A DNA stretch of 64,000 nt from Acidomonas methanolica. Lineage in GTDB: Bacteria > Pseudomonadota > Alphaproteobacteria > Acetobacterales > Acetobacteraceae. The position numbers and the translations under genes are program-made. The notes under the pieces are model-generated. The model worked only from the letters and a program-made list of their open reading frames with translations. It had not been told where the DNA came from and did not search any database. This document shows positions 1-64,000 of this stretch, piece after piece; position 1 is the first letter of the stretch; the number at the start of each line of letters is the position of its first letter. The stretch spans positions 124,001 through 188,000 of the forward strand of contig NZ_SLZN01000005.1 in the NCBI RefSeq assembly GCF_004346035.1, in the 5' to 3' direction.

Positions 1-35
1 GCGTCATACTGGTAGTGGCCGATGGGGGCGTTCAT
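1..35 (-). CDS. 5' end of a gene cut by the window edge, probably sulfite reductase
   Basis: An ATG at 35-33 on the minus strand opens a frame that runs off the window; the visible residues are MNAPIGHYQYD. It follows the DUF2849 gene by 12 bases in a sulfate assimilation run. In alphaproteobacteria the gene after DUF2849 is usually the nitrite/sulfite reductase haemoprotein (CysI), and these proteins often begin with a short segment containing Y-x-Y-D. The assignment rests on context and 11 residues only. Confidence 0.4.
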   Translation of the reverse strand, partial: MNAPIGHYQYD

Positions 36-47
36 CTCAGGCGATCC

Positions 48-329
48 TCATACCGTCGGCCCGAAGGCCCTGATCCTCTCCCGCATCGTCGCGGGAACCG
101 GCGGCGCGCCGGGCGTGACGGCGACCTTGTAGACGCCGACCACGCCGTCCTTCTGCGCGTCCACTCCGGCCAGCGCCGCCTCGGCCTCGTCGGCATCGAG
201 CAGCGCGGCCCTGTCGAAGGCGGACCACCACGCGCCGGCGGCATCACGCCAGACGATGACTCCATCCAGCAGGCGGTTGGCCGTCAGGGCGAGCTTCTGT
301 CCGGCGCCAAGGCGGGCGGGATGCAGCAT
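48..329 (-). CDS. DUF2849 domain protein
   Basis: A 93-residue small soluble protein. It matches the DUF2849 type: an N-terminal stretch with TANRLLDGVIVWRD, then a WW pair and a run of acidic residues. Such proteins are encoded beside sulfite reductase genes in alphaproteobacteria and their biochemical role is unknown to me. The start codon overlaps the last base of cysNC, and the probable sulfite reductase follows 12 bases later, so it is almost certainly cotranscribed with sulfate activation genes. No signal peptide or metal motif is visible. Confidence 0.7.
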   Translation of the reverse strand: MLHPARLGAGQKLALTANRLLDGVIVWRDAAGAWWSAFDRAALLDADEAEAALAGVDAQKDGVVGVYKVAVTPGAPPVPATMRERIRAFGPTV

Positions 330-2200
330 CAGAGCGCGACTTCGCGGCGGATGAAGGCGGCGAGCCGCTCGGCCAGCGCCGCCGCATCCCCGTCGGCCAG
401 AACCAGCGCCGGCGCGTCGGGCGCTTCATACGGCGCGCTGACGCCGGTGAACTCGGGGATCTTCCCCGCCTTCGCCGCCGCATAGAGCCCCTTCGGATCG
501 CGCGCCTCGCAGGTGGCGAGCGGCGTGTCCACGAAAATCTCGTGGAAGGACTCGCCGACGATTTGCCGCGCCATCTCCCGGTCCGCGCGCAGCGGGGAGA
601 CGAGCGCCACGATCACCGCCTGACCGCTCTCGGCGAGAATCTTCGCCACATGCGCCGCACGGCGGATGTTCTCGCGCCGCTCCTCGGGAGAGAAGCCGAG
701 ATCTGAGCAGAGCCCGGCCCGCAGCGTGTCGCCGTCGAGCACGGTGACGGCGCTTCCCCCGGCGGCCAGATCCTCTTCCGCCCGGCGCGCGAGCGTGCTC
801 TTGCCGGAGCCGGGCAGGCCGGTCAGCCAGAACACCGCCGCGCGATGCCCGCGCGCCTTCGCCCGGGCATGGGCGTCGATGCGGCTGGCGGTCGGATGGA
901 TGGCGCGCGCGCCATCGGGCAGCGCGGCCGCGCCGATCAGCGGCGCCCCGGCGACGATGCGCTGGAAGCGATCGACCAGCACGCCGCGCCCGTCGCTCAG
1001 CCCCGGCTGGAACGGATCGAACAGCACCGCATGCGCCGCCGCCAGCGTGACCTCCGCGAACCCGTCCGCCGGCACGGAGTCGCCGGGATTGAGCATGAGC
1101 GTGTCGAGATCGACCACCGCGTCGATGCTCGCCACCGTCACGTCATGCTCGGCGGTGGACAGCCGCAGCGTGAAGCTCTCGCCCACGCGCAACGGCTCGC
1201 TCCGCAGCCAGAACAGGCGCGTGCGGATGCGGGCGGCGCGTTCGGGCGCGGCGGCCGCGTCATCGGCGGGAAACAGCAGATCGCCGCGATCGGGCACGAG
1301 ATCCGGCTCCAGACGCAGGGCGACGGATTCGCCCGCCCCCGCCACCGTGCTCTCCGGCGCATGCCAGCGGCTGATCTCCACCACCGTCGCGACCTGCCCC
1401 TGCGCGCCGATCACGATGCGGTCCCCCGTGCGGACCGCCCCGCGCTCGACACGCCCGGCGACATAGCGCACATCGTCGAAACGATAGACATCCTGCACCG
1501 GCATGCGGAAGGGCAGCGCCGCGCGCGAGCCGGGCGGCGGCACCTGCGCCAGCGCCTCGGTCAGGGTGGGGCCTTCGTACCACGGCGCTTTCTCCGAGCG
1601 CGCGGCGATGTTGTCTCCATCGCGGGCGGAAGCGGGAATCACGGCCTCGACCGCGATCTCCAGACGCCCGAGCAGGGCGCGCACATCCGCCTCGGCCTGC
1701 GCGATCCGCGCCTCGTCGAAACCCAGCAGGTCGGATTTGTTGAGCAGCACGATGACATGGCGGATGCCGATGAGCCGCAGCAGCATCGCATGGCGGCGCG
1801 TCTGCTCCTGCGCGCCTTCCTGCGCGTCCACAACCAGCACGGCGGCCTCCGCGTCGGCCGCGCCGGTGATCATGTTGCGCAGGAACTGGCGATGGCCCGG
1901 CGCATCGACGATCACATATTCCCGCCCGCCGAGATGAAAGGGAATCCGCGTGGAATCCACGGTCACGCCCTGGTCGCGCTCGATCTGCAAACTGTCGAGC
2001 AGGAAGGACCACTCGATATGCAGCCCGCGCTTGCGGCTGGATTCGACGATCTGGGCCAGCTTGCCTTCCTGAAGGCTGCCCGTGTCATGCAGCAGCCGGC
2101 CGATCAGCGTGGACTTGCCGTGATCGACATGCCCGACGATGACGATCGGCGTGGCGGCGGCGCGGTGAGCCCCGATGGCGGGACTCGCAGGCGTGTTCAT
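329..2200 (-). CDS. cysNC: bifunctional sulfate adenylyltransferase subunit 1 / APS kinase (CysN-CysC fusion, NodQ type)
   Basis: About 623 residues. The N-terminal half is an EF-Tu-like GTPase: P-loop GHVDHGKS near residue 24, DAPGHRQF as G3, NKSD as G4, then beta-barrel domains. The C-terminal ~180 residues are an APS kinase with its own P-loop GLPGSGKST and the [16 protein letters not shown] segment. CysN couples GTP hydrolysis to APS formation by CysD, and the kinase phosphorylates APS to PAPS. I chose ATG 2200 because GGGAG precedes it at 5 bases; an ATG at 2212 is an alternative. It follows cysD by about 14 bases in the same operon. Confidence 0.95.
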
Positions 2201-2214
2201 GACGTCTCCCATCT

Positions 2215-3054
2215 TTACAGATACCCCGCGACGCGCAGACGCTCGAACGCGTCTTCCGCCTCATGATCCATGGCGCGCCCGGCGCGCTCGGAGGTCTTGC
2301 TGGTCTCCAGCTCGGCGATCACCTCGGCGACGGTTGCGGCGTTGCTCTCCACCGGGAAGGTGATGTCCGAATCCCCCAGCGAACGGTAGCGCTTGCCGTT
2401 CTTCGCGAAATACAGATCGACCAGCGGAATGTTCTCGCGCTCGATATAGCGCCAGATGTCGATCTCCCGCCACGCCAGCAACGGATGGACGCGGACATGC
2501 ATCCCGTCCTCGTACGGCGTCGCATACTGGTCCCAGAATTCGGGCGGCTGGTTGCGCACGTCCCAGCGATGCCCCGCGCCGCGCGGGCTGAACACGCGCT
2601 CCTTGGCGCGAGTGGCCTGCTCGTCGCGGCGGATGCCCGCGATGACGCCGCGCAGCCTGTGCGTCTCGATCAGCTTCGCCAGCCCCGCCGTCTTGCGCGC
2701 CGCCGACCGCGCGGCGGGCGGCAGGGACGGGTCGATCTCCTCGACCGGCGGGCAGTCGCCCAGCATCAGGTCGAGATTCCACTTCTTCGCGTATTCCGTG
2801 CGGAAGGCATACATCTCGGGGAATTTCTTCCCCGTATCGACATGCATGACCGGGAAGGGCAGGCGGCCCATGAACGCCTTGCGCGCCAGCCACACCATCA
2901 CGTTGCTGTCCTTGCCCAGCGACCAGAGCAGGGCGAGCGGACGCAGCTTTCGATAGGCCTCGCGCAGGATGAAGACGCTCTGCGCCTCCAGCTGATCGAG
3001 ATCGTCCATGACGTGGGATTCGGGCATGACGCGGGGTTCGGAGTGGGATATCAT
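2215..3054 (-). CDS. cysD: sulfate adenylyltransferase subunit 2
   Basis: A 279-residue cytoplasmic enzyme of the PAPS-reductase-like fold that adenylates sulfate with ATP together with CysN. Family markers are [12 protein letters not shown] (the PP-loop variant), [16 protein letters not shown], the arginine-rich [17 protein letters not shown] and the C-terminal ITFPVESNA segment. The ATG at 3054 is preceded by GAGAGACG. An upstream in-frame ATG at 3099 would overlap cysH and looks less likely. It lies 20 bases after cysH and directly before cysNC. Confidence 0.95.
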
Positions 3055-3074
3055 CGTCTCTCTGGTCCAGTTCC

Positions 3075-3755
3075 TCAGCTCGGCTGATGGATGCCGCATT
3101 CGATCTTCGCAAGGCCGGACCAGCGTCCGGCGCGGGGGTCTTCCCCGTCCCTGACCGGCCGCGTGCAGGGCGCGCAGCCGATCGAACTGTAGCCCAGCGC
3201 CGCGAGCGGATGACGGGGCAGGGCGCGGCGCGTCATCTCCGCGTCGATCTCCCGCGGCGTCCAGCTCGCCAGCGGATTGATCTTCACCGTCCCGTCCTCC
3301 CGCCGCTCGATGAGCGGCAGGGCCGAGCGCGTCGCCGCCTGGCTGCGCTTGCGCCCGGAGATCCAGGCGTCGAACGGCGGCAGTGCCGCGTCCAGTGGCT
3401 CGACCTTGCGCAGGGCGCAGCAGGCGTCGGGGTCGAAATGCCAGAGCTGGCCGATCGGGTCGCGCGCCGCCAGCGCCTCGTCCGACGGGGCGATCGAGCG
3501 CACGTCGCGCAGCCCGAGATGGCGCGTCAGACTGTCGCGATAGGCGAGCGTCTCCGGGAAATGCTGGCCCGTCTCGAGAAACAGCACCGGCACGTCGGGA
3601 TCGACCTCGGCGGCCATGGCCAGCAGCAGGGCGGATTCGGTGCCGAAGGACGAGACGATGGCGATCCGCCCGCGCAGCACGCGCAGGGCCGTTTCCATCA
3701 GCGACGCTTCCGCCGCCTGCTCCAGCCGATCGAATTCCTCGTCCTGCATTGCCAT
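3075..3755 (-). CDS. cysH: phosphoadenylyl/adenylyl-sulfate reductase (4Fe-4S, APS reductase type)
   Basis: About 226 residues, first gene of the operon. SSFGTESALLL is the PP-loop and LFLETGQHFPETL follows. It carries both cysteine pairs that bind a [4Fe-4S] cluster in APS reductases: CCALRK, then GCAPCT, followed by the catalytic ECGIH near the C-terminus. Enzymes with these pairs usually reduce APS directly with thioredoxin, so the CysC domain made from the same operon is not obviously needed for cysteine synthesis. The ATG at 3755 is preceded by CAGG; an ATG at 3818 is possible. The upstream inverted repeat at 3834-3862 is a likely regulator site. Confidence 0.92.
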   Translation of the reverse strand: MAMQDEEFDRLEQAAEASLMETALRVLRGRIAIVSSFGTESALLLAMAAEVDPDVPVLFLETGQHFPETLAYRDSLTRHLGLRDVRSIAPSDEALAARDPIGQLWHFDPDACCALRKVEPLDAALPPFDAWISGRKRSQAATRSALPLIERREDGTVKINPLASWTPREIDAEMTRRALPRHPLAALGYSSIGCAPCTRPVRDGEDPRAGRWSGLAKIECGIHQPS

Positions 3756-4173
3756 GATGGATGAACCTGAGTCCTGAGTCGCGTCACCCGGATATGGGCA
3801 GGGGTTCCCGATAATCAATCACCGGAAATTGGGCAATAGTTATTTTCCATATTTAACTATTGTGAAATGTTGATTTGAAAGACCGTTTCCCCTTCATCAC
3901 ATGCGCGCGCCAATTCATCACACACATGTCACGGGAACCTTTCCGGCACGGGCGACGAGTCGCCGTCCTATCCTGCGAACGCCATGCGATTCGTCCCCTG
4001 CGCCGCGCCGACCGAAAGAGAACCGCCACGCATCCCACGCGTCCACGTCACATACCGGGTTGCGCCACGACGGACGACCCGCACCGGAATCGACGGGTGT
4101 TCACAACTCTGTACTCTATGGCAGCATCTACAGGATGCAGAGGACGACGCTCCTCTGAGCAAGTGAGGCTGAA
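3756..4173. other. divergent intergenic region between cysH and the SRPBCC gene
   Basis: About 420 bases with no convincing gene. The part next to cysH (3800-3900) is AT-rich and holds the inverted repeat at 3834-3862. The remainder is GC-rich and has short overlapping open frames in several phases without ribosome binding sites. It probably carries the promoters of the two divergent units. Confidence 0.6.
3834..3862. promoter_or_regulatory. inverted repeat upstream of cysH, LysR-type operator candidate
   Basis: Perfect 9-bp arms CAATAGTTA and TAACTATTG are separated by 11 AT-rich bases, about 80 bases upstream of the cysH start. The spacing resembles the T-N11-A layout of LysR-type regulators, and CysB/Cbl-type regulators control sulfate assimilation in other bacteria. 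No regulator gene is adjacent, so the ligand and protein are unknown. Confidence 0.45.
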
Positions 4174-4659
4174 ATGAAGTCGATGTCGAGGAAATTGATT
4201 GCACCGCTGACCGTCGCCGCCATGGCGGCCGCCCCCGCCTACGCGCTCGACGTGACGCGGACGGAGACGATCGCCGCGCCGCCGGCGAAGGTCTGGGCGG
4301 CGATCGCGCCATTCTGCAGCATCGGCGACTGGCATCCCGCCATAGCGAAATGCACGCTCGTCGACGCGGGCGGCCACCCGCAGCGCGATCTGGCGCTGAA
4401 GGGCGGCGGCGAGATCGTCGAACAGCAGGTCTTCATCGACGACGCCAAGATGACCTACACCTATATCATCGTGAAGGGCCCGCTCCCCGTGGCGAATTAC
4501 CAGTCCAGCCTCACGGTGCTGCCGGACGGCAAAGGCTCGAAACTCGTCTGGACCGGCACGTTCGACGCGAAGGGCGCAACGGACGCGAAGGCGAAGGACG
4601 TGATCGCCGGAATCTACGAAAGCGGGCTGAAGGGCATCGCCGCCAAGGTGGCTCAGTAA
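4174..4659 (+). CDS. exported SRPBCC-family protein
   Basis: 161 residues with a clear signal peptide (MKSMSRKLIAPLTVAAMAAA, cleavage near APAYA). The mature part has the START-like pattern of the SRPBCC superfamily: RTETIAAPPAKVWAAIAPFCSIGDWHP near the N-terminus and SKLVWTGTFD before a C-terminal helix. These proteins bind hydrophobic ligands; the ligand here is unknown. The ATG follows AGTGAGGCTGAA, giving a good GAGG site. It is divergent from cysH and convergent with cysG, so its link to sulfur metabolism is positional only. Confidence 0.75.
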   Translation: MKSMSRKLIAPLTVAAMAAAPAYALDVTRTETIAAPPAKVWAAIAPFCSIGDWHPAIAKCTLVDAGGHPQRDLALKGGGEIVEQQVFIDDAKMTYTYIIVKGPLPVANYQSSLTVLPDGKGSKLVWTGTFDAKGATDAKAKDVIAGIYESGLKGIAAKVAQ

Positions 4660-4679
4660 GCCGCCATCGCGGCGCGGCG

Positions 4680-6065
4680 TCACCCGACCGCGCCGCGATG
4701 GCGCACCACCTCGCCGATGATGATCAGCGCCGGGCTTGAGACCGCCCGCTCCCGCGCCAGCGCGGCGAGGGTGGCGAGCGTGCCCGCATGGACGCGCTGG
4801 TCGGGCCGTGTCCCGCGCTCGATGACGGCGGCGGGCCAGTCCGGGGGGAGCCCGTGCTCGGTCAGCCGCGCGCAGAGTTCGGCCAGCGGCGTGAGCCCCA
4901 TATAGATCACGAGCGTCTGGCCGCGCCGCGCCAGAGTCGGCCAGTCGAGAGCGAGCGTGCCGTCGGCACGCGCATGACCGGTGAGAAAGACGCAGATCTG
5001 CGCGCAATCGCGGTGGGTGAGCGGAATCCCCGCCAGCGCCCCGCATCCGCTCGCCGCCGTGATGCCGGGAATGACGCGCACGCGCACCCCCGCCGCCAGC
5101 AGGGCCTCCATCTCCTCGCCGCCCCGCCCGAAGATGAACGGATCGCCCCCCTTGAGGCGCAGCACGCGCTCGCCCGCCTGCGCGCGGCGAATCAATTCCG
5201 CATTGATCTCCGCCTGCGGCAGGGAATGGCGACTCTTCTGCTTGCCCACGAAGACGCGCACCGCGTCCCGGCGCACCCGCTCCAGGATCGCCTCGGGAAT
5301 GAGCTGGTCATAAAGCACCGAATCGCAATTCTGCATCAGCCGCAGCGCCGCGAGCGTCAACATGTCGGGATCGCCGGGACCGGCCCCCACCAGCCACGCC
5401 TCGCCCACGCGCGAATGGCCGCTCACCGCGCGCTCCAGCGCCGCCTGGGCCGCATCGTCCCGCCCGGCCAGAGCGGCTTCCGCCCCCGGACCGTCCACGA
5501 ACATCTCCCAGGCGCGGCGGCGGGCCGTCACCTCCGGCAGGCGCTCCCGAATCCAGGGCCGCCGCCCGCGCATGAACCGCGCCAGCCGCCCCAGCCCCTC
5601 GGGCAGCAACGCTTCGATCTGCAAACGCAGGCGGCGCGCGAGCACCGGCGCGGCCCCGCCGGTCATGATGGCGATCTGAACCGGCCTGCGGTCGATGATG
5701 GCGGGGGTGATGAAGCTGGAAGGCTCCGGATCGTCCACCGCGCAGACGAGGACATTATGCGCCCGCGCGCGATCGGCCACGAGTCGGTTGACCGCTTCGT
5801 CGTCCGTCGCCGCGAAGACGGCCCGCATCCGCGGCAACAGCGCATCGAGCAGCGCCGCGCCGACCGATTCGCCCGCGAGACGGAACCGCCCTTCTTCGTG
5901 CCAGCGCCGCATCTCCGGCCCGAGCGCGCGGGCGATCACATGGATCGTCGCGCCCCGGCTCATCACGAGGCGCGTCTTGTTGGCCGCGATCCCTCCGCCG
6001 CCGACGATCAGGATCTCGGCATCGTCCAGACGCAGGGCGACAGGCAGAAAGGCATCATCATTCAT
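4680..6065 (-). CDS. cysG: siroheme synthase, three-domain CysG
   Basis: 461 residues. The N-terminal ~210 residues form the NAD-dependent precorrin-2 dehydrogenase/ferrochelatase module (LIVGGGGIAANKT, AATDDEAVN). The C-terminal ~245 residues form the uroporphyrinogen-III C-methyltransferase (LVGAGPGDPDMLT, VLRLKGGDPFIFGRGGEE, PGITAASGCGALAGIPLTHR). It makes the siroheme needed by sulfite reductase from uroporphyrinogen III, which fits the adjacent sulfate genes. It is transcribed alone on the minus strand and ends convergently with the SRPBCC gene. Confidence 0.95.
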   Translation of the reverse strand: MNDDAFLPVALRLDDAEILIVGGGGIAANKTRLVMSRGATIHVIARALGPEMRRWHEEGRFRLAGESVGAALLDALLPRMRAVFAATDDEAVNRLVADRARAHNVLVCAVDDPEPSSFITPAIIDRRPVQIAIMTGGAAPVLARRLRLQIEALLPEGLGRLARFMRGRRPWIRERLPEVTARRRAWEMFVDGPGAEAALAGRDDAAQAALERAVSGHSRVGEAWLVGAGPGDPDMLTLAALRLMQNCDSVLYDQLIPEAILERVRRDAVRVFVGKQKSRHSLPQAEINAELIRRAQAGERVLRLKGGDPFIFGRGGEEMEALLAAGVRVRVIPGITAASGCGALAGIPLTHRDCAQICVFLTGHARADGTLALDWPTLARRGQTLVIYMGLTPLAELCARLTEHGLPPDWPAAVIERGTRPDQRVHAGTLATLAALARERAVSSPALIIIGEVVRHRGAVG

Positions 6066-6652
6066 GACAGCATCATGGGCCGCATGACAGAAAAGTTAAA
6101 ACGAAAACGCCCGCGCCACGCCGCTTCAACCCGCGCCGTTCCTGCCCTCCGTCGGAGAACTCCGCCGGAATGGAGCGGGTCATGTCGGGAGAATAATAAC
6201 ATGGATGTCACGATACCTATGCATTATGTCAAAACATGTCAATTAGATATGCGTTTTTTGCATGCATAAAGCTCTGTCGCAAAGGTGATCGCCCATCTCA
6301 TCCACGTGTTATTTGAGACGTCAACGTATCAAATTGGGAGTTTACGGCCCAATCCGCCAAGAGGCCGGCAACGAAAATAAGATTGATTATCAATTTCAAT
6401 TCATACCGGGGTGAGTCGAAGTAAAGTTTTTGTGATATCCAACAAAGAGCCCATGCTTACATTGCATGGTTCCCCGCAACCCGGTAAGCGGATGCAATCT
6501 GGATTTGATGTCAGGACTGTTCACCGAAACCTGGATTGGCGGCGCGGCTGCCGGCGTCGGGACCAGCATCGGACAATGTCTCCGGACGGGACATTTCGCC
6601 GCGACGGTTTCTGCGTTCATCCATATAGACTGAGGGATGAGATACTCTGACG
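6066..6652. other. AT-rich intergenic region upstream of adhA
   Basis: Nearly 590 bases, clearly AT-richer than the flanks between 6190 and 6440. No recognisable gene. A 41-codon frame at 6508-6633 opens with ATG and ends 19 bases before adhA, but it has no convincing ribosome site. The region probably holds the cysG and adhA promoters and a long adhA leader. Confidence 0.5.
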
Positions 6653-8899
6653 ATGACGGCTAAAACAAATCGGCGCAGCAACGCCGCGTCATGGCTTCTG
6701 GGCGGCTGCCTCGCCGCAACGGCTCTCTCCCTCCTTCCACAGGCGCCCGCGCGCGCCCAGGAGACACATGCGGCGGATACCGGCGAGGCCATCATCCATG
6801 CCGACGCCCATCCGGAAAACTGGCTGAGCTACGGCCGCACCTATTCCGAGCAGCGCTACAGCCCGCTCGACCAGATCAACACCTCCAATGTCGGCCAGAT
6901 GAAGCTGGCATGGCATTACGACCTCGACACGAATCGCGGCCAGGAGGGCACGCCCCTCGTCGTTGACGGCGTCCTCTACGCCACCACCAACTGGTCGAAG
7001 ATGAAGGCGGTGGACGCCGCGACGGGCAAGCTGATCTGGGCCTACGATCCCAAGGTGCCGGGCAACATCGCCGACCGGGGCTGCTGCGACACCGTCAATC
7101 GCGGCCTCGCCTACTGGAACGGCAAGGTCTATTTCGGCACGTTCGACGGCCGCCTGATCGCGCTGGACGCCAAGACCGGCAAGCTCGTGTGGCAGGTCTA
7201 CACCATTCCCAAGGAAGCGCAGCTCGGCCATCAGCGCTCCTATACGATCGACATCGCTCCCCGCATCGCCAAGGGCCGCGTGCTGATCGGCAATGGCGGC
7301 GCGGAATTCGGCGCGCGCGGCTTCGTCTCCGCCTATGACGCCGAGACCGGCAAGCTCGACTGGCGCTTCTTCACGGTGCCGAACCCCAAGAACGAGCCGG
7401 ACCACGCCCCCTCCGACTCCATCCTGATGTCCAAGGCCTACAAGACCTGGGGCGACGGCGCATGGAAGCAGCAGGGCGGCGGCGGCACCGTCTGGGATTC
7501 GCTCGTCTACGACCCCGTGACCGACCTCGTCTATATCGGCGTCGGCAACGGCTCGCCCTGGAACTACAAGTTCCGTTCGGGCGGCAAGGGCAACGATCTC
7601 TTCCTCGGCTCCATCGTGGCCGTGAAGCCCGAGACCGGCGAATATGTCTGGCATTTCCAGGAAACGCCGATGGATCAGTGGGACTATACGTCAGTCCAGC
7701 AGATCATGACGCTCGACCTGCCGATCAACGGCGAGACGCGCCACGTCATCGTCCATGCGCCGAAGAACGGCTTCTTCTATATCCTCGACGCGAAGACGGG
7801 CGCCTTCATCTCGGCCAACAATTACGTCTATGAGAACTGGGCCGACGGCGTCGATCCCGTGACCGGCCGCCCCAACATCAAGCCCGAGGCGCTCTGGACG
7901 CTGACCGGCGGCTCGCGCTACGCCATCCCGGGCGATCTCGGCGGCCATAATTTCGCGGCGATGTCCTACGATCCGCAGACCGGCTATGTCTATATCCCGG
8001 CGCAGCAGGTGCCCTTCGCCTACACGCAGCAGGTCGGCGGCTTCAAGGTTCATCCGGACAGCTGGAATCTCGGCCTCGACATGAACAAGGTCGGCCTTCT
8101 GGACAGCGATCCGGAAGGCAAGAAGCAGTTCTTCAACGATCTGAAGGGCTGGATCGTCGCCTGGGACCCGAAGACGCAGAAGGCGGCCTTCACCGTCGAT
8201 CACAAGGGGCCGTGGAACGGCGGCCTCCTGACCACCGCCGGCGGGCTGATCTTCCAGGGCCTGGCGAATGGCGAATTCCACGCCTATGACGCGAAGACGG
8301 GCCAGGATCTCTACACCTTCCCGGCCCAGTCCGGCATCATCGCCCCGCCGATCACCTATACCGCCCACGGCAAGCAGTATGTCGCCGTGGAAGTGGGCTG
8401 GGGCGGCATCTACCCGATCATGCTCGGCGTCGCGGCCCGGCCCTCGGGCTGGACGGTCAACCACTCGCGTCTCATCGCCTTCTCGCTGGACGGCAAGGAC
8501 AGGCTCCCGCCCGATAACGACAAGGGCTTCATCCCCGTCAAACCGCCGGAGCAGGCCGCGAACGCGGATGACAAGGCGCTGGCCGACGGATACTTCCAGT
8601 ATCAGACGTTCTGCGTCGGCTGCCATGGCGACAACGCCGTGTCCGGCGGCGTCCTGCCGGATCTCCGCTGGTCCGGCGCCATCCGCGGCACGCAGAAATT
8701 CTACGACCTCGTCGGCCGCGGCGCCCTGACCGCCTACGGCATGGACCGCTTCGACAAGTCAATGAACCCGCAGCAGATCGAGCATATTCGCGAGTTCCTC
8801 GTGAAGCGCGCCCAGGATACGTACGAGGCTGAAGTGAAGGCCCGGCAGAACCCGCAGGGCATTCCCGACGAGAGCTTCCTCAAAGGGGGTGAGCCGTGA
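6653..8899 (+). CDS. adhA: PQQ-dependent quinohemoprotein alcohol dehydrogenase, large subunit
   Basis: 748 residues. A signal peptide (RSNAASWLLGGCLAATALSL, cleavage near ARAQ) exports it to the periplasm. The body is an eight-bladed propeller with repeated tryptophan-docking motifs (DAKTGKLVWQ, DAETGKLDWRF, KPETGEYVWHF). The vicinal disulfide RGCCDTVNRG packs on PQQ. The C-terminal domain has one haem c site, CVGCH, near residue 653. It oxidises ethanol to acetaldehyde on the outer face of the inner membrane and passes electrons through the subunit II cytochromes to ubiquinone. Length and architecture match acetic acid bacterial AdhA. adhB follows within 50 bases. The small third subunit is not in this window. 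Confidence 0.93.
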   Translation: MTAKTNRRSNAASWLLGGCLAATALSLLPQAPARAQETHAADTGEAIIHADAHPENWLSYGRTYSEQRYSPLDQINTSNVGQMKLAWHYDLDTNRGQEGTPLVVDGVLYATTNWSKMKAVDAATGKLIWAYDPKVPGNIADRGCCDTVNRGLAYWNGKVYFGTFDGRLIALDAKTGKLVWQVYTIPKEAQLGHQRSYTIDIAPRIAKGRVLIGNGGAEFGARGFVSAYDAETGKLDWRFFTVPNPKNEPDHAPSDSILMSKAYKTWGDGAWKQQGGGGTVWDSLVYDPVTDLVYIGVGNGSPWNYKFRSGGKGNDLFLGSIVAVKPETGEYVWHFQETPMDQWDYTSVQQIMTLDLPINGETRHVIVHAPKNGFFYILDAKTGAFISANNYVYENWADGVDPVTGRPNIKPEALWTLTGGSRYAIPGDLGGHNFAAMSYDPQTGYVYIPAQQVPFAYTQQVGGFKVHPDSWNLGLDMNKVGLLDSDPEGKKQFFNDLKGWIVAWDPKTQKAAFTVDHKGPWNGGLLTTAGGLIFQGLANGEFHAYDAKTGQDLYTFPAQSGIIAPPITYTAHGKQYVAVEVGWGGIYPIMLGVAARPSGWTVNHSRLIAFSLDGKDRLPPDNDKGFIPVKPPEQAANADDKALADGYFQYQTFCVGCHGDNAVSGGVLPDLRWSGAIRGTQKFYDLVGRGALTAYGMDRFDKSMNPQQIEHIREFLVKRAQDTYEAEVKARQNPQGIPDESFLKGGEP

Positions 8900-8949
8900 G
8901 CCGCCGCTCCGATCGTCCGGAAACGCACAGCAGCCTCGGGGGCAATGAC

Positions 8950-10380
8950 ATGAAGAAAAACGTGATGAAACGGGCCGTTCTGGCAGGCGCCCTCTCCCTG
9001 GCGGCAGGCTGGCTCGCCGCCGGCCCGGCCACGGCACAGGAAACCGGCGGCGAGGACGCGCTGGTCCAGCGCGGCGCCTATATTTCCCGCCTGGCGGACT
9101 GCGTGGCCTGCCACACCGGCCTGCACGGCATAAAATACGCGGGCGGGCTGAAGATCGCCACGCCGATCGGCGATATCTATTCGACGAACATCACGCCGGA
9201 CAAGGAAACCGGCATCGGCACCTACACGCTCGCCGATTTCACCCGCGCGCTGCGCGAGGGCGTCCGCAAGGACGGGGCGACCATGTATCCGGCCATGCCC
9301 TATGACGCCTTCTCGCGCATGTCGGACTCCGACATCGCCGCGCTCTATGCCTATTTCATGCACGGCGTCGCGCCGGTCCACATGGAGAACAGGGCCTCCA
9401 CGATCTCCTGGCCGCTCTCCATGCGCTGGCCGCTGGCGATCTGGCGCGCGCTGTTCGCACCCGCGCCGAAGCCCATGAACACGACGGAAGGCTCGGACGA
9501 CGTGGCGCGGGGCGAATATATCGTCACCGGCCCCGGCCATTGCGGCTCGTGCCACACGCCGCGCGGCTGGGCGATGCAGCTCAAGGCCTATGACGCGTCA
9601 GGCGGGCCGGCCTTCCTCGCCGGCGGCGCGCCGATCGACAACTGGGTGGCGCCGAGCCTGCGCAGCGATCCGGTGCAGGGCATCGGCAAGTGGTCGGAAG
9701 ACGATATCGTCACCTTCCTGAAATCGGGCCGCATCGACCACTCCGCCGTGTTCGGCGGCATGGCCGACGTGGTGGGCTGGAGCACGCAGTACTACACGGA
9801 CTCCGACCTCCGCTCGATCGCGAAATACCTGAAGAGCCTGCCGGACGTGCCGGTCCCGCCCGTCACCGTCAAGGACGCGGCGACGACGACGCAGGCCGTC
9901 GCCTCCGCCGACCCGGCCGGCCACACGGGCGCGTCCGTCTATCTGCGTGAATGCGCGATCTGCCACCAGAACGACGGCTCGGGCGTCAACCGCATGTTCC
10001 CGCCGCTCGACGGCAACCCGGTCATCGTGTCGGACAACCCGACCTCCGTGGCGAACGTGATCGTCAATGGCGGCGTGCTGCCGCCGACGAATATCGCGCC
10101 GTCCTCCGTCGCCATGCCGGGCTTCGCCCATGGCACGCACGCCCTGAGCGACGCGGACATCGCGGCGGTCACGAACTTCATCCGCGAGGGCTGGAGCAAT
10201 CAGGCCCACGGCAACGTCACGGCGGCGGACATCCGGACACTCCGCACCACCGGCGCGCCGCTGAGCTTCGCCGCCTGGGCGCACAGCACGACCGGCTTCG
10301 CCTCCCAGACGCCGCAACCCTACGGCGCCGGCTGGACCTTCTCGCCGCAGACCCATGCGGGAGTCGACGAGGCGCAGTAA
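8950..10380 (+). CDS. adhB: alcohol dehydrogenase cytochrome c subunit (triheme)
   Basis: 476 residues from the ATG at 8950, which starts a good signal peptide (MKKNVMKRAVLAGALSL, cleavage near TATAQ). An in-frame GTG at 8896 overlaps the adhA stop but would put 18 polar residues before the signal. Three haem c sites are present: CVACH (residue ~50), CGSCH (~197) and CAICH (~334), each in its own cytochrome c domain. It anchors AdhA to the membrane and transfers electrons to ubiquinone. A strong terminator follows at 10411. Confidence 0.93.
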   Translation: MKKNVMKRAVLAGALSLAAGWLAAGPATAQETGGEDALVQRGAYISRLADCVACHTGLHGIKYAGGLKIATPIGDIYSTNITPDKETGIGTYTLADFTRALREGVRKDGATMYPAMPYDAFSRMSDSDIAALYAYFMHGVAPVHMENRASTISWPLSMRWPLAIWRALFAPAPKPMNTTEGSDDVARGEYIVTGPGHCGSCHTPRGWAMQLKAYDASGGPAFLAGGAPIDNWVAPSLRSDPVQGIGKWSEDDIVTFLKSGRIDHSAVFGGMADVVGWSTQYYTDSDLRSIAKYLKSLPDVPVPPVTVKDAATTTQAVASADPAGHTGASVYLRECAICHQNDGSGVNRMFPPLDGNPVIVSDNPTSVANVIVNGGVLPPTNIAPSSVAMPGFAHGTHALSDADIAAVTNFIREGWSNQAHGNVTAADIRTLRTTGAPLSFAAWAHSTTGFASQTPQPYGAGWTFSPQTHAGVDEAQ

Positions 10381-10410
10381 CGCACCTCGCCGCCACGCCA
10401 TGGACCCGAA

Positions 10411-10445
10411 AAGCGCCGCGATGCCTCCATCGCGGCGCTTTTTCG
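10411..10445 (+). terminator. Rho-independent terminator of adhAB
   Basis: Stem AAGCGCCGCGATG paired with CATCGCGGCGCTT around a short CCTC loop, directly followed by a run of T. It lies 30 bases after the adhB stop. Confidence 0.9.
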
Positions 10446-10465
10446 TTTCGGGCCGCCGCCCCCTT

Positions 10466-11239
10466 TCACCGCCCCCCGACGGCTTTCAGCGCATCCAGCC
10501 GGTGCCGGATATCCTGCACGAAGCGGGTATGCGATACGGCGCGGAGGAAGAGGCCCTGCATGCTCCGCGCCAGCCCCCGGCAGGGCCGCCGCACCTGAAG
10601 CAACAACACATAGCGATCCTCGGGCGTATCGTTCCAGACCTCGTGATTATACGTGTCGTCAAAGAGCAGCGACGCCCCCTCCCGCCAGCACACCACATGC
10701 CGTCCTTCCGGCGCCTCGATGTCGATGTGACATCCCGCCTCGTTCTTCGGCACGACCAGCGCGAGGTGAAAGGTGAGCATCCCCTTGGTCATGCCGTAAT
10801 GGCGCGGAATATGTGCCCCCGCCTCCAGCACGGAGAAACAGGCCGTCACCAGCCCCGGCACGGTGTCGAGCAGCGCCATGGTGCGCGGCACGCGGGCGCA
10901 GTTCTCGGCGCGCCGATACCCGTATCCTTCCAGAAAGAAGGACCGCCAGCGCCGGTCCGCCGCGATCCGCCCGTGATCGGGCGAAATGTCGCCCAGCGCG
11001 GGAATCTCCCGTGCCCGGATCGCCACCGCCTCGTCGCGAATCTCCGCCCAGTGCCGTTCGAGCCGCGCGATCCACGGAAGGGAGGCGGGATCGAGAATCG
11101 CCCGGTCCGGCAGGAGCGATCCCCGCATGATCATGCGATCGATGGCGGGCCGCATCGCCGCCCCGATCTCGAAGAAGGATTTGTTGATGAAAGGCAGTTT
11201 CTTCCGTCCCGATCCCGCCTTTCCCCCTGTCTGAGTCAT
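10466..11239 (-). CDS. aspartyl/asparaginyl beta-hydroxylase family protein (LpxO-like)
   Basis: About 257 residues. It matches the Fe(II)/2-oxoglutarate family that includes LpxO lipid A hydroxylase: HIPRHYGMTKGMLTFHLAL carries the first iron-ligand region, CHIDI follows, then LLFDDTYNHEVWNDT and RYVLLLQVRRP. The ATG at 11239 is preceded by AGGGAGGGTG; an upstream frame extension lacks such a site. The protein is soluble or peripheral with no signal peptide. Hydroxylation of a lipid A secondary acyl chain is plausible, but peptide substrates cannot be excluded. It is transcribed alone, convergent with adhB. Confidence 0.8.
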   Translation of the reverse strand: MTQTGGKAGSGRKKLPFINKSFFEIGAAMRPAIDRMIMRGSLLPDRAILDPASLPWIARLERHWAEIRDEAVAIRAREIPALGDISPDHGRIAADRRWRSFFLEGYGYRRAENCARVPRTMALLDTVPGLVTACFSVLEAGAHIPRHYGMTKGMLTFHLALVVPKNEAGCHIDIEAPEGRHVVCWREGASLLFDDTYNHEVWNDTPEDRYVLLLQVRRPCRGLARSMQGLFLRAVSHTRFVQDIRHRLDALKAVGGR

Positions 11240-11334
11240 CACCCTCCCTTTCGACACGTCGCCCGGCCGCGATACGGCCACCCCGGACGGGCCGCTCCGT
11301 TCGACTCTCTCGACCCCGGCCCTGAGCTTGAGAT

Positions 11335-12702
11335 ATGAACCACATCTCCCATTTCAACCGGAGCCCGACGACACTGACCGTCCCGCCCCACCCCGTCGCC
11401 CTCCCCTGGCGCACGCCGGACAGCGTCCTGGCGGCGAGCCGGGACGAGGAGTGGCTCGCCCTGCTCGACAGCAACGGCCCGGTCAACGCCCAGTCACGCT
11501 GGACGATCCTCTGCCGCTCGCCTTCCGCCACGCTCGTCACGAGCGAACCCGACGGCTGGGACCGGCTCCGCGCCCTGCTGCCGCCGCGCACCTCGCCCTC
11601 CCTGCCGCATCTCCCCTGTCCCGGCCCCTATCCCGGCCCCTGCGCGGGCGGCGTCATCGGGATAGCGAGCTACGGAGCCGGACTGGCGCTGGAGGCAATC
11701 CCCTCCCGCCATCGCGACACCACGCCCCATCTCATCGCCGCGCGCTTCGACGACGCGCTGGTTTTCGACCGGCAGGACAAACGCCTCTGGTGGACCAGCC
11801 TCACCGGCGCGCCGCCGCCCGACCTTCCCGCCTGCACCCGCGCGATTCCCCGGCCCCCGACCCTCCGCTTCACGCCGGACCGCGCGCCCGACGCCTGGCG
11901 CGCCGATGTCCGCGCCGTGATCGAGGCCATCGCGGCGGGCGAGATCTTCCAGGCCAATCTCACCCAGCGCTGGCGCGCGCCCACACCGGCGGCATTCCCG
12001 ATCCTGGAGACCTATCGCGCCCTCCGCCGCCACACCCCCGCGCCGTTCGGCGGCGTGCTGCGCATGCCCGGCTTCGCCCTGCTCAGCGCCTCGGTCGAAC
12101 GTTTCCTGCATATGGACGCGACCGGACGCATCGAGACGCGCCCCATCAAGGGCACCGCCCCCCTCGGCGCCACGCCGGAGGAAAGCCGCGCCTTCGCCGA
12201 GGCCCTCGGCCGCGACGGCAAGGAATACGCCGAGAACCTGATGATCACCGACCTCATGCGCAACGATATCGGCCGCGTCTGCGCGATCGGGTCGGTCGAG
12301 GTCGCCGAACTCTGCGCCGTCGAGCGGTTCGCGCACTGGCACCATCTCGTCTCCTCGATCCGCGGCCGCCTCGCCCCGGGCCTCGACGCCGTCGACCTCC
12401 TGCGCGCCACCCTGCCGCCCGGCTCCGTCACCGGCGCGCCGAAACATCGCGCGATGGAAATCATCGACAGGCTGGAACATTCGGCGCGCGGCCCCTATTG
12501 TGGCACTCTGTTTCGCATCGGCGCGGACGGGACGCTGGACAGCAACGTCATCATCCGCAGCATCGCGGTCACACGGGAGGACATCACCATCGGCGCTGGA
12601 GGCGGCATCACCTACCCCTCGGACCCCGCGCGGGAATATGACGAGATGATTCTGAAAGCGGCGCCCCTGCTGGCGGTTTTCGGGCATGAGGCGCTCGCAT
12701 GA
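11335..12702 (+). CDS. pabB: aminodeoxychorismate synthase component I
   Basis: 455 residues of the chorismate-binding family. Diagnostic segments are AGEIFQANLTQRW, RPIKGTAPLG, ENLMITDLMRNDIGRVC and LPPGSVTGAPKHRAMEIID near the C-terminus. The PIKG lysine is the PabB feature; anthranilate synthases have PIAG. With a glutaminase it converts chorismate to 4-amino-4-deoxychorismate for folate. No pabA is adjacent. The TGA stop overlaps the ATG of the next gene (ATGA), so the two are translationally coupled. Confidence 0.92.
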   Translation: MNHISHFNRSPTTLTVPPHPVALPWRTPDSVLAASRDEEWLALLDSNGPVNAQSRWTILCRSPSATLVTSEPDGWDRLRALLPPRTSPSLPHLPCPGPYPGPCAGGVIGIASYGAGLALEAIPSRHRDTTPHLIAARFDDALVFDRQDKRLWWTSLTGAPPPDLPACTRAIPRPPTLRFTPDRAPDAWRADVRAVIEAIAAGEIFQANLTQRWRAPTPAAFPILETYRALRRHTPAPFGGVLRMPGFALLSASVERFLHMDATGRIETRPIKGTAPLGATPEESRAFAEALGRDGKEYAENLMITDLMRNDIGRVCAIGSVEVAELCAVERFAHWHHLVSSIRGRLAPGLDAVDLLRATLPPGSVTGAPKHRAMEIIDRLEHSARGPYCGTLFRIGADGTLDSNVIIRSIAVTREDITIGAGGGITYPSDPAREYDEMILKAAPLLAVFGHEALA

Positions 12703-13517
12703 ACCCGCACGCCGTCATCTGGCTCAACGAGAGGCTGGTGCCGCGGGGCGAGGCCTGCATCAGCGTATCCGACCGCGGCTTTCTCTTCGGCGACGGCGTG
12801 TTCGAGACCATGCGCGTCACCGGCGGGCGGCTTCCCCTGCTGGACCGCCACCTCGCGCGCCTCGCCGAAGGGTGCCGCGTCCTGCGCCTCCCCCCGCCCG
12901 ACCGCCCGGCCCTGCGGGAGGCGGTGGAGACGGTCGTGGCCGCCAATGCGCTCGCCAACGGCGCGGTACGCCTCACCTGCTCGCGCGGCCCCGGTCCGCG
13001 CGGCATCACCCCGCCCGCCGATCCCTCGCCCACCATCATGATCGCGGCCTATGCGTTGCAGCCGCCCGCCCTGCCGCCGTTGCGCGTCCATGTGAGCCGC
13101 CAGGTGCGGGACGGAGCCTCCGTGCTCAGCCGCATCAAGACCACGAACTACCTGCCGTCCATCATGGCCCGTTTCGAGGCCACCGACGCAGGCGCCGACG
13201 AGGCCCTCCTGCGCAACCCGGCCGGGCGCATCGCCAGCGCCTCCATCGGCGCGCTGATCGTGCTGGCCGGCGATCATCTCGTGACCCCCTTCGTGGATGA
13301 GGGCGCGATGGAGAGCATCAGCCGCGCCCTGCTGCTGGAACAGGGGCTGGCGAGCGAGGGCCTCGTCTTCCCCGATTTCAACGACATCCGCGCGGCCTGG
13401 GTCGTCAGCGCGCTGTCCGTGCGCCCGATCGGCTCCGTCGGCCGCGTGCCGCTGGCGGTGGACAAGTCCTGGACGGAACGCATCCGCGCCTGCATCCATC
13501 CCCACCCGGAAGGGTGA
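12699..13517 (+). CDS. pabC: aminotransferase class IV, probable aminodeoxychorismate lyase
   Basis: 272 residues of the PLP fold-type IV family: ISVSDRGFLFGDGVFETMRV at the N-terminus, the PLP lysine in LSRIKTTNYLPSIMA, and the NPAGRIASASIGALIVL segment. PabC releases pyruvate from aminodeoxychorismate to give p-aminobenzoate. The family also holds branched-chain and D-amino acid aminotransferases, but the ATGA overlap with pabB makes the folate role most likely. Confidence 0.85.
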   Translation: MNPHAVIWLNERLVPRGEACISVSDRGFLFGDGVFETMRVTGGRLPLLDRHLARLAEGCRVLRLPPPDRPALREAVETVVAANALANGAVRLTCSRGPGPRGITPPADPSPTIMIAAYALQPPALPPLRVHVSRQVRDGASVLSRIKTTNYLPSIMARFEATDAGADEALLRNPAGRIASASIGALIVLAGDHLVTPFVDEGAMESISRALLLEQGLASEGLVFPDFNDIRAAWVVSALSVRPIGSVGRVPLAVDKSWTERIRACIHPHPEG

Positions 13518-13669
13518 CGGCAAGAGCCGCGCCGTTCGCCGCGGAACGACACATCCGGGACCGCGCGCATCACGTTCATGAGACAAACAAACGTTAGACT
13601 TGACGAATTCCCGTCGGGACTGCTCTCTGCACACGTGACTCCCCCCGATTTCCGGATGCGAAGGACATC

Positions 13670-14449
13670 ATGCCCGACATCGAGATCTCCAGCAGCGGCG
13701 GCATTCTCAGCCTCGTCCTCAATCGCCCCGCGAAACGGAACGCGCTGACCGACGCCATGTACGGCACGCTGGCCGACGCCTTCGCCCATGCCGGGTCCGA
13801 CCGCGCCACCCGCGTGATCCTGCTGGCGGGAGAAGGCGAGTCCTTCACGGCAGGCAACGACATCGCCGATTTCGTCGCCGTCACCTCCGGCACGGCCGCC
13901 GGTCGAGCTTCCGGGCCCGGCAACGTGCTCCGTTTCCTCGACGCGCTGGCCACATGCACGCTGCCCCTCGTCTCCGCCGCGCAGGGCCACGCGGTCGGCA
14001 TCGGCACGACGCTGCTGCTGCATTGCGATCATGTCGTGCTCGGCGAGAGCGCCCGTCTCTCGACGCCCTTCGTCAACCTCGCCCTCGTGCCGGAGGCCGC
14101 GTCCAGCCTGCTGATCCCGCGGCGGATCGGCCATGCGCGCGCCTATGCGATGTTCGCCCTGGCCGAGATCGTCACCGCCGAGCAGGCCGTCGCCTGGGGG
14201 CTGGCCAACGCCGTCGTGCCCGACACGTCCCTGCGGGAGGCGGCCCTCGACGTCGCGGGACGCCTGGCCGCCCAGCCGCGCGAAGCGCTCGCCATCACCA
14301 AACGCCTGATGCGTGACACCGCCACGATCCGGGCGCGCATGGATGAGGAGAACGACGCATTCATGGCGCGGCTGCGTTCGCCGGAGGCGATGGAGGCGTT
14401 CACCGCCTTCGCGGAACGACGCAAACCGGATTTTTCGCGGTTCGACTGA
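13670..14449 (+). CDS. enoyl-CoA hydratase/isomerase family protein
   Basis: 259 residues of the crotonase family. LNRPAKRNALTDAMY begins the CoA site, GEGESFTAGNDIADF is the first oxyanion-hole loop, and SAAQGHAVGIGTTLLLHCDHVV the second. VPEAASSLLIPRRIG has a glutamate in the usual catalytic region. The true substrate cannot be read from sequence. It is transcribed alone after pabC with a 150-base gap. Confidence 0.85.
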   Translation: MPDIEISSSGGILSLVLNRPAKRNALTDAMYGTLADAFAHAGSDRATRVILLAGEGESFTAGNDIADFVAVTSGTAAGRASGPGNVLRFLDALATCTLPLVSAAQGHAVGIGTTLLLHCDHVVLGESARLSTPFVNLALVPEAASSLLIPRRIGHARAYAMFALAEIVTAEQAVAWGLANAVVPDTSLREAALDVAGRLAAQPREALAITKRLMRDTATIRARMDEENDAFMARLRSPEAMEAFTAFAERRKPDFSRFD

Positions 14450-14488
14450 TCGCGCCTGCTCCCCCCATGGCTCACGCGCCCCGCGCGC

Positions 14489-15637
14489 TCACGCCCGGGA
14501 CATGATACAGGGTGCGACGAACAACTCGCCGCGCCAACTGCCGACCAGCGTCTTCGCACCGACGACGACCCACATGATCGCGAGCGTGAGCGCGAGCACG
14601 CAGCCGATCTCATCGAAGACCATGAGATGCAGCACCCTCCCGAGCTTCAGCGTCGCGGCGGTATAGACGCCGAGCGGGAAGGTGTAGCCCCACCAGCCGA
14701 GATTGAACGGAATGCCGGCGCGCCAGTAGCGCAGCGTGATCAGGCCGGCCAGCAGCAACCACCACAGGCCGAACCCCCACATCGCCAGCCCTCCGATGGT
14801 GCCGAGCCCCTGCGCGATCGCGGCGACCTCGCCGAGACCCTGCGCGCCGAACGCCGCCGGCGTGGCCGCGCCCAGCAACAGCAGACCGAGACTCCCGGTG
14901 CCGATCGGCCCGAGAGCCAGCCACGACGACGCGGCCATGCTCGCATGCGGCAGCTTGTGCAAGGCGAGGCGCAGGATGAGGATCGCCAGGACACAGACCG
15001 CCACCGGCACCGAATAGGCCCATAGCGTCCATGACAGGGCGCAGACCAGGAAGGCATGGCGCGGATCGGCGAGATGCGGCGCCAGCAATCCGCCGCTGGC
15101 CGCCGCCACCTCGGCGGCGACCACAGGCAGCAGCCAGACCGCCGTCATGCCGTCGAGGCTGTGCTCGTGACGGGTGAACATCAGATACGGGATCAGCACC
15201 CCGCAGACGACCGACATCGCCACGTCGATCCACCACAGCGCCGCCGCGATGTCGATGGCGCTCGCGCCGAAATGCGCGCTGCCGAATACGATGAAGCCGT
15301 TGACGATGGTGGCCAGCCCCATCGGGATCGTGCCGAAGAACATCGACGCCGTGTTGTGGCCGAAGATACGCCGCGCCTCGTGACCGAACATCATCCAGCG
15401 CGCGGCGTACAACGCGCTGAACAGCGCGAACAGACAGATGTTGAACACCCACAGCCCGCTCCCGAGCGGCCGCAACGTCGCGCCGAAGCCGGGAATCTGC
15501 GGCAGGACGAGGCTGAGAATGCCGGTGCCCATCGTGGCGGCGAACCAGTTCGGCGTGAACTGCCGGATCATCTCGCAGGGATGCGAGAGCTGGCCGAGCG
15601 GCCGTCCCCGGCGCGGAGCTGATGGCATGTCGCTCAT
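14489..15637 (-). CDS. TDT family transporter (Mae1/TehA/Ssu1-like), candidate sulfite exporter
   Basis: 382 residues with about ten hydrophobic helices. The first begins FTPNWFAATMGTGILSLVL, the typical TDT opening. Members carry malate (Mae1), tellurite-associated anions (TehA) or sulfite (Ssu1). GGAGG precedes the ATG at 8 bases, and it starts 24 bases after doxDA, so it is the last gene of that operon. Being cotranscribed with a thiosulfate oxidoreductase favours sulfite or another sulfur oxyanion as cargo; this is inference. C4-dicarboxylate transport remains an alternative. Confidence 0.75.
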   Translation of the reverse strand: MSDMPSAPRRGRPLGQLSHPCEMIRQFTPNWFAATMGTGILSLVLPQIPGFGATLRPLGSGLWVFNICLFALFSALYAARWMMFGHEARRIFGHNTASMFFGTIPMGLATIVNGFIVFGSAHFGASAIDIAAALWWIDVAMSVVCGVLIPYLMFTRHEHSLDGMTAVWLLPVVAAEVAAASGGLLAPHLADPRHAFLVCALSWTLWAYSVPVAVCVLAILILRLALHKLPHASMAASSWLALGPIGTGSLGLLLLGAATPAAFGAQGLGEVAAIAQGLGTIGGLAMWGFGLWWLLLAGLITLRYWRAGIPFNLGWWGYTFPLGVYTAATLKLGRVLHLMVFDEIGCVLALTLAIMWVVVGAKTLVGSWRGELFVAPCIMSRA

Positions 15638-15661
15638 CGTTTCATTCCTCCAGCCGCCGGA

Positions 15662-16822
15662 TCAGCCGGCGACGCCGACCAGCTTCGTCGTGAAGCTGCG
15701 CCCGTCGACATCGGTCAGACGGATGCTGTCGCCCCCCACAGCGCCCGATCCGACAGCGCCCGACCCGGGGGCACCCGATCCGGGGGCCGGCAGCGTCAGC
15801 GTGGCCTTCGCCCCCATGGGCGCGCGGATGCCATAAGGTCCGGCGGCGAATGTGTTGTAGGCATAGTCATTGGCGAAGCTCGTTTTCGGCAGTGCGGAGA
15901 GCGCCTTCGCATCCCACTGCTCCACCACATGTCCGTCAGCCGCGAGAACGGCGGCGGAGACCACATGCAGCGGCGCTTCGGGCGTCCCGGCATCGAGATA
16001 GGCATGCACCCGCACCGATCCGTCCGGCAGCACCACGCCATCGGTCAGCGTGACATGATGCCTGGTCGGGCTGACCGGGCCGCTGTGAAACGGCGTCACC
16101 ACGGAGCCGCGATAGTAGCTGTAGGTGCCGACATCGAAGATCACCACGAAGGCGAACAGAGCCAGCGTGAGGTTGCGCAGGCGCAGATCGCCCAGCGGCA
16201 GCGGCAGCGCGCCACAGCCCCAGCGGAACCAGCCCCTCCCGGCGAGGGACGGCCGACGCCGCAGCAGCACGTTGTCGAGGCTCCAGGCGCTCGACCCGCC
16301 GAGCAGCAATGTCGCGCCCATCGCGAGATTGCACGCCGCCATCGTCCATTCGTCGATGCAGGTCGCGCCCTGCCAGCCGAACATCGCCATCAGCACCACC
16401 GAGAACACCATCGACACCAGGGCCGCGAGCCGGGTGAACAGCCCCGCCATCAGCGCCGCGCCCGCGATCAGCTCGGCGGCGCTGAACATGATCACGCAGG
16501 CATAGAGCAGCCAGAAATGATGCAGCAGGAACGAGATCAGATGCTCGGTGCCGAACAGCGCGCCGGGCATCGCGGTCTGGAACTTGTTGGCCATCCAGTT
16601 ATGGCCGCCCCAGGCGTCGAGCTTCGACGGCGCGTAGATGAATCGCCGCGATCCGCCTCCCCAGTAGACGAAGCCCTGGATGACGCGGGTGGCCAGCAGC
16701 GCCGTGCCGGCGATCCGCCAGACATGCTGCGCCTCGCCGGTGGGGATCGCGACCCGGCCGTCGGCATGCGCGCCGATGACGCGGGCCCTCTCGCCCGCCG
16801 GATCATAGGTCATGGTCGTCAT
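15662..16822 (-). CDS. thiosulfate:quinone oxidoreductase, fused DoxD-DoxA
   Basis: 386 residues from an ATG with AGGGAG at 7 bases. The N-terminal ~200 residues form four hydrophobic helices of the DoxD/DoxX family, opening with TALLATRVIQGFVYWGGGSRRF. A further helix (NLTLALFAFVVIFDVGTYSYYRG) leads to a periplasmic DoxA-like domain starting near HSGPVSPTRHHVTLTDG. The family couples thiosulfate oxidation to tetrathionate with quinone reduction. A Gly-Ser-Ala linker near residue 355 is encoded by a short DNA tandem repeat. The start lies one base after the stop of the binding-protein gene. Confidence 0.8.
   Translation of the reverse strand: MTTMTYDPAGERARVIGAHADGRVAIPTGEAQHVWRIAGTALLATRVIQGFVYWGGGSRRFIYAPSKLDAWGGHNWMANKFQTAMPGALFGTEHLISFLLHHFWLLYACVIMFSAAELIAGAALMAGLFTRLAALVSMVFSVVLMAMFGWQGATCIDEWTMAACNLAMGATLLLGGSSAWSLDNVLLRRRPSLAGRGWFRWGCGALPLPLGDLRLRNLTLALFAFVVIFDVGTYSYYRGSVVTPFHSGPVSPTRHHVTLTDGVVLPDGSVRVHAYLDAGTPEAPLHVVSAAVLAADGHVVEQWDAKALSALPKTSFANDYAYNTFAAGPYGIRAPMGAKATLTLPAPGSGAPGSGAVGSGAVGGDSIRLTDVDGRSFTTKLVGVAG
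15741..15785 (-). repeat. three 15-bp tandem units inside doxDA
   Basis: Units at 15741, 15756 and 15771 follow the pattern GCGCCCGATCCGGGG with 1-4 changes each. They encode repeated PGSGA/VGSGA residues in the C-terminal linker. Being a multiple of three, copy number could change without breaking the frame. Confidence 0.7.
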
Positions 16823-16823
16823 G

Positions 16824-17840
16824 TCAGTCTCCCTGCGGCGTCGATGCGCCGCCCGTCGCGGCGTGGTAGGCCTTGAAGCCATAGCGTTCGAAAATCGCGA
16901 GCGCCGGTCCGGAATGGATGAAATCGAGCCATAGCCGCGCCGCCTGCGGATGCGCGGCCGCCCTGACCATGGCACCCGCGTAGATCGCGGTGGCGTTCTG
17001 GTCGGCGGGGATATCGACATGCGAGATCGCATGCCCCGCCTGCTCCTGGAATATCGCCTCCGACTGCCAGGTCACTCCGGCATCGGCGCGCCCCTGCATC
17101 AGGAAGAGCGGCGTCTGCCGGTGATGGATATGGGTCAGCACCGTGGTGCCGTCGGCAACCTTGGTCTTGTAGACCGCCTCCGCCAGCGCCTCGCCGCCGG
17201 CCTTTCTCAGCGCCGCCTCGATCTGCCGGACGATCCCCTCATAGGCCGGGTTGGGCATCGCGAGCCGGATACTCCTACCGCCGAGATCGGCCAGCGAGGT
17301 GACATGAGCGGGATTGTCCTTCGGGATCATGATCGTCAGCGTATTGACCACGTACGGCACGGCGGGCGCGGCGAGCAGTCCGCTGCGGATATAGTCCTCG
17401 ATCTTCTTCAGCCCGGCGAAATAGGCGTCCGGCTTGACCGTCCAGGTCATGTTGCCCGAAGTGACCCTGCCGCCCGCCTGCATCTGCTTGATCAGCAGAC
17501 CCGGCGGCAGCGTCTCCCAGTAGAGGCGCCCTTTGTAGTCGGGATGCTCGCGCTCGAACTCCGCAACCAGCGGCGCCATCGCGAAGAAGTAGTTGCCGCC
17601 GACGAACAGCACCAGCTTCGGATCGGTGAGATCGCCGTGAAAATCGGCGAGGTCGTCGATCTCGGGCACGGTGAACGCGAGACCGCGATCGGTTGCGTCG
17701 TTATTGCGCCCCTGCTGCCAGGGCGGAAACACGCCCTCGTCGTCACGCGGCGTCTGCGCCGTCGCCAGGCCGGCCGCCAAGGCGAGACAGGTCGCGCCTG
17801 GAAGGACGCACCGTCTGATCCGGGTCATCGCGCGGCTCAT
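16824..17840 (-). CDS. periplasmic substrate-binding protein (ModA-like fold)
   Basis: 338 residues with a signal peptide (RRCVLPGATCLALAAGLATA). The mature protein has the type 2 periplasmic binding pattern: KLVLFVGGNYFFAMAPLVAEFEREHPDYKG, then VNTLTIMIPKDNPAHVTSLADLGG, LAMPNPAYEGI and the C-terminal AGVTWQSEAIFQEQAGH. It resembles molybdate- and tungstate-type oxyanion binders, but no ABC transporter genes are adjacent. The start overlaps the DsrE-like gene (ATGA) and its stop abuts doxDA, so it may deliver a sulfur oxyanion to the membrane enzyme. The ligand is unproven. Confidence 0.75.
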   Translation of the reverse strand: MSRAMTRIRRCVLPGATCLALAAGLATAQTPRDDEGVFPPWQQGRNNDATDRGLAFTVPEIDDLADFHGDLTDPKLVLFVGGNYFFAMAPLVAEFEREHPDYKGRLYWETLPPGLLIKQMQAGGRVTSGNMTWTVKPDAYFAGLKKIEDYIRSGLLAAPAVPYVVNTLTIMIPKDNPAHVTSLADLGGRSIRLAMPNPAYEGIVRQIEAALRKAGGEALAEAVYKTKVADGTTVLTHIHHRQTPLFLMQGRADAGVTWQSEAIFQEQAGHAISHVDIPADQNATAIYAGAMVRAAAHPQAARLWLDFIHSGPALAIFERYGFKAYHAATGGASTPQGD

Positions 17841-18637
17841 TTGATGTATCCGAACCCGGCGCGCTGCAATTCGGGGATCGTCGCGACGATGCCGGGCGTC
17901 AGCACCACGCCGTCGACGAGATGGTTGGTCAGCTCCGCCGCCATGGCTTCATGCGACAGCCGATCAGGATTGACGCCCATCTTGATGAGCCTGGCGCTCT
18001 GTTCCCAGATCGCGTTATGACATGCGAGAAACACGACGCCGCGCGCCTGGAGGGCCGGGATGTTGGCGCCCTCCGGCCCCAGCGCGCCCTTGGGAGTCCC
18101 GCGCGCCGCCGCATCGAGCGCGCCGGGCTTTGCGACGGCCAGCGTGTTGACCGGGAATTTCGCCCCCGCCAGCTTCGACAGCAGATACTTGTCCCACATC
18201 GCCTGGTCGAAGAGAGCCAGATGCGCGCCGCCATGCGTCGCCGAGACCGCCAGGAAATCCGGATGACGGAAGGAGACGACCTGCGTGTTCAGCGCATTGC
18301 GCATCAGGTTCATCCATGGACCGTCAAGCTGGGTATTGTCCCAGACCTGCTTCGACTCGCCCTGATAGGCCATCACCGCGTCGAGCGCCTGCGCGTCCCA
18401 CTGCGCGGGATCGTCGAGCATCATCGGCACGGTCTTGAAATCGCGTCGGCGCGGCGTTCTGGCCAGCACGGCCATCAACGCGCCGAGGCGACCGGTTGCC
18501 ACGGCGCGCGGCTCATCGGCGCGGGCGGGAGCGCCCGCCAGCAGGCCGGCCGCCCCGGCGGTCGAGGCGGCAAGGCCCAACAGCGCCTGACGGCGGTCGG
18601 TCGGGCGATCGTGAGTCGGGTGTACGGGATCAGGCAT
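17837..18637 (-). CDS. Tat-exported DsrE-like protein
   Basis: About 266 residues from the ATG at 18637 (GAGGAAAG at 6 bases). A twin-arginine signal, DRRQALLGLAAS, precedes a hydrophobic stretch ending near GAPARADE. The rest resembles DsrE/DsrF-like proteins, above all the ending GVVLTPGIVATIPELQRAGFGYIK and the FLACHNAIWEQ segment with a cysteine where the family has a reactive one. Proteins like this are often labelled 'transcriptional initiation protein Tat', which describes only the signal. It is the first gene of the four-gene sulfur operon. Confidence 0.7.
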   Translation of the reverse strand: MPDPVHPTHDRPTDRRQALLGLAASTAGAAGLLAGAPARADEPRAVATGRLGALMAVLARTPRRRDFKTVPMMLDDPAQWDAQALDAVMAYQGESKQVWDNTQLDGPWMNLMRNALNTQVVSFRHPDFLAVSATHGGAHLALFDQAMWDKYLLSKLAGAKFPVNTLAVAKPGALDAAARGTPKGALGPEGANIPALQARGVVFLACHNAIWEQSARLIKMGVNPDRLSHEAMAAELTNHLVDGVVLTPGIVATIPELQRAGFGYIK

Positions 18638-18967
18638 GATCGCTTTCCTCGTGATATCCTGCATCGAGGATCGCAACTGCGTCGTCATCAGTCCAACGGA
18701 TTGAATGAATGAATCCGATCACATAAACGGATCATTCGCGCCGGAGACACCCCGTTATGGGTCGTGGCCGACAAGCCACATGCGGAGGCGACGCGGCCGT
18801 GAGCGCGCCGCTATGTGAGGGGGAGCATCATCGCGCAGCATGTGGCTGCACGGCGTCGAACGTCATCCAGCATCCGGAGCGCTCGACGTTCACACGTCAC
18901 TGATGAGCGAATGACGACAGAAGAAATCGCGGGGCACGCGCTCAAAAACCGAACCGCGACACCGGAC

Positions 18968-19618
18968 TCAGTCGTTTTCCGCATTTTCGGGCGGCAGCCA
19001 TCCATTCGTCCGATAATATTCCACCATTTTCTTGACGATCGCCTTCGCGGTCCTGTCCGCGTCTTCATGGCCGTCGCTCAACGTCTCCTTGGCGATGGCG
19101 TGCGCGCTGTGGATGCCAAACCCGATCGGATTCCAGGCGCTGACGATGACCCCGGGCATGGACCCGCTATCGGCCTTGACGGTGAAGTCCAGCAGATCCG
19201 TCACTTGTGTTCCACGTTCGTCATAGAGGATGACATGGGATTGCAGGCGGCTCTTGCCCGTCCCGAAGCCGACCAGCTCGCGCGTCCAGGCACTCCCGGT
19301 CCGGAGCGTGCCGATATCGACCACGAGCGCAAGTTCGCTCCCGTTCGCATGCGGCGTCGTCTCCGACGGATCGGCGGGATGCGCGACGATATGCGCCTTC
19401 TCGAGGCTTTTCGCCAGACCGGCGGACAGAGCCTGCATGTTGCGGTCCAGGCGCGGCGCGTTCTGCGTCGTCCGGGCAATGCTGGTCGTCACGGTCACAG
19501 CAACCGGGGCGACAGGCTGGCTGTCGGGCGAGGTCACGGGATTCTGGACCTGGGCGCCGGCGCAGGAGGTAAGGAACAGAGCCGCTCCGACCGCCGGGAA
19601 TTTTCCTGCGACCGTCAT
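18968..19618 (-). CDS. DUF4410-like lipoprotein
   Basis: 216 residues. The N-terminus is a lipoprotein signal (MTVAGKFPAVGAALFLTSC, lipobox LTSC). The mature part has the DUF4410 pattern: a conserved central GFGTGKSRLQSHVILYD, then SGSMPGVIVSAWNPIGFGIHSAHA and a C-terminal helix ending IVKKMVEYYRTNGW. GAAGG precedes the ATG at 8 bases. Function unknown. It shares fold signatures with the gene at 22933 on the other strand (GFGAGRSTLAAHVRLDD), so the locus holds two paralogues. It ends the minus-strand series that begins with the sigma factor. Confidence 0.75.
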   Translation of the reverse strand: MTVAGKFPAVGAALFLTSCAGAQVQNPVTSPDSQPVAPVAVTVTTSIARTTQNAPRLDRNMQALSAGLAKSLEKAHIVAHPADPSETTPHANGSELALVVDIGTLRTGSAWTRELVGFGTGKSRLQSHVILYDERGTQVTDLLDFTVKADSGSMPGVIVSAWNPIGFGIHSAHAIAKETLSDGHEDADRTAKAIVKKMVEYYRTNGWLPPENAEND

Positions 19619-19644
19619 GGAACGGCCCTTCAAAAAGAGCGGCG

Positions 19645-20013
19645 TCATGGCACCGGGCGCGCCGGATACACGTAGGCGGGCGCGGGCGCCACGATAATCG
19701 CGGGCGGATAGACGACCGGCCTCGGCGCGACATAAACCGGATAAGGATAACCGTAAGGATAAGGATAGGGATGCGTCGCCGCACCGATCGCGGCCCCCGC
19801 CGCGACACCGGCCGCAACCGCTCCCGCCCCGCGCCAGGGCGCGTAGCAGCACGGGCCGGGCACAGGCCGAACGTACGGGCCGGGCGTATGCACCGTGGCC
19901 ACGCCGCCATGCGGCCCCCAATAGGTCGCCGTTCCGGCTCCGGCCGGAGCGGCGCACGCGATACACGCCGCGATACTGATGGCGCCACCGAACGCGCGAG
20001 AAATTCTTGACAT
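19645..20013 (-). CDS. small exported Pro/Tyr-rich protein
   Basis: 122 residues. A signal peptide (AFGGAISIAACIACAAPAGA) is followed by a GPHGG/CCYAP segment, a glycine-zipper stretch (GAVAAGVAAGAAIGA) and a low-complexity tail of alternating P, Y and V (YPYPYGYPYPVYVAP). Such proteins sit in or on the outer membrane in many alphaproteobacteria, with no known activity. It lies between the DUF4410 and EF-hand genes, 26 and 38 bases away. Confidence 0.65.
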   Translation of the reverse strand: MSRISRAFGGAISIAACIACAAPAGAGTATYWGPHGGVATVHTPGPYVRPVPGPCCYAPWRGAGAVAAGVAAGAAIGAATHPYPYPYGYPYPVYVAPRPVVYPPAIIVAPAPAYVYPARPVP

Positions 20014-20051
20014 TTTTCGCCTCCAATAGTCAGGATTGCGTGGTTTTTTCT

Positions 20052-20411
20052 TCAGGATTGCGGATGCCAGTCGTCCGGCGTCAGATATCCCTTGCCGCCG
20101 CTGTCCATCTGGGCGAATTTTTCGTCGAGCCGCGCCTTCTGGTCCTCGGGCGCGAGCCGGTTGAACATGGTCGCGCGCATGCCGCCGGATGACGCCAGCC
20201 GGGCTCTGGCGAACGCCTCGAACTCCTCCTGCGAGACACGCCCGTCATGATTCGCGTCAGCTGCCTGGAAACTCGCCATCCGTCGGCCGCCGGAACCGTC
20301 CTGCGCGAACGCCTCGTCACTCAGAGCCAGTCCGGCCAGACCCAGGATGAGAGGTGAAAGAAGAGCGATGGCTCCGATCCTGATCGCGGAATTTCTGAAA
20401 GCATCGGACAT
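20052..20411 (-). CDS. exported EF-hand protein
   Basis: 119 residues with a signal peptide ending near DEAFAQ. One canonical EF-hand loop is present, DANHDGRVSQEEF, and a degenerate second one, DSGGKGYLTPDDW. It probably binds calcium in the periplasm. It belongs to the envelope gene series of this locus; no partner is evident. Confidence 0.8.
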   Translation of the reverse strand: MSDAFRNSAIRIGAIALLSPLILGLAGLALSDEAFAQDGSGGRRMASFQAADANHDGRVSQEEFEAFARARLASSGGMRATMFNRLAPEDQKARLDEKFAQMDSGGKGYLTPDDWHPQS

Positions 20412-20483
20412 GCTGACCTCCGTTGGATTGTCCGATGCTGTTACGGACGGAGGAGCGGAATACGACAGCGTCGCCGCAAATTT

Positions 20484-21035
20484 TTAAGGAACGACAGGCG
20501 CCGGATAAATGACGGCGGGCGGCGGATAGGCGATGACGGCAGGCGGCCCATAGACCATCGGCGGCGGCGGCAGTTCCTCGCCATGGCCGACCATGCACTG
20601 GGCATACGCGCCGTCGTAACGATGCTGGAGCATCTGGCCAGTCTGCCGCGCGCGACCCGCCCCGATGAGCGAACCGAGCAGAAGACCGCTTCCCGCGCCG
20701 ATCGCCGCACCGGCCCCGGCATTGCCGGTCACGCTTCCGAGCAACGCGCCCGAAGCGGCGCCGATGCCCGTGCCCAGAGCGGCGCTTTTCACGCCGCTCG
20801 ACGCGGCCCCCTGCGACGGCGTCTCGCCCGTCTGCGTCTGCGCATAGAGACGGCATTGGGCGTCATTCTTCTGGAACGTCGCGAAACTTTCGCCGGGCCG
20901 GGGCATGACCGTGAAACTCGGCGCGACCGGCGCTGGCGGCGCGCATGCCGCAAGCGTGAGAACGCCGAGCAGGGGAATCACCGCCCGCCCGCAGGACGAG
21001 CGCGACGGACGCGTGGAGAGTATCTTCTGAAGCAT
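20484..21035 (-). CDS. glycine-zipper lipoprotein
   Basis: About 183 residues from the ATG at 21035. The lipobox is LAAC (LLGVLTLAACAPP). The middle is a glycine-zipper domain of the YMGG/OmpA-linker type (GTGIGAASGALLGSVTGNAGAGAAIGAGSGLLLGSLIGAG). The end is QHRYDGAYAQCMVGHG followed by a proline- and tyrosine-rich tail like that of the protein at 19645. Outer membrane location is likely. Function unknown. Confidence 0.75.
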   Translation of the reverse strand: MLQKILSTRPSRSSCGRAVIPLLGVLTLAACAPPAPVAPSFTVMPRPGESFATFQKNDAQCRLYAQTQTGETPSQGAASSGVKSAALGTGIGAASGALLGSVTGNAGAGAAIGAGSGLLLGSLIGAGRARQTGQMLQHRYDGAYAQCMVGHGEELPPPPMVYGPPAVIAYPPPAVIYPAPVVP

Positions 21036-21164
21036 GACGCCTGACCCATCAGGGTTGAAATAAAACCACGGTCGCACCGGCGACCATGCGTTCTACGGAC
21101 GACGGATCGTCGTCCCCCCGGATCAGGCGTCTCGGCGGAGTCCCGCCGCGCCGAAAAAAAAGCG

Positions 21165-21617
21165 TCAGAGATCCGGCCGCTGGTGCGGCGCGGCATTGAC
21201 CAGCGCGCGACGCCCCGCCGGAGACAGACGGCCCATGGCCTCGACCAGCGCGTTACTGAACGAGCCGACGAAGACATTCCACGCGGCCTGCCATTGTTGC
21301 ATCGCGGCGCGGGTCGCCACCGGGTCGAATTGCGGCGCCAGCAATTGACGGTCGATTTCCGCGCGGGCCCGCGCGAGATTTTCCTGCGCCTGGGCGTACC
21401 GTGGCGCTTCCTGACGCAACACCGCCCGGAAAGCCGCCGCGTCCTTCGCATCGAGCCGGGACGTCACATGCTGCAGAACGCGCATGAGAACAGGCCCGTC
21501 ACCCTCGCGATGACGCAGATACTGACCGCCGACGACGGCCACGAGAAAGAGATTCAACAGAAGCGAACCGATCAGCACCCCGCGGCGAGCCCTGCCGTTC
21601 GCGTCGAAAAAAATCAT
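21165..21617 (-). CDS. periplasmic heavy-metal-sensor-like protein (CpxP/CnrX type)
   Basis: 150 residues. One N-terminal helix (RRGVLIGSLLLNLFLVAVVGG) anchors a helical periplasmic domain with the CnrX/CpxP-like pattern: RLDAKDAAAFRAVLRQEAPRYAQAQENLARARAEIDRQLLAPQFDPVATRAAMQ and a C-terminal LSPAGRRAL. The start overlaps the stop of the preceding membrane protein (ATGA). In the ECF - membrane protein - sensor trios of this type, the last protein is thought to sense metal or misfolding. The metal, if any, is unknown; the visible histidines are few. Confidence 0.75.
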   Translation of the reverse strand: MIFFDANGRARRGVLIGSLLLNLFLVAVVGGQYLRHREGDGPVLMRVLQHVTSRLDAKDAAAFRAVLRQEAPRYAQAQENLARARAEIDRQLLAPQFDPVATRAAMQQWQAAWNVFVGSFSNALVEAMGRLSPAGRRALVNAAPHQRPDL

Positions 21618-22126
21618 GATCCGCCACCACTTACTGGAATCACAAGAAGCGTGTTGAGCACGTCGCCCGCCCCGCCGGAGGACTGCACCCAGCCCAGCCA
21701 CAGCCCGCTCGTCACGACGAAGGCGCAGCCAAGCACCAGCCCCGCGCGACGGACGGCGACAAGACCGTCCGCCGTCGTCTCCCAGGCGGGATGCCCCGTC
21801 ATCCCGCGCGGGACGACGCGCCACCATGCGCGCGACGGTCGCTTTTTCCCGTTATATTCGGCAATCCGCCCGGCCACGCCCGCGCGCAGACGCATCAGGG
21901 CGGCGTGCGTGTCCTCATCGGCGCTCCGGGCCTGAAGCTCCGCCTCCTGGGCGTCGAACGCGCGGGCGATGACCGCATCCACCTCCCGCTGGTCCCGCAG
22001 GACGGCGCGCGCCTCCGAAGACCGCGCGAGCAGCGTCTCCGCCGGTTCACGATCGGCCGCAGGCCAGCGGGAGAGATCCGCGCCGTAGCACTCCGCCAGA
22101 GTGCGGAATCTTTTCTGCGTCATCAT
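21614..22126 (-). CDS. putative anti-sigma membrane protein
   Basis: 170 residues. A soluble N-terminal region with the recurrent LAECYGADLSRWPAADREPAE motif is followed by one membrane helix (AGLVLGCAFVVTSGLWLGWV) near residue 130 and a short outer tail. The family is usually unnamed, but it is repeatedly encoded after ECF sigma factors in this group of bacteria. GGAGG precedes its ATG, which overlaps the sigma factor stop. Function as anti-sigma factor is inferred from this coupling and topology. Confidence 0.65.
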   Translation of the reverse strand: MMTQKRFRTLAECYGADLSRWPAADREPAETLLARSSEARAVLRDQREVDAVIARAFDAQEAELQARSADEDTHAALMRLRAGVAGRIAEYNGKKRPSRAWWRVVPRGMTGHPAWETTADGLVAVRRAGLVLGCAFVVTSGLWLGWVQSSGGAGDVLNTLLVIPVSGGGS

Positions 22127-22707
22127 GAGTTCTGCCTCCTTTCCGTGCGTCCATCCCGCTCCAGCGTCTCCCGCAGGAGCGCGCGCCCGCGCGCGAGCAG
22201 CCGTTCCACCGCCTTGGCCGAAAGCCCCATGCGGCGCGCCGCTTCCGCGCCGGACAGACCCTCGTCATACACCAGCGCCATCGCCGCCCGTTGCCGCGGC
22301 GGCACGGACTGAAGCGCTGCGACGAGCGCCAGGCGCTCCTGCCGCGCCTCCAGATGGCCTTCGGCGGACGGTCCGTCATCGGTCATGTCGAATCCTTCGG
22401 GCAGCGGCTCCGGCTGCTTCCGGCGGGCGAGATCGATGCTGAGATTGACGATGACCCGATAGAGCCAGGTGGTGAACCGGGCGCGCGAACCGTCGAAATC
22501 GCGCGCGTGATTCCATGCCCGCACGAAGGCATCCTGCACCAGATCCTCCGCCGCCTCGACATTGCGCGTCAGGCGACGGGCCGTGCGCAGCGCATACGGA
22601 CCATGCCTGAGCACGATCTGGTCGAACGCGTCACGATCCCCCATCCCCGACCAGCGCAGAAGATCGTCGTCGGACGCCTCGCCATAGCGCCGACGCTCAT
22701 CCGCCAT
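22123..22707 (-). CDS. ECF RNA polymerase sigma factor
   Basis: 194 residues from ATG 22707. Region 2 is at residues ~25-90 (DDDLLRWSGMGDRDAFDQIV, then DLVQDAFVRAWNHARDFD and FTTWLYRVIVNLSIDLAR). Region 4 is near residues 130-185 (LQSVPPRQRAAMALVYDEGLSGAEAARRMGLSAKAVERLLARGR). Length and layout are those of the extracytoplasmic-function group. It leads the envelope-stress locus and is coupled to its candidate anti-sigma factor. Confidence 0.9.
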   Translation of the reverse strand: MADERRRYGEASDDDLLRWSGMGDRDAFDQIVLRHGPYALRTARRLTRNVEAAEDLVQDAFVRAWNHARDFDGSRARFTTWLYRVIVNLSIDLARRKQPEPLPEGFDMTDDGPSAEGHLEARQERLALVAALQSVPPRQRAAMALVYDEGLSGAEAARRMGLSAKAVERLLARGRALLRETLERDGRTERRQNS

Positions 22708-22932
22708 CGGTCGATATCCCGCCCCCGCGCGACCTGGAGCCGCGCATGCGGCAAGCCTCACACCGATTACCCTGCCGAAGCGCCATCCTGTCATGCCATT
22801 CCGCCGTGTCCGCTATCGGCCATGATACGGCGGACGATCGCCCATCCCCCACCGACGGAGAAAAATTCTCCGGCCGCGCATTTTTTCACGCCGGAACCGG
22901 GGGAAGCGCGCCTTACAGACCGTAACAACGAC

Positions 22933-23601
22933 ATGACACACGCTCATCCCGCCTCGGCGACCCGTAGCACGACCCTCGCCGGACTCGCCAGCATCCTCAC
23001 GCTGCTGCTCCTCGGCGGCTGCGCGGGCGCCACCGTGAGCAGCCGCCGGCCCGGCGCCGTGACGCCGTTCGCCGCCCTCTCCCCACCCGAGGTGGTGTTC
23101 GTCGCGGTGACGGGACCGGACGCCACGATCTCCCGGGCGGACGCGGCACTGGCCTCCAGCCTGATCCCGGCCCTGCGGAAGGCGGGAATTCCTGCCGCAT
23201 TGCAACTGCCCGGCATCTCGGACCCGACCTACCCGATCCTGCGCGTGGCACTGGCGCGCGTCGATCCGGGCAACGCCATGGAACGCACGATGATCGGTTT
23301 CGGCGCGGGACGATCGACGCTCGCCGCCCATGTCCGGCTCGACGATCCGCGTCGCGTCGATCGCACGCCGGCGACCGCCTTCGACATCGAAGCCGATAGC
23401 GGACGCAAGCCCGGGCTGATCGTCCCCGCGGCGGTGACGCTCGGCACAGCCGTCCCGATCCACATGGCGATCGGCGGCGGCCTCGACCTGCTTCTCGGCC
23501 GTCGGCAGGGAACGGATTCCGATCTGAACAACGCGGCGGCCGCCATCACGCGCGAGGTTCTCGCCTGCTACCAGGCCATGGGCTGGAGTGCCCCCGCATG
23601 A
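22933..23601 (+). CDS. DUF4410-like lipoprotein, second copy
   Basis: 222 residues. A lipoprotein signal ends in LLLLGGCAGA (lipobox LGGC). The mature part has MIGFGAGRSTLAAHVRLDD, PGLIVPAAVTLGTAVP and a terminal helix ending EVLACYQAMGWSAPA, parallel to the gene at 18968. The sensor kinase start overlaps its stop (ATGA), so lipoprotein and kinase are made together. It may supply an envelope signal to the kinase; that is inference. Confidence 0.7.
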   Translation: MTHAHPASATRSTTLAGLASILTLLLLGGCAGATVSSRRPGAVTPFAALSPPEVVFVAVTGPDATISRADAALASSLIPALRKAGIPAALQLPGISDPTYPILRVALARVDPGNAMERTMIGFGAGRSTLAAHVRLDDPRRVDRTPATAFDIEADSGRKPGLIVPAAVTLGTAVPIHMAIGGGLDLLLGRRQGTDSDLNNAAAAITREVLACYQAMGWSAPA

Positions 23602-24941
23602 GATTTCCCCGGCCGAGATCCCTGCGCGGGCAAATGGCGCTTCTGCTCGGCGGAAGCGCGGCCGTCATGCTGGTGCTGGCGGCGGCGGCATTCCTGACGC
23701 TCCGCACCGAGGACCCGATGCCGCCGCCCGGCCCCTGGCCCGATGCCATCGGCATCGCCACGACACTCCGCGCGATCGCGGCGGTCCCGGAGGCGGACCG
23801 CGAAGCGATCGCGGCGGCGCTCTCCACGCCCGACCTGATCGTCGTCCTGAACACCGCCACGCCCTGCCGCCAGGAAACGGACGTCTTCGCGACACGGACG
23901 CTGCGGCACGCGCTCTACGCACTGGACATGCCGGCCACACCGGCGCCCCTCGTCATGAATTGCGCAAGCGACGCCTGGCGGTCGGGGTTGACCCGCGTCA
24001 GCTTCGACGTCCCGGACGTGACGTTTCTCGTCCATAATTACGCCCGCGTCAGCGGACCGGGCATGATCCTCGCGACGCTGCCCATCGCCCTCTGGATCGG
24101 AACGATCGCCACCGGCACCGCCGTGCTGCTGCTCTGGTCGGCATGGTCCGTCCGCCGCCCGCTGGGCGTGCTGGCTGAGGCCGTATCGCGATACGAGGCC
24201 CAGGATCGACCCGCGCCGATCGACGAGACGGGCCCGTCCGAGATCCGGGGCGTCATCCGCGCATTCAATGGGCTTCAGGAACGTCTCGCCCGGTCGAGCG
24301 AGACGCGGATCTGTGCCCTCATGGGTGTCGCGCATGATCTCCGCACGCCCCTGACCCGCCTCGCCTTGCGGGTGGAAATGGGCGACGAATATATGCGGCA
24401 GGACGGTCTGAAACGCGATATCGGCCTGATGAAACGCATGCTGGACAACGCGATGTCGCTGTTCCGCGGCTTCGACGCGACGGAAGAATGGGAGGTCGTC
24501 GATCTCGCGGCCCTCGTGCAGGAGGTGAGCGCCGACTTCGTCGCCGTGGACCGCCCGGTGCGGACCAAGGCCGACTACCCGATCCTCCTGCGCTGCCAGC
24601 CCCTGGCCATGACGCGGGCACTCGGCAACCTGATCGAAAACGGATGCCGACACGCGAATAACGTGTCCGTCACCCTGCGCGAGGAAGCGTGCGACCTCGT
24701 CCTGGAAGTCAGCGACGACGGCCCCGGGATGCCGTCACGGCAACGACGCGAGGCGCTGCGGGGAGACACGCGAAAGGTTCCGGAGCGCGCCGATGGGGCC
24801 GAACATCTCGGGCTCGGCCTGCCGATCGTCGCTGAAATCGTTCGCCGGCATCAGGGCCGCATGGCGCTGCTCGACGCGACCCCATGCGGGCTCATGGTGC
24901 GGATCGTCCTGCCCCGCACCCTGTCTTCAGCGGTCGCGTAA
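23598..24941 (+). CDS. orphan sensor histidine kinase (EnvZ-like)
   Basis: 447 residues. Two membrane helices (~10-32 and ~155-180) flank a periplasmic sensor of about 120 residues. A HAMP-like segment, the phosphoacceptor box MGVAHDLRTPLTRLALRVE (His near residue 247), the N box NLIENGCRHA, the G1 box VSDDGPGMPS and G2 LGLGLPIVAEI follow in order. The overall design is that of EnvZ, which senses envelope or osmotic conditions. No response regulator gene is next to it; the next gene is convergent. Coupled to the DUF4410 lipoprotein. Confidence 0.88.
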   Translation: MRFPRPRSLRGQMALLLGGSAAVMLVLAAAAFLTLRTEDPMPPPGPWPDAIGIATTLRAIAAVPEADREAIAAALSTPDLIVVLNTATPCRQETDVFATRTLRHALYALDMPATPAPLVMNCASDAWRSGLTRVSFDVPDVTFLVHNYARVSGPGMILATLPIALWIGTIATGTAVLLLWSAWSVRRPLGVLAEAVSRYEAQDRPAPIDETGPSEIRGVIRAFNGLQERLARSSETRICALMGVAHDLRTPLTRLALRVEMGDEYMRQDGLKRDIGLMKRMLDNAMSLFRGFDATEEWEVVDLAALVQEVSADFVAVDRPVRTKADYPILLRCQPLAMTRALGNLIENGCRHANNVSVTLREEACDLVLEVSDDGPGMPSRQRREALRGDTRKVPERADGAEHLGLGLPIVAEIVRRHQGRMALLDATPCGLMVRIVLPRTLSSAVA

Positions 24942-24953
24942 CGGAGGACGCGC

Positions 24954-26747
24954 CTACGGATCGTACCCCGCCACCCTGCCTGCCGTGCCCGTCATCAACA
25001 TCCGCCGATCCTGCGCCTCACAGCGCCAGTTCCGCGCATCCTTCACGTCGCCCTGTCCCATATACCGCGCCATCTGCGGAAAGGGACAAAGCGGCATGGT
25101 GCGGTCCGTAACGGGGCGCGGGCGCGTTTCGTCCTCATGCGCGGCGTCCAGACGCAGGGGCGGACGTGATTTCCTCACCCAATCATCCAGCGACGCCAGG
25201 ATATCGGTCCCGGGGTCCGCGGCGCGCGCCGCCAGACCGGATTGCCCGAACACGCTCGGCCCCGGCCCGCCCCCGCAATGCGCCATTCCCGGCACGGCGA
25301 AGAGGACGGCATGTTGCCTGAGCGTTTCGTATCCCCCCAGCCGCCGCGCCAGCCCCCGGTAGAAGTTCAGCGTCCTATACGGCGTGATGTCCCCGTCCGA
25401 CAGCCCGTGATACAGGATCAACCGATGCCCCGAACGAAAGAACGCATCGAGCGCGCTTTCATCCGTGCCGTCTCCGGCCCCGACGGCGCGATGCAGACGG
25501 GCGAGCATTTCATCCGTCACCACGGCATGCAGCCCGCCGCCTGCCCCCGCAAACCGGAGACCGGGATCATCGACGCCGCCGAGATAACGCATGGTCTGAT
25601 TGCCGTAATACCAGGCCTGAGGCTGGGATGCGGGGTCATGCCAACCACCCGGCACGGTCGAGAAACCCAGCCAATAGCGCATATTGTCGACCATCGGCCC
25701 GCCCTGAGCGAGACCCGAAGCCGGGAACCCCGGATAGACCGCCCGGCCCGACCCATCCGTCATGGCCGAAAGCGCGCTGTCGAGCGCCTGAGCCTGCGCC
25801 GTCGTGAAGCACTGCCCGTCATCGTGCCCGGCGCATCGAGGAAGATCCCGGACCGCGCTGAAATCGCACCGCGCCGGATTCTGGATCAGCCCGTCCTTCA
25901 CGCCGTCCGCGGTATCGCAGCGGTCGAGAATGACCTTGTCCGCAAGATGCCATTGCTCATCCGTCAGCGCCGCATCGGGCGCGCGCATCTGCGCGAGCAC
26001 CCCCGCCAGGGCGGAAATTGCCTCGCCCTCGATATCGAAATAGGGATCGCCGGCCAGAATGCCGTCGAAATCGTCGGGATAGCGTTCCGCCTCGACGAGC
26101 GCCTCGCGTCCGCCGTCGGAACAGCCGGAAAAATAGGCGAAGGCCGGGCGGCTTCCATAATAGGCGGCCGTCCACTGGCGGGCCCGCTCCGCCAGTTGGT
26201 GAACGGCGCCGAAGAAAAACGCCGCCTGTTTCGCATGATCAGGCTCGCCATCGGCCGTCCGCGCCCAGCTCGATTCTGAAACCGACCACAAACGCGGAGA
26301 CGGGCTGGGTTTCGCGACATGACCATCATCGGTCGCCCAGATCGCATATCCACGCGCGACCCATCCCAGCGGAGCGGCCCCGAGGAAAACGGTTCCGCAA
26401 TTCCCTCCGCAACCCACCTGGAGAATCTTTCCGTTCCAGCGTTGCGGAAGCAATCCGGCAAAATTCGCCCGGCCACTTTCATGAGTCCCGAGCGCCATGT
26501 CGCCGGTCACGACGCAGAAAATCGCGCCGTCCACGTTCCGTATTTCAGCGCCCCTTTCCGGCATGTCGAGATTTCTCGCGCCCCAGTCGCCGATGCCCCG
26601 AATGCGCGCGTCCTGCCCGACGATCCCCCCGAGGGACGCCGGACTGCACGCGGTGGCCGCCCTCGCGCCATGCCCCGTCACCAGACCCGCGAACAGGATA
26701 CCCACTGCGGCAAACAGGCCCTTGCGCGTCGTTCTCCACCGACTCAT
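24954..26747 (-). CDS. tannase/feruloyl-esterase family hydrolase
   Basis: 597 residues with a signal peptide (KGLFAAVGILFAGLVTGHG, cleavage near ARAA). The nucleophile motif is FSGCSDGGREALVEAERYP, and the typical tail VPGMAHCGGGPGPS carries the catalytic histidine. QVGCGGNCG and the CDxxDGVKDGLI calcium-loop segment are also present. The family hydrolyses esters of aromatic acids (gallate, ferulate, hydroxybenzoate). It starts 36 bases after the TonB receptor and is probably cotranscribed, so it may release an aromatic acid, possibly a pyridine carboxylate, for uptake. Substrate not determined. Confidence 0.85.
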   Translation of the reverse strand: MSRWRTTRKGLFAAVGILFAGLVTGHGARAATACSPASLGGIVGQDARIRGIGDWGARNLDMPERGAEIRNVDGAIFCVVTGDMALGTHESGRANFAGLLPQRWNGKILQVGCGGNCGTVFLGAAPLGWVARGYAIWATDDGHVAKPSPSPRLWSVSESSWARTADGEPDHAKQAAFFFGAVHQLAERARQWTAAYYGSRPAFAYFSGCSDGGREALVEAERYPDDFDGILAGDPYFDIEGEAISALAGVLAQMRAPDAALTDEQWHLADKVILDRCDTADGVKDGLIQNPARCDFSAVRDLPRCAGHDDGQCFTTAQAQALDSALSAMTDGSGRAVYPGFPASGLAQGGPMVDNMRYWLGFSTVPGGWHDPASQPQAWYYGNQTMRYLGGVDDPGLRFAGAGGGLHAVVTDEMLARLHRAVGAGDGTDESALDAFFRSGHRLILYHGLSDGDITPYRTLNFYRGLARRLGGYETLRQHAVLFAVPGMAHCGGGPGPSVFGQSGLAARAADPGTDILASLDDWVRKSRPPLRLDAAHEDETRPRPVTDRTMPLCPFPQMARYMGQGDVKDARNWRCEAQDRRMLMTGTAGRVAGYDP

Positions 26748-26783
26748 CCCACTCTCCCCCTTCAGAACGCCGCATTCCCCCCG

Positions 26784-29183
26784 TCAGAAGCCTGCGCTGA
26801 TCGTTCCGAAAAATTCACGCGGCGCCCCGATCTGGAATGACTGGTAGTCTCCCGAAAGCGGATTTCCGGACTCGCCCATATTGGAAATATAAACCGTATT
26901 GAAAAGATTGTAGATATTGAACGACGCCGTGACGTTTTTCAGAAATCCGAATTTTCCGAAATGATAGCCGGCCCCCAGATTGGCGAGCCAGTAACTCGGC
27001 ACATGCGTGTCGTTCGTATAGCTGAGATACCGTTTGCCCATGTAGATCACGTCAATATGGGCAAACGCGCCCTTGTACTGGTAGGACAGATTGGTCTTGT
27101 ACATCAGCTTCGGATAATTGACCTCCTGCTTTCCCTTGAGATCATAGAACGTTCCGTTTTCCATCAGGTTGGAGCCGTATTTCGAGCTGTTATAGCTGAT
27201 GCTGTTCGTCAGGCTGAGACCATCGACAGGACGCAGCGTCAGCGTGCCGTCCACGCCGTTCATCTCCACATTGCCGACATTGCGCAACAGGCTTTCGATA
27301 TTGACGAGATTGCCCTCCGTGACCGACGCGAGACGATTGTGGAAATCCGTGTGATAGAGCGTCAACAGGCCCGTCACGATCGGAGAATTATAACGATACC
27401 CCCCTTCGAAGACATAATCCGTCTCCGGCTTGAGCGAATTCTTCTCTTCATTAAAAATGGCCTGCGTCGCCGAACCCCAGGGCGACGCCTGATTATATCC
27501 GGCCTCGGGGAATACGCGCATGTTCTTGGAGAAGTCGAAGAAGAGTTCCTGCCGGTGCGTCACACGGTAATTGATGCTGAACTGGGGAAGAAATGCCGCG
27601 TCGTTCCGCAGCGTGCCCGATGGCGGCGTCCCGCCGGAATAAGCGGGATCGTTCTCCAGCACGTTGCTCGTCCCCTTGAAGAGAAGCGAACGGAACCCGG
27701 CATTGATGCGAAGATTCGGGAGAATCGTGACCGTGTCCTGAAGATGTGTCTGGACAGTATCGTTCACATAATGCAGACGCCAGGCCTCCGCGAACGCCGG
27801 CGGCAGGCTGTTCCGGGGATTGAGCGGCGCGCCCTCTCCCAGAACGGGCTCGTTATAGAAAGTATAGAACGGCTCATAGGCCCCATGTTCATACCAGACG
27901 CCCACATCGATCTTGTTCCGCGCAATCGTATACACGAAGTCCGACGTCAGGCCGCCACGCTGGGAAAGGCTGCCATTATCCTGCTCGGCCAGCGGCGCTC
28001 CGCTCGGCGAGGCGATATAGGGATTCGTCCAGTAGGCGTTGAACCCCTTGCCCTGGCCATACAGCGTGGTCGTCCAGTTCAGATGCGACGTCAGATCCGT
28101 CCGGAGTGTCGCGCCCCCGAAATAATCATGGCTCGTCGCGGGACCGTCATAATACGACGCATCCACAGGATCGGAGACGCGGTTGTAACCCGCGGGCAAC
28201 GCCCCGCCGGGAAGACCCGCGCCGTACAGGGCGGTCCGATAGGCTGCGGCATAATCGGGGTAATAATAGGAGACCCTGGACCCGAGCTTGTGCAGGTTTT
28301 CAAGCGAAAGATCGGCATAGGTATCGGCCGTGGCCTGATCCCAGTCGAAGAAAGCCGTCAGCTTCGTGCTTTCACCGAAAGGTTGAACCAGCTTCGTATT
28401 GACCTGCTGGAGGAACTGACTCCCGCTGCCCTTCCATTTCTGCTCGTCGCCCCGGCTGTACGACACGAAGAATTTGGTGCCACTGCGGTTGAGACGGCCG
28501 CTGTCGATACGAACGAATGTCAGATAGCTGTCATAGCTGCCGAAGGTCTGCGACACCTTGCCGCCGAACGTATCCGCCGGGTCGATCGAGTGAAACTGCA
28601 CCACCCCGCCGAGATTGCTCGACGACGGAACGTTCACGGCGCCCGCGCCCTGGGAAACGTCGATGGACTGGATATTCTGTTGCGAAATCGCATTGATAAC
28701 GTTCAGGCCCTGGGCGCTTCCATAACTCTGGAGCCCCAGCGGCATGCCATCCAGCGTGAACCCGAGCTGGTCCTGCGAGAAACCCCGCATGAGAAAACTC
28801 TGGGACCACAGATCGATGCCGAGAGGATCGGCGGAGTTATAGGAGATGCCGGGCATGGACCCCAGCAGTTTCAGCGGATTCGTTCCGGGAACCGATTGCG
28901 CCATCATCGACGCGGTCATCGTCTGCACCTGACGGGTCGCGCCGCGTCCGATCACGCTCATTTCCTCGGCACGCGGGATGACGGGGACATGCCGGCGCGG
29001 CCGGGGCGCCACCCCGCCTGTCGGCGTCGGCATGGGCGTCGTCGCGTGGACCGGACTCGCCCCGCGAGTTCGCGCGGACAGATGGCTCTTCGCGTGGGTC
29101 GTCCGCGACGTCGTAGCGTATACGCTATTCATTTGCGCGCCCGTCATCAGTGCCACGCCGGCAAGCAAACTGATTTTTTTCAT
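26784..29183 (-). CDS. TonB-dependent outer membrane receptor
   Basis: 799 residues. The ATG at 29183 has AAGGGGAG before it and opens a signal peptide (MKKISLLAGVALMTGA). A plug domain follows (PLKLLGSMPGISYNSADP, SFLMRGFSQDQLGFTLDGMPLG, NLGGVVQFHS), then a 22-strand barrel ending in GAPREFFGTISAGF with terminal aromatic. There is no extra N-terminal signalling domain and no sigma/anti-sigma pair adjacent. It sits between nicD and the esterase. A GTATAC operator matching the nicA and nicC sites lies upstream, and a perfect copy lies inside its first 70 bases, suggesting nicotinate-linked control rather than iron control. Confidence 0.9.
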   Translation of the reverse strand: MKKISLLAGVALMTGAQMNSVYATTSRTTHAKSHLSARTRGASPVHATTPMPTPTGGVAPRPRRHVPVIPRAEEMSVIGRGATRQVQTMTASMMAQSVPGTNPLKLLGSMPGISYNSADPLGIDLWSQSFLMRGFSQDQLGFTLDGMPLGLQSYGSAQGLNVINAISQQNIQSIDVSQGAGAVNVPSSSNLGGVVQFHSIDPADTFGGKVSQTFGSYDSYLTFVRIDSGRLNRSGTKFFVSYSRGDEQKWKGSGSQFLQQVNTKLVQPFGESTKLTAFFDWDQATADTYADLSLENLHKLGSRVSYYYPDYAAAYRTALYGAGLPGGALPAGYNRVSDPVDASYYDGPATSHDYFGGATLRTDLTSHLNWTTTLYGQGKGFNAYWTNPYIASPSGAPLAEQDNGSLSQRGGLTSDFVYTIARNKIDVGVWYEHGAYEPFYTFYNEPVLGEGAPLNPRNSLPPAFAEAWRLHYVNDTVQTHLQDTVTILPNLRINAGFRSLLFKGTSNVLENDPAYSGGTPPSGTLRNDAAFLPQFSINYRVTHRQELFFDFSKNMRVFPEAGYNQASPWGSATQAIFNEEKNSLKPETDYVFEGGYRYNSPIVTGLLTLYHTDFHNRLASVTEGNLVNIESLLRNVGNVEMNGVDGTLTLRPVDGLSLTNSISYNSSKYGSNLMENGTFYDLKGKQEVNYPKLMYKTNLSYQYKGAFAHIDVIYMGKRYLSYTNDTHVPSYWLANLGAGYHFGKFGFLKNVTASFNIYNLFNTVYISNMGESGNPLSGDYQSFQIGAPREFFGTISAGF
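29114..29127. promoter_or_regulatory. perfect GTATAC palindrome inside the TonB receptor gene
   Basis: TAGCGTATACGCTA is a perfect 14-bp palindrome located 57-70 bases inside the receptor reading frame. It is the best copy of the motif found at the nicA/nicR junction, before nicC and upstream of this receptor. An intragenic operator could act as a roadblock or loop with the upstream site. Confidence 0.5.
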
Positions 29184-29366
29184 ATCGAACTCCCCTTGGG
29201 CGGCACGCGCGCCAGAATTCAGAACGACCATCCTTGGCTGATCACCACAACCACTTTGCTCTCGCACGATTTTCTCCTGCGCGCCCCACCGGACACGCCC
29301 GGATACCGCACCGGCGTCGTCGAATATGATTGTTATGCCGAACGTTCCTTATATGCAATATAATTA

Positions 29367-29380
29367 ATGTGTATACGCGA
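29367..29380. promoter_or_regulatory. GTATAC operator upstream of the TonB receptor
   Basis: On the minus strand it reads TCGCGTATACACAT. It begins directly after the nicD stop and lies about 185 bases upstream of the receptor ATG. The half TCGCGTATAC is identical to the nicA operator. The surrounding 100 bases are AT-rich and likely contain the receptor promoter. Confidence 0.5.
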
Positions 29381-29381
29381 T

Positions 29382-30200
29382 TTAATTCGCAATTCCTTCC
29401 ACCGCCTCCCCTTCCACAGCCTCGATGAACCCGGAGAGATTGTCCCACGGGATCATGTGACCGGCCTCCGCGACATGCGTGATCTGAATGGACGGGTTGA
29501 GCCCGAGGATTTCCGCCTCGTCCTCCGGCAGGATGACGCCGCCGCGCGTGGCGACCATGAGCGTCACAGGCAGGTCGAGAAACGGCAGATCCTGATGAAT
29601 ATCCTCGGTGTGAAACTTCTCGAAGGAGATCCGGGTCGCCAGCTCGTCGCAGGTATGCAGCCATTCGGCCCGCAGCGCGCGCTGCTCCTCGGTCCATGTC
29701 GGACAGAAACGCTTCATGTCCTCCGCCGTCATACCGCCCCGGGCGAGTCGGATCGAGTCCGTATACCATTCGAGCTTCGCGGGATAGGGACGCCTGCCGG
29801 GCCCGCTGACGGGCGGATCGACGAGGACGAGCCGCGCCAGAGCCCGGCTGTCCGCCCGCGCCAGACGAATGGCGATCCGCGCCCCCATCGAATGCCCCGT
29901 CAGGACGACGTCGGAAAGGCCGAGCGCATCGATGAAGCCGCGTCCGTCCGCGGCGTAGCTGTCGAGATCATAGGAAAGATCAGGCCCCGTCGATGACAGC
30001 CCGCGCCCGCGCACATCGAGCACATAGACGTCATGGCGCGCCGCCAGGGCATCCGCCACGAAACCCCATGTCACGGCGGGGCTGGTGATGCCGGGAATGA
30101 GGACGAGCGGCTGCCCCTCCCCTCCATAGCGGAGATAATGCTGGCGAATGCCGTTGGCATGGACATTCGCGCCATAAAGAAACCGGCTGTCGCCTGTCAT
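29382..30200 (-). CDS. nicD: N-formylmaleamate deformylase, alpha/beta hydrolase
   Basis: 272 residues. Catalytic Ser in TGHSMGARIAIRLA, an acid in the PEDEAE region and His in EAGHMIPWDN. The N-terminal LVLIPGITSPAVTWGFVADAL and DVRGRGLSS segments match NicD, which cleaves N-formylmaleamate to maleamate and formate. It begins 12 bases after nicE and is the last gene of the nic operon. The next gene (TonB receptor) has its own upstream operator. Confidence 0.9.
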   Translation of the reverse strand: MTGDSRFLYGANVHANGIRQHYLRYGGEGQPLVLIPGITSPAVTWGFVADALAARHDVYVLDVRGRGLSSTGPDLSYDLDSYAADGRGFIDALGLSDVVLTGHSMGARIAIRLARADSRALARLVLVDPPVSGPGRRPYPAKLEWYTDSIRLARGGMTAEDMKRFCPTWTEEQRALRAEWLHTCDELATRISFEKFHTEDIHQDLPFLDLPVTLMVATRGGVILPEDEAEILGLNPSIQITHVAEAGHMIPWDNLSGFIEAVEGEAVEGIAN

Positions 30201-30212
30201 CTCAATTCCCTT

Positions 30213-30968
30213 TCAATATGCGCCGGACAATAACGCCCCCGCGCCGGGCGCAACAGGTTCGAGGCCGAGCGCCTTCAACATCGCGTAGGTCGTGGCGATC
30301 GCGGCGGTCACGACCGGCTTGCCGGTCATGGCCTCGACCTTCGCCACAGCGGGGAGGGACGGCATCTGCACGCAGGCGGAGAGCACGATCGCATCCGCAT
30401 CCGCATGGTTCAGCCCCATCACGATCTCCGGCAACCGCGCGGGATCATGCGCGGCGACATCCAGATTATCCGGGATTTCCAATGCCACATGATCGATGAT
30501 TTCGTAACCTTCCGCGGCGATATATTCGACGACGAGGTTCGTCAGCGGCTTCATATAGGGCGCCACCAGAACGATCTTCCGCGCGCCGATCACCCGAAGC
30601 CCCTCCACGAGCGCGCCCGCACTCGTCACGACCGGCGTGGGCGCGCCGTTTTCCACCGTCCGCTCATGAAGACGCGCCTCCGAGCGGCGATGATAACCGA
30701 GCCCCATCGCCATGATGGCGACGAGACACGCATATCCCATCACATCCACCCGCGCGTCGCTCAGTTCCAGCGCGCAGCGATCGGACTCCGCGTCCATGGC
30801 GGCGAGTTCGTCCTTGCTGACGGTCTTCATGCGCATGCGGCTGGAATGGAACAGGAAACGCTCCGGACGCACGAGCTGACGCGCCGCCAGCATGGCGGGA
30901 ATTTCGGTCTCCATGGTGACGTTGGAGCTCGGGACGATCTGCCCGATCCGATAGAAAGACTTTGTCAT
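30213..30968 (-). CDS. nicE: maleate isomerase (Asp/Glu racemase family)
   Basis: 251 residues. It begins YRIGQIVPSSNVTMETEIPAML, the family's substrate-binding start. The two catalytic cysteines are in MGYACLVAIMAM and VLSACVQMPSLP. NicE converts maleate to fumarate, the last step before central metabolism. Flanked by nicF (19-base gap) and nicD (12-base gap) in the operon. Confidence 0.92.
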   Translation of the reverse strand: MTKSFYRIGQIVPSSNVTMETEIPAMLAARQLVRPERFLFHSSRMRMKTVSKDELAAMDAESDRCALELSDARVDVMGYACLVAIMAMGLGYHRRSEARLHERTVENGAPTPVVTSAGALVEGLRVIGARKIVLVAPYMKPLTNLVVEYIAAEGYEIIDHVALEIPDNLDVAAHDPARLPEIVMGLNHADADAIVLSACVQMPSLPAVAKVEAMTGKPVVTAAIATTYAMLKALGLEPVAPGAGALLSGAY

Positions 30969-30987
30969 GACAGAACACTCCGCACAG

Positions 30988-31623
30988 TCAGGAATTGGGC
31001 AGACGGCCGAGAAGGGTGGCGAGATCGATCACATCGCCGCATTTCTGGGCCATGTCGAAGAGATTGGCCTCATGCGGCCCGATCGCGCGATCGCCGACGC
31101 AGTCGGACACCACGACGGGACGGAACCCCGCCTGCATCGCGTCCAGCACACTCGCCCGCACGCAGCCCGAGGTCACGCACCCGGCGACAACGATGGTCCG
31201 CACGCCATGCGCGACATACCAAGCGGCAAGAGGCGTGCCCGAAAACGCTGAAGGCACGGTCTTGCGGACTACATATTCCCCCGGTTCGGGCGTCAGTTCG
31301 GGCACGATCGCCGAGAGCGGATTATTTTCCGTCAGGCCGAGCAGCGTCGGCACTTTCAGCGAGAAAATATTCGCATCCGCCCCGTCATCGGCGAAGACGA
31401 TCCGCGAATGGGCCGTCTTCCAGCCGAGCCGCCTGGCCGTCGCCAGAAGGACCGTCGTCCGCTGGATCGCCTCGCCGATATTTCCGCCGCCGAACGCCTC
31501 CGGATCAGCGAATCCATTGACGAAATCGACGATCAGCAGGCCGATCGGCCCGACGATCCCCATTTCGGTCCCGAAACCCTGCGCCTTGTAGCGCGCTTCG
31601 TCACGCCGCATGTCCATGCTCAC
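30988..31623 (-). CDS. nicF: maleamate amidohydrolase (isochorismatase family)
   Basis: 211 residues. Catalytic Asp in LLIVDFVNGFADP, Lys in VVRKTVPSAFSGTPL and Cys in VVAGCVTSGCVRAS give the isochorismatase-fold triad. NicF hydrolyses maleamate to maleate and ammonia, between NicD and NicE in the route. The start overlaps the nicX stop (ATGA). Confidence 0.92.
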   Translation of the reverse strand: MSMDMRRDEARYKAQGFGTEMGIVGPIGLLIVDFVNGFADPEAFGGGNIGEAIQRTTVLLATARRLGWKTAHSRIVFADDGADANIFSLKVPTLLGLTENNPLSAIVPELTPEPGEYVVRKTVPSAFSGTPLAAWYVAHGVRTIVVAGCVTSGCVRASVLDAMQAGFRPVVVSDCVGDRAIGPHEANLFDMAQKCGDVIDLATLLGRLPNS

Positions 31624-32654
31624 CCCTCCACGAGCCTGCCGTCACGCACCACCGCCACGCCGTCGAGTTTCACGGTGCAGTTGCGCATGGGGATGTCGAT
31701 GTGACAGGCGGTGTCGCGCGTTCCGCCCGCCTCGTTGTTCGGCCCGGTGGACCAGAGAAAATTCCCCGCACAGGCGCGCGCATCCATGCCGATGCTGGCC
31801 TCCCGATCGTAGAATCCCAGGACCGACCAGTGCGCCCGCCTCTGCAACCCCCAGCCGATATGCGACACCGCGAAGACCTCCGGGTCGCCGAAACTCTCCA
31901 TGTAATCGCGCAGATGGTCCGCCTCGTACCCGCCCTCGATGGACCGGACATAGCCGCCGTCGAGCCGCAGGGTCACGGGCGCCGTGACATAGGATTTCTG
32001 CGGCAGAAGGATGTCGCCGGGCGCCAGCACGATCGTTCCCCGGGCCGAACCCTCGTTGGACCATGTCGCCAGAAACCCGCTCGGCCAATGATCCCAGCGG
32101 CCCGGCGCATCCACGAAGCCATATTCCTCCAGCATCGGATAATCGCCCAGCGCGAAGCTCACATCGGTCCCCGCGGCGGAGGTGACACGCAGGCTCCGCG
32201 CGGCCCGCAACCTGGCCGACGCCGCCAGAACGCGCGTCCGGTCCTCCGCCGTCGGCACCATGCGCACGAGAATTTCCGGCGGCTCGACGGCGAGCAGAAT
32301 GCGGCCGCCCGCCGCCAGGATCTCATGCTGCTCGGCGGAAAACAGGAGCGTCATGAGATCGAGCACGAGATCGCTCGCCTTGAGCATCTCGACCGCCGCG
32401 CGATTGCCCGTCAGCGGCGTCGTGCCGACATAGGCCAGCGGATCGCGCGAGAGGGAGACCCCGCCATTCGTCGGCTGGAGATCGAGGCGATTGGCGATCG
32501 CCCCCCTGTCCCGGACCGCGAGAATCGCGCAACGCAGCGTCTGCCGGTTCGTGTCGGCCGACGTCAGAAGCGTCACCGTCTGCCCGGCTTCAAGCCGGCA
32601 AAGATCGAGGACCTGACGCCACGCCCGGACCAGTTCGTAATCGCTCACGCTCAT
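31620..32654 (-). CDS. nicX: 2,5-dihydroxypyridine 5,6-dioxygenase
   Basis: 344 residues. It resembles NicX, an extradiol-like Fe(II) ring-opening enzyme unrelated to classical extradiol dioxygenases and related in fold to M29 aminopeptidases. Conserved segments are SRDPLAYVGTTPLTG, EGGYEADHLRDYMESFGDP, VSHIGWGLQRRAHW and CHIDIPMRN with histidine and acidic iron ligands. It converts 2,5-dihydroxypyridine to N-formylmaleamate. The ATG at 32654 overlaps the permease stop (ATGA). The long open frame upstream of this ATG is only a shadow of the permease gene. Confidence 0.92.
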   Translation of the reverse strand: MSVSDYELVRAWRQVLDLCRLEAGQTVTLLTSADTNRQTLRCAILAVRDRGAIANRLDLQPTNGGVSLSRDPLAYVGTTPLTGNRAAVEMLKASDLVLDLMTLLFSAEQHEILAAGGRILLAVEPPEILVRMVPTAEDRTRVLAASARLRAARSLRVTSAAGTDVSFALGDYPMLEEYGFVDAPGRWDHWPSGFLATWSNEGSARGTIVLAPGDILLPQKSYVTAPVTLRLDGGYVRSIEGGYEADHLRDYMESFGDPEVFAVSHIGWGLQRRAHWSVLGFYDREASIGMDARACAGNFLWSTGPNNEAGGTRDTACHIDIPMRNCTVKLDGVAVVRDGRLVEG

Positions 32655-33952
32655 GGAGCTGTCTCCTTGCTGCCACGCGGGGCCAGGATCTGGTTCAGAA
32701 TGATCGCGGCCAGGCTGGCCGTGATAATTCCCCCCAGAGTGACGCCGCCGATATGAAGGGTGAAATCGGCCGAACCCGCGACGAGCGCGGCGCCGACCGG
32801 AAAGAGTGTCGAAGGGCGTGAAAAATCGACGCGATGCTCGATCCACACCCGGACCATGGTTGCCGCGATCAGCCCGAACAGACCGAGCGCCAGCCCGCCC
32901 AGCACCGGCTCGGGAACGGCATGCAGCACCGCGCCGACGAACGGGGAAAACCCCAGCAGCACGGCGAGCCCTCCGGCCACGGCGAAGACCAGCGTCGAAT
33001 AGACGCGCGAGATCGCCATGACGCCGATATTCTCGACATAGGTCGTCACGCCCGTGCCGCCCAGAGACGCCGCCAGAATCGTCGCCAGCCCGTCTCCGAG
33101 GAAGGCGCGCCCCGTCAGCCCGTCGAGCGGCCGTTCCATCATGGCGCCGATGGCCTTCAGATGCCCGAGATTTTCCGCGACGAGCACGATGGCGACAGGC
33201 GCCAGCATCATCACGGCGTGCGCGGAAAAACGGGGCCTGACGACATGCGGCCACCCGATCAGCGGCGCATGCGCGATCGCCCGGAAATCGACGGGCGGAG
33301 CCATGCCGAAACCATTCGCCGCCACCGCATAGACCGCGCTCGACAGCACAAGCGCCAGCAGGACCGAAAGCCGTCGCACCACAACACTTCCATAGACCGC
33401 GAAACCCGCCATGCAGAGCAGCGCGAGCAGGCCGCAGGCCGTTCCCACGTCGCCGTGACCGAGCCCGCGCGTCGCCGTCGGCGCGAGATTCAACCCGATC
33501 GCGGCCCCGATCGCGCCCGTGACCGAAGGCGGCATCAGCCGTTCGATCCAGCCGCTTCCCGCCCCCATCACGACGACCCCGATCAGCGCGTACATGACCC
33601 CCACGGCCAGAATGCCGCCGCATGCCAGCGCGATGCCGGGATTGACGCCATGCCCCGCATACCCCGTCAACGCCACGACGAGCGCGATGAAGGAGAAGCT
33701 CGACCCCAGATAGCTCGGCACGCGCCCGGCCGTGACGCCGAAGAACAGGAGCGTCCCGAGGCCCGAGCCCAGCAGCGCGACATTGGGGTCGAACCCCATG
33801 AGCAGCGGTCCGAGGACGTTTGACCCCGTCATGGCAAGCAGATGCTGACCGCCGAGGGCGAGACATTGCCAGACGCCGGGATGCTCGTCGACGGCCACGC
33901 CGCCCTGCCCTTCGGCCCGCCGCCAGATCGGAAACCGGCCCCGCATCGTCAC
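32651..33952 (-). CDS. NCS2 (uracil/xanthine permease) family transporter, candidate nicotinate importer
   Basis: 433 residues with about 14 membrane segments. Family marks are QHLLAMTGSNVLGPLL in the first helix, the AENLGHLKAIG segment with the conserved glutamate, and TTYVENIGVMAISRVYS. NCS2 proteins normally import purines or pyrimidines with protons. Here the gene overlaps nicB upstream and nicX downstream by ATGA, so it is embedded in the nicotinate operon. No MFS-type NicT is present, so I infer that it carries nicotinate or 6-hydroxynicotinate. The substrate is not proven. Confidence 0.85.
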   Translation of the reverse strand: MTMRGRFPIWRRAEGQGGVAVDEHPGVWQCLALGGQHLLAMTGSNVLGPLLMGFDPNVALLGSGLGTLLFFGVTAGRVPSYLGSSFSFIALVVALTGYAGHGVNPGIALACGGILAVGVMYALIGVVVMGAGSGWIERLMPPSVTGAIGAAIGLNLAPTATRGLGHGDVGTACGLLALLCMAGFAVYGSVVVRRLSVLLALVLSSAVYAVAANGFGMAPPVDFRAIAHAPLIGWPHVVRPRFSAHAVMMLAPVAIVLVAENLGHLKAIGAMMERPLDGLTGRAFLGDGLATILAASLGGTGVTTYVENIGVMAISRVYSTLVFAVAGGLAVLLGFSPFVGAVLHAVPEPVLGGLALGLFGLIAATMVRVWIEHRVDFSRPSTLFPVGAALVAGSADFTLHIGGVTLGGIITASLAAIILNQILAPRGSKETAP

Positions 33953-36900
33953 TGCCCTCCCCGCCCCGCGTGACCCGACTGCCCGCGCAACACCGCAATC
34001 CGGCCCTCCAACCCCTCCCAGCCCGGCCGCCCCGGCGCATGGGCCGCCCGGAGATAGCGCAGGAGCGACGCGATCTGCCGGTCATCCAGCACCCCCCTGA
34101 ACCCGGGCATTTCGCCGCGCCCCCGCTGCCCGGCATAGGGAGCGCCGTCGAGAATGACGCGAATGAGATTGTCGGGCCGATCCTCCTGAAGATTGCTGTT
34201 GAGGGCGAGATCGGGTCGCGCACCGTCCATATGCCGCGCCTCCCCCTCATGGCAGGCGGCGCAACTCCCCGCGAAGAGCCGCGCCCCCTGCGGCTCCCGC
34301 AGGGCGGCCAGGGCCATGCGGGACAAGCGGTCATCGGCGTTCGGCCCCGCATTCCCGTCGCGCCCATGCCCCTCCGTCAGATAAACGGCGATGGCCCTGA
34401 TATCCTCGTCGGGCAGCACGCGCATTTCCTCGACGACCGGGGCCATCGGGCCGAGCGCGGGTCCATGTTCCGCGTCGTGACCGCTCCGCAGATACCGGAC
34501 CATCGCCTCCACGGTCCATGGCACCGGCGCCCGCGAGACCGCGCCAAGGGGCGGCGCGACCCATCCATCCGCCTCACCCCCGGCGAGATAGGCCGAGCCG
34601 CTCTTCTCCGCCCCCAGACCGTTGCGCGGCGTATGGCAGCCGGAGCAATGGCCGGGACCATCGACCAGATAGGCCCCCCGGTTCCATTCGGCGGACCGGG
34701 ACGGATCGGGGCGATAGGGGTTCGGATCGTGAAACAGCAGGTTCCATCCCGCCATGGCCGGACGAAAACCATAGGGAAAGGCGAGTTTCGTCGCCGGAAC
34801 CGCATTCGATATCGCCGTCCGCGTCATCAGATAGGCATAGAGCGCTTCGAGATCGGCATCCGACATGCGGGCGAAGGAGGTATAAGGGAAGGCCGGATAG
34901 AGATGATGCCCGTCCCGGCTGATGCCCTCCCTCATCGCCCGGACGAAGGCGGGAAAGGACCAGCGCCCGATGCCGGTTTCCTCATCGGGCGTGAGGTTCG
35001 TGGTGACGATCTGGCCGAACGGCGTATCCATCATCCGGCCGCCCGCATTCGGAATCCCGCCCGGCGCGGTATGGCACACGGCGCAGTCCCCCGCGGCGGC
35101 GAGAAGCCGGCCCCGCTCGATCGCCGCCGTATCGAAAGACGCCGCCTCGGGCCGCCGGACCGGAGCGAGCGCCGGGCGAACCGGCAGGGCGGCGGAGGCG
35201 GTCTGCACCAGAGCCGTCGCAACGACTCCCAGCTTCAGGAGATCGCGCAGGGAGCGCGTCCCTCCCGGTCTGCCCCCCGCCGCCCCACCGCCACGCGGCA
35301 GGGCCAGGGGCAGGGGCAGCGGAACAGGCTCCTCCGACGGCCCGACCCACACGCCGAGCGCCCGGTCCAGCGCGGGCCTGACCCGCGCCGGAGTCAGGGG
35401 CAGTTCCCGGAAGCGCACCCCCGTCGCATCGAAAAGAGCGTTGGCGATGGCCGCGGCACTCGGAACGGAGGCGGATTCTCCAACCCCTAGCGGCGGATCG
35501 TCTGGTCGATCCATCAGAAGCACGTCGATATCGGGCAGCTCGGCGAAGGTCAGAATGGGATAGGTGCCCCAGTCCCGGCTCGTGACGCCGGTGGCGTCGA
35601 ACGTCACCTCCTCCTTCAACACGCGACTCACGGACTGGACGACATTGCCGTGCACCTGATGCCGCACCCCGGCGGGGTTGACCATCATTCCCGCATCCTG
35701 CGCGATATGGACGCGCAGGACGCGCACCACGCCCGTCAGCCGATCGACCTCCACATCCGCGATCCAGGCCGCCCAGGCCGCCGCCACGCCCGGAAACGCA
35801 CCATGGACATAAACCGCATAGCCGACGCCCCGTCCCGTCAGCACGCGGGCCGTCCGGTCGATGGCCGGCCTCGGCCCGTGGCGCATGACCCATCCCGCCC
35901 GGTCGGCGAGCGCGCGCAGCATGGCGCAAGCGCGCTCGTCCCGCAGGAGATCGAGGCGATAGGCCAGCGGATCGGCCCCGGCCAGCGCCGCGAGTTCGTC
36001 GACGAAGCTGTCATGCGCGAAGCTGTTGGGCATCGCCGACACGCCGCGCAGCCAGGAGGCCCTGGCGATCGGCGGCGTGTCATGCACGATCACGCGCGCA
36101 TTGTCATAGGCATAGGGCGGGATGCTGGTGCGGTCGCCCATCTGGGTGATCGTTGGCCGATCGGCGTCCATCCGCCGCGTCAGAACGAGCGCGAGCAGCG
36201 GCGAGACGTTCGACGGATACCGCGTCTGGAACGCATAGGCGACCGGCCTGCCCCGCGCATCCAGCGCGCCGCTGACCTGCATGAGCTGCGCCGCGCCCTT
36301 GGGCTCCCAGACATGCTCCTGCCGCCGCGAAAGCTGCACGCGCACGGGCCGCCCCACGGCGCGGGAAAGGAGCAGCGCATCGCCGCACACGTCATCGGCG
36401 CAGTTGCGTCCGTAACATCCGGCGGCCTCATGCCGGAGAATCTCGATCCGGTCTTCCGGAGTCTCCACCAGACGCGCCAGATCGCCACGCAGCATGTGCG
36501 GATTCTGCGTCCCGGACCAGACGAGCGGCCGCCCGTCCCGCCAGTCGGCCACGGCGCAGGACGGGCCGATCGAGGCATGCATCTGGTACGGCCAGAGATA
36601 ATCCGCTTCATGCCGCGTGACGGCGCCGGCGATCGCCGCATCGACATCGCCCCGGTCGAGCAGCCTGCGCGGCGTGGAGGGATTGGACCGCAACGCCGCA
36701 TCGAGATCGGACAGATCCGGCATCCCGACCTGCCGCCAGCGGATGACGAGCGCCTCCGCCGCCGCGACGGCCTGCTCCTCGCGCTCCGCCACGACGCCGA
36801 CGAAATCACCGATCGTCACCACATCGACGATCCCCGGCAGATGGGAGATCGAGTCCCGCTCCACGCCGATCAGACTTCGCCCGACCTGACGACCATGCTC

Positions 36901-37590
36901 GACCCCATGATAGGGCGGCCGCACCACGCGGCCATGCAACATGCCCTCCACCCGCACGTCATGGACATAGACGGCCCGCCCCGTCGCCTTGTCGGGAATA
37001 TCGATTCGGGGCACCTCACGCCCGACCACGCGATAGGCCGCGCGCGGCTTGAGCGCCACGCCCTCGTCGAGCCGGACGATCCGTTGCCGCCCCGCGAGCA
37101 GCTCCGCCACGCTCGCCACGCGCCGGCGCTCCTCCGCCCCGCCGCTCCAGACGATTCCGTCCCGGACATGCAGGCCGCAGACCTCGACCCCATGAGAAGC
37201 CGCCGCGAGAGTCTTCAGCGTCTCGCGCGCCTGCGCCGCCGCCTTGCGCAGGGGAATCGCGGCGACCTGAATCGTTTCACTCGCGATTGTCGCCCCCTGG
37301 TCGGGCGTGGTGCCGGTATGGCCCAGTTCCATGCGGACCCAGGAGAACGGCACCTCCATTTCCTCCGCCACGATCTGCGCCAGAGCCGTGGCGATCCCCG
37401 TCCCCAGATCGACATGCCCGCAATAGCCGACGACGCGCTCATCCGCCCGCAGCACCACGAACACGTCATCCGGCGCATTGCTCAGATCCCGATGGACCGC
37501 CCCCATGCCGTGCGGCTGCTCCGGCGGCCGCACGACCGCGATGTAGCCGCCCGCATCCTCGTGACGCCGAAGGAGTCCGAATCCGCTCAA
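33949..37590 (-). CDS. nicB: nicotinate dehydrogenase large subunit, molybdopterin domain fused to triheme cytochrome c
   Basis: About 1213 residues. Residues ~1-760 are the xanthine-oxidase-type molybdenum domain (VDLGTGIATALAQIVAEEM, GTQNPHMLRGDLARLV, HEAAGCYGRNCADD, and PPLGVGESASVPSAAAIANA with the catalytic Glu). The C-terminal ~400 residues carry three haem c sites: CAVCH (~834), CSGCH (~980) and CAACH (~1108). With NicA it hydroxylates nicotinate to 6-hydroxynicotinate and sends electrons to the respiratory chain. I propose TTG 37590, overlapping the nicA stop as TTGA, because no ATG lies in a suitable place; the frame is open to 37662. A leader helix before the cytochrome part may anchor it. 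Confidence 0.9.
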   Translation of the reverse strand: MSGFGLLRRHEDAGGYIAVVRPPEQPHGMGAVHRDLSNAPDDVFVVLRADERVVGYCGHVDLGTGIATALAQIVAEEMEVPFSWVRMELGHTGTTPDQGATIASETIQVAAIPLRKAAAQARETLKTLAAASHGVEVCGLHVRDGIVWSGGAEERRRVASVAELLAGRQRIVRLDEGVALKPRAAYRVVGREVPRIDIPDKATGRAVYVHDVRVEGMLHGRVVRPPYHGVEHGRQVGRSLIGVERDSISHLPGIVDVVTIGDFVGVVAEREEQAVAAAEALVIRWRQVGMPDLSDLDAALRSNPSTPRRLLDRGDVDAAIAGAVTRHEADYLWPYQMHASIGPSCAVADWRDGRPLVWSGTQNPHMLRGDLARLVETPEDRIEILRHEAAGCYGRNCADDVCGDALLLSRAVGRPVRVQLSRRQEHVWEPKGAAQLMQVSGALDARGRPVAYAFQTRYPSNVSPLLALVLTRRMDADRPTITQMGDRTSIPPYAYDNARVIVHDTPPIARASWLRGVSAMPNSFAHDSFVDELAALAGADPLAYRLDLLRDERACAMLRALADRAGWVMRHGPRPAIDRTARVLTGRGVGYAVYVHGAFPGVAAAWAAWIADVEVDRLTGVVRVLRVHIAQDAGMMVNPAGVRHQVHGNVVQSVSRVLKEEVTFDATGVTSRDWGTYPILTFAELPDIDVLLMDRPDDPPLGVGESASVPSAAAIANALFDATGVRFRELPLTPARVRPALDRALGVWVGPSEEPVPLPLPLALPRGGGAAGGRPGGTRSLRDLLKLGVVATALVQTASAALPVRPALAPVRRPEAASFDTAAIERGRLLAAAGDCAVCHTAPGGIPNAGGRMMDTPFGQIVTTNLTPDEETGIGRWSFPAFVRAMREGISRDGHHLYPAFPYTSFARMSDADLEALYAYLMTRTAISNAVPATKLAFPYGFRPAMAGWNLLFHDPNPYRPDPSRSAEWNRGAYLVDGPGHCSGCHTPRNGLGAEKSGSAYLAGGEADGWVAPPLGAVSRAPVPWTVEAMVRYLRSGHDAEHGPALGPMAPVVEEMRVLPDEDIRAIAVYLTEGHGRDGNAGPNADDRLSRMALAALREPQGARLFAGSCAACHEGEARHMDGARPDLALNSNLQEDRPDNLIRVILDGAPYAGQRGRGEMPGFRGVLDDRQIASLLRYLRAAHAPGRPGWEGLEGRIAVLRGQSGHAGRGGQ

Positions 37591-38060
37591 GGCGACATCC
37601 CCGCCGGGTCCAGCCCGCAGGCCCGCCGCGCGGCGCGCAGGATTTCCACATGCGTGCCGCACCGGCAGAGCGAATAGCGCAGCGCATGGCGGATCGCCGC
37701 CTCATCGGGCGCGGGCGTCGCATTCAGCAGCGCGCGGATCGTGATGATCATCCCGTTGAGACAATATCCGCACTGCGCGCCCTGTTCGACGATGAAGGCC
37801 TCCTGAACCGGGTCGAGCCGTCCGTCAGCGGCGAGCCCTTCGAGCGTGACGATCGGCCTTCCCTCGGCCGCGGCGCAGGACACGGCGCAGGCCCGCGCCA
37901 CGCGCCCCTCGATCAGCACCGCGCACGCCCCGCACTCCCCCAGCCCGCACCCGTATTTCGGACCGCGCAGCGCGAGGTCGTTGCGCAGGACATGCAGGAG
38001 CGGCGCGTCGCCCGGCACGTCCAGACGATGACGCCGCCCGTTGACGGTCAGTTCGATCAT
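37587..38060 (-). CDS. nicA: nicotinate dehydrogenase small subunit, [2Fe-2S]
   Basis: 157 residues. The N-terminal plant-type cluster ligands are in KYGCGLGECGACAVLIEG and the C-terminal cluster in GYCLNGMIITI and CRCGTH. This is the two-cluster small subunit of molybdenum hydroxylases such as isoquinoline 1-oxidoreductase and NicA. First gene of the nic operon, 65 bases from a GTATAC operator and an adjacent promoter. ATG 38060 follows GGAACGACAC. Confidence 0.92.
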   Translation of the reverse strand: MIELTVNGRRHRLDVPGDAPLLHVLRNDLALRGPKYGCGLGECGACAVLIEGRVARACAVSCAAAEGRPIVTLEGLAADGRLDPVQEAFIVEQGAQCGYCLNGMIITIRALLNATPAPDEAAIRHALRYSLCRCGTHVEILRAARRACGLDPAGMSP

Positions 38061-38124
38061 GTGTCGTTCCGAATCGAGCACATTACGACCTCGATCTCAT
38101 TCATACGGGGAAAATCCGCCATTC

Positions 38125-38138
38125 TAGGGTATACGCGA
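38125..38138. promoter_or_regulatory. GTATAC operator between nicA and nicR
   Basis: TAGGGTATACGCGA, an imperfect palindrome centred on GTATAC. On the minus strand it begins one base after the proposed nicA -10 box and so would cover the transcription start. It also lies about 85 bases before nicR, so one site could control both directions. Confidence 0.6.
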
Positions 38139-38139
38139 T

Positions 38140-38169
38140 ATGATAGGCGCATGTCGCGCGGCAAAACAA
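38140..38169 (-). promoter_or_regulatory. probable nicA promoter
   Basis: On the minus strand TTGTTT (38169-38164) and TATCAT (38145-38140) are separated by 18 bases. The operator follows immediately, so a bound MarR-type repressor would block initiation. Confidence 0.45.
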
Positions 38170-38221
38170 GACCTGATTCGCCCGGATTGAGCGCCCGCCC
38201 GTTTCGGGCTACCCTTCCGGA

Positions 38222-38725
38222 ATGAACAGGAAGCCTGGCCGCCGATCCTCCAGACCCGATTCCCCGTCAGCCGGCGCTCCGGCGAATGGCGCGCCAGAGG
38301 AAAATAGCGATTACGTTCTTTCCGAGCAGATCGGCTATCTGCTGCGCAGAGCCTATCAGCGCCACACGGCCATTTTCCAGGCCGCCATCCCCGACGACAA
38401 GCTGACCTCCGTCCAGTTCGCCGTCCTGACGACCGTGCGCGACCATCCGAACTCGCCGCTCGTGCTCGTGGCACAACGGACCGCCATCGATCACGCCACC
38501 CTTCGCGACATCGTCCTGCGCCTGAAGCGCCGTGGCCTCCTGCACGTCGTCGCGGATCATCAGGACCGGCGCCAACGCCTGCTTTCCCTCTCCCCGGAGG
38601 GCACGCGACTCGTGGAAAGCGTGATTCCGGACGCCAGACGGATCACGGAACTGACCCTCGCAAACCTCAGCGCCTGCGAGCGGCTCGCCGCCATAGAGGT
38701 GCTCCGCAAGCTCTCGCGGGACTGA
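38222..38725 (+). CDS. nicR: MarR-family transcriptional regulator
   Basis: 167 residues. Winged helix-turn-helix: SVQFAVLTTVRDHPNS, then LVAQRTAIDHATLRDIVLRLKRRGLLHVVADHQDRRQRLLSLS with the typical DxRxRxLxLT wing. It sits divergent from nicA and upstream of nicC, as a local regulator should. In Pseudomonas, NicR is the MarR repressor relieved by 6-hydroxynicotinate; I transfer that role by family and position. Confidence 0.85.
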   Translation: MNRKPGRRSSRPDSPSAGAPANGAPEENSDYVLSEQIGYLLRRAYQRHTAIFQAAIPDDKLTSVQFAVLTTVRDHPNSPLVLVAQRTAIDHATLRDIVLRLKRRGLLHVVADHQDRRQRLLSLSPEGTRLVESVIPDARRITELTLANLSACERLAAIEVLRKLSRD

Positions 38726-38764
38726 CGCGGCGCGCCGGATCGTATCGATTCCAGAGCAATCCGC

Positions 38765-38812
38765 TTGACAGCCCCGCCACCTTGCGCTGCACTATAAATA
38801 GCGTATACACTA
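38765..38812 (+). promoter_or_regulatory. nicC promoter and GTATAC operator
   Basis: TTGACA lies at 38765 and TATAAA at 38793; the 22-base gap is longer than usual, so the exact -35 is uncertain. The operator TAGCGTATACACTA (38799-38812) follows TATAAA at once. This is the same geometry as at nicA, where the operator starts one base after the -10 box. Confidence 0.5.
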
Positions 38813-38865
38813 TTAATAACCGGCCGCGTCCGCCAGCGTCATCTCCATCGGGAAAGCAGTCATCC

Positions 38866-39984
38866 ATGTCGGAAGTTTCAAGAATCGGTATCGTCGGCGC
38901 GGGCATGGGCGGCATCGCCGCCGCCGCCCTCCTGCAAAGGGCCGGCTTCGACGTCATCCTTTTCGATCAGTCGCCTGCCTTCTCACGCCTCGGCGCGGGC
39001 ATCCAGTTCGGCCCGAACGTGATGAAAATCCTTCGCCGCCTGGATCTCGAAGCCCCGCTGGAGGCGATGTCCTGTCTGCCCGACTACTGGATGAGCCGCA
39101 AATGGGACGACGGCGAGGTGCTCGCCGCCATTCCGCTCAATGCCGAGCGCGAGCGTTATCACGCCCCTTACATCACCATTCACCGTGGCGACCTCCAGCA
39201 GAAAATGCTCGAAGCCGTCGCCACGGACCGGGTCCGGTTCGGCAGGAAACTCGTTACCTTTCACGATGACGGGCAGGCCGTCTCCCTCGAGTTTGAGGAC
39301 GGCACGCGGGACAAGGTCGACATCCTCATCGCGGCGGACGGGATCAACTCGCGTATCCGCGAGATTCTCTTCGGGCAGGAAGAGCCTGTCTACACCGGCT
39401 GGCTCGCGCATCGCGCCATCATCCCCGGCGCGGTGGCGCGAGATGTCGGCGCCGATCTCAACGCCAAATGGTGGTCGGAGGACCGCCATATCGTCTGCTA
39501 TTACCTCGACAGGGCCCTCGACGAATTCTACCTCGTAACCGGCGAACCGGGAGAATGGACCAGCGCCGGCGGCCAGATGTCCAGCACGCGCGACGCCCTG
39601 CGCGAGTCCTTCCGGGGCTATCACCCCATGGTCCAGGCCTATATCGACGCCACGGAAGACGTCACGAAATGGCCCCTGAAAACACGCGAGCCGCTGCCCG
39701 TCTGGCATCGGGGACGTGTCGTTCTCCTCGGCGATTCCTGCCACCCGATGAAGCCGCATATGGCGCAGGGCGCCGCCATGGCCGTCGAGGACGCCGCCGT
39801 GCTGACGCGCTGCCTCACCGTCCTCGGCACCGATGACCTGGACGCCACGTTCCGCCGCTATCATGCCCTGCGCAAGGACCGCGCCACGAAAGTCCAGTCC
39901 ATCTCCAACGCGAACACATGGCTGCGCGCACCGGAAGATCCGTTCTGGTGTTACGGGGACGATGTCTACGACATGACCATATGA
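38866..39984 (+). CDS. nicC: 6-hydroxynicotinate 3-monooxygenase
   Basis: 372 residues of the class A flavoprotein monooxygenases. FAD motif GIVGAGMGGIAAAALLQRAG near the start, the DG-type segment IAADGINSRIRE, and LLGDSCHPMKPHMAQGAAMAVEDAAVL near the C-terminus. NicC decarboxylates and hydroxylates 6-hydroxynicotinate to 2,5-dihydroxypyridine using NADH and O2. I start at ATG 38866; the frame is open upstream to 38782, but that region holds the operator. It is transcribed on the plus strand after nicR with its own promoter. Confidence 0.92.
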   Translation: MSEVSRIGIVGAGMGGIAAAALLQRAGFDVILFDQSPAFSRLGAGIQFGPNVMKILRRLDLEAPLEAMSCLPDYWMSRKWDDGEVLAAIPLNAERERYHAPYITIHRGDLQQKMLEAVATDRVRFGRKLVTFHDDGQAVSLEFEDGTRDKVDILIAADGINSRIREILFGQEEPVYTGWLAHRAIIPGAVARDVGADLNAKWWSEDRHIVCYYLDRALDEFYLVTGEPGEWTSAGGQMSSTRDALRESFRGYHPMVQAYIDATEDVTKWPLKTREPLPVWHRGRVVLLGDSCHPMKPHMAQGAAMAVEDAAVLTRCLTVLGTDDLDATFRRYHALRKDRATKVQSISNANTWLRAPEDPFWCYGDDVYDMTI

Positions 39985-40014
39985 TCCCGAGACTCTTCAC
40001 GCGGATACATGAAT

Positions 40015-40647
40015 TCACACGAAGCGGTCGGCTGTGTCGCAGTCGAAAACCGTGCCCGGATTGGAGGAGGCATACACCGCCTTGTCGGTCGGATAGTCCC
40101 TGACGATACCGGCGGCGCCATGGTCGCCGGACAACGCGCCGAGACGGCCGAAATGCTCGCGCCCGAAAAGGACCGGATGGCCGGGCCGCCGATCGAATAT
40201 CGGCCGGCATATGCTCCGAGGACCGGAGAATATGCCGGCAACGGAATGAAAATCCTCGGCGGTGAGTCCCGGCATGTCCGCCGGGCAGATGAAGACTCCT
40301 TCCGCATCCGGCCGCAAAGCGGCGGAGCCGACGGCGATGGAGCGCCCCATACCCTCCGACGCCCGCGCATTGACGCATTCGCGCCAGTCCGGATAGCGTT
40401 TGAGTTCCGCAACGATATCACTCCGATACGGCTCGCCGGTGACGACGATGCGCCGCCCGACATCGAGCCCCGCGATGGTGCGAAGAATATGTCCGATCAG
40501 CGGCAGGCCCCGATAGGGTTCAACGAGCTTGTTCCCCGCCGTAAAACGTCGGGAGGCGCCCGCCGCGAGCAATATGACGTCGAACCTTCGAAGTGACACG
40601 GCGCCCGCCTCGCCCGGTTTAACCACCGGAGAAGGATCGCCCGTCAT
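40015..40647 (-). CDS. mocA: molybdenum cofactor cytidylyltransferase (MocA-like)
   Basis: 210 residues. The nucleotide-binding start is VILLAAGASRRFTAGNKLVEPY, and VFICPADMPGLTAEDF and GHPVLFGREHF follow, as in the MobA-like NTP transferases that make molybdopterin cytosine dinucleotide. Xanthine-oxidase-type enzymes such as NicB use this cofactor. The start overlaps the end of xdhC by 29 bases; a GTG at 40599 is an alternative start. Convergent with nicC. Confidence 0.88.
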   Translation of the reverse strand: MTGDPSPVVKPGEAGAVSLRRFDVILLAAGASRRFTAGNKLVEPYRGLPLIGHILRTIAGLDVGRRIVVTGEPYRSDIVAELKRYPDWRECVNARASEGMGRSIAVGSAALRPDAEGVFICPADMPGLTAEDFHSVAGIFSGPRSICRPIFDRRPGHPVLFGREHFGRLGALSGDHGAAGIVRDYPTDKAVYASSNPGTVFDCDTADRFV

Positions 40648-41665
40648 GCTCCCGGCGGCGGATCGCCACTTCTCCCAGAACCGAGAGCGCCAGCGTTTCC
40701 GGCTCCCGCGCCTGCGGTATGATGCCGACCGGCCCTGATATCCGGTTCACCAGAGCCGGACTGTGACCGGCCGCCAACAGGCGATCACGGCGGCCCGCAT
40801 GCGTCCGCTGACTACCGAGAGCGCCAATATAAAACCCGGGTGCGGCAAGGGCCGCGGCGAGAATGGGATCTTCCCATTCGCGTTCATGGAAAAGCAGCAC
40901 CGTCGCCGTCCACGGATCGGCCGGCAATGCGGGAACGTCGCGCGGACTGTCGAGAATGGTCAGATCGACGGGAAGATCCGCGAGCCGACGCCCCATTTCC
41001 GCATCCGGCGTCATCACCACGATATCGTAATTGACGGCCGCCGCGAGCCTCGCCGTGGTCTCGAGCTCCGGCCCCCTGCCGACCAGAACCAGACGCGTGG
41101 CAGGCAGATAGCGCCGGTGAAAGGACGTCCCGCACCAGCCCGTTTGCAAAGGCGTTTCGACAATGGCGGACCGGCTTTCGCCGGGCATGAATGCAAGGGT
41201 GAAGGCTTTCCGCCGGGCGAATCGGTCCAGAACCTCTTCGACCAGCGCGGTCGTCAACCCCGTATGGACCAGAACGTCAACACCGCCCCCGCACGGAAAG
41301 CGGATGTCGAAAAAGGGAGATCCCTTGCCGAACCTGATGACGCGGTCCTGCCGCGCGGCAATCACCGCCTCGGCCTCGCGCGCGATGGCCGGCTCGACGC
41401 AGCCGCCGGAAAGATAGCCGTGAAATCGTTCCCCGGAAACGACGGCCATATGAGACCCCACCGGGCGCGGCGCGCCGCCATCCACACCCGCGACGGTCAG
41501 CAACGCGCCCGCCCTGTTTTCGGAAAATTCTTTCAAAAGCCAGGAAAACGACGCGACATCCGGGCTGGATGAATAATGTCCCGCGACCGGCGAGAACGAC
41601 CCTGTCAGTGCCTGACGGGAGGAGTCATCCGTAAAGAACAAGGCGACCGCCCCTCCGTTTTCCAT
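40619..41665 (-). CDS. xdhC: XdhC/CoxI family molybdenum-enzyme maturation factor
   Basis: 348 residues. ENRAGALLTVAGVDGGAPRPVGSHMAV and LSGGCVEPAIAREA belong to the XdhC N-terminal domain. LVGRGPELETTARLAAA and IGALGSQRTHAGRRDRLLA belong to the Rossmann-like C-terminal domain. These proteins load sulfurated molybdenum cofactor into xanthine-oxidase family enzymes. NicB is the only such enzyme in the window and is the likely client. The N-terminal ~30 residues are longer than usual, so the true start may lie a little downstream. Confidence 0.88.
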   Translation of the reverse strand: MENGGAVALFFTDDSSRQALTGSFSPVAGHYSSSPDVASFSWLLKEFSENRAGALLTVAGVDGGAPRPVGSHMAVVSGERFHGYLSGGCVEPAIAREAEAVIAARQDRVIRFGKGSPFFDIRFPCGGGVDVLVHTGLTTALVEEVLDRFARRKAFTLAFMPGESRSAIVETPLQTGWCGTSFHRRYLPATRLVLVGRGPELETTARLAAAVNYDIVVMTPDAEMGRRLADLPVDLTILDSPRDVPALPADPWTATVLLFHEREWEDPILAAALAAPGFYIGALGSQRTHAGRRDRLLAAGHSPALVNRISGPVGIIPQAREPETLALSVLGEVAIRRREHDGRSFSGG

Positions 41666-41841
41666 GCGCTTCGGATTGCGTGCCGGTCGTCAACCGCGTT
41701 CGCGCGGGCCGACCCTGACGAAGATCGAGTGTGTCGCCACTGCGCCGCTTTCGTCAAAGGATATCTGCGGTCGCCACAACTCTGCCCGAACCCATCAGAA
41801 GCCGCAGGCTCCGAACCTCATTTCTGAAAGCCGACGGGTTT

Positions 41842-41861
41842 CCAAAGGGCAAGCCCTTTGG
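41842..41861. repeat. hairpin repeat downstream of speE
   Basis: CCAAAGGG and CCCTTTGG form a perfect 8-bp stem with a CAAG loop, followed by GCGGGTGCGGGACAGCGCCC. I recall similar units between genes in acetic acid bacteria, so this may be a dispersed extragenic element acting as the speE/xdhC transcript boundary. Only one copy is seen here. Confidence 0.5.
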
Positions 41862-41902
41862 CGGGTGCGGGACAGCGCCCTGCATCACAGCGTCAAATGA
41901 CG

Positions 41903-42784
41903 TCATCCCCCGACCGGGAGCGCTTCCGCGATATAGGGCGGCAGATTGAACGACCCGACATGAATCTCCGGCGTCCAGTAGCGCGTCGTCCCGAGAATGC
42001 CGGCCCGCCCGGCGCGCGCGCGCACCGTCTCCACCGGCACGGCCCCCGGCACGCCGCCCTTGGCCGCCACGCCCAGCGTCATGAACCCGCCCACATAGGT
42101 CGGCACCGCCGCCACATAGGCCGAGACATGGGGGAAAAACTTCGCCCGCCGCAGCGAGGTCTCGCGCAGCTCGTCGGCCTGCATGAACGGCACGCCGCAC
42201 TGATTGACGATCAGCCCGTCCGGCGAAAGAATCCGCGCGCAATCGGCATAGAACGCATCGGTGAACAACGCCTCGCCCACGCCGATCGGATCGGTCGAAT
42301 CGACGATGATGACGTCGAACGACTCCGCCCCGGCTCTGGCGACATAGTCGATGCCGTCGCCGACGATCACCTCGGCGCGCGAATCGTCCCAGGCATCCCC
42401 GGCGATCGAGGGCAGGAAGCGCTTCGACAACGCGATGACCGCGCCATCGATCTCCACCATCACCGCCTTCTCGACCGTACGATGCTGCAAGACCCGCCGC
42501 AGCACCCCGCCATCGCCCGCGCCGATGATGAGCACGTTCTTCGCCAGCGGATGAGAGAGCAGCGGCACATGCGCGAGCATCTCCTGATAGACGAATTCGT
42601 CACGCTCGGTGATCTGGATCGCCCCGTCGAGCACCAGCACGCCACCATGCGACTCGCTCTCGAACACCACGATCTCCTGGAACGGGCTCGTCACCCGCGC
42701 GAGTTCCCGCGTCACGCGGAAACGCTGGCCCCAGTCGGGATAGAGAGTCTCGTTGATCCACTGATCGGCGGGCTGATCGGTCAT
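41903..42784 (-). CDS. speE: spermidine synthase
   Basis: 293 residues. The dcAdoMet-binding segment LIIGAGDGGVLRRVLQH, VEIDGAVIALSKRFLP and the catalytic VDSTDPIGVGEALF are clear, with YQEMLAHVPLLSHP before them. It transfers aminopropyl from decarboxylated SAM to putrescine. It follows speD on the same strand, but a terminator at 42860 lies between them, so speE may have its own promoter. Confidence 0.95.
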   Translation of the reverse strand: MTDQPADQWINETLYPDWGQRFRVTRELARVTSPFQEIVVFESESHGGVLVLDGAIQITERDEFVYQEMLAHVPLLSHPLAKNVLIIGAGDGGVLRRVLQHRTVEKAVMVEIDGAVIALSKRFLPSIAGDAWDDSRAEVIVGDGIDYVARAGAESFDVIIVDSTDPIGVGEALFTDAFYADCARILSPDGLIVNQCGVPFMQADELRETSLRRAKFFPHVSAYVAAVPTYVGGFMTLGVAAKGGVPGAVPVETVRARAGRAGILGTTRYWTPEIHVGSFNLPPYIAEALPVGG

Positions 42785-42859
42785 CGGCGCTCAGGGTCCT
42801 GTCTCTGATGGTGGCGTGCGGCTCAAATCGAGATGGCGTCATTCGAGCCGGACAGGCTC

Positions 42860-42888
42860 AAAAAAAGGCCGGACCTCGCGGCCCGGCC
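42860..42888 (-). terminator. Rho-independent terminator of speD
   Basis: On the minus strand GGCCGGGCC and GGTCCGGCC pair around GCGA (one G-T pair), followed by seven T. It is 25 bases after the speD stop. Confidence 0.85.
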
Positions 42889-42913
42889 CATGATCGGCGG
42901 GATGCCCCGCGCC

Positions 42914-43390
42914 TCAGGCCGCCAGCCGGGACGGCTCCCGGCCGCGACGCTCCTCCTGCGAGATCACCTTCTCGGCCTGGAAGAGCCGCTGCATGACCGG
43001 AATCGTCAGATTCGGATCGCACGCGCCACACATGAACACATCGACCGCCGCGAAATCGCGCTCCGGCCACGTATGAATCGAGATATGGCTCTCGGCCAGC
43101 ACGATGACACCCGACACGCCGCCATTCGGCGAGAAATGATGGAAGTGGCTGTGCAGGATCGTCGCCCCCGCCGTCACCGCCGCCTCGCAGAGCGTGGCGT
43201 CGATCCGCTCGGGATCGTCGAGATTTCTGGCCCCCCAAAAATCGATCAGCAGATGGTGCCCGGCATAGCGCTCGCCGTCACGCTCGATGAAATAATCCTT
43301 GTGCTCCTCGTCATGCGAGGAAGCCGGTGCGATCGTCTGGTTATCTCTCGGGTGTCCCGATACCATCCCCAGTTGAGCAAGTGCGTTCAT
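42914..43390 (-). CDS. speD: S-adenosylmethionine decarboxylase proenzyme
   Basis: 158 residues. The self-cleavage site is in VLAESHISIHTWPE, where Glu-Ser is cut to give the pyruvoyl group; FMCGACDPN holds the catalytic cysteine. Start chosen at ATG 43390; the codon before it is GTG. It supplies decarboxylated SAM to SpeE. The 160-base leader between the pqqA terminator and speD contains several GC-rich inverted repeats of unknown role. Confidence 0.95.
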   Translation of the reverse strand: MNALAQLGMVSGHPRDNQTIAPASSHDEEHKDYFIERDGERYAGHHLLIDFWGARNLDDPERIDATLCEAAVTAGATILHSHFHHFSPNGGVSGVIVLAESHISIHTWPERDFAAVDVFMCGACDPNLTIPVMQRLFQAEKVISQEERRGREPSRLAA

Positions 43391-43550
43391 CACGTACCCC
43401 CAAACCAGTAGACAGCCTGTTGGGCATTATTGCCCCCTTGGGCCAAGGTGGCGCTGATAGAACCCCTGCCCCCTCGATGCAAGGGGATTTTGGCCCGCTC
43501 TCGCGCTTTTTTCCTCTGGCCCCGAACCGTCGCGGATCGCGGCGGCCAAG

Positions 43551-43579
43551 AAAAAAGCCCGGGGCCGAAACCCCGGGCT
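43551..43579 (-). terminator. Rho-independent terminator of pqqA
   Basis: On the minus strand AGCCCGGGG and CCCCGGGCT pair around a 6-base TTTCGG loop, followed by TTTTTT. It lies 45 bases after the pqqA stop and separates it from speD. Confidence 0.92.
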
Positions 43580-43623
43580 CTTCCCGCCTCCCCCGCGGCG
43601 CAAACGCCGCGAAGAACAACAGC

Positions 43624-43704
43624 TTACTTCTTGCTGCCGCAGACGTAGGAGTTGATCTCCGCACCCAGCGGCACTTCAGTGACTTTCGGTGTGTTCCAGG
43701 CCAT
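43624..43704 (-). CDS. pqqA: PqqA, precursor peptide of the PQQ cofactor
   Basis: A 26-residue peptide beginning MAWNTPKVTEVPLGAEIN and ending SYVCGSKK. Glu16 and Tyr20, three residues apart, are the residues cross-linked by PqqE to build pyrroloquinoline quinone. AAAGGAGG lies 5 bases before the ATG, an excellent ribosome site. It is too short for ordinary gene callers. It stands alone: a terminator follows and no pqqBCDE is near; the next gene on the strand is speD. PQQ is needed by the AdhA enzyme encoded 35 kb away. Either a second copy or the genome's separated pqqA. Confidence 0.93.
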   Translation of the reverse strand: MAWNTPKVTEVPLGAEINSYVCGSKK

Positions 43705-43908
43705 GATAGCCTCCTTTGATTTATAGGCGCCACCTGTAGCTCAAGGCGACAATTGCAGTCTTGCCCTGTCAGGCGCGACTTTCAAGGCAAAATCACCACA
43801 CACGCATCACGATCATGGCACCGCCCGGCTTATATCCTGCGCCTCGATCAAAAAAACGTCTAATCAGGATCTCTGAAACCGGACCACACCCAAGGAGAGG
43901 CACCCTTC

Positions 43909-45144
43909 ATGCCGGGGACGCAGCTTCCACCTCGCAGCGGGGAGAACCGCGCGCCCGATTCGGCCGACACGGGCAATCCCGAGAACCCGATGCACGCGGA
44001 CATCATCCAGCAGGCCATGCTCCGCCGGATGTTCCGCCTGCGCGATATCTGCATCCTCATCCTCGCCGTGCTCGCGGTCTTCTATTCGCTGTATTTCGCC
44101 GCGGCGATCATCCTGCCCTTCGTCTTCGCCATCGTCGTCAACCTGCTGATGGTCGGCCCGATGCGCCTGCTCAACGGCCGGCTCCGCGTTCCCAAGCCGC
44201 TCGCCGCCCTCGTCCTGATCGCCGCCATGGCGGCCCTCGTGGCCGCCATCGGGCTCGCCGTCTCCGTCCCGGCCGCCGCATGGCTCGCCCGCATCCCGCG
44301 AAGCCTGCCCACCCTCCAGGCCAAATTCGCCGTGCTGCACGCTCCCGTCCACGCGCTGCAACACCTGTACGACCACCTCGCCATCCTGTTCCACGCGCGC
44401 GCCCAGGGCCCCCAGGCCTCGGTCGGCGCCGAGCCGGCGACGCTGACGCGCATCGGCTCGCGAGTCCTGCTCGGCACCCGCACCTTCATGGGCGAGTTCA
44501 TGACGATGCTGCTGATGCTGTTCTTCCTGATGACGGAAGGCGACAGCCTCCTGCGCCGCATCGTCGAGATCATGCCCACCTTCGCGGACAAGCGCCGGAT
44601 CGTGCAGATCGCCACGCAGATCGAGCGCAACGTCTCGCTCTACCTGGCCACCATCACCATCATGAACCTCGCTGTGGGCGTGCTCAACTTCCTGCAATGC
44701 TGGCTGACGGGCATGCCCAATCCCCTGCTCTGGGGCGTCCTCGCCTTCCTGCTCAACTACGTGCCGATCATCGGGCCGCTCACCGGCGTCGTGATCTACT
44801 TCCTCGTGGGAATCCTGGCCTTCCCCTCGATCTTCTACGCCCTCCTGCCGCCGGCCATCTATCTGTGCATCCACATCATGGAGGGCGAAACCATAACGCC
44901 CATGCTGCTGGCCAAGCGCTTCACCCTCAATCCCGTGCTGGTCATGGCCTCGCTGATGTTCTGGGACTGGATGTGGGGAATCGCGGGCGCCTTCCTCTCC
45001 GTCCCCCTGCTCGCCGTCTTCAAGATCTTCTGCGACCATATCGACGCGCTGACCCCGCTGGGCCACCTGCTGGGCGGCCCGGTCCGCCCGCGCTCGCTCC
45101 GGACCATCGGACCGCCCGTCAGCACCACCGCGCCCGCGAAATGA
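43909..45144 (+). CDS. AI-2E family transporter (PerM-like membrane protein)
   Basis: 411 residues with about eight membrane segments. The family arrangement is seen: paired N-terminal helices (ICILILAVLAVFYSLYFAAAIILPFVFAIVV), a large periplasmic loop, then LLNYVPIIGPLTGVVIYFLVGI and LSVPLLAVFKIFCDHI at the C-terminus. Members export autoinducer-2 or other small molecules or exchange Na+/H+; the substrate here is unknown. The first ~35 residues are polar and the true start may be the ATG at 43990. Confidence 0.85.
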   Translation: MPGTQLPPRSGENRAPDSADTGNPENPMHADIIQQAMLRRMFRLRDICILILAVLAVFYSLYFAAAIILPFVFAIVVNLLMVGPMRLLNGRLRVPKPLAALVLIAAMAALVAAIGLAVSVPAAAWLARIPRSLPTLQAKFAVLHAPVHALQHLYDHLAILFHARAQGPQASVGAEPATLTRIGSRVLLGTRTFMGEFMTMLLMLFFLMTEGDSLLRRIVEIMPTFADKRRIVQIATQIERNVSLYLATITIMNLAVGVLNFLQCWLTGMPNPLLWGVLAFLLNYVPIIGPLTGVVIYFLVGILAFPSIFYALLPPAIYLCIHIMEGETITPMLLAKRFTLNPVLVMASLMFWDWMWGIAGAFLSVPLLAVFKIFCDHIDALTPLGHLLGGPVRPRSLRTIGPPVSTTAPAK

Positions 45145-45166
45145 AACGGATCTCCAAGGTTTCGCC

Positions 45167-45202
45167 GAAAGATTTCATATATTAACATATATGAAATCTT
45201 TC
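45167..45202. repeat. perfect 16-bp AT-rich inverted repeat
   Basis: GAAAGATTTCATATAT and ATATATGAAATCTTTC are separated by TAAC. It lies 22 bases after the permease stop and 150 bases before the efflux operon. No T-run follows on either strand, so a plain intrinsic terminator is less likely than a regulator site or an RNA hairpin. Confidence 0.7.
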
Positions 45203-45352
45203 CGACTGTATCAGTTTCACTTCATGCTGCCACAAAGCCGCGCTATGTGAGCGTCTGCGTTCACGTTCCGCAAGACGACGGGAAGGCGCCGTCACAACCG
45301 TCAAGCAGCGCGAATCTCTTTCCGCCTGCGTCACAAGAGAGCTATCCATCAC

Positions 45353-46510
45353 GTGCATTCCATCAGTGCGCGCCATCAAGTGCTGGCCATCGTCCTTGCA
45401 TTCGTCCTGTCGGCCGTCATCTTCGGCGTCGTGCGTCATCGCCGTCCCCCGCCGGGCACGCTGTCCCCCGCGATGCTGCACAAACGCGTGGACGGCGCGA
45501 TCGTGGTCGCGGACGGCGCCCCCCTCATGTCACGGCTCGAAATCGCCCCGGTGACGGTGGAGACCATCCCGCACGGCCTGCGCGTCCCAGGCATCGTCCG
45601 CGCCGATCCGCGCCGGACGCTGACCATCGTCGCCCCCGTCGCGGGGCGCGTGCTCTCGGCCCCCTACCGCCCCGGCGATCCCATCCGCCGCGGCGACGTA
45701 CTGGCGCTCCTCGCCGCGGGCGATTTCGACCAGGCATGGGCGGATCTCGAAAAGGCCCGCGCCCAGCTCGCCTACGAGGAGAAAGTCGTCCACCGCGCCG
45801 AGGGCGTGCTGGCCGTCGGCGGCAATGCCCAGAAAGACCTCGATTCCGCCCGTAACGATTACGCGCAGGCCGAGGCCGAGTTGCAGCGCGCCCAGCACCG
45901 CGTCGATTCCCTCGCCGGACACGCCGCGCCCAAAGAGGCGGCCCAGGCGAAGACCGGCGTGGTGCCGATCCTCTCGCCCGTGGACGGCGTCGTCGCCTCC
46001 ACCACCCTCGCCCCGGGCCAGTATGTCAGCGACCCCACCGCGACCCTGATGACGCTGCTCGATCTCTCCACGATCTGGGTGGAGGCCGCCATCCCCGAGG
46101 ACGAAGCCCACGCCGTCCATATCGGGGAAAGCGCACGGGCGGATTTCCTCGCCTGGCCCGGACCCGGCTGCCATGGCCCCCTCTTCACGGTGGACCCCAC
46201 GCTGACCCCCGACACGCGCCGCCTGACCGCCCGCATCGCCTGCGCCAACACGGCGATGAAACTGCTGCCGAACATGTATGCCGACGTGACGATCGACGTC
46301 CCGCAGCCGGCGGAAATCCTCGTGCCGAAATCCGCCCTGCTGATGAACAACGACGCGCTCTCCGTATTCTTGGAGATCGCGCCCCAGACCTACATGCGCC
46401 GGATGGTGACGGTCAGCTACGACGAGGGCGACACCGTCCGCGTCCTCACAGGCCTCAAGGCCGGGGACAAAATCATCACCCGCGGCGGCATCCTCATCAA
46501 TGACAACTGA
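45353..46510 (+). CDS. RND efflux periplasmic adaptor (CusB/CzcB type)
   Basis: 385 residues from a GTG start. One N-terminal anchor helix (QVLAIVLAFVLSAVIFGVV), a lipoyl-like half RTLTIVAPVAGRVLSAPYRPGDPIRRGDVLALLA, a helical hairpin (DLEKARAQLAYEEKVV ... QAEAELQRAQHRVDS), the second lipoyl half ILSPVDGVVASTTLAPGQYVS and beta-barrel/membrane-proximal domains. It links the inner membrane pump to the outer membrane channel. No N-terminal metal-binding histidine cluster is evident. Leads the three-gene operon. Confidence 0.88.
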   Translation: MHSISARHQVLAIVLAFVLSAVIFGVVRHRRPPPGTLSPAMLHKRVDGAIVVADGAPLMSRLEIAPVTVETIPHGLRVPGIVRADPRRTLTIVAPVAGRVLSAPYRPGDPIRRGDVLALLAAGDFDQAWADLEKARAQLAYEEKVVHRAEGVLAVGGNAQKDLDSARNDYAQAEAELQRAQHRVDSLAGHAAPKEAAQAKTGVVPILSPVDGVVASTTLAPGQYVSDPTATLMTLLDLSTIWVEAAIPEDEAHAVHIGESARADFLAWPGPGCHGPLFTVDPTLTPDTRRLTARIACANTAMKLLPNMYADVTIDVPQPAEILVPKSALLMNNDALSVFLEIAPQTYMRRMVTVSYDEGDTVRVLTGLKAGDKIITRGGILINDN

Positions 46511-46555
46511 TCGCGCGGCCCACGCCGTCACGTTCCGCCGCACGAGAGACGCCGC

Positions 46556-49500
46556 ATGATCGGACGGTTCATCGAACTCTGCTTCACGCGGCGCGCCCTC
46601 GTCATCGGAGCCGCCATCATGCTCGCCGTCGCCGGCGCGCTGGCATGGCAGACCCTGCCCGTCGAGGCCTATCCGGATCTCGGGGCGATCAACGTACAGG
46701 TCACGACGCAGGTCTCCGGCCTCGCCGCCGAGGAGATCGAGCAACAGGTCACGATCCCGCTCGAACGCGCGCTCGCCGCCGTGCCCGGCGTGGTGGAGAG
46801 CCGGTCGAGCAGCACGTTCGGCCTCTCGCTCATCACCCTGATCTTCCGCGAGGGGATGACCGTCTATCTCGCCCGCCAGCTCGTGGCCGAGCAGATGGCC
46901 CAGGCGACACTGCCCGGCAACGCCACCCCCCAGCTCGGCCCGATCACCGGCCCGGCGGGCGAAATCTTCCGCTACACGCTGGAGTCGGACAGCAAGAACC
47001 TCCTGGAAATCTCCGACATCCAGCGCTGGCTCGTCATCCGCACGCTCCAGCAGATCCCCGGCATCGTCAACGTCACCAATTTCGGCGGCCTGACGCGCGA
47101 ATACCAGCTCGTCCTGCACCCCGATTCGCTGCTGCGCTACGACCTCGCCGTCAGCGACATCGTCGCCGCCATCGCCAACAACAACGCCAACGCCGCCGGC
47201 GGCCGCGTCACGCGCGGCCAGCAATCCTACATCGTGCGCGGCATGGGCCTGATCCACACGATGGACGATCTCGGCGATATCGTCGTCACCCAGCATGACG
47301 GCACCCCCGTCCGCGTCCGCGATCTCGGCGAGATGCAGTTCGGCCACCAGGTGCGCGAGGGCATTCTCGGCAAGGACGGCAACCCGGACACGATCGAGGG
47401 CATCATGACCATGCTCTCGGGCGACAACCCCTCCCTGGTGCTCGACCGCGTCCACAAGACCGTCGCCGAACTCCAGCAGCGCCTGGCGCCGCTGGACGTG
47501 AAGCTCGTCCCCTATATCGACCGCGACAACCTGGTGCAGGCCACCATCCACAAAGTCGGCGAGACGATGGTCGAGGGCATCGGGCTCGTGCTCATCATCC
47601 TCACCCTCTTCCTCAACTCGCCCCGCTGCGCCGTCGTCACCGCCGTCACGATCCCGCTGGCGCTGTCCACCGTCTTCGTGGTCATGCGGACGCTCGGCAT
47701 GGCGGCCAATCTGTTCTCCCTCGGCGCGGTGGATTTCGGCGTCATCGTGGACGGCGCCATCGTCATCACCGAGGCCATCCTCCGCCTGCGCGAGGAATCG
47801 CCCGACACCACCCTCACCCCGCAATCCGTCCTGCGCGTCGCCCGCATCGCCGGACGCTCCATCTGCTCCTCGACCCTCATCATCATCCTCGCCTACAGCC
47901 CGCTCTTCGCCTTCGAGGGCAGCGAGGGGAAGCTGTTCCGCCCGATGGCCTACACCGTCAGCTTCGCCCTGTTCGGCGCCCTCACCTGCGCCCTCTGCCT
48001 CATTCCCGCGCTGAGCTACCTCGCCCTGCGCAAGCCGCGCCGCATCCGGCACAACCGCCTGCTGGAGCGGCTGCATCACGGCTACGAAACCACACTCGGC
48101 TACATGCTCGAACGCCCCGGCGTGACCTACGCGGGCGGCGCGCTCGCGCTCCTCTCCGTCCTGCTGCTCGGCGGGACGATCGGGCGCGAATTCCTGCCCG
48201 ATCTCGACGAGGGCGCGCTCTGGCTCCAGATCGAGCTTCCCTCCGGCATCTCGCTGGACGCCGGCAGCAGGATCGCGGGCGAAATCCGCGCCGCCGTGCG
48301 TGAATTCCCCGAGACCTCCTACGCCATCACCCAGCTCGGCCGGAACGACGAGGGGACCGACCCATGGACCCCGTCGCATATCGAGATGCCCGTCGGGCTG
48401 AAACCCTATGCCGAATGGCCCGCGGGCGAGACCAAGGTCCAGTTCGTCAACCGCCTGCGCGCCCGGCTGAACCAGATCCCGGGCATCAGCTTCGGCATCA
48501 GCCAGCCGATCCAGGACAATCTGAGCGACCTCGTCGGCGGCGCGCACAGCCCGCTGGTGCTGCGCGTCTACGGCAATGATTTCAACGAGCTGCGCCGCAT
48601 CGGCAGCCAGATCGTGGACATACTGGACGACGTGCCCGGCACGACCGTCGCCTCGATCTTCCAGGAACCCCGCATCCCGCAGATCGCCGTCATCCCCGAC
48701 CGCAAACGCGCCGCGCGCTACGGCATCAACGTCAACGACATCACGGGCCTCGTGCAGAACGCCATCGGCAACGCGCCCATCACCTCGATCTATGTCGAGA
48801 ACCGCGTCTACAACGCCACGCTGCACGTCACCCGCGCCGACATGGAGGACATGCAGACCATCCGCGCCCTGACGCTCCATTCCTCCACCGGCGCGCCCAT
48901 TCCCCTCTCCGAGGTCGCCACCGTCACGCTCCAGATGGGCGAGAGCAACATCGCTCACGAAATGGGACGCCGCCAGATCACCATCCGCGTCGATAACGGG
49001 CAGCGCCCCCTCTCCCAATATCTCGACGACGCGCAGAAACGCATCGCCGAGGAAGTGCATTTCGACCCGCGCGAATACCATCTCGAATGGGCCGGCAGCT
49101 TCCAGCAGGAACAGCGCGCCCAGGCCCGGCTCTCCGTCGCCCTGCTCGTGATGTTCGCCGTCATGCTGCTCCTGCTCTTCATCGAGTTCGGCAAGCTGCG
49201 CCACGCCGTCCTGGTTCTCAGCGTCGTGCCCCTCGCCACCCTCGGCGGGCTGATCGCGCTCCACCTGCGCGGCGAAACCCTCAACATCGCCACCGCCGTC
49301 GGCTTCATCGCGCTGTTCGGCGTGGCCATCCAGAACGGCATCATCATGGTCGCCGCCATCAACCGCCATCGCGCCGAAGGCCATAACGTCCATGACGCCG
49401 TGCGCCTCGGCGCGGGCGAGCGCTTCCGTCCCGTTCTCATGACCGCCACCGTCGCCAGCATGGGCATGCTGCCCGCCGCCCTCGCCACCGGCATCGGGAC

Positions 49501-49648
49501 GGATGTGCAGCGCGGCCTGGCCACCGTCGTCGTGGGCGGCCTCGGCATCGCCACCCTGCTCACGCTCTTCGTGCTGCCGGTCTGCTTCTACGAGATGGAG
49601 CATTACATCGAGCGCCGCCGCCAGCGGAAACTGGGAAGCCCGTCATGA
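46556..49648 (+). CDS. heavy-metal-type RND efflux pump (CzcA/CusA family)
   Basis: 1030 residues with 12 membrane helices in two halves. FTRRALVIGAAIMLAVAGALAWQTLPVEAYPDL is the typical start. The helix-4 motif FGVIVDGAIVITEA matches the D-x-G-x-x-x-D-G-A pattern of the heavy-metal (HME) class rather than the drug class. EFLPDLDEGALWLQIELPSG and the C-terminal GFIALFGVAIQNGIIMVAAI also fit. It probably exports divalent or monovalent metal ions by proton antiport. The metal cannot be assigned. Confidence 0.9.
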   Translation: MIGRFIELCFTRRALVIGAAIMLAVAGALAWQTLPVEAYPDLGAINVQVTTQVSGLAAEEIEQQVTIPLERALAAVPGVVESRSSSTFGLSLITLIFREGMTVYLARQLVAEQMAQATLPGNATPQLGPITGPAGEIFRYTLESDSKNLLEISDIQRWLVIRTLQQIPGIVNVTNFGGLTREYQLVLHPDSLLRYDLAVSDIVAAIANNNANAAGGRVTRGQQSYIVRGMGLIHTMDDLGDIVVTQHDGTPVRVRDLGEMQFGHQVREGILGKDGNPDTIEGIMTMLSGDNPSLVLDRVHKTVAELQQRLAPLDVKLVPYIDRDNLVQATIHKVGETMVEGIGLVLIILTLFLNSPRCAVVTAVTIPLALSTVFVVMRTLGMAANLFSLGAVDFGVIVDGAIVITEAILRLREESPDTTLTPQSVLRVARIAGRSICSSTLIIILAYSPLFAFEGSEGKLFRPMAYTVSFALFGALTCALCLIPALSYLALRKPRRIRHNRLLERLHHGYETTLGYMLERPGVTYAGGALALLSVLLLGGTIGREFLPDLDEGALWLQIELPSGISLDAGSRIAGEIRAAVREFPETSYAITQLGRNDEGTDPWTPSHIEMPVGLKPYAEWPAGETKVQFVNRLRARLNQIPGISFGISQPIQDNLSDLVGGAHSPLVLRVYGNDFNELRRIGSQIVDILDDVPGTTVASIFQEPRIPQIAVIPDRKRAARYGINVNDITGLVQNAIGNAPITSIYVENRVYNATLHVTRADMEDMQTIRALTLHSSTGAPIPLSEVATVTLQMGESNIAHEMGRRQITIRVDNGQRPLSQYLDDAQKRIAEEVHFDPREYHLEWAGSFQQEQRAQARLSVALLVMFAVMLLLLFIEFGKLRHAVLVLSVVPLATLGGLIALHLRGETLNIATAVGFIALFGVAIQNGIIMVAAINRHRAEGHNVHDAVRLGAGERFRPVLMTATVASMGMLPAALATGIGTDVQRGLATVVVGGLGIATLLTLFVLPVCFYEMEHYIERRRQRKLGSPS

Positions 49649-51201
49649 GCCGCGTCCCCGCAAATCGTCGGCGTGCCGCCGCCGGAATTCGTTGGCGCGC
49701 CGCCGGCGTGACGGGCCTCCTGACCCTCCTCTCCGCCTGCGCCGTCGGCCCGGATTTCAAGCGCCCCGACGTCCTTTCGGCGAAAGCGGGCTACGTGCCG
49801 GGCGCGCCATTCCGCGCGATCCCCGCCGCGCGGAACGCGGGCGCCGCCGGGCAGGCGCAGCGTCTCATCGCGGGCGCGGACGTCTCCGGCGAATGGTGGA
49901 AACTCTTCGGCGTGCCGGAGCTGGACGCGCTGGTCGCCCGCGCCCTCGCCGCCAACCCCTCGCTGGACGCCGCCAAGGCGACGCTCCGCGCCGCGTGGGA
50001 GCAGACCAAGGTCCAGGCCTCACCGCTCTTCCCGAGCATCACGGGCGAATTCAACCCCACGCGCAACAAGACCGCGCGCTCGCTGTCCGCCGTGTCGAAC
50101 AACAACTCGTGGCTCTACAACCTGCACACGCTGCAACTCAATATCTCCTACACCCCCGATCTCTGGGGCGGGGAGCGGCGCGGCATCGAGCAGGCCGCCG
50201 CCCAGGCGGATCTCCAGCGCTTCCAGATCGAAGCCGTCACGAACACGCTGGTCAACACGCTGATCGTCGCCGTGATCCAACTCGCCGCCTGTCAGGCGCA
50301 GATCGAGGCGACGGAATCGATCATCGCCAGCCAGCGCCAGATTCTCGCGACGTTCGAAGCCCAATTCCGCCTGGGCGACACCTCGCTCGCCGCCGTCATG
50401 GCCCAGCGCTCCGCCCTCGCGCAAAGCATCGCCACCCTCCCGGCGCTGAAACTCCAGCGCGAACAGGCGCATGATCAGATCGCCGCCCTCGTCGGCGTCA
50501 CGCCGGAGGAAACGCTGCCGGAACCGCGTCTGGACGCCTTCCATCTCCCGGCGACGCTCCCGGTCTCGCTGCCCGCTCAACTCCTCGAACAGCGGCCCGA
50601 CGTGCGCGCCGCCGAGGCGCAGGTCCAGGCCGCCAGCGCACAGGTCGGCATCGCCATCGCCAACCGCCTGCCGAACATCCAGCTCATCGCCCTCCCCGGC
50701 GAGGCGGTGAACACCATGAGCGAGTTCTTCAAGCCCGGCTTCGGCAACTGGGAACTCTCCGCCATGATCACCCAGCCGCTCTTCCAGGGCTTCCAGCTCA
50801 TGCATCTCGAACGCGAGGCGCGCCACAACCTCGTCGCCCAGGCCATGACCTATCGCGACACGGTGCTGAAAGCGGTGCAGAACGTCGCCGACACGCTGCA
50901 CGCCCTGCAGGACGACGCCGACGCGCTGCGCGCCACCGCTGCGGACACCGAGGCTGCGGATCGCAGCTTCACCATCGCCCGCAGCCAGCAGGAACGCGGC
51001 GACATCAGCCCGGTCATGGTCCAGACCACGCAACAGACCGCACTTCAGGCCAGGCTGGCGCTGATCCAGGCGCAATCCGCGCGCTATTCCGACTGCGCCG
51101 CCCTCTTCCAGGCCCTCGGCGGCGGCTGGTGGCACCGCGATGACACGGGCATCAAAAACCCGCCCGTCAACTGGAAATCCGCCTTCACCGCTCCGGGCTG
51201 A
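49645..51201 (+). CDS. outer membrane efflux lipoprotein (NodT/TolC family)
   Basis: 518 residues. The lipobox is LLSAC (TLLSACAVGPDFKRPD), typical of NodT-type channels. WWKLFGVPELDALVARALAANPSLDAAKATLRAA and the second repeat (LEQRPDVRAAEAQVQAASAQVGIAIANRLPNIQL) form the two TolC-like halves. The start overlaps the pump stop (ATGA). It completes a tripartite pump with the two genes before it. Confidence 0.9.
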   Translation: MSRVPANRRRAAAGIRWRAAGVTGLLTLLSACAVGPDFKRPDVLSAKAGYVPGAPFRAIPAARNAGAAGQAQRLIAGADVSGEWWKLFGVPELDALVARALAANPSLDAAKATLRAAWEQTKVQASPLFPSITGEFNPTRNKTARSLSAVSNNNSWLYNLHTLQLNISYTPDLWGGERRGIEQAAAQADLQRFQIEAVTNTLVNTLIVAVIQLAACQAQIEATESIIASQRQILATFEAQFRLGDTSLAAVMAQRSALAQSIATLPALKLQREQAHDQIAALVGVTPEETLPEPRLDAFHLPATLPVSLPAQLLEQRPDVRAAEAQVQAASAQVGIAIANRLPNIQLIALPGEAVNTMSEFFKPGFGNWELSAMITQPLFQGFQLMHLEREARHNLVAQAMTYRDTVLKAVQNVADTLHALQDDADALRATAADTEAADRSFTIARSQQERGDISPVMVQTTQQTALQARLALIQAQSARYSDCAALFQALGGGWWHRDDTGIKNPPVNWKSAFTAPG

Positions 51202-51343
51202 TCCGCAGCCCCCGCCCCCATCCGTCCGGAGCCAACACGCTCCGATGGACGCCGGAACATAACCGCCTGGGCATTTAAAACACAATCCGACCGACTTTCC
51301 TGTTACGCTGCCGCATATCGTCAACAGCTCAGGAGCGTGAAGT

Positions 51344-52840
51344 TTGAGACTCTGTCGTGAAGCCCTTGCCCATCTGCCCTCCCATGTCTATCGCCCGGAC
51401 TACGACGTCAGCCGTCTCCAGCCGGGAATCGTGCATCTGGGATGCGGCAGCTTCCACCGCGCGCATCAGGTCACGGCCACCCAGGCCGCGATCAACGCGA
51501 TGGGGGAAAAGGGACTTCGCTGGGGAATCGCCACGACGGCCATGCGCCGCCCGGAACTGGTCCGGCAACTCGCCCGGCAGGACAATCTCTTCACCCTGCT
51601 GACGCGCGAACCGCATGACACGACCGCCTCCGTCATCGGCTCGATCACCGATTCGCTCTTCGCCGGCGATCCGGAAGCGAACCTCGCCGGCCGCATCGCG
51701 GACCCGCGCACCCGGATCGTGACGCTCACCGTCACGGCCAGCGGCTATTACCTCACCGCCGACAACCGCCTCGATCCCGAGGCCGACGCCATCCTCGCCG
51801 ATCTGCGCCGCCTCGACGAAGACCAGCCGGCACGCACGGCGACCGGCCTTCTCGTCCAGGGCCTCGCCCAAGTGCGGGCCGGGGGAGGCGTCCCGCCGGT
51901 CATCCTCTGCTGTGACAACGTCGCCCATAACGGCGCCACGCTGCGTCGGGCGGTCACGGATTTCGCCGCCCTCTCCGGCCGGGACGCGCTGGCGGACTGG
52001 ATCGAGGCGACGGTCCAGTTCCCCGACACGATGGTGGATCGCATCACCCCCACCACCTTCGCGGACGACATCGCCGATGCGCGGCGCCTGCTCGGCGGGA
52101 TCGAGGACGCCGTCCCCGTCCCTGCCGAGCCGTGGTTCGAATGGATCATCGGCGAGTTCGAAGGCCCGCGCCCGGACTGGGAGGCGCATGAGGGCACGCA
52201 ATTCGTCCCGGACGTCGCGGTGTTCGAACGGGCCAAGTTGCAGATGCTCAACGGAACCCACATGATCCTGGCCTATGTCGGCGGCCTCGCCGGGCTGACC
52301 ACCATCGCCGAAGCCGCCGCCGACCCCGTTCTCGGCCCGATCGCCGCGCATTTCATGCGCAACGAGCAATCCGCCGGCGTCGAACTGCCCGCCCCGCGCC
52401 TCGACCGCTATACCCGCAACCTGATGAAACGCTTCCGCAACCCGGCCATCGTCCATCAGGTCGAGCGCATCGGCCGCAACGGCTCGGCCAAGATGGCCGC
52501 CCGCGTCATCCGGCCGATGCGCGAGAACCTGCTCGCCGGCCGCCCGGTCACGGGGGCGGTGCTGCTCATCGCAAGCTGGATTCGCTGGTTCGCCCTGCAT
52601 GAACAGGAAGCGCTGGAAATCTCCATCACCGACCCCCGCGCCAAGTCGCTGCGCCTGATCTGCGCGGAGGCCCGCGACGATCACCGCGCCCAGGCCGAGG
52701 CTTTCCTCGCCATGGAGGAAGTGTTCGGGCCGCCCCTGCCCCGCTATGATCATATCGTGAGCGAGATCGCCGCCCTCCTGCACCGCTTCGACACCCAGGA
52801 GATCCGGCAGGTGCTGGCCGACCTCGCCGCCGACATCTGA
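51344..52840 (+). CDS. mannitol dehydrogenase family polyol dehydrogenase
   Basis: 498 residues from a TTG start with AGGAG before it. GIVHLGCGSFHRAHQ begins the NAD-binding domain. VTLTVTASGYYLT and the C-terminal KLQMLNGTHMILAYVGGLAG with the catalytic lysine region fit the long-chain mannitol/fructuronate group. It oxidises mannitol, arabinitol or a related polyol, or reduces fructose or fructuronate, in the cytoplasm. The exact substrate is unclear. The next small gene follows 11 bases later with its own ribosome site. Confidence 0.88.
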   Translation: MRLCREALAHLPSHVYRPDYDVSRLQPGIVHLGCGSFHRAHQVTATQAAINAMGEKGLRWGIATTAMRRPELVRQLARQDNLFTLLTREPHDTTASVIGSITDSLFAGDPEANLAGRIADPRTRIVTLTVTASGYYLTADNRLDPEADAILADLRRLDEDQPARTATGLLVQGLAQVRAGGGVPPVILCCDNVAHNGATLRRAVTDFAALSGRDALADWIEATVQFPDTMVDRITPTTFADDIADARRLLGGIEDAVPVPAEPWFEWIIGEFEGPRPDWEAHEGTQFVPDVAVFERAKLQMLNGTHMILAYVGGLAGLTTIAEAAADPVLGPIAAHFMRNEQSAGVELPAPRLDRYTRNLMKRFRNPAIVHQVERIGRNGSAKMAARVIRPMRENLLAGRPVTGAVLLIASWIRWFALHEQEALEISITDPRAKSLRLICAEARDDHRAQAEAFLAMEEVFGPPLPRYDHIVSEIAALLHRFDTQEIRQVLADLAADI

Positions 52841-52851
52841 AGGAGCCCGCC

Positions 52852-53013
52852 ATGCCCTGGACCGCCGCCGACGCCGAACGCCATACCCACAAGGCAGACA
52901 CCACGGCGTTGCAGGAACTCTGGGCCAAGATCGCCAATGAATGTCTCGAACGCACCGGCGATGAGGGCCGCGCAATCCGCGAGGCCAACGCCGTGGTGGC
53001 GCGGAACTCCTGA
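52852..53013 (+). CDS. small conserved protein of 53 residues
   Basis: Starts MPWTAADAERHTHKA and ends EGRAIREANAVVARNS; AAGGAG precedes the ATG at 6 bases. I recognise the pattern (short basic start, WAKIANECLERTGDEGRAIREAN) from uncharacterised small proteins found singly in alphaproteobacteria and in phages. Function unknown. It may be cotranscribed with the polyol dehydrogenase. Confidence 0.7.
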   Translation: MPWTAADAERHTHKADTTALQELWAKIANECLERTGDEGRAIREANAVVARNS

Positions 53014-53036
53014 CGGCGCGGAGTGCGGAGAGACCG

Positions 53037-53609
53037 TCAGCGCTCCAGCGCCAAATCCCACGTCTCCCCCTGAACGGGCACGCCGAATGCCTCGTGTTCC
53101 GCCTGTGCGACCAGACGGAACCCGTGCCGCGCGTAGAGACGCCGCGCCGCCGCCAGCACGGTATGCGTCCAGAGTGTGACGCGCGCATACCCCGCCTCGC
53201 GGGCGAAGCCGATGCAGGCGGCGACCAGCCGGTCCGCCACGCCCTGCCCCCGGGCGCAGGGCTCGACATAAAGCAGACGCAACCGCGCCAGCCCGTCCCC
53301 CTCATCCGTCAGAAACACCGACCCCACGCACATCCCGTCGATCTCGGCGATCCAGCACTGATCGCGCCCCGGCCGGAATTCCGCCAGAAAACGCGCACCG
53401 GTTTCCAGCATCAGAGCCTCCAGCGGACGGCCCCACCCCTGCTCCTGTTCGTAGATCATCGCCTGCCGCGCGATGACGAGCCCCACCTCGCCGCATCGGA
53501 AGGGACGGATGACGACATCTGCATTTCCGCCCAATGCTGGCCTGCCGAGCGAAAGCCGCCGGGAAAGACCGTCAGAAGCGGTTCGCCAGAGAAATCGAAA
53601 AGCGGACAT
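53037..53609 (-). CDS. GNAT acetyltransferase, start uncertain
   Basis: About 190 residues as given. The GNAT fold is at the C-terminal two thirds: QCWIAEIDGMCVGSVFLTD, LRLLYVEPCARGQGVADRLVAACIGFAREAGY (acetyl-CoA loop Q/RGxGxA) and LYARHGFRLV. The segment VVIRPFRCGEVGLVIARQAMIYEQEQGWG resembles the linker of MarR-GNAT fusion proteins, but no MarR domain precedes it. The ATG at 53609 lacks a good ribosome site; a TTG near 53549 is possible. An ATG inside the insertion element's end also opens this frame by accident. Confidence 0.7.
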   Translation of the reverse strand: MSAFRFLWRTASDGLSRRLSLGRPALGGNADVVIRPFRCGEVGLVIARQAMIYEQEQGWGRPLEALMLETGARFLAEFRPGRDQCWIAEIDGMCVGSVFLTDEGDGLARLRLLYVEPCARGQGVADRLVAACIGFAREAGYARVTLWTHTVLAAARRLYARHGFRLVAQAEHEAFGVPVQGETWDLALER

Positions 53610-53658
53610 TGAGGCGGTCACGCGATCAAGGGCCGAGTATCGGGATTTAGATTCACTA

Positions 53659-53666
53659 AAAAATAA
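53659..53666. repeat. left copy of the 8-bp target site duplication
   Basis: AAAAATAA, identical to the eight bases after the right end of the element (55681-55688). Eight bases is the usual duplication of IS1595-family elements. Confidence 0.93.
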
Positions 53667-53689
53667 GGGGCCTATATACATAGCTAGCC
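53667..53689 (+). repeat. left terminal inverted repeat
   Basis: Begins GGGGCCTATATACATA and ends CTAGCC. It matches the reverse complement of the right end at 21 of 23 positions. Confidence 0.92.
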
Positions 53690-53734
53690 ATGTTTCGCTT
53701 GACGCGGCGCAGCGCTGTCGGCTAGTTAAGTTTC

Positions 53735-54664
53735 ATGACCGACAAGCCTGAAACCGTCAGCCTCTACCAGTTCTTCCAGCGGTTTCCCGACGAGGAAGCC
53801 GCCCGGAAGTATTTTGAGCAGAACCGCTGGGGCGGCGCGGTCGCTTGCCCGCATTGTGGCAGCCTATCGGTTGCCGAAGTCAAAAATCACAAGCCTATGC
53901 CCTACCGCTGCCGGGACTGCCGCCAGCATTTCAGCGTTCGCACGGGCACCGTTCTTGCCGAGTCGCGCCTCCCCCTGCACAAATGGCTAATGGCGATCTA
54001 CATGATGACCACGGCACGGAAGGGCATTCCGTCCACCCAAATGGCGCGGGAACTGGGGATCACCCAGAAGTCGGCGTGGTTCCTCGCTCAGCGTATCCGT
54101 GAAACGTGGCTGGCTGACCAAAATGGCGGCATGGGCGATCACGTACAGGTTGATGAAACCTACGTCGGCGGTCGCGAAAAGAACAAGCACGCGGACAAGA
54201 AGCTTCACGCGGGACGCGGTTCGGTTGGCAAAACCGCTGTTGCGGGCATTCGCTCCGAAACCGGCGAAATCCGCGCCGTTGTGGTGCAGGACACCAAGGC
54301 GACAACGCTCGGTGCCTTCGTGCGCGATCACGCGAATTCCGGCGCTACGGTCGTTACCGACACGCATGGCGGCTACGTTGGCCTTGAGGCTGCTGGCTTT
54401 AATCACATTCGCATCAATCACTCGGTTGGTGAGTATGTCCGCGACATGGCCCATACCAACGGGATCGAAAGTTTCTGGTCGCTGCTGAAGCGTGGCTACA
54501 TCGGCATTTATCACTACATGAGTGCGAAGCATCTTCACCGTTACGTCAATGAGTATTCATTCCGTCACAACACGGCGAAAGCTGGCACGATGCCCTTCAT
54601 CGAGATGACTATCGACCGGATGATCGGCAAACGCCTTATCTATAAGGATCTGATCCATGCCTGA
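53735..54664 (+). CDS. IS1595-family (ISXO2-like) transposase
   Basis: 309 residues. An N-terminal zinc ribbon (ACPHCGSLSVAE ... YRCRDCRQHFSVRTGT) is followed by a helix-turn-helix-like segment (STQMARELGITQKSAWFLAQRIRE). The catalytic domain has VDETYVGGREKNKH, VVTDTHGGYVG and HTNGIESFWSLLKRGYIGIYH, giving the D-D-(N/E) layout of this family. The stop lies inside the start of the passenger gene (8-base overlap). Confidence 0.93.
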   Translation: MTDKPETVSLYQFFQRFPDEEAARKYFEQNRWGGAVACPHCGSLSVAEVKNHKPMPYRCRDCRQHFSVRTGTVLAESRLPLHKWLMAIYMMTTARKGIPSTQMARELGITQKSAWFLAQRIRETWLADQNGGMGDHVQVDETYVGGREKNKHADKKLHAGRGSVGKTAVAGIRSETGEIRAVVVQDTKATTLGAFVRDHANSGATVVTDTHGGYVGLEAAGFNHIRINHSVGEYVRDMAHTNGIESFWSLLKRGYIGIYHYMSAKHLHRYVNEYSFRHNTAKAGTMPFIEMTIDRMIGKRLIYKDLIHA

Positions 54665-55619
54665 CAAAAACATCATTGAACCCATCGACGCTACGTTTGA
54701 AGATGTGACTAAGGCCGTGGTGACTCCATCGGAGCCGCCACCATCTGGGTCATCCTTACGGATGCCGGGATCACCGTTTGCCCAGTGGCCCGGCAAACTC
54801 GATCTCGGCGGCGAGCAGATTGATTGCTATGTTCTTGATACGGGTGAGCGGGTCTTGGCGCTACGATCTGCTATCCGCGCCATATCTGGCACCGACTCAG
54901 GGAACCTGGGCAACTATATCGGCGTTTCAACACTAAAATCATTTATAAACAGTGACTTAGTCCTGGGCGAACTTATTGAGTTTTCTATTCCCGGAACACA
55001 GTTCAAAGGCTCCGGTCTGACGACAGCGAACTTTGAACTAATCCTGCGAGCCTATGTCCGAGCTTTGTATGAAAGAGCTGACCTAACTGATCGTCAGCGG
55101 GAAATCGCAATCAAATGCGCCGTGTTAAGTGCTGGTCTTATTCGATCCGGCCTTGATGCGCTCGTAGATGAAGCAACTGGCTACCAGTATGAACGCGCCG
55201 AAGACGCATTACAGGTCAAACTACGCGCTTTTATCGCGGAAGAATTGAGAGCATGGGAAAAGACATTTCCTGACGAATTATGGCAAGAGTTTGGACGACT
55301 TACGAACTGGTCTGGCCCTTTACACAGCCGTCCTCGTTGGTGGGGGAAAATGGTCATTGAATTGATCTATGACACCCTTGATCCAGACGTTGCGACTTAC
55401 CTGAAGGAGAATAAGCCGGAGAAGGGTGTGCATTGGCATCGCCAGTTAACCGAAAATCTGGGGGTCCGTCAGCTTGTGTCTCGGTGCTATGAGGTAGTCG
55501 GGATGGCTAAAACATGCCACGACATGCGAGAACTTCGAGAAAAGGTTGCAGAGCACTATGGCAACACCATGGTCCGGTTGACGCTATCCCTTCCGAAACC
55601 AAAGTTGGGTTATTCATAA
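54657..55619 (+). CDS. P63C-domain protein, passenger of the insertion element
   Basis: 320 residues, soluble. The C-terminal part from about residue 210 (HSRPRWWGKMVIELIYDTLDPDVATYLKENKP ... HWHRQLTENLGVRQL) matches the P63C domain, known from phage-like and uncharacterised bacterial proteins. The N-terminal part has LRSAIRAISGTDSGNLGNYIG. Function unknown; it does not look like a transposase, toxin or resistance protein. The overlap with the transposase stop implies coupled translation, so a role in transposition control or host protection is possible but unproven. Confidence 0.8.
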   Translation: MPDKNIIEPIDATFEDVTKAVVTPSEPPPSGSSLRMPGSPFAQWPGKLDLGGEQIDCYVLDTGERVLALRSAIRAISGTDSGNLGNYIGVSTLKSFINSDLVLGELIEFSIPGTQFKGSGLTTANFELILRAYVRALYERADLTDRQREIAIKCAVLSAGLIRSGLDALVDEATGYQYERAEDALQVKLRAFIAEELRAWEKTFPDELWQEFGRLTNWSGPLHSRPRWWGKMVIELIYDTLDPDVATYLKENKPEKGVHWHRQLTENLGVRQLVSRCYEVVGMAKTCHDMRELREKVAEHYGNTMVRLTLSLPKPKLGYS

Positions 55620-55625
55620 AAGAGA

Positions 55626-55657
55626 ATGGGCGCTGTGTAGCGCCCATCCTTTTTTTT
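55626..55657 (+). terminator. terminator at the end of the insertion element
   Basis: ATGGGCGCT and AGCGCCCAT pair around GTGT, then CC and eight T. It lies 7 bases after the passenger gene and abuts the right terminal repeat. Confidence 0.92.
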
Positions 55658-55680
55658 GGCTAGTTAGGTATATAGGCCCC
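55658..55680 (-). repeat. right terminal inverted repeat
   Basis: Read on the minus strand it begins GGGGCCTATATACCTA and ends CTAGCC, two differences from the left end. Confidence 0.92.
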
Positions 55681-56199
55681 AAAAATAAAGCATATGACGG
55701 ATAGTATAATTGAAAATACCGTTGGGTAAAAAGTCATGCCAAATCCGCATGCTCTATGTGCCGCCCCTTTTGAATAACCAAACCAAAATAAAATTCTCCC
55801 AGAAACAAAGAGGAGAACAAGTGCGGGTATTATACAGAGATTTTCCAGCCTCGTAGAAATCAGAGAAAAATAAGAACCTATTGCGAGTGTAATTTGTTCA
55901 AGCGTGTTTTGAAGAACAGCCCTATCAATGGATACTTCCTTCGTCGGCGTTGTGAGGCCGCTGCCGTCAATGTCCTGAGGAGAAAAAAAGCGGGCGGTTG
56001 CCACACGAGCAATTGCGGCCAGGAGGCATATAAATAATAAAGTATCCCATTTACATACAAATATTGCAGCGTCAGTAAAGGAAAAACTCGACGGCATGAA
56101 GAATTTAAAGCGATACTGTATTATTATTACTGCGGCCGATATTATGCCTCCAGCGGCCATTCCTTTTGCTGTTCCGCCCTGTTTCATTGAGAGGGACAT
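55660..56199 (-). CDS. MAPEG-family membrane protein with an insertion-altered C-terminus
   Basis: 179 residues, four hydrophobic helices. RAVLQNTLEQITLAIGSYFSL and LFWFGYSKGAAHRACGFGMTFYPTV are the MAPEG signatures (membrane proteins of eicosanoid and glutathione metabolism). The gene is much AT-richer than the chromosome, a sign of transfer. The element inserted at its stop codon: without it the frame would read CFIF then TAG; now it continues GAYIPN into the terminal repeat before a TAG. Six residues are therefore foreign, and function is probably kept. Confidence 0.8.
   Translation of the reverse strand: MSLSMKQGGTAKGMAAGGIISAAVIIIQYRFKFFMPSSFSFTDAAIFVCKWDTLLFICLLAAIARVATARFFSPQDIDGSGLTTPTKEVSIDRAVLQNTLEQITLAIGSYFSLISTRLENLCIIPALVLLFVSGRILFWFGYSKGAAHRACGFGMTFYPTVFSIILSVICFIFGAYIPN
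55681..55688. repeat. right copy of the 8-bp target site duplication
   Basis: AAAAATAA, identical to 53659-53666. Confidence 0.93.
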
Positions 56200-56202
56200 T
56201 AT

Positions 56203-56328
56203 TTATCGATCCTGCGACATGTGCCAGACACGCAGAACGCGCACGATCCTGGCGGCTTCACAGACTTCGTAGAGCAGAACGGTCCGGCTCAACGGCCCCG
56301 CATCCATGTCGAGCCGGTCCCGCGCGCG
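56203..56328 (-). pseudogene. remnant of a RelE/ParE-type toxin gene
   Basis: An open stretch of about 41 codons with no proper start reads RTVLLYEVCEAARIVRVLRVWHMSQDR before a stop. The pattern V-L-x-Y-E-x-x-x-x-x-x-V-R-V-L-R-V-x-H resembles the last two strands of ParE/RelE toxins. The N-terminal two thirds are missing. It lies at the border between the AT-rich patch and normal sequence. The short length makes this tentative. Confidence 0.4.
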
Positions 56329-56351
56329 TCACGGGCGAGACAGCCCGGTGG

Positions 56352-56762
56352 TCAGTGCGCCGGCTTTCCGCCGCCCAGTTCGCCGGTGAGGAACTGCGCG
56401 CGACCATTGCCGAAAGACCAATGCGCGTCCGCGTTCTCCACCACGGACACCATCACGTCCGACGGCGCGATCCCGCATTCCTTCTCCAGCCGCTCGGTCA
56501 GCAGCTTGTAGAAGAGCGTGGTCTTCTCCTCCCCGCGCGGACGGCTGAACATCTGCACCAGGATCACCTTGTCGGTTCGCGGAATATCCAGCCCGGTATC
56601 CTCGACGATGAAACGCGACGGCTTGTGTTCACTCACGATCTGGTAGCGGTCGCGGCGCGGAACGGCGAACGCCTCGAGCATCGCCTCATGCGCGGCGTCG
56701 AGCAGCGTCTTGATTTCCGCATCCGTGCGGCCTTCAAGCATGTGAAAATGAAGAAGCGGCAT
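56352..56762 (-). CDS. tautomerase-family protein
   Basis: 136 residues. Pro-2 follows the initiator Met (MPLLHFHMLEGRTDAE), the catalytic base of the 4-oxalocrotonate tautomerase/MIF superfamily. The long form with a repeated beta-alpha-beta unit (DKVILVQMFSRPRGEEKTTLFYKLLTERLEKECG) fits the tautomerase_2 group, including malonate semialdehyde decarboxylase-like enzymes. Substrate unknown. Transcribed alone. Confidence 0.85.
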   Translation of the reverse strand: MPLLHFHMLEGRTDAEIKTLLDAAHEAMLEAFAVPRRDRYQIVSEHKPSRFIVEDTGLDIPRTDKVILVQMFSRPRGEEKTTLFYKLLTERLEKECGIAPSDVMVSVVENADAHWSFGNGRAQFLTGELGGGKPAH

Positions 56763-57070
56763 GGTCCTGACCTCTCTCCGGCAAGCGGGACGGGCGAATC
56801 ACGCTCTTCCTTACACCTTCCGCCGCGACGCGTCGTCGTTCTTTTTTGAAAAAAAGAACCAAAAAACGTCTTCGACCTTGCTGCGGAGTCTCTTGGTAAA
56901 ACTCTGTCGCCAAACAATCAGAAGTCTTTTTGCTTCTTTTTCTCCAGAAAAAGAAGAATCCCCCTCCAACCCACGTCCAGACCAAAACGAACCGGCAATT
57001 CCCTAACCGCGCCATGTCCTCTAAAAGCACCCCCGAGATCGCTCCTTTCCGCAACGCAGGACCACCCCCG
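56763..57070. other. intergenic region with two A/T hairpins before rph
   Basis: About 310 bases without a gene. Two hairpins are present: GTTCTTTTTT with AAAAAAGAAC (56838-56859, loop GA) and CTTCTTTTTCT with AGAAAAAGAAG (56933-56956, loop CC). Both are bordered by T- or A-runs and could terminate transcription in either direction. I recall TTCTTTTT-type units as common between genes in acetic acid bacteria. Confidence 0.6.
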
Positions 57071-57844
57071 ATGACCATCCCCCTTTCCCCCACGCGTCCC
57101 TCCGGCCGTGCCGCCGACGAGCCCCGCCCCGTCAGCATCGAGCTCGGCTTCGCCCGCCATGCGGAAGGCTCGGCGCTGATCCGCGTCGGCGGCACGGAAG
57201 TGCTCTGCACCGCGTCGGTCGAACCGCGCGTGCCGCCCTTCCTGCGCGGACAGGGACAGGGCTGGATCACCGCCGAATACGGCATGCTCCCCCGCGCCAC
57301 CCATACACGCGGCTCGCGGGAAGCGGCCAAGGGCAAGCAGTCCGGCCGCACGCAGGAAATCCAGCGCCTGATCGGCCGCTCCCTGCGCGCCTGCGTCGAT
57401 CTCAAGGCGCTGGGCGAGATGACCCTCACGCTGGATTGCGACGTGCTGAACGCCGATGGCGGCACGCGCTGCGCGTCCATCACCGGAGCATGGGTCGCGC
57501 TCGCCGTGGCGCTGGACAAGCAGGTGAAGGCAAGAACGCTCAAGGCCTCGCCGCTGCGGGCGCAGGTCGCCGCCATCTCCTGCGGATTGACCGGGGCTGG
57601 GCCGGTTCTCGATCTCGATTATGTGGAGGACAGCGCCGCCCGCGCCGACACGAACTTCGTCCTGACCGCCGAGGGCGGCATCGTGGAAATCCAGGGCACG
57701 GCGGAAGACTCCCCGTTCTCCGAGGCGGAATTTGCCGAACTCATGCGCCTCGCGAGGCTCGGCACCGCCTATCTCTTCGCCGCTCAGGATCTCGCCCTCG
57801 CCGCTTTTCGCGGGGAGACGGGCCTTGGGGAGACGGGGCATTGA
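57071..57844 (+). CDS. rph: ribonuclease PH
   Basis: 257 residues. [33 protein letters not shown] begins the RNase PH fold; [33 protein letters not shown] and [19 protein letters not shown] carry the phosphate- and RNA-binding residues. It trims tRNA 3' ends by phosphorolysis. I use ATG 57071; an in-frame ATG at 57014 would add 19 residues without family match. The stop overlaps the rdgB start (TTGA). Confidence 0.94.
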
Positions 57845-58464
57845 GCACACCGCGCCGCCTTCCGCGCGGCGCGCGCATCGTGCTGGCGAGCCATAATTCC
57901 GGGAAGCTGGCGGAATTCCGCACCCTTCTCGCATCCGCCGGCATCGCGCTCGTCTCCGCCGCCGAACTCGGCCTGCCCGAACCGGAGGAAACGGCCGACA
58001 GCTTCGCGGGCAACGCCGCCATCAAGGCGCTCGCCGCCGCCCGCGCCGCCGACCTTCCCGCGCTGGCCGATGATTCCGGCTTCTGTGTCCGCGCGCTGAA
58101 CGGCCAGCCCGGACCCTATTCCGCCCGCTGGGGCGGTCCGGAGCGCGATTTCACCAAAGCGATGACACGCGTGAACGACATGCTGGGCGCCTCTCCCGAC
58201 CGCCATGCCGCCTTCGTCGCCGTCCTCTGCCTCGCCTGGCCCGACGGCGAAATCCGCTGCGTCGAGGGACGCTGCGAAGGCACGGTCCTCTGGCCCCCGC
58301 GCGGCACGCATGGTCACGGATATGATCCGATCTTCGCCCCCGAAGGCGAGACCCGCAGTTTCGCCGAAATGTCCGAGGCCGAGAAAAACGCCGTCAGCCA
58401 TCGCGGCCGGGCTTTCGCGGCGTTTGTCGCGGCCTGCCTCGATCCGCACGACGCCCCCTCTTGA
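57841..58464 (+). CDS. rdgB: XTP/dITP diphosphatase (HAM1/RdgB)
   Basis: 207 residues from a TTG that overlaps the rph stop as [23 protein letters not shown] is the nucleotide-binding start. [24 protein letters not shown] and [24 protein letters not shown] are the conserved catalytic and metal regions. It removes deaminated purine nucleotides from the pool. rph-rdgB pairing is common in alphaproteobacteria. Confidence 0.93.
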
Positions 58465-58674
58465 CGTGACGGCGAAGCCGGCGTAGGGAGAAGCCCGCAT
58501 GGAAGCGGCGTCCTGCCGTTTCCCGATCCTCCCAGCTTCGACCGCTTCCCGATCTTCATGTGACGTTCGCGTAGTGCGCGTCCAGTGATCAAGTTGCGTG
58601 AGCGCAGGTCTTCGTCAAAGCGGATCGGACGACGTCCGCTTCCTTTCCCAGGCCAGTTTCAGGGCATTTCCCGC

Positions 58675-59964
<1,290 letters not shown>

Positions 59965-60004
59965 ATTCGGGCTGTCGTGACCTGAATTCCCATATCGGGC
60001 CCAA

Positions 60005-60036
60005 GGCAGCCTCCGGCAATCGAACCGGGGGCTGCC
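60005..60036. repeat. strong 12-bp hairpin after rho
   Basis: GGCAGCCTCCGG pairs with CCGGGGGCTGCC around CAATCGAA with one G-T pair. No T-run follows, so it is not a classical terminator; it may protect the rho transcript 3' end or be part of a small RNA. Confidence 0.6.
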
Positions 60037-60191
60037 GCGATGCTTGATGACGTGGCGCTCTGGCTTTTACTGATGCGCCTGGAACGGCCCAAGTCCTCGG
60101 AAATGCGGGACATCGTCGTCAGGTTATAACGTGACGACGCAAGGCCAGCCGGATCTGGGCGCATGTGCCGTTCTGACGAACGGACGATCGG

Positions 60192-60641
60192 TCAGCCCAA
60201 CTCCACCCCTTCGAGAATCAGCAAGGCCCGTTTGTCATCCAGGCCGCCAGCACCGGAATAGCCGCCGAGTCCCGTTTTGCCGAACACGCGGTGACACGGG
60301 ATGAGAATCGGGATCGGGTTGGCCGCCATCGCGCCGCCGATCGCTCGGGGCGAGCCACCCGCCTGTCTGGCGAGATCCTGATAGGTTACGGTCGTTCCGT
60401 AAGGCACGCGGCGGAGCGCCTCCCATACACGCTGGCGCCAGGGCGTGCCGAACGGGGCCAGCGGCAAATCGAAGCACTCCGGCTCACCGTCGAAATAACG
60501 GTCCAGCATGGCGCGGGCGCGGAGAAGGAGTGGCGTTTCCTCCTGATCGCGTCCGCGTCCCCAGTCGAGCGCAACGATTTTGCCGTCCTCCTCGGAGAGA
60601 GTGAGCGGGCCGAGCGGCGAATGGAGGGAGAGTTGCGGCAT
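60192..60641 (-). CDS. ogt: methylated-DNA--protein-cysteine methyltransferase
   Basis: 149 residues. The alkyl acceptor is in [15 protein letters not shown] (PCHR) and the DNA-binding helix is in [24 protein letters not shown]. It repairs O6-methylguanine by taking the methyl group onto its cysteine. Divergent from mnmE with only 21 bases between starts, so the promoters overlap. Confidence 0.93.
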
Positions 60642-60662
60642 GAGATGGGTTATAGCAGCGTC

Positions 60663-61973
60663 ATGACTGAAAATCGCCTGACTCACGCCGCCTTTCCACC
60701 GATTTTCGCCCTCGCCACCGGCTTGGCCGGCAGCATGGGGCGTGCAGCCATCGCCGTATTGCGCGTCAGCGGGGCGGGCAGCCGGGAGATCCTGCATGAG
60801 TTATGCGGAGGCATCTTGCCGCCGGCGCGGCAGGCCAGTCTGCGCCGCCTGCAACATGACGGTGAGGTGCTGGACGAGGCGCTGGTGCTCTGGTTTCCGG
60901 GGCCACGATCCTATACGGGTGAGGACAGTTTCGAACTGCATTGCCATGCCGGTCCGGCGGTCATCGACGCCGTGTCGCTCGCCCTGGTCGCGCTGGGAGC
61001 GCGGCCGGCCGAGGCGGGAGAGTTCACGCGCCGTGCCGTGCAGGCGGGGCGGATGGACCTGGTGCAGGCCGAGGCGGTGGCCGATCTGGTCGAAGCGGAA
61101 AGTGCGGCGCAGCGGCGGCAGGCGTTGGCGCAAGCCGATGGCGCGCTGAGCCGTCTTTATGACCGATGGGCGGAACGGCTCAAAATCCTGCTGGCCCGGC
61201 AGGAGGCGCTGATCGATTTTCCGGATGACGAGGTGCCGGACCGTGTGGCGGCCGGTCTCGAAACCGAACGCGCAGCATTGGCGGCGGAGATGCGCGCGCA
61301 TCTGGATGACCGGCGCGGCGAGCTAGTGCGGCGCGGCGTCACCGTCGTCATCGCGGGGGCGCCGAATGCGGGCAAGTCGAGCCTGCTCAATGCGCTGGCG
61401 GGGTATGAGGCCGCCATCGTGACCCGGCGCGCCGGGACGACGCGCGATCCGGTCATGGTGGATTGGGTGCTGGATGGGGTGAAGCTGCGGCTGATCGATA
61501 CGGCCGGGCTGCGCGAGACGGAGGATGAGATCGAGGCGGAGGGCATTCGGCGCGCGATGTTTCACGTGAAACATGCCGATATCGTTATCCATCTCTTTGA
61601 CGACGATGTTCCTGCGTTATCGTTTCCCGGTGCGCTTCTGGTCCGTAACAAGACCGATCTCGCCCCCGCGCCCTCCGGCGTGCTAGGGATCAGCGCCGTG
61701 ACGGGCGATGGAATCGAGGCGTTGCGTGAGGCGCTGCGGGATCGACTGCGCCATCTGACGGCGGGGTCCGGCGCGCCGTTGACCCGGGCGCGGCATCGCG
61801 CGGGAATCGGCGAGGCGGCAGCGCATCTGGAGCAGGCGGGGACGCTGGACTGGCCGGAACTGCGCGGCGAGGAGATGCGGCTCGCGATGCGGGCCCTGGG
61901 GCGGCTGACGGGAAAGGTCGAGGTCGAGGCGGTGCTGGATGTGGTATTCGGCGAATTCTGCATCGGCAAGTAG
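60663..61973 (+). CDS. mnmE: tRNA uridine-5-carboxymethylaminomethyl modification GTPase
   Basis: 436 residues. The N-terminal formyl-THF-binding domain includes [12 protein letters not shown] and [18 protein letters not shown]. The inserted GTPase has G1 [15 protein letters not shown]3 [13 protein letters not shown] and G4 NKTD. The protein ends in the catalytic FCIGK. With MnmG it modifies the wobble uridine of several tRNAs. A perfect parS palindrome lies within the gene and encodes MFHVKHA. Confidence 0.96.
61558..61573. promoter_or_regulatory. parS centromere site inside mnmE
   Basis: TGTTTCACGTGAAACA, the perfect 16-bp palindrome bound by chromosomal ParB. A second identical copy lies at 63847, which makes chance unlikely. 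Confidence 0.9.
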
Positions 61974-61988
61974 AAAGGATTGTCAGGC

Positions 61989-63839
61989 GTGTACGATGTG
62001 ATCGTCATTGGCGGAGGTCATGCGGGCTGCGAGGCGGCGGCGGCGGCGGCGCGGGTCGGCGCGCGCACTGTGCTGGTGACGCAGAAACTTTCGACGATCG
62101 GCGTGATGTCGTGCAATCCGGCGATCGGCGGGATCGGCAAGGGGCATCTGGTGCGCGAGATCGACGCGCTGGATGGGTTGATGGGGATCGCAGCCGACCG
62201 GGCCGGGATTCATTTCAAGCTGCTCAACCGCTCGAAAGGACCGGCGGTGCAGGGGCCGCGCGCGCAGGCGGATCGATCGCTCTATCGCGCGGCGATCCGC
62301 GATCTGCTGGCGGCGACCGAGGGGCTCGATCTACGCGAGGGCGAGGTGGTGGATCTCGTGATCGAAGGCGGGGCCGTCGCCGGGGTCGTGCTGGCGGAGG
62401 GAACGGTGCTGCGCGCGCGTGCGGTGGTGCTGACCAGCGGCACCTTCCTGCGCGGGGTGATCCATATCGGCCATGAGTCGCGGGAGGCGGGGCGCGTGGG
62501 CGAGCGTCCGGCGGCGGCGCTGGGGCATCGGCTGGAGGCGATGGGGCTGAAGCTGGGGCGGCTCAAGACCGGGACTCCAGCCAGGCTGGCGCGCGAGTCG
62601 ATCGACTGGGAGGCGCTCGCGCCGGATCATGGCGATGCGGAACCGGAACCGTTCAGCGTGCTGACCGAGCGTATCGTCAATCCGCAACTGGCCTGTCGCA
62701 TCACCACAACGACGGCGGAGACCCATCGGATCATTCGCGAGAACCTCCTGAAATCGGCCCTCTATGGCGGCGCGATTTCAGGACGCGGGCCGCGTTATTG
62801 CCCCTCCATCGAGGACAAGGTGGTGCGGTTCGGCGAGAAGGACGGGCACCAGATATTTCTGGAGCCGGAAGGGTTGCCGGGCAGTCCGGGGGGCGATCTC
62901 GTCTATCCGAACGGCATTTCCACCAGCCTTCCCGCCGATGTCCAGGCAGAGATGATCGCCTCCATTCCCGGTCTGGAGCATGCGCGGATCGTGACCCCCG
63001 GCTATGCGGTGGAATATGATCATATCGACCCGCGCGAGCTTGATCCCAGTCTGGAATTGCGCGCCGTGCCCGGGCTTTTTCTGGCGGGTCAGGTGAACGG
63101 CACGACCGGGTATGAGGAGGCCGGGGCGCAGGGACTGCTGGCGGGGCTGAACGCGGCGCGGCGCGCGGGAGGGCAGGAGGCGGTGACGTTCAGCCGGGCC
63201 GAATCCTATCTCGGCGTGATGGTGGACGATCTGACTTTGCAGGGAATCACCGAGCCCTATCGGATGTTCACCTCGCGCGCCGAATATCGGCTGACACTGC
63301 GGGCGGACAATGCCGATCTGCGCCTGACGCCGAGGGGGATCGCGGCGGGGTGCGTGGGAGCGCGGCGGGAGGCAGCGCATCGTGTGACCGAGGGGGCGAT
63401 CGCCGAGGCCATGGCGCGCGCGGCGGAGCCGGTCTTCCTGCCGGGACCGATGCGGGAGGCGGGAGTCGCCGTATCGCAGGACGGGCGGCGGCGCTCGCTG
63501 AACGACGTCTTCGCCGCGCGCGCGCCGGGTGAGGCGGTGGCGGCGCTGGCGCCGTGGTTCGCAACCTTGCCGGAGCGGGTGCGCCGTCATGTCGAGACGG
63601 AGGCACGCTATGGCGGGTATCTGGAGCGGCAGGCGCGGGAGATCCGTCAGTTGGACGGCGAGGCGCGGCTCGCCCTGCCGTCCGATCTCGATTACGGCGC
63701 GATCGGCGGTCTGAGTGCTGAGATGTGCGAGCGGCTGACGGCGGCGCGGCCGGCGGATTTCGCGGCGGCGCAGCGCGTGCCTGGCGTGACCCCGGCGGCG
63801 CTGGTGGCGTTGCTCGCGCATCTGAGACACGCGGCATGA
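61989..63839 (+). CDS. mnmG: tRNA uridine-5-carboxymethylaminomethyl modification enzyme MnmG
   Basis: 616 residues. FAD motif [21 protein letters not shown] at the N-terminus, then [33 protein letters not shown] and the C-terminal [29 protein letters not shown] choose GTG 61989 with AAAGGA at 9 bases; a TTG at 61980 is too close to that site. It starts 15 bases after mnmE and its stop overlaps rsmG (ATGA). Confidence 0.95.
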
Positions 63840-64000
63840 GCGGGGATGTTTCACGTGAAACATTTTCGCGGCTGGAGGTGTTCGCCTCCCTGCTGAGGAC
63901 GTGGAATACACGGATCAATCTCGTCAGCCCGCGGGACATGGAGCAGCTCTGGCCGCGCCATATCGAGGATTCGCTGCAACTCGCGCCGCTCGTGCCGCAG
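63836..64000 (+). CDS. rsmG: 16S rRNA (guanine-N7) methyltransferase RsmG, 5' part
   Basis: 55 codons up to the window edge. [24 protein letters not shown] followed by [12 protein letters not shown] is the RsmG start, and the gene follows mnmG as usual. It methylates G527 of 16S rRNA. Codons 4-9 overlap the second parS site. Confidence 0.9.
63847..63862. promoter_or_regulatory. parS centromere site inside rsmG
   Basis: TGTTTCACGTGAAACA, identical to the site at 61558. parAB normally follow rsmG in this gene order, just beyond the window. Confidence 0.9.

Follow-up and report, generated by a model that had tools for sequence, protein, structure and literature searches.

Does the regulator of a nicotinate-breakdown cluster also govern a TonB-dependent receptor, and if so, what would that receptor bring into the cell? 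The question is raised by a locus of Acidomonas methanolica, analysed here as a 64,000-nucleotide stretch of one contig (the window; coordinates are counted from its first letter). The first-pass annotation of this DNA proposed a single NicR operator linking nicA, nicR, nicC and a TonB receptor, and added that no established TonB-dependent uptake step for nicotinate was known to it. A literature search agrees with the latter statement, as no TonB route for nicotinate was found among the matches listed. The shared operator is upheld by a motif that is near-unique in the genome and recurs before nicC in distant taxa, and the inclusion of the receptor in the regulon is upheld by recurrence of the motif before several nic-linked receptors of other acetic acid bacteria. 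The reading favored on balance is that NicR controls nicA/nicR, nicC and a receptor operon, and that the receptor and an adjoining esterase would import and hydrolyze a nicotinate conjugate.

The nic operon and its regulator

The nic genes are 41-77% identical to their counterparts in a Pseudomonas putida cluster (L047; individual values in brackets). On the minus strand lie nicA (37587..38060; 59%), for the 2Fe-2S-type small subunit of nicotinate dehydrogenase; nicB (33949..37590; 54%), for a molybdopterin and cytochrome c subunit (Pfam MoCoBD_1/2, Cytochrom_C); a gene for an NCS2-type permease (32651..33946; Xan_ur_permease, 216.5 bits); a nicX-like gene (31620..32654; 52%), conserved in nic clusters and named by its place and by homologous clusters; and genes for a nicF-like isochorismatase-family amidohydrolase (30988..31617; 41%), a nicE-like isomerase of the EutA/arylmalonate decarboxylase family (30213..30968; 77%) and a nicD-like alpha/beta hydrolase (29382..30200; 64%). 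The plus strand carries nicR (38222..38725), which is divergent from nicA and upstream of nicC (38866..39984; FAD monooxygenase, 56%). The gene names are putative and rest on family, gene order and similarity to other clusters. None of the 10 locus proteins tested passed a curated NCBIfam cut-off, and NicA matched xanthine-dehydrogenase-type models, all below their cut-offs.

NicR is a MarR-family protein of 167 aa (PF01047, 25.2 bits against a cut-off of 24.6), and its closest solved structure is BpsR of Bordetella (6pcp/6pco; phmmer 1.6e-37 to 6pcp). The residues of the 6HNA pocket in BpsR, Tyr15, His23, Arg26 and His32, read Y31, Y39, R42 and H48 in NicR. Thus, three of the four are shared, whereas NicR of P. 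putida NBRC 14671, likewise a MarR regulator beside nic genes, keeps all four. The second of these places is occupied by Phe in two other loci (L038 and L041). Because Tyr replaces His23 of BpsR in NicR, the ligand could differ. A 2011 paper reportedly deals with the regulation of the P. putida nic genes. According to one account, nicAB of P. putida is under NicS (PMC10269826).

A GTATAC-centered palindrome as candidate operator

The four GTATAC-centered sites claimed by the first-pass annotation all have their cores in place, at 29114-29127, 29367-29380, 38125-38138 and 38799-38812, with 0, 4, 2 and 1 mismatches, respectively, to TAGCGTATACGCTA. The perfect copy at 29114-29127 lies inside the coding sequence of the TonB receptor. 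The weaker site at 29367-29380 (ATGTGTATACGCGA) lies between nicD and the receptor gene, and TCGCGTATACGTAA of Ameyamaea aligns with it. The site at 38125-38138 (TAGGGTATACGCGA) is in the divergent nicA/nicR region, and the equivalent position holds TAACGTATACACGA in both Ga. sacchari (L035:9904) and Ameyamaea (L034:2789). The last site (TAGCGTATACACTA) is upstream of nicC. All four are given as read on the plus strand.

Each site at nicA and nicC was also said to begin 0-1 bases after a likely -10 box. This is the case at nicA, where the site starts one base after a fair -10 box, TATCAT (TTGTTT-18-TATCAT). The nicC site directly adjoins TATAAA, although TTGACA lies 22 bp away. At the receptor, by contrast, the site overlaps the -35/spacer region of candidate promoters.

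Could these sites be chance look-alikes of an AT-rich word, with the receptor regulated in some other way? GTATAC alone occurs six times in the window, and of the 242 family genomes that lack a close NicR, 46 contain the operator pattern. Against this stands a window scan at up to 3 mismatches to TAGCGTATACGCTA, which returned four places, namely three of the named sites (29367 is absent at this threshold) and 39349 in the nicC coding sequence. Shuffled windows contained 0.45 matches on average and 3 at most, and four matches were reached in 0 of 100. A genome-wide scan over 3.68 Mb, made by counting mismatches to TAGCGTATACGCTA, gave three places at up to 2 mismatches, all within the nic/receptor locus, and 30 places at up to 3. 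Position and sequence of the sites are also conserved across genera. The look-alike explanation is extremely improbable.

Further evidence for an operator comes from other genomes. A survey of 98 stretches yielded 58 usable nicC starts, with three rows that repeat a contig. The best upstream site had an exact GTATAC core in 42 of the 58, 41 of them also within 4 mismatches, and the exact core was absent in the remaining 16. The taxa concerned include acetic acid bacteria, Pseudomonas, Halomonas and others. This recurrence in 41 of 58 starts across taxa marks the palindrome as the very probable operator of NicR, which is a MarR protein resembling BpsR. P. putida NBRC 14671 resembles A. methanolica in this respect, with GAGCGTATACGCTG about 71 bp before nicC. 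In Variovorax (L048) and Herminiimonas (L058) the palindrome likewise accompanies regulators that resemble BpsR, which makes it a candidate recognition sequence of the BpsR/NicR group. The precise recognition sequence of BpsR is called unclear in a passage of the 2019 structure paper (PMC6837509).

The consensus of the sites is about TNRYGTATACRYNA. It was found at 20 places in 13 acetic acid bacterial genomes. Eighteen of these places belong to nicC, nicA/nicR or a TonB receptor, and another precedes a flavin-reductase/NCS1/FMN-monooxygenase set. In the seven family genomes with a close NicR, the pattern is missing from two, and one of the nine matches (G168:C1:2805933) is ~31 kb from nicR. 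One match in another genome (G255:C8) was at first read as chance; it was later joined by a second site (score 17.7) and by a monooxygenase shared with Ga. sacchari.

NicR would repress nicA/nicR, nicC and the receptor gene by binding this palindrome, which in the last case occurs on both sides of the gene start. A nicotinate breakdown product, probably 6-hydroxynicotinate, would release the repressor.

The TonB receptor and the site within its gene

The receptor (26784..29183, minus strand; 799 aa) has Pfam barrel (PF00593, 97.4 bits) and plug (PF07715, 39 bits) domains, and trees place it in a group referred to here as clade A. It had been described as lying outside the nic operon. As the receptor gene follows nicD by 198 bp in the same orientation, "outside" means directly downstream of the operon. 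An intergenic position had likewise been assigned to the site upstream of the receptor; it holds for 29367-29380, but the perfect site is intragenic. The first-pass annotation mentioned neither this intragenic position of the best site nor the esterase gene beside the receptor.

Regulation of the receptor by the NicR operator is well supported by sequence comparison. A matrix built solely from nicC and nicA/nicR sites was used to score 60 receptor rows. Five rows, which represent four distinct receptors and all belong to nic loci, scored above 12; the next best score was 10.6. One row (L155) covered a neighboring receptor, and the clade-A receptor of Nguyenibacter (TBDT1) was judged from its locus instead. 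The 29367 site scores 10.9, compared to 17-23 for nicC and nicA sites. No site at up to 3 mismatches was found at the receptors divergent from nicC in Ga. asukensis, Ga. tumulicola and Ga. aggeris.

The receptor is also linked to nic genes by position. Clade-A receptors are in nic loci in 10 of 13 cases, or 7 of 10 with near-copies merged. Within the stretches examined, the other three (G331, G310 and a second copy on contig C10 of this genome) are not. In an out-of-sample test, nic linkage was found for G398, a near-copy of Nguyenibacter, and not for G310 and G331; gene calling, with a model trained on genes of the window, recovered few genes where GC content is low, as in G331. The second nic cluster of Ga. 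sacchari (C3) has a clade-A receptor that neighbors a TetR gene, and its 19.9-kb stretch contains no site with a score above 10. In other words, the link between receptor and nic genes does not rest on the motif alone. Around receptors of other clades (G347, G291, G401, G359), no nic genes were detected (blastp 1e-8) except for a weak nicD-like match of 24% in G291; sites scoring above 10 numbered two in G359 and one in G401. The trees leave out duplicates (L154, L158, L142), a truncated row (L167) and L155, which is a mixed locus. The first tree had four very long rows, and the second was made without them and without L163.

The perfect site occupies nucleotides 57-70 of the coding sequence (start ATG at 29183), that is, codons N19-T24 of MKKISLLAGVALMTGAQMNSVYA-TT, with S20-V21-Y22-A23 in the signal peptide. 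Both receptor sites are conserved in Ameyamaea, where GCGTATACGC is identical at the same codon position though the surrounding peptides differ.

Is the intragenic palindrome a coding accident of a signal peptide ending in V-Y-A, leaving at most the weak intergenic site to act at the receptor? Ameyamaea has the same V-Y-A residues, which fix part of the core, and an intragenic site was seen in this pair of genomes only. However, two of the codons are rare. Of the 548 Val codons counted in 16 genes, 1.3% are GTA, GCT accounts for 3.6% for Ala, and the joint chance of the site codons is ~4e-5 from local codon use (AGC 0.256, GTA 0.013, TAC 0.313, GCT 0.036). Moreover, GTA-TAC-GC is retained in Ameyamaea, and the site is the only perfect match to TAGCGTATACGCTA within 3.68 Mb. 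A coding accident is thus distinctly unlikely. A functional intragenic operator may act by looping or as a roadblock. The paired sites are spaced by 253 bp in the window, 243 in Ameyamaea and 216-217 in Nguyenibacter and G398. As these spacings have no common helical phase, looping is not claimed as shown.

A possible route for nicotinate conjugates

What would the receptor import? Neither the window receptor nor a profile of six clade-A sequences matched a solved TonB receptor at E 0.001, so the sequence gives no substrate. Among NCBIfam models, that of a TonB siderophore-receptor subfamily (TIGR01783) fits best, and NicB carries molybdopterin and cytochrome c domains. The receptor could on this basis bring in an iron or molybdenum chelate for the metalloenzymes NicAB and NicX and be co-regulated for that reason. 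The siderophore model scores only 104.6 bits against a cut-off of 223.5, and a chelate leaves the esterase and glycosidase partners of these receptors unexplained. We consider this explanation highly unlikely.

The gene neighbors suggest a nicotinate conjugate instead. The gene that follows the receptor by 36 bp (24954..26747, minus strand) encodes a 597-aa protein of the tannase/feruloyl-esterase family (PF07519, 284.7 bits against a cut-off of 29.8), whose N-terminus, judged by eye, resembles a signal peptide. Its closest solved structures include feruloyl esterase B and MHETase. C209-S210, D451 and H490-C491 are invariant in three nic-linked homologues and match the PF07519 motif of a catalytic Ser-Asp-His with flanking Cys. 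The protein shares these features with its family, MHETase included, and differs by its genomic link to nicotinate breakdown. The esterase accompanies the receptor here, where the two are neighbors, in Ameyamaea, where it stands in the row of genes around the receptor, and in Nguyenibacter relatives, and in the Nguyenibacter-like G398 it lies inside the nic operon, 16 bp after nicD. Among 249 family genomes, a homologue above 40% identity (E 1e-60) was found only in this genome and Ameyamaea, and the two esterase lineages are only 37% identical. A tblastn search (1e-10) of 79 loci found no receptor or esterase homologue at 68 named loci outside the acetic acid bacteria, P. putida included, in contrast to this locus (flanks of up to 10 kb, often shorter). 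The same was true of 11 acetic acid bacterial stretches, several of which end just short of the receptor.

In the favored model, the receptor and the esterase form one operon, and the receptor would import a conjugate, for which an acyl ester of the kind of nicotinoyl-glucose is the likeliest candidate. The exported esterase would free nicotinate, which the NCS2 permease may carry inward to NicAB. Alternatively, the substrate of the receptor could be unconjugated, either nicotinate itself or a different free pyridine acid; the receptor would then replace a porin by a TonB-powered step, and the esterase would be incidental. In P. putida a porin serves the entry step of nicotinate. Free-acid import is consistent with receptors that track nic genes with no esterase homologue found alongside (G225, the Ga. 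asukensis group, whose contigs end near, and Ga. sacchari C3). However, an esterase is found with the receptor in three lineages, and in G398 it belongs to the nic operon. Active import across the outer membrane is hardly necessary for a small acid, and a second receptor type comes with glycosidase and symporter genes. Import of the free acid is therefore unlikely.

This second type, clade B, is separated from clade A in the trees. In other relatives the operator precedes it together with a GPH symporter and a GH3 glycosidase, and two of three such modules also have an MGH1/GH63-like hydrolase. The best model for the GH3 protein is an arabinopyranosidase, and in Ga. sacchari the operator is 30 bp from the GH3 start. 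The nicotinate conjugates of plants described in one source are an O-glucoside, an N-glucoside, an N-pentoside and an N-rhamnoside (PMC6776627). A trigonelline role for the FMN monooxygenase is conceivable; the protein matches the NtaA/DmoA family and DszA and not a named pyridine enzyme. A wider model can be put forward tentatively, with somewhat less confidence than the one for this locus. In acetic acid bacteria, NicR may control breakdown along with modules that take up and open plant nicotinate conjugates: clade-A receptor and exported esterase for acyl esters, and clade-B receptor, sugar symporter, GH3, further hydrolases and FMN monooxygenase for N-glycosides, with one operator in receptor signal-peptide codons here.

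A catabolic regulator whose regulon reaches a TonB receptor has parallels in HutC and HypR, whose regulons are described in one account as including predicted TonB receptors for small catabolic substrates (PMC5343134). As far as that account goes, those are other pathways with other regulators, and an esterase or glycosidases beside the receptor are a feature of the present system. If the model is true, two TonB-receptor clades and a tannase-family esterase gain a testable substrate, and the NicR/BpsR group gains a candidate recognition sequence. The intragenic operator, if real, would be a clear case of a single sequence that encodes part of a signal peptide and also serves as a repressor site. 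Plants and fruit are frequent habitats of acetic acid bacteria, and the presence of the operator at receptor and esterase, repeated in relatives, suggests that they harvest bound forms of nicotinate such as plants make. Nicotinate breakdown would thereby be connected to an entry step in the outer membrane and to a source of food, as plants tie up nicotinate as glycosides and esters.

The nic locus and its candidate operator sites

The 64-kb window, positions 124001–188000 of contig C5 in a 3.68-Mb genome, contains a nic locus in which nicA is the first of a series of minus-strand genes. It is followed on the same strand by nicB (molybdopterin and cytochrome c), an NCS2 permease, and nicX-, nicF-, nicE-, and nicD-like genes, in that order. 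A TonB receptor gene lies 198 bp past nicD and a tannase-family esterase gene 36 bp past the receptor, both on the minus strand, and nicR and nicC are located on the plus strand. The nic genes were named based on family, gene order, and 41–77% identity to their counterparts in a Pseudomonas putida strain (NBRC 14671, L047); the curated NCBIfam cut-offs were reached by none of the ten window proteins tested. By NicR, the nearest named loci are those of Ameyamaea chiangmaiensis and Gluconacetobacter sacchari, which places the window among the acetic acid bacteria (Acetobacteraceae). An XdhC-family gene and an adjacent open frame are present downstream of nicC (40015–41665) and may help the molybdenum enzyme NicAB to mature.

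The first-pass annotation proposed four GTATAC-centered operators for NicR (29114–29127, 29367–29380, 38125–38138, and 38799–38812). Three strong sites are real and nearly unique, as only three places in the genome, all within this locus, match the palindrome with up to two mismatches. The site at 29367–29380 has four mismatches and is not claimable alone, and the genome-wide count rises to 30 when up to three mismatches are allowed.

A probable GTATAC operator of the NicR/BpsR family

The closest relative of NicR with a solved structure is BpsR. A usable nicC start was found in 58 of the 98 stretches searched, three of these rows repeating a contig. The best site upstream of nicC had the exact GTATAC core in 42 rows, whereas the core carried a single mismatch in 13 and two mismatches in 3. 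The exact core with at most four mismatches overall occurred at 41 of the 58 starts, 49–156 bp ahead of nicC with a single exception at 248. The site was GAGCGTATACGCTG or a near variant in Pseudomonas, CAACGTATACACCA in the Halomonas type, and a perfect TAGCGTATACGCTA in Acetobacter garciniae, and it was also found in Variovorax and Herminiimonas. Its recurrence ahead of nicC in such distant taxa ties the motif to NicR/BpsR regulators as a family and not to the window genome alone.

Two further stretches were recorded. In Herminiimonas contaminans, a perfect TAGCGTATACGCTA lies close to a contig start together with a weaker site (L058:609–622 and 795–808), and a simple gene caller placed no gene within 550 bp downstream. 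In Acetobacter papayae (L037:9876–18993), homology to nicC, nicB, nicX, and nicD is fragmented, through decay or sequencing error.

The pattern TNRYGTATACRYNA occurred at 20 places, in 10 of 13 acetic acid bacterial genomes, and 18 of these places were at nicC, nicA/nicR, or a TonB receptor. Read backward as a control, it was found 11 times in this genome set. One remaining place (G252:C170) looks unrelated. The other (Ga. tumulisoli, G255:C8; stretch L210:7593–11200) is one of two NicR-like sites ahead of a gene set that encodes a flavin reductase resembling RutF, an NCS1 permease, and an FMN monooxygenase of the NtaA family; the monooxygenase is 68% identical to one from the Ga. sacchari receptor module. 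Across the family, the pattern was present in 51 of 249 genomes. With a line of 54% NicR identity, picked after the table was inspected, genomes at or above it had the pattern in 5 of 7 (nine places, eight at nic or receptor genes), and those below in 46 of 242. Taken by itself, the pattern thus has a background close to one in five genomes, and the argument rests on position and conservation.

BpsR contacts 6-hydroxynicotinate through Tyr15, His23, Arg26, and His32, according to PMC6837509. The window NicR aligns Tyr, Tyr, Arg, and His at these positions. The same paper describes the pocket residues as not conserved in P. putida NicR, whereas NicR of strain NBRC 14671 keeps all four (Tyr, His, Arg, and His). 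Strain or alignment differences may lie behind the mismatch.

The TonB receptor and its intragenic site

The proposal that a NicR operator links the nic genes to a TonB receptor was borne out by comparison. A matrix made from the nicC and nicA/nicR sites only was used to score 60 receptors from −700 to +330 relative to the open frame. Five rows scored >12, all of them in nic loci, and they represent four different receptors: those of the window, Ameyamaea (two rows), G225, and Ga. sacchari C28; the next-best score was 10.6. In G225, the top site is at the divergent nicC and a second site (12.6) is closer to the receptor. The receptor operon is predicted, with high probability, to be regulated by NicR.

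A maximum-likelihood tree of 61 receptors, built by a quick method and with SH-aLRT support only, placed the window receptor in a 13-member clade (clade A, support 99). Ten of the 13 members, or 7 of 10 with near-copies merged, are in nic loci: those of the window, Ameyamaea, Nguyenibacter, G398 (two), G225, Ga. sacchari C3, and three asukensis-group Gluconacetobacter. The Nguyenibacter receptor was counted indirectly, via its own site pair, adjacent esterase, and near-identical G398 counterpart, because its contig ends before nicD. The second G398 receptor, unlabelled in the tree output, was counted because it lies ~6 kb beyond nicD. The members outside nic loci in the fetched stretches are those of G331, G310, and the window genome's own C10 copy. 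Genes of conjugation type and a nitrilase-like frame are visible by eye in the G331:C2 stretch (L232/L233), which has no nic genes.

Counting against the link, no site at up to three mismatches was present at the asukensis-group receptors, whose genes diverge from nicC; all that lay near nicC was a poorer GTATAC variant. In Ga. sacchari C3 (L208:9466–17874), a TetR gene lies beside a second permease-nicX-F-E-D set, the receptor gene points away from both, and no site scored >10 in the 19.9 kb fetched. Thus, the receptor still tracks the nic pathway in a layout where no operator was found.

The perfect site of the window lies within the receptor gene, over the S-V-Y-A codons with which the signal peptide ends. 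It is 253 bp from the other receptor-flanking site, and both are kept in the nicD–receptor stretch of Ameyamaea (TCGCGTATAC in the gap and GCGTATACGC in the signal peptide). The latter site occupies the same codon positions in both, whereas the surrounding residues differ (MNSVYATT in the window versus INGVYASS in Ameyamaea). In 16 window genes, GTA makes up 1.3% of Val, GCT 3.6% of Ala, TAC 31% of Tyr, and AGC 26% of Ser codons, giving a joint chance of ~4e-5 for this spelling; codon choice thus seems to be held by the DNA word. The intragenic site was seen in the window/Ameyamaea pair only, and such an operator looks new within the literature searched.

Receptor partners and a possible link to nicotinate conjugates

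Tannase-family esterases adjoin clade-A receptors in three lineages: the window, Ameyamaea (in the order receptor, GMC oxidoreductase, aldehyde dehydrogenase, esterase), and Nguyenibacter with G398, the esterase of G398 lying 16 bp after nicD. The esterase Ser, Asp, and His and the flanking Cys are invariant. When 249 genomes were searched at E 1e-60, homologues of >40% identity turned up in only two, and the receptors of both are linked to nic genes.

In Ga. sacchari, Nguyenibacter, and Ga. tumulisoli, the operator also occurs at receptors of a second type (clade B). Each of these three receptors is accompanied by a GPH symporter and a GH3 enzyme, and two of them also by an MGH1/GH63-like hydrolase. 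A separate near-perfect site (TAGCGTCTACGCTA) precedes the likely ATG of the Ga. sacchari GH3 gene by 30 bp, and the best model for the Ga. tumulisoli GH3 is an alpha-L-arabinopyranosidase, whose cut-off of 1300 bits was not reached (579 bits). Near the A. garciniae clade-B relative (L177), neither an operator site nor nic genes were found.

What would these partners do? Plants make the O-glucoside, N-glucoside, N-pentoside, and N-rhamnoside of nicotinate, as listed in PMC6776627. Because this list matches the partner enzymes, NicR might also control the import and hydrolysis of nicotinate conjugates, a reading we hold to be evenly poised between right and wrong. Catabolic regulons that include a TonB receptor are already known (PMC5343134); the extension to nicotinate conjugates looks new within the literature searched.
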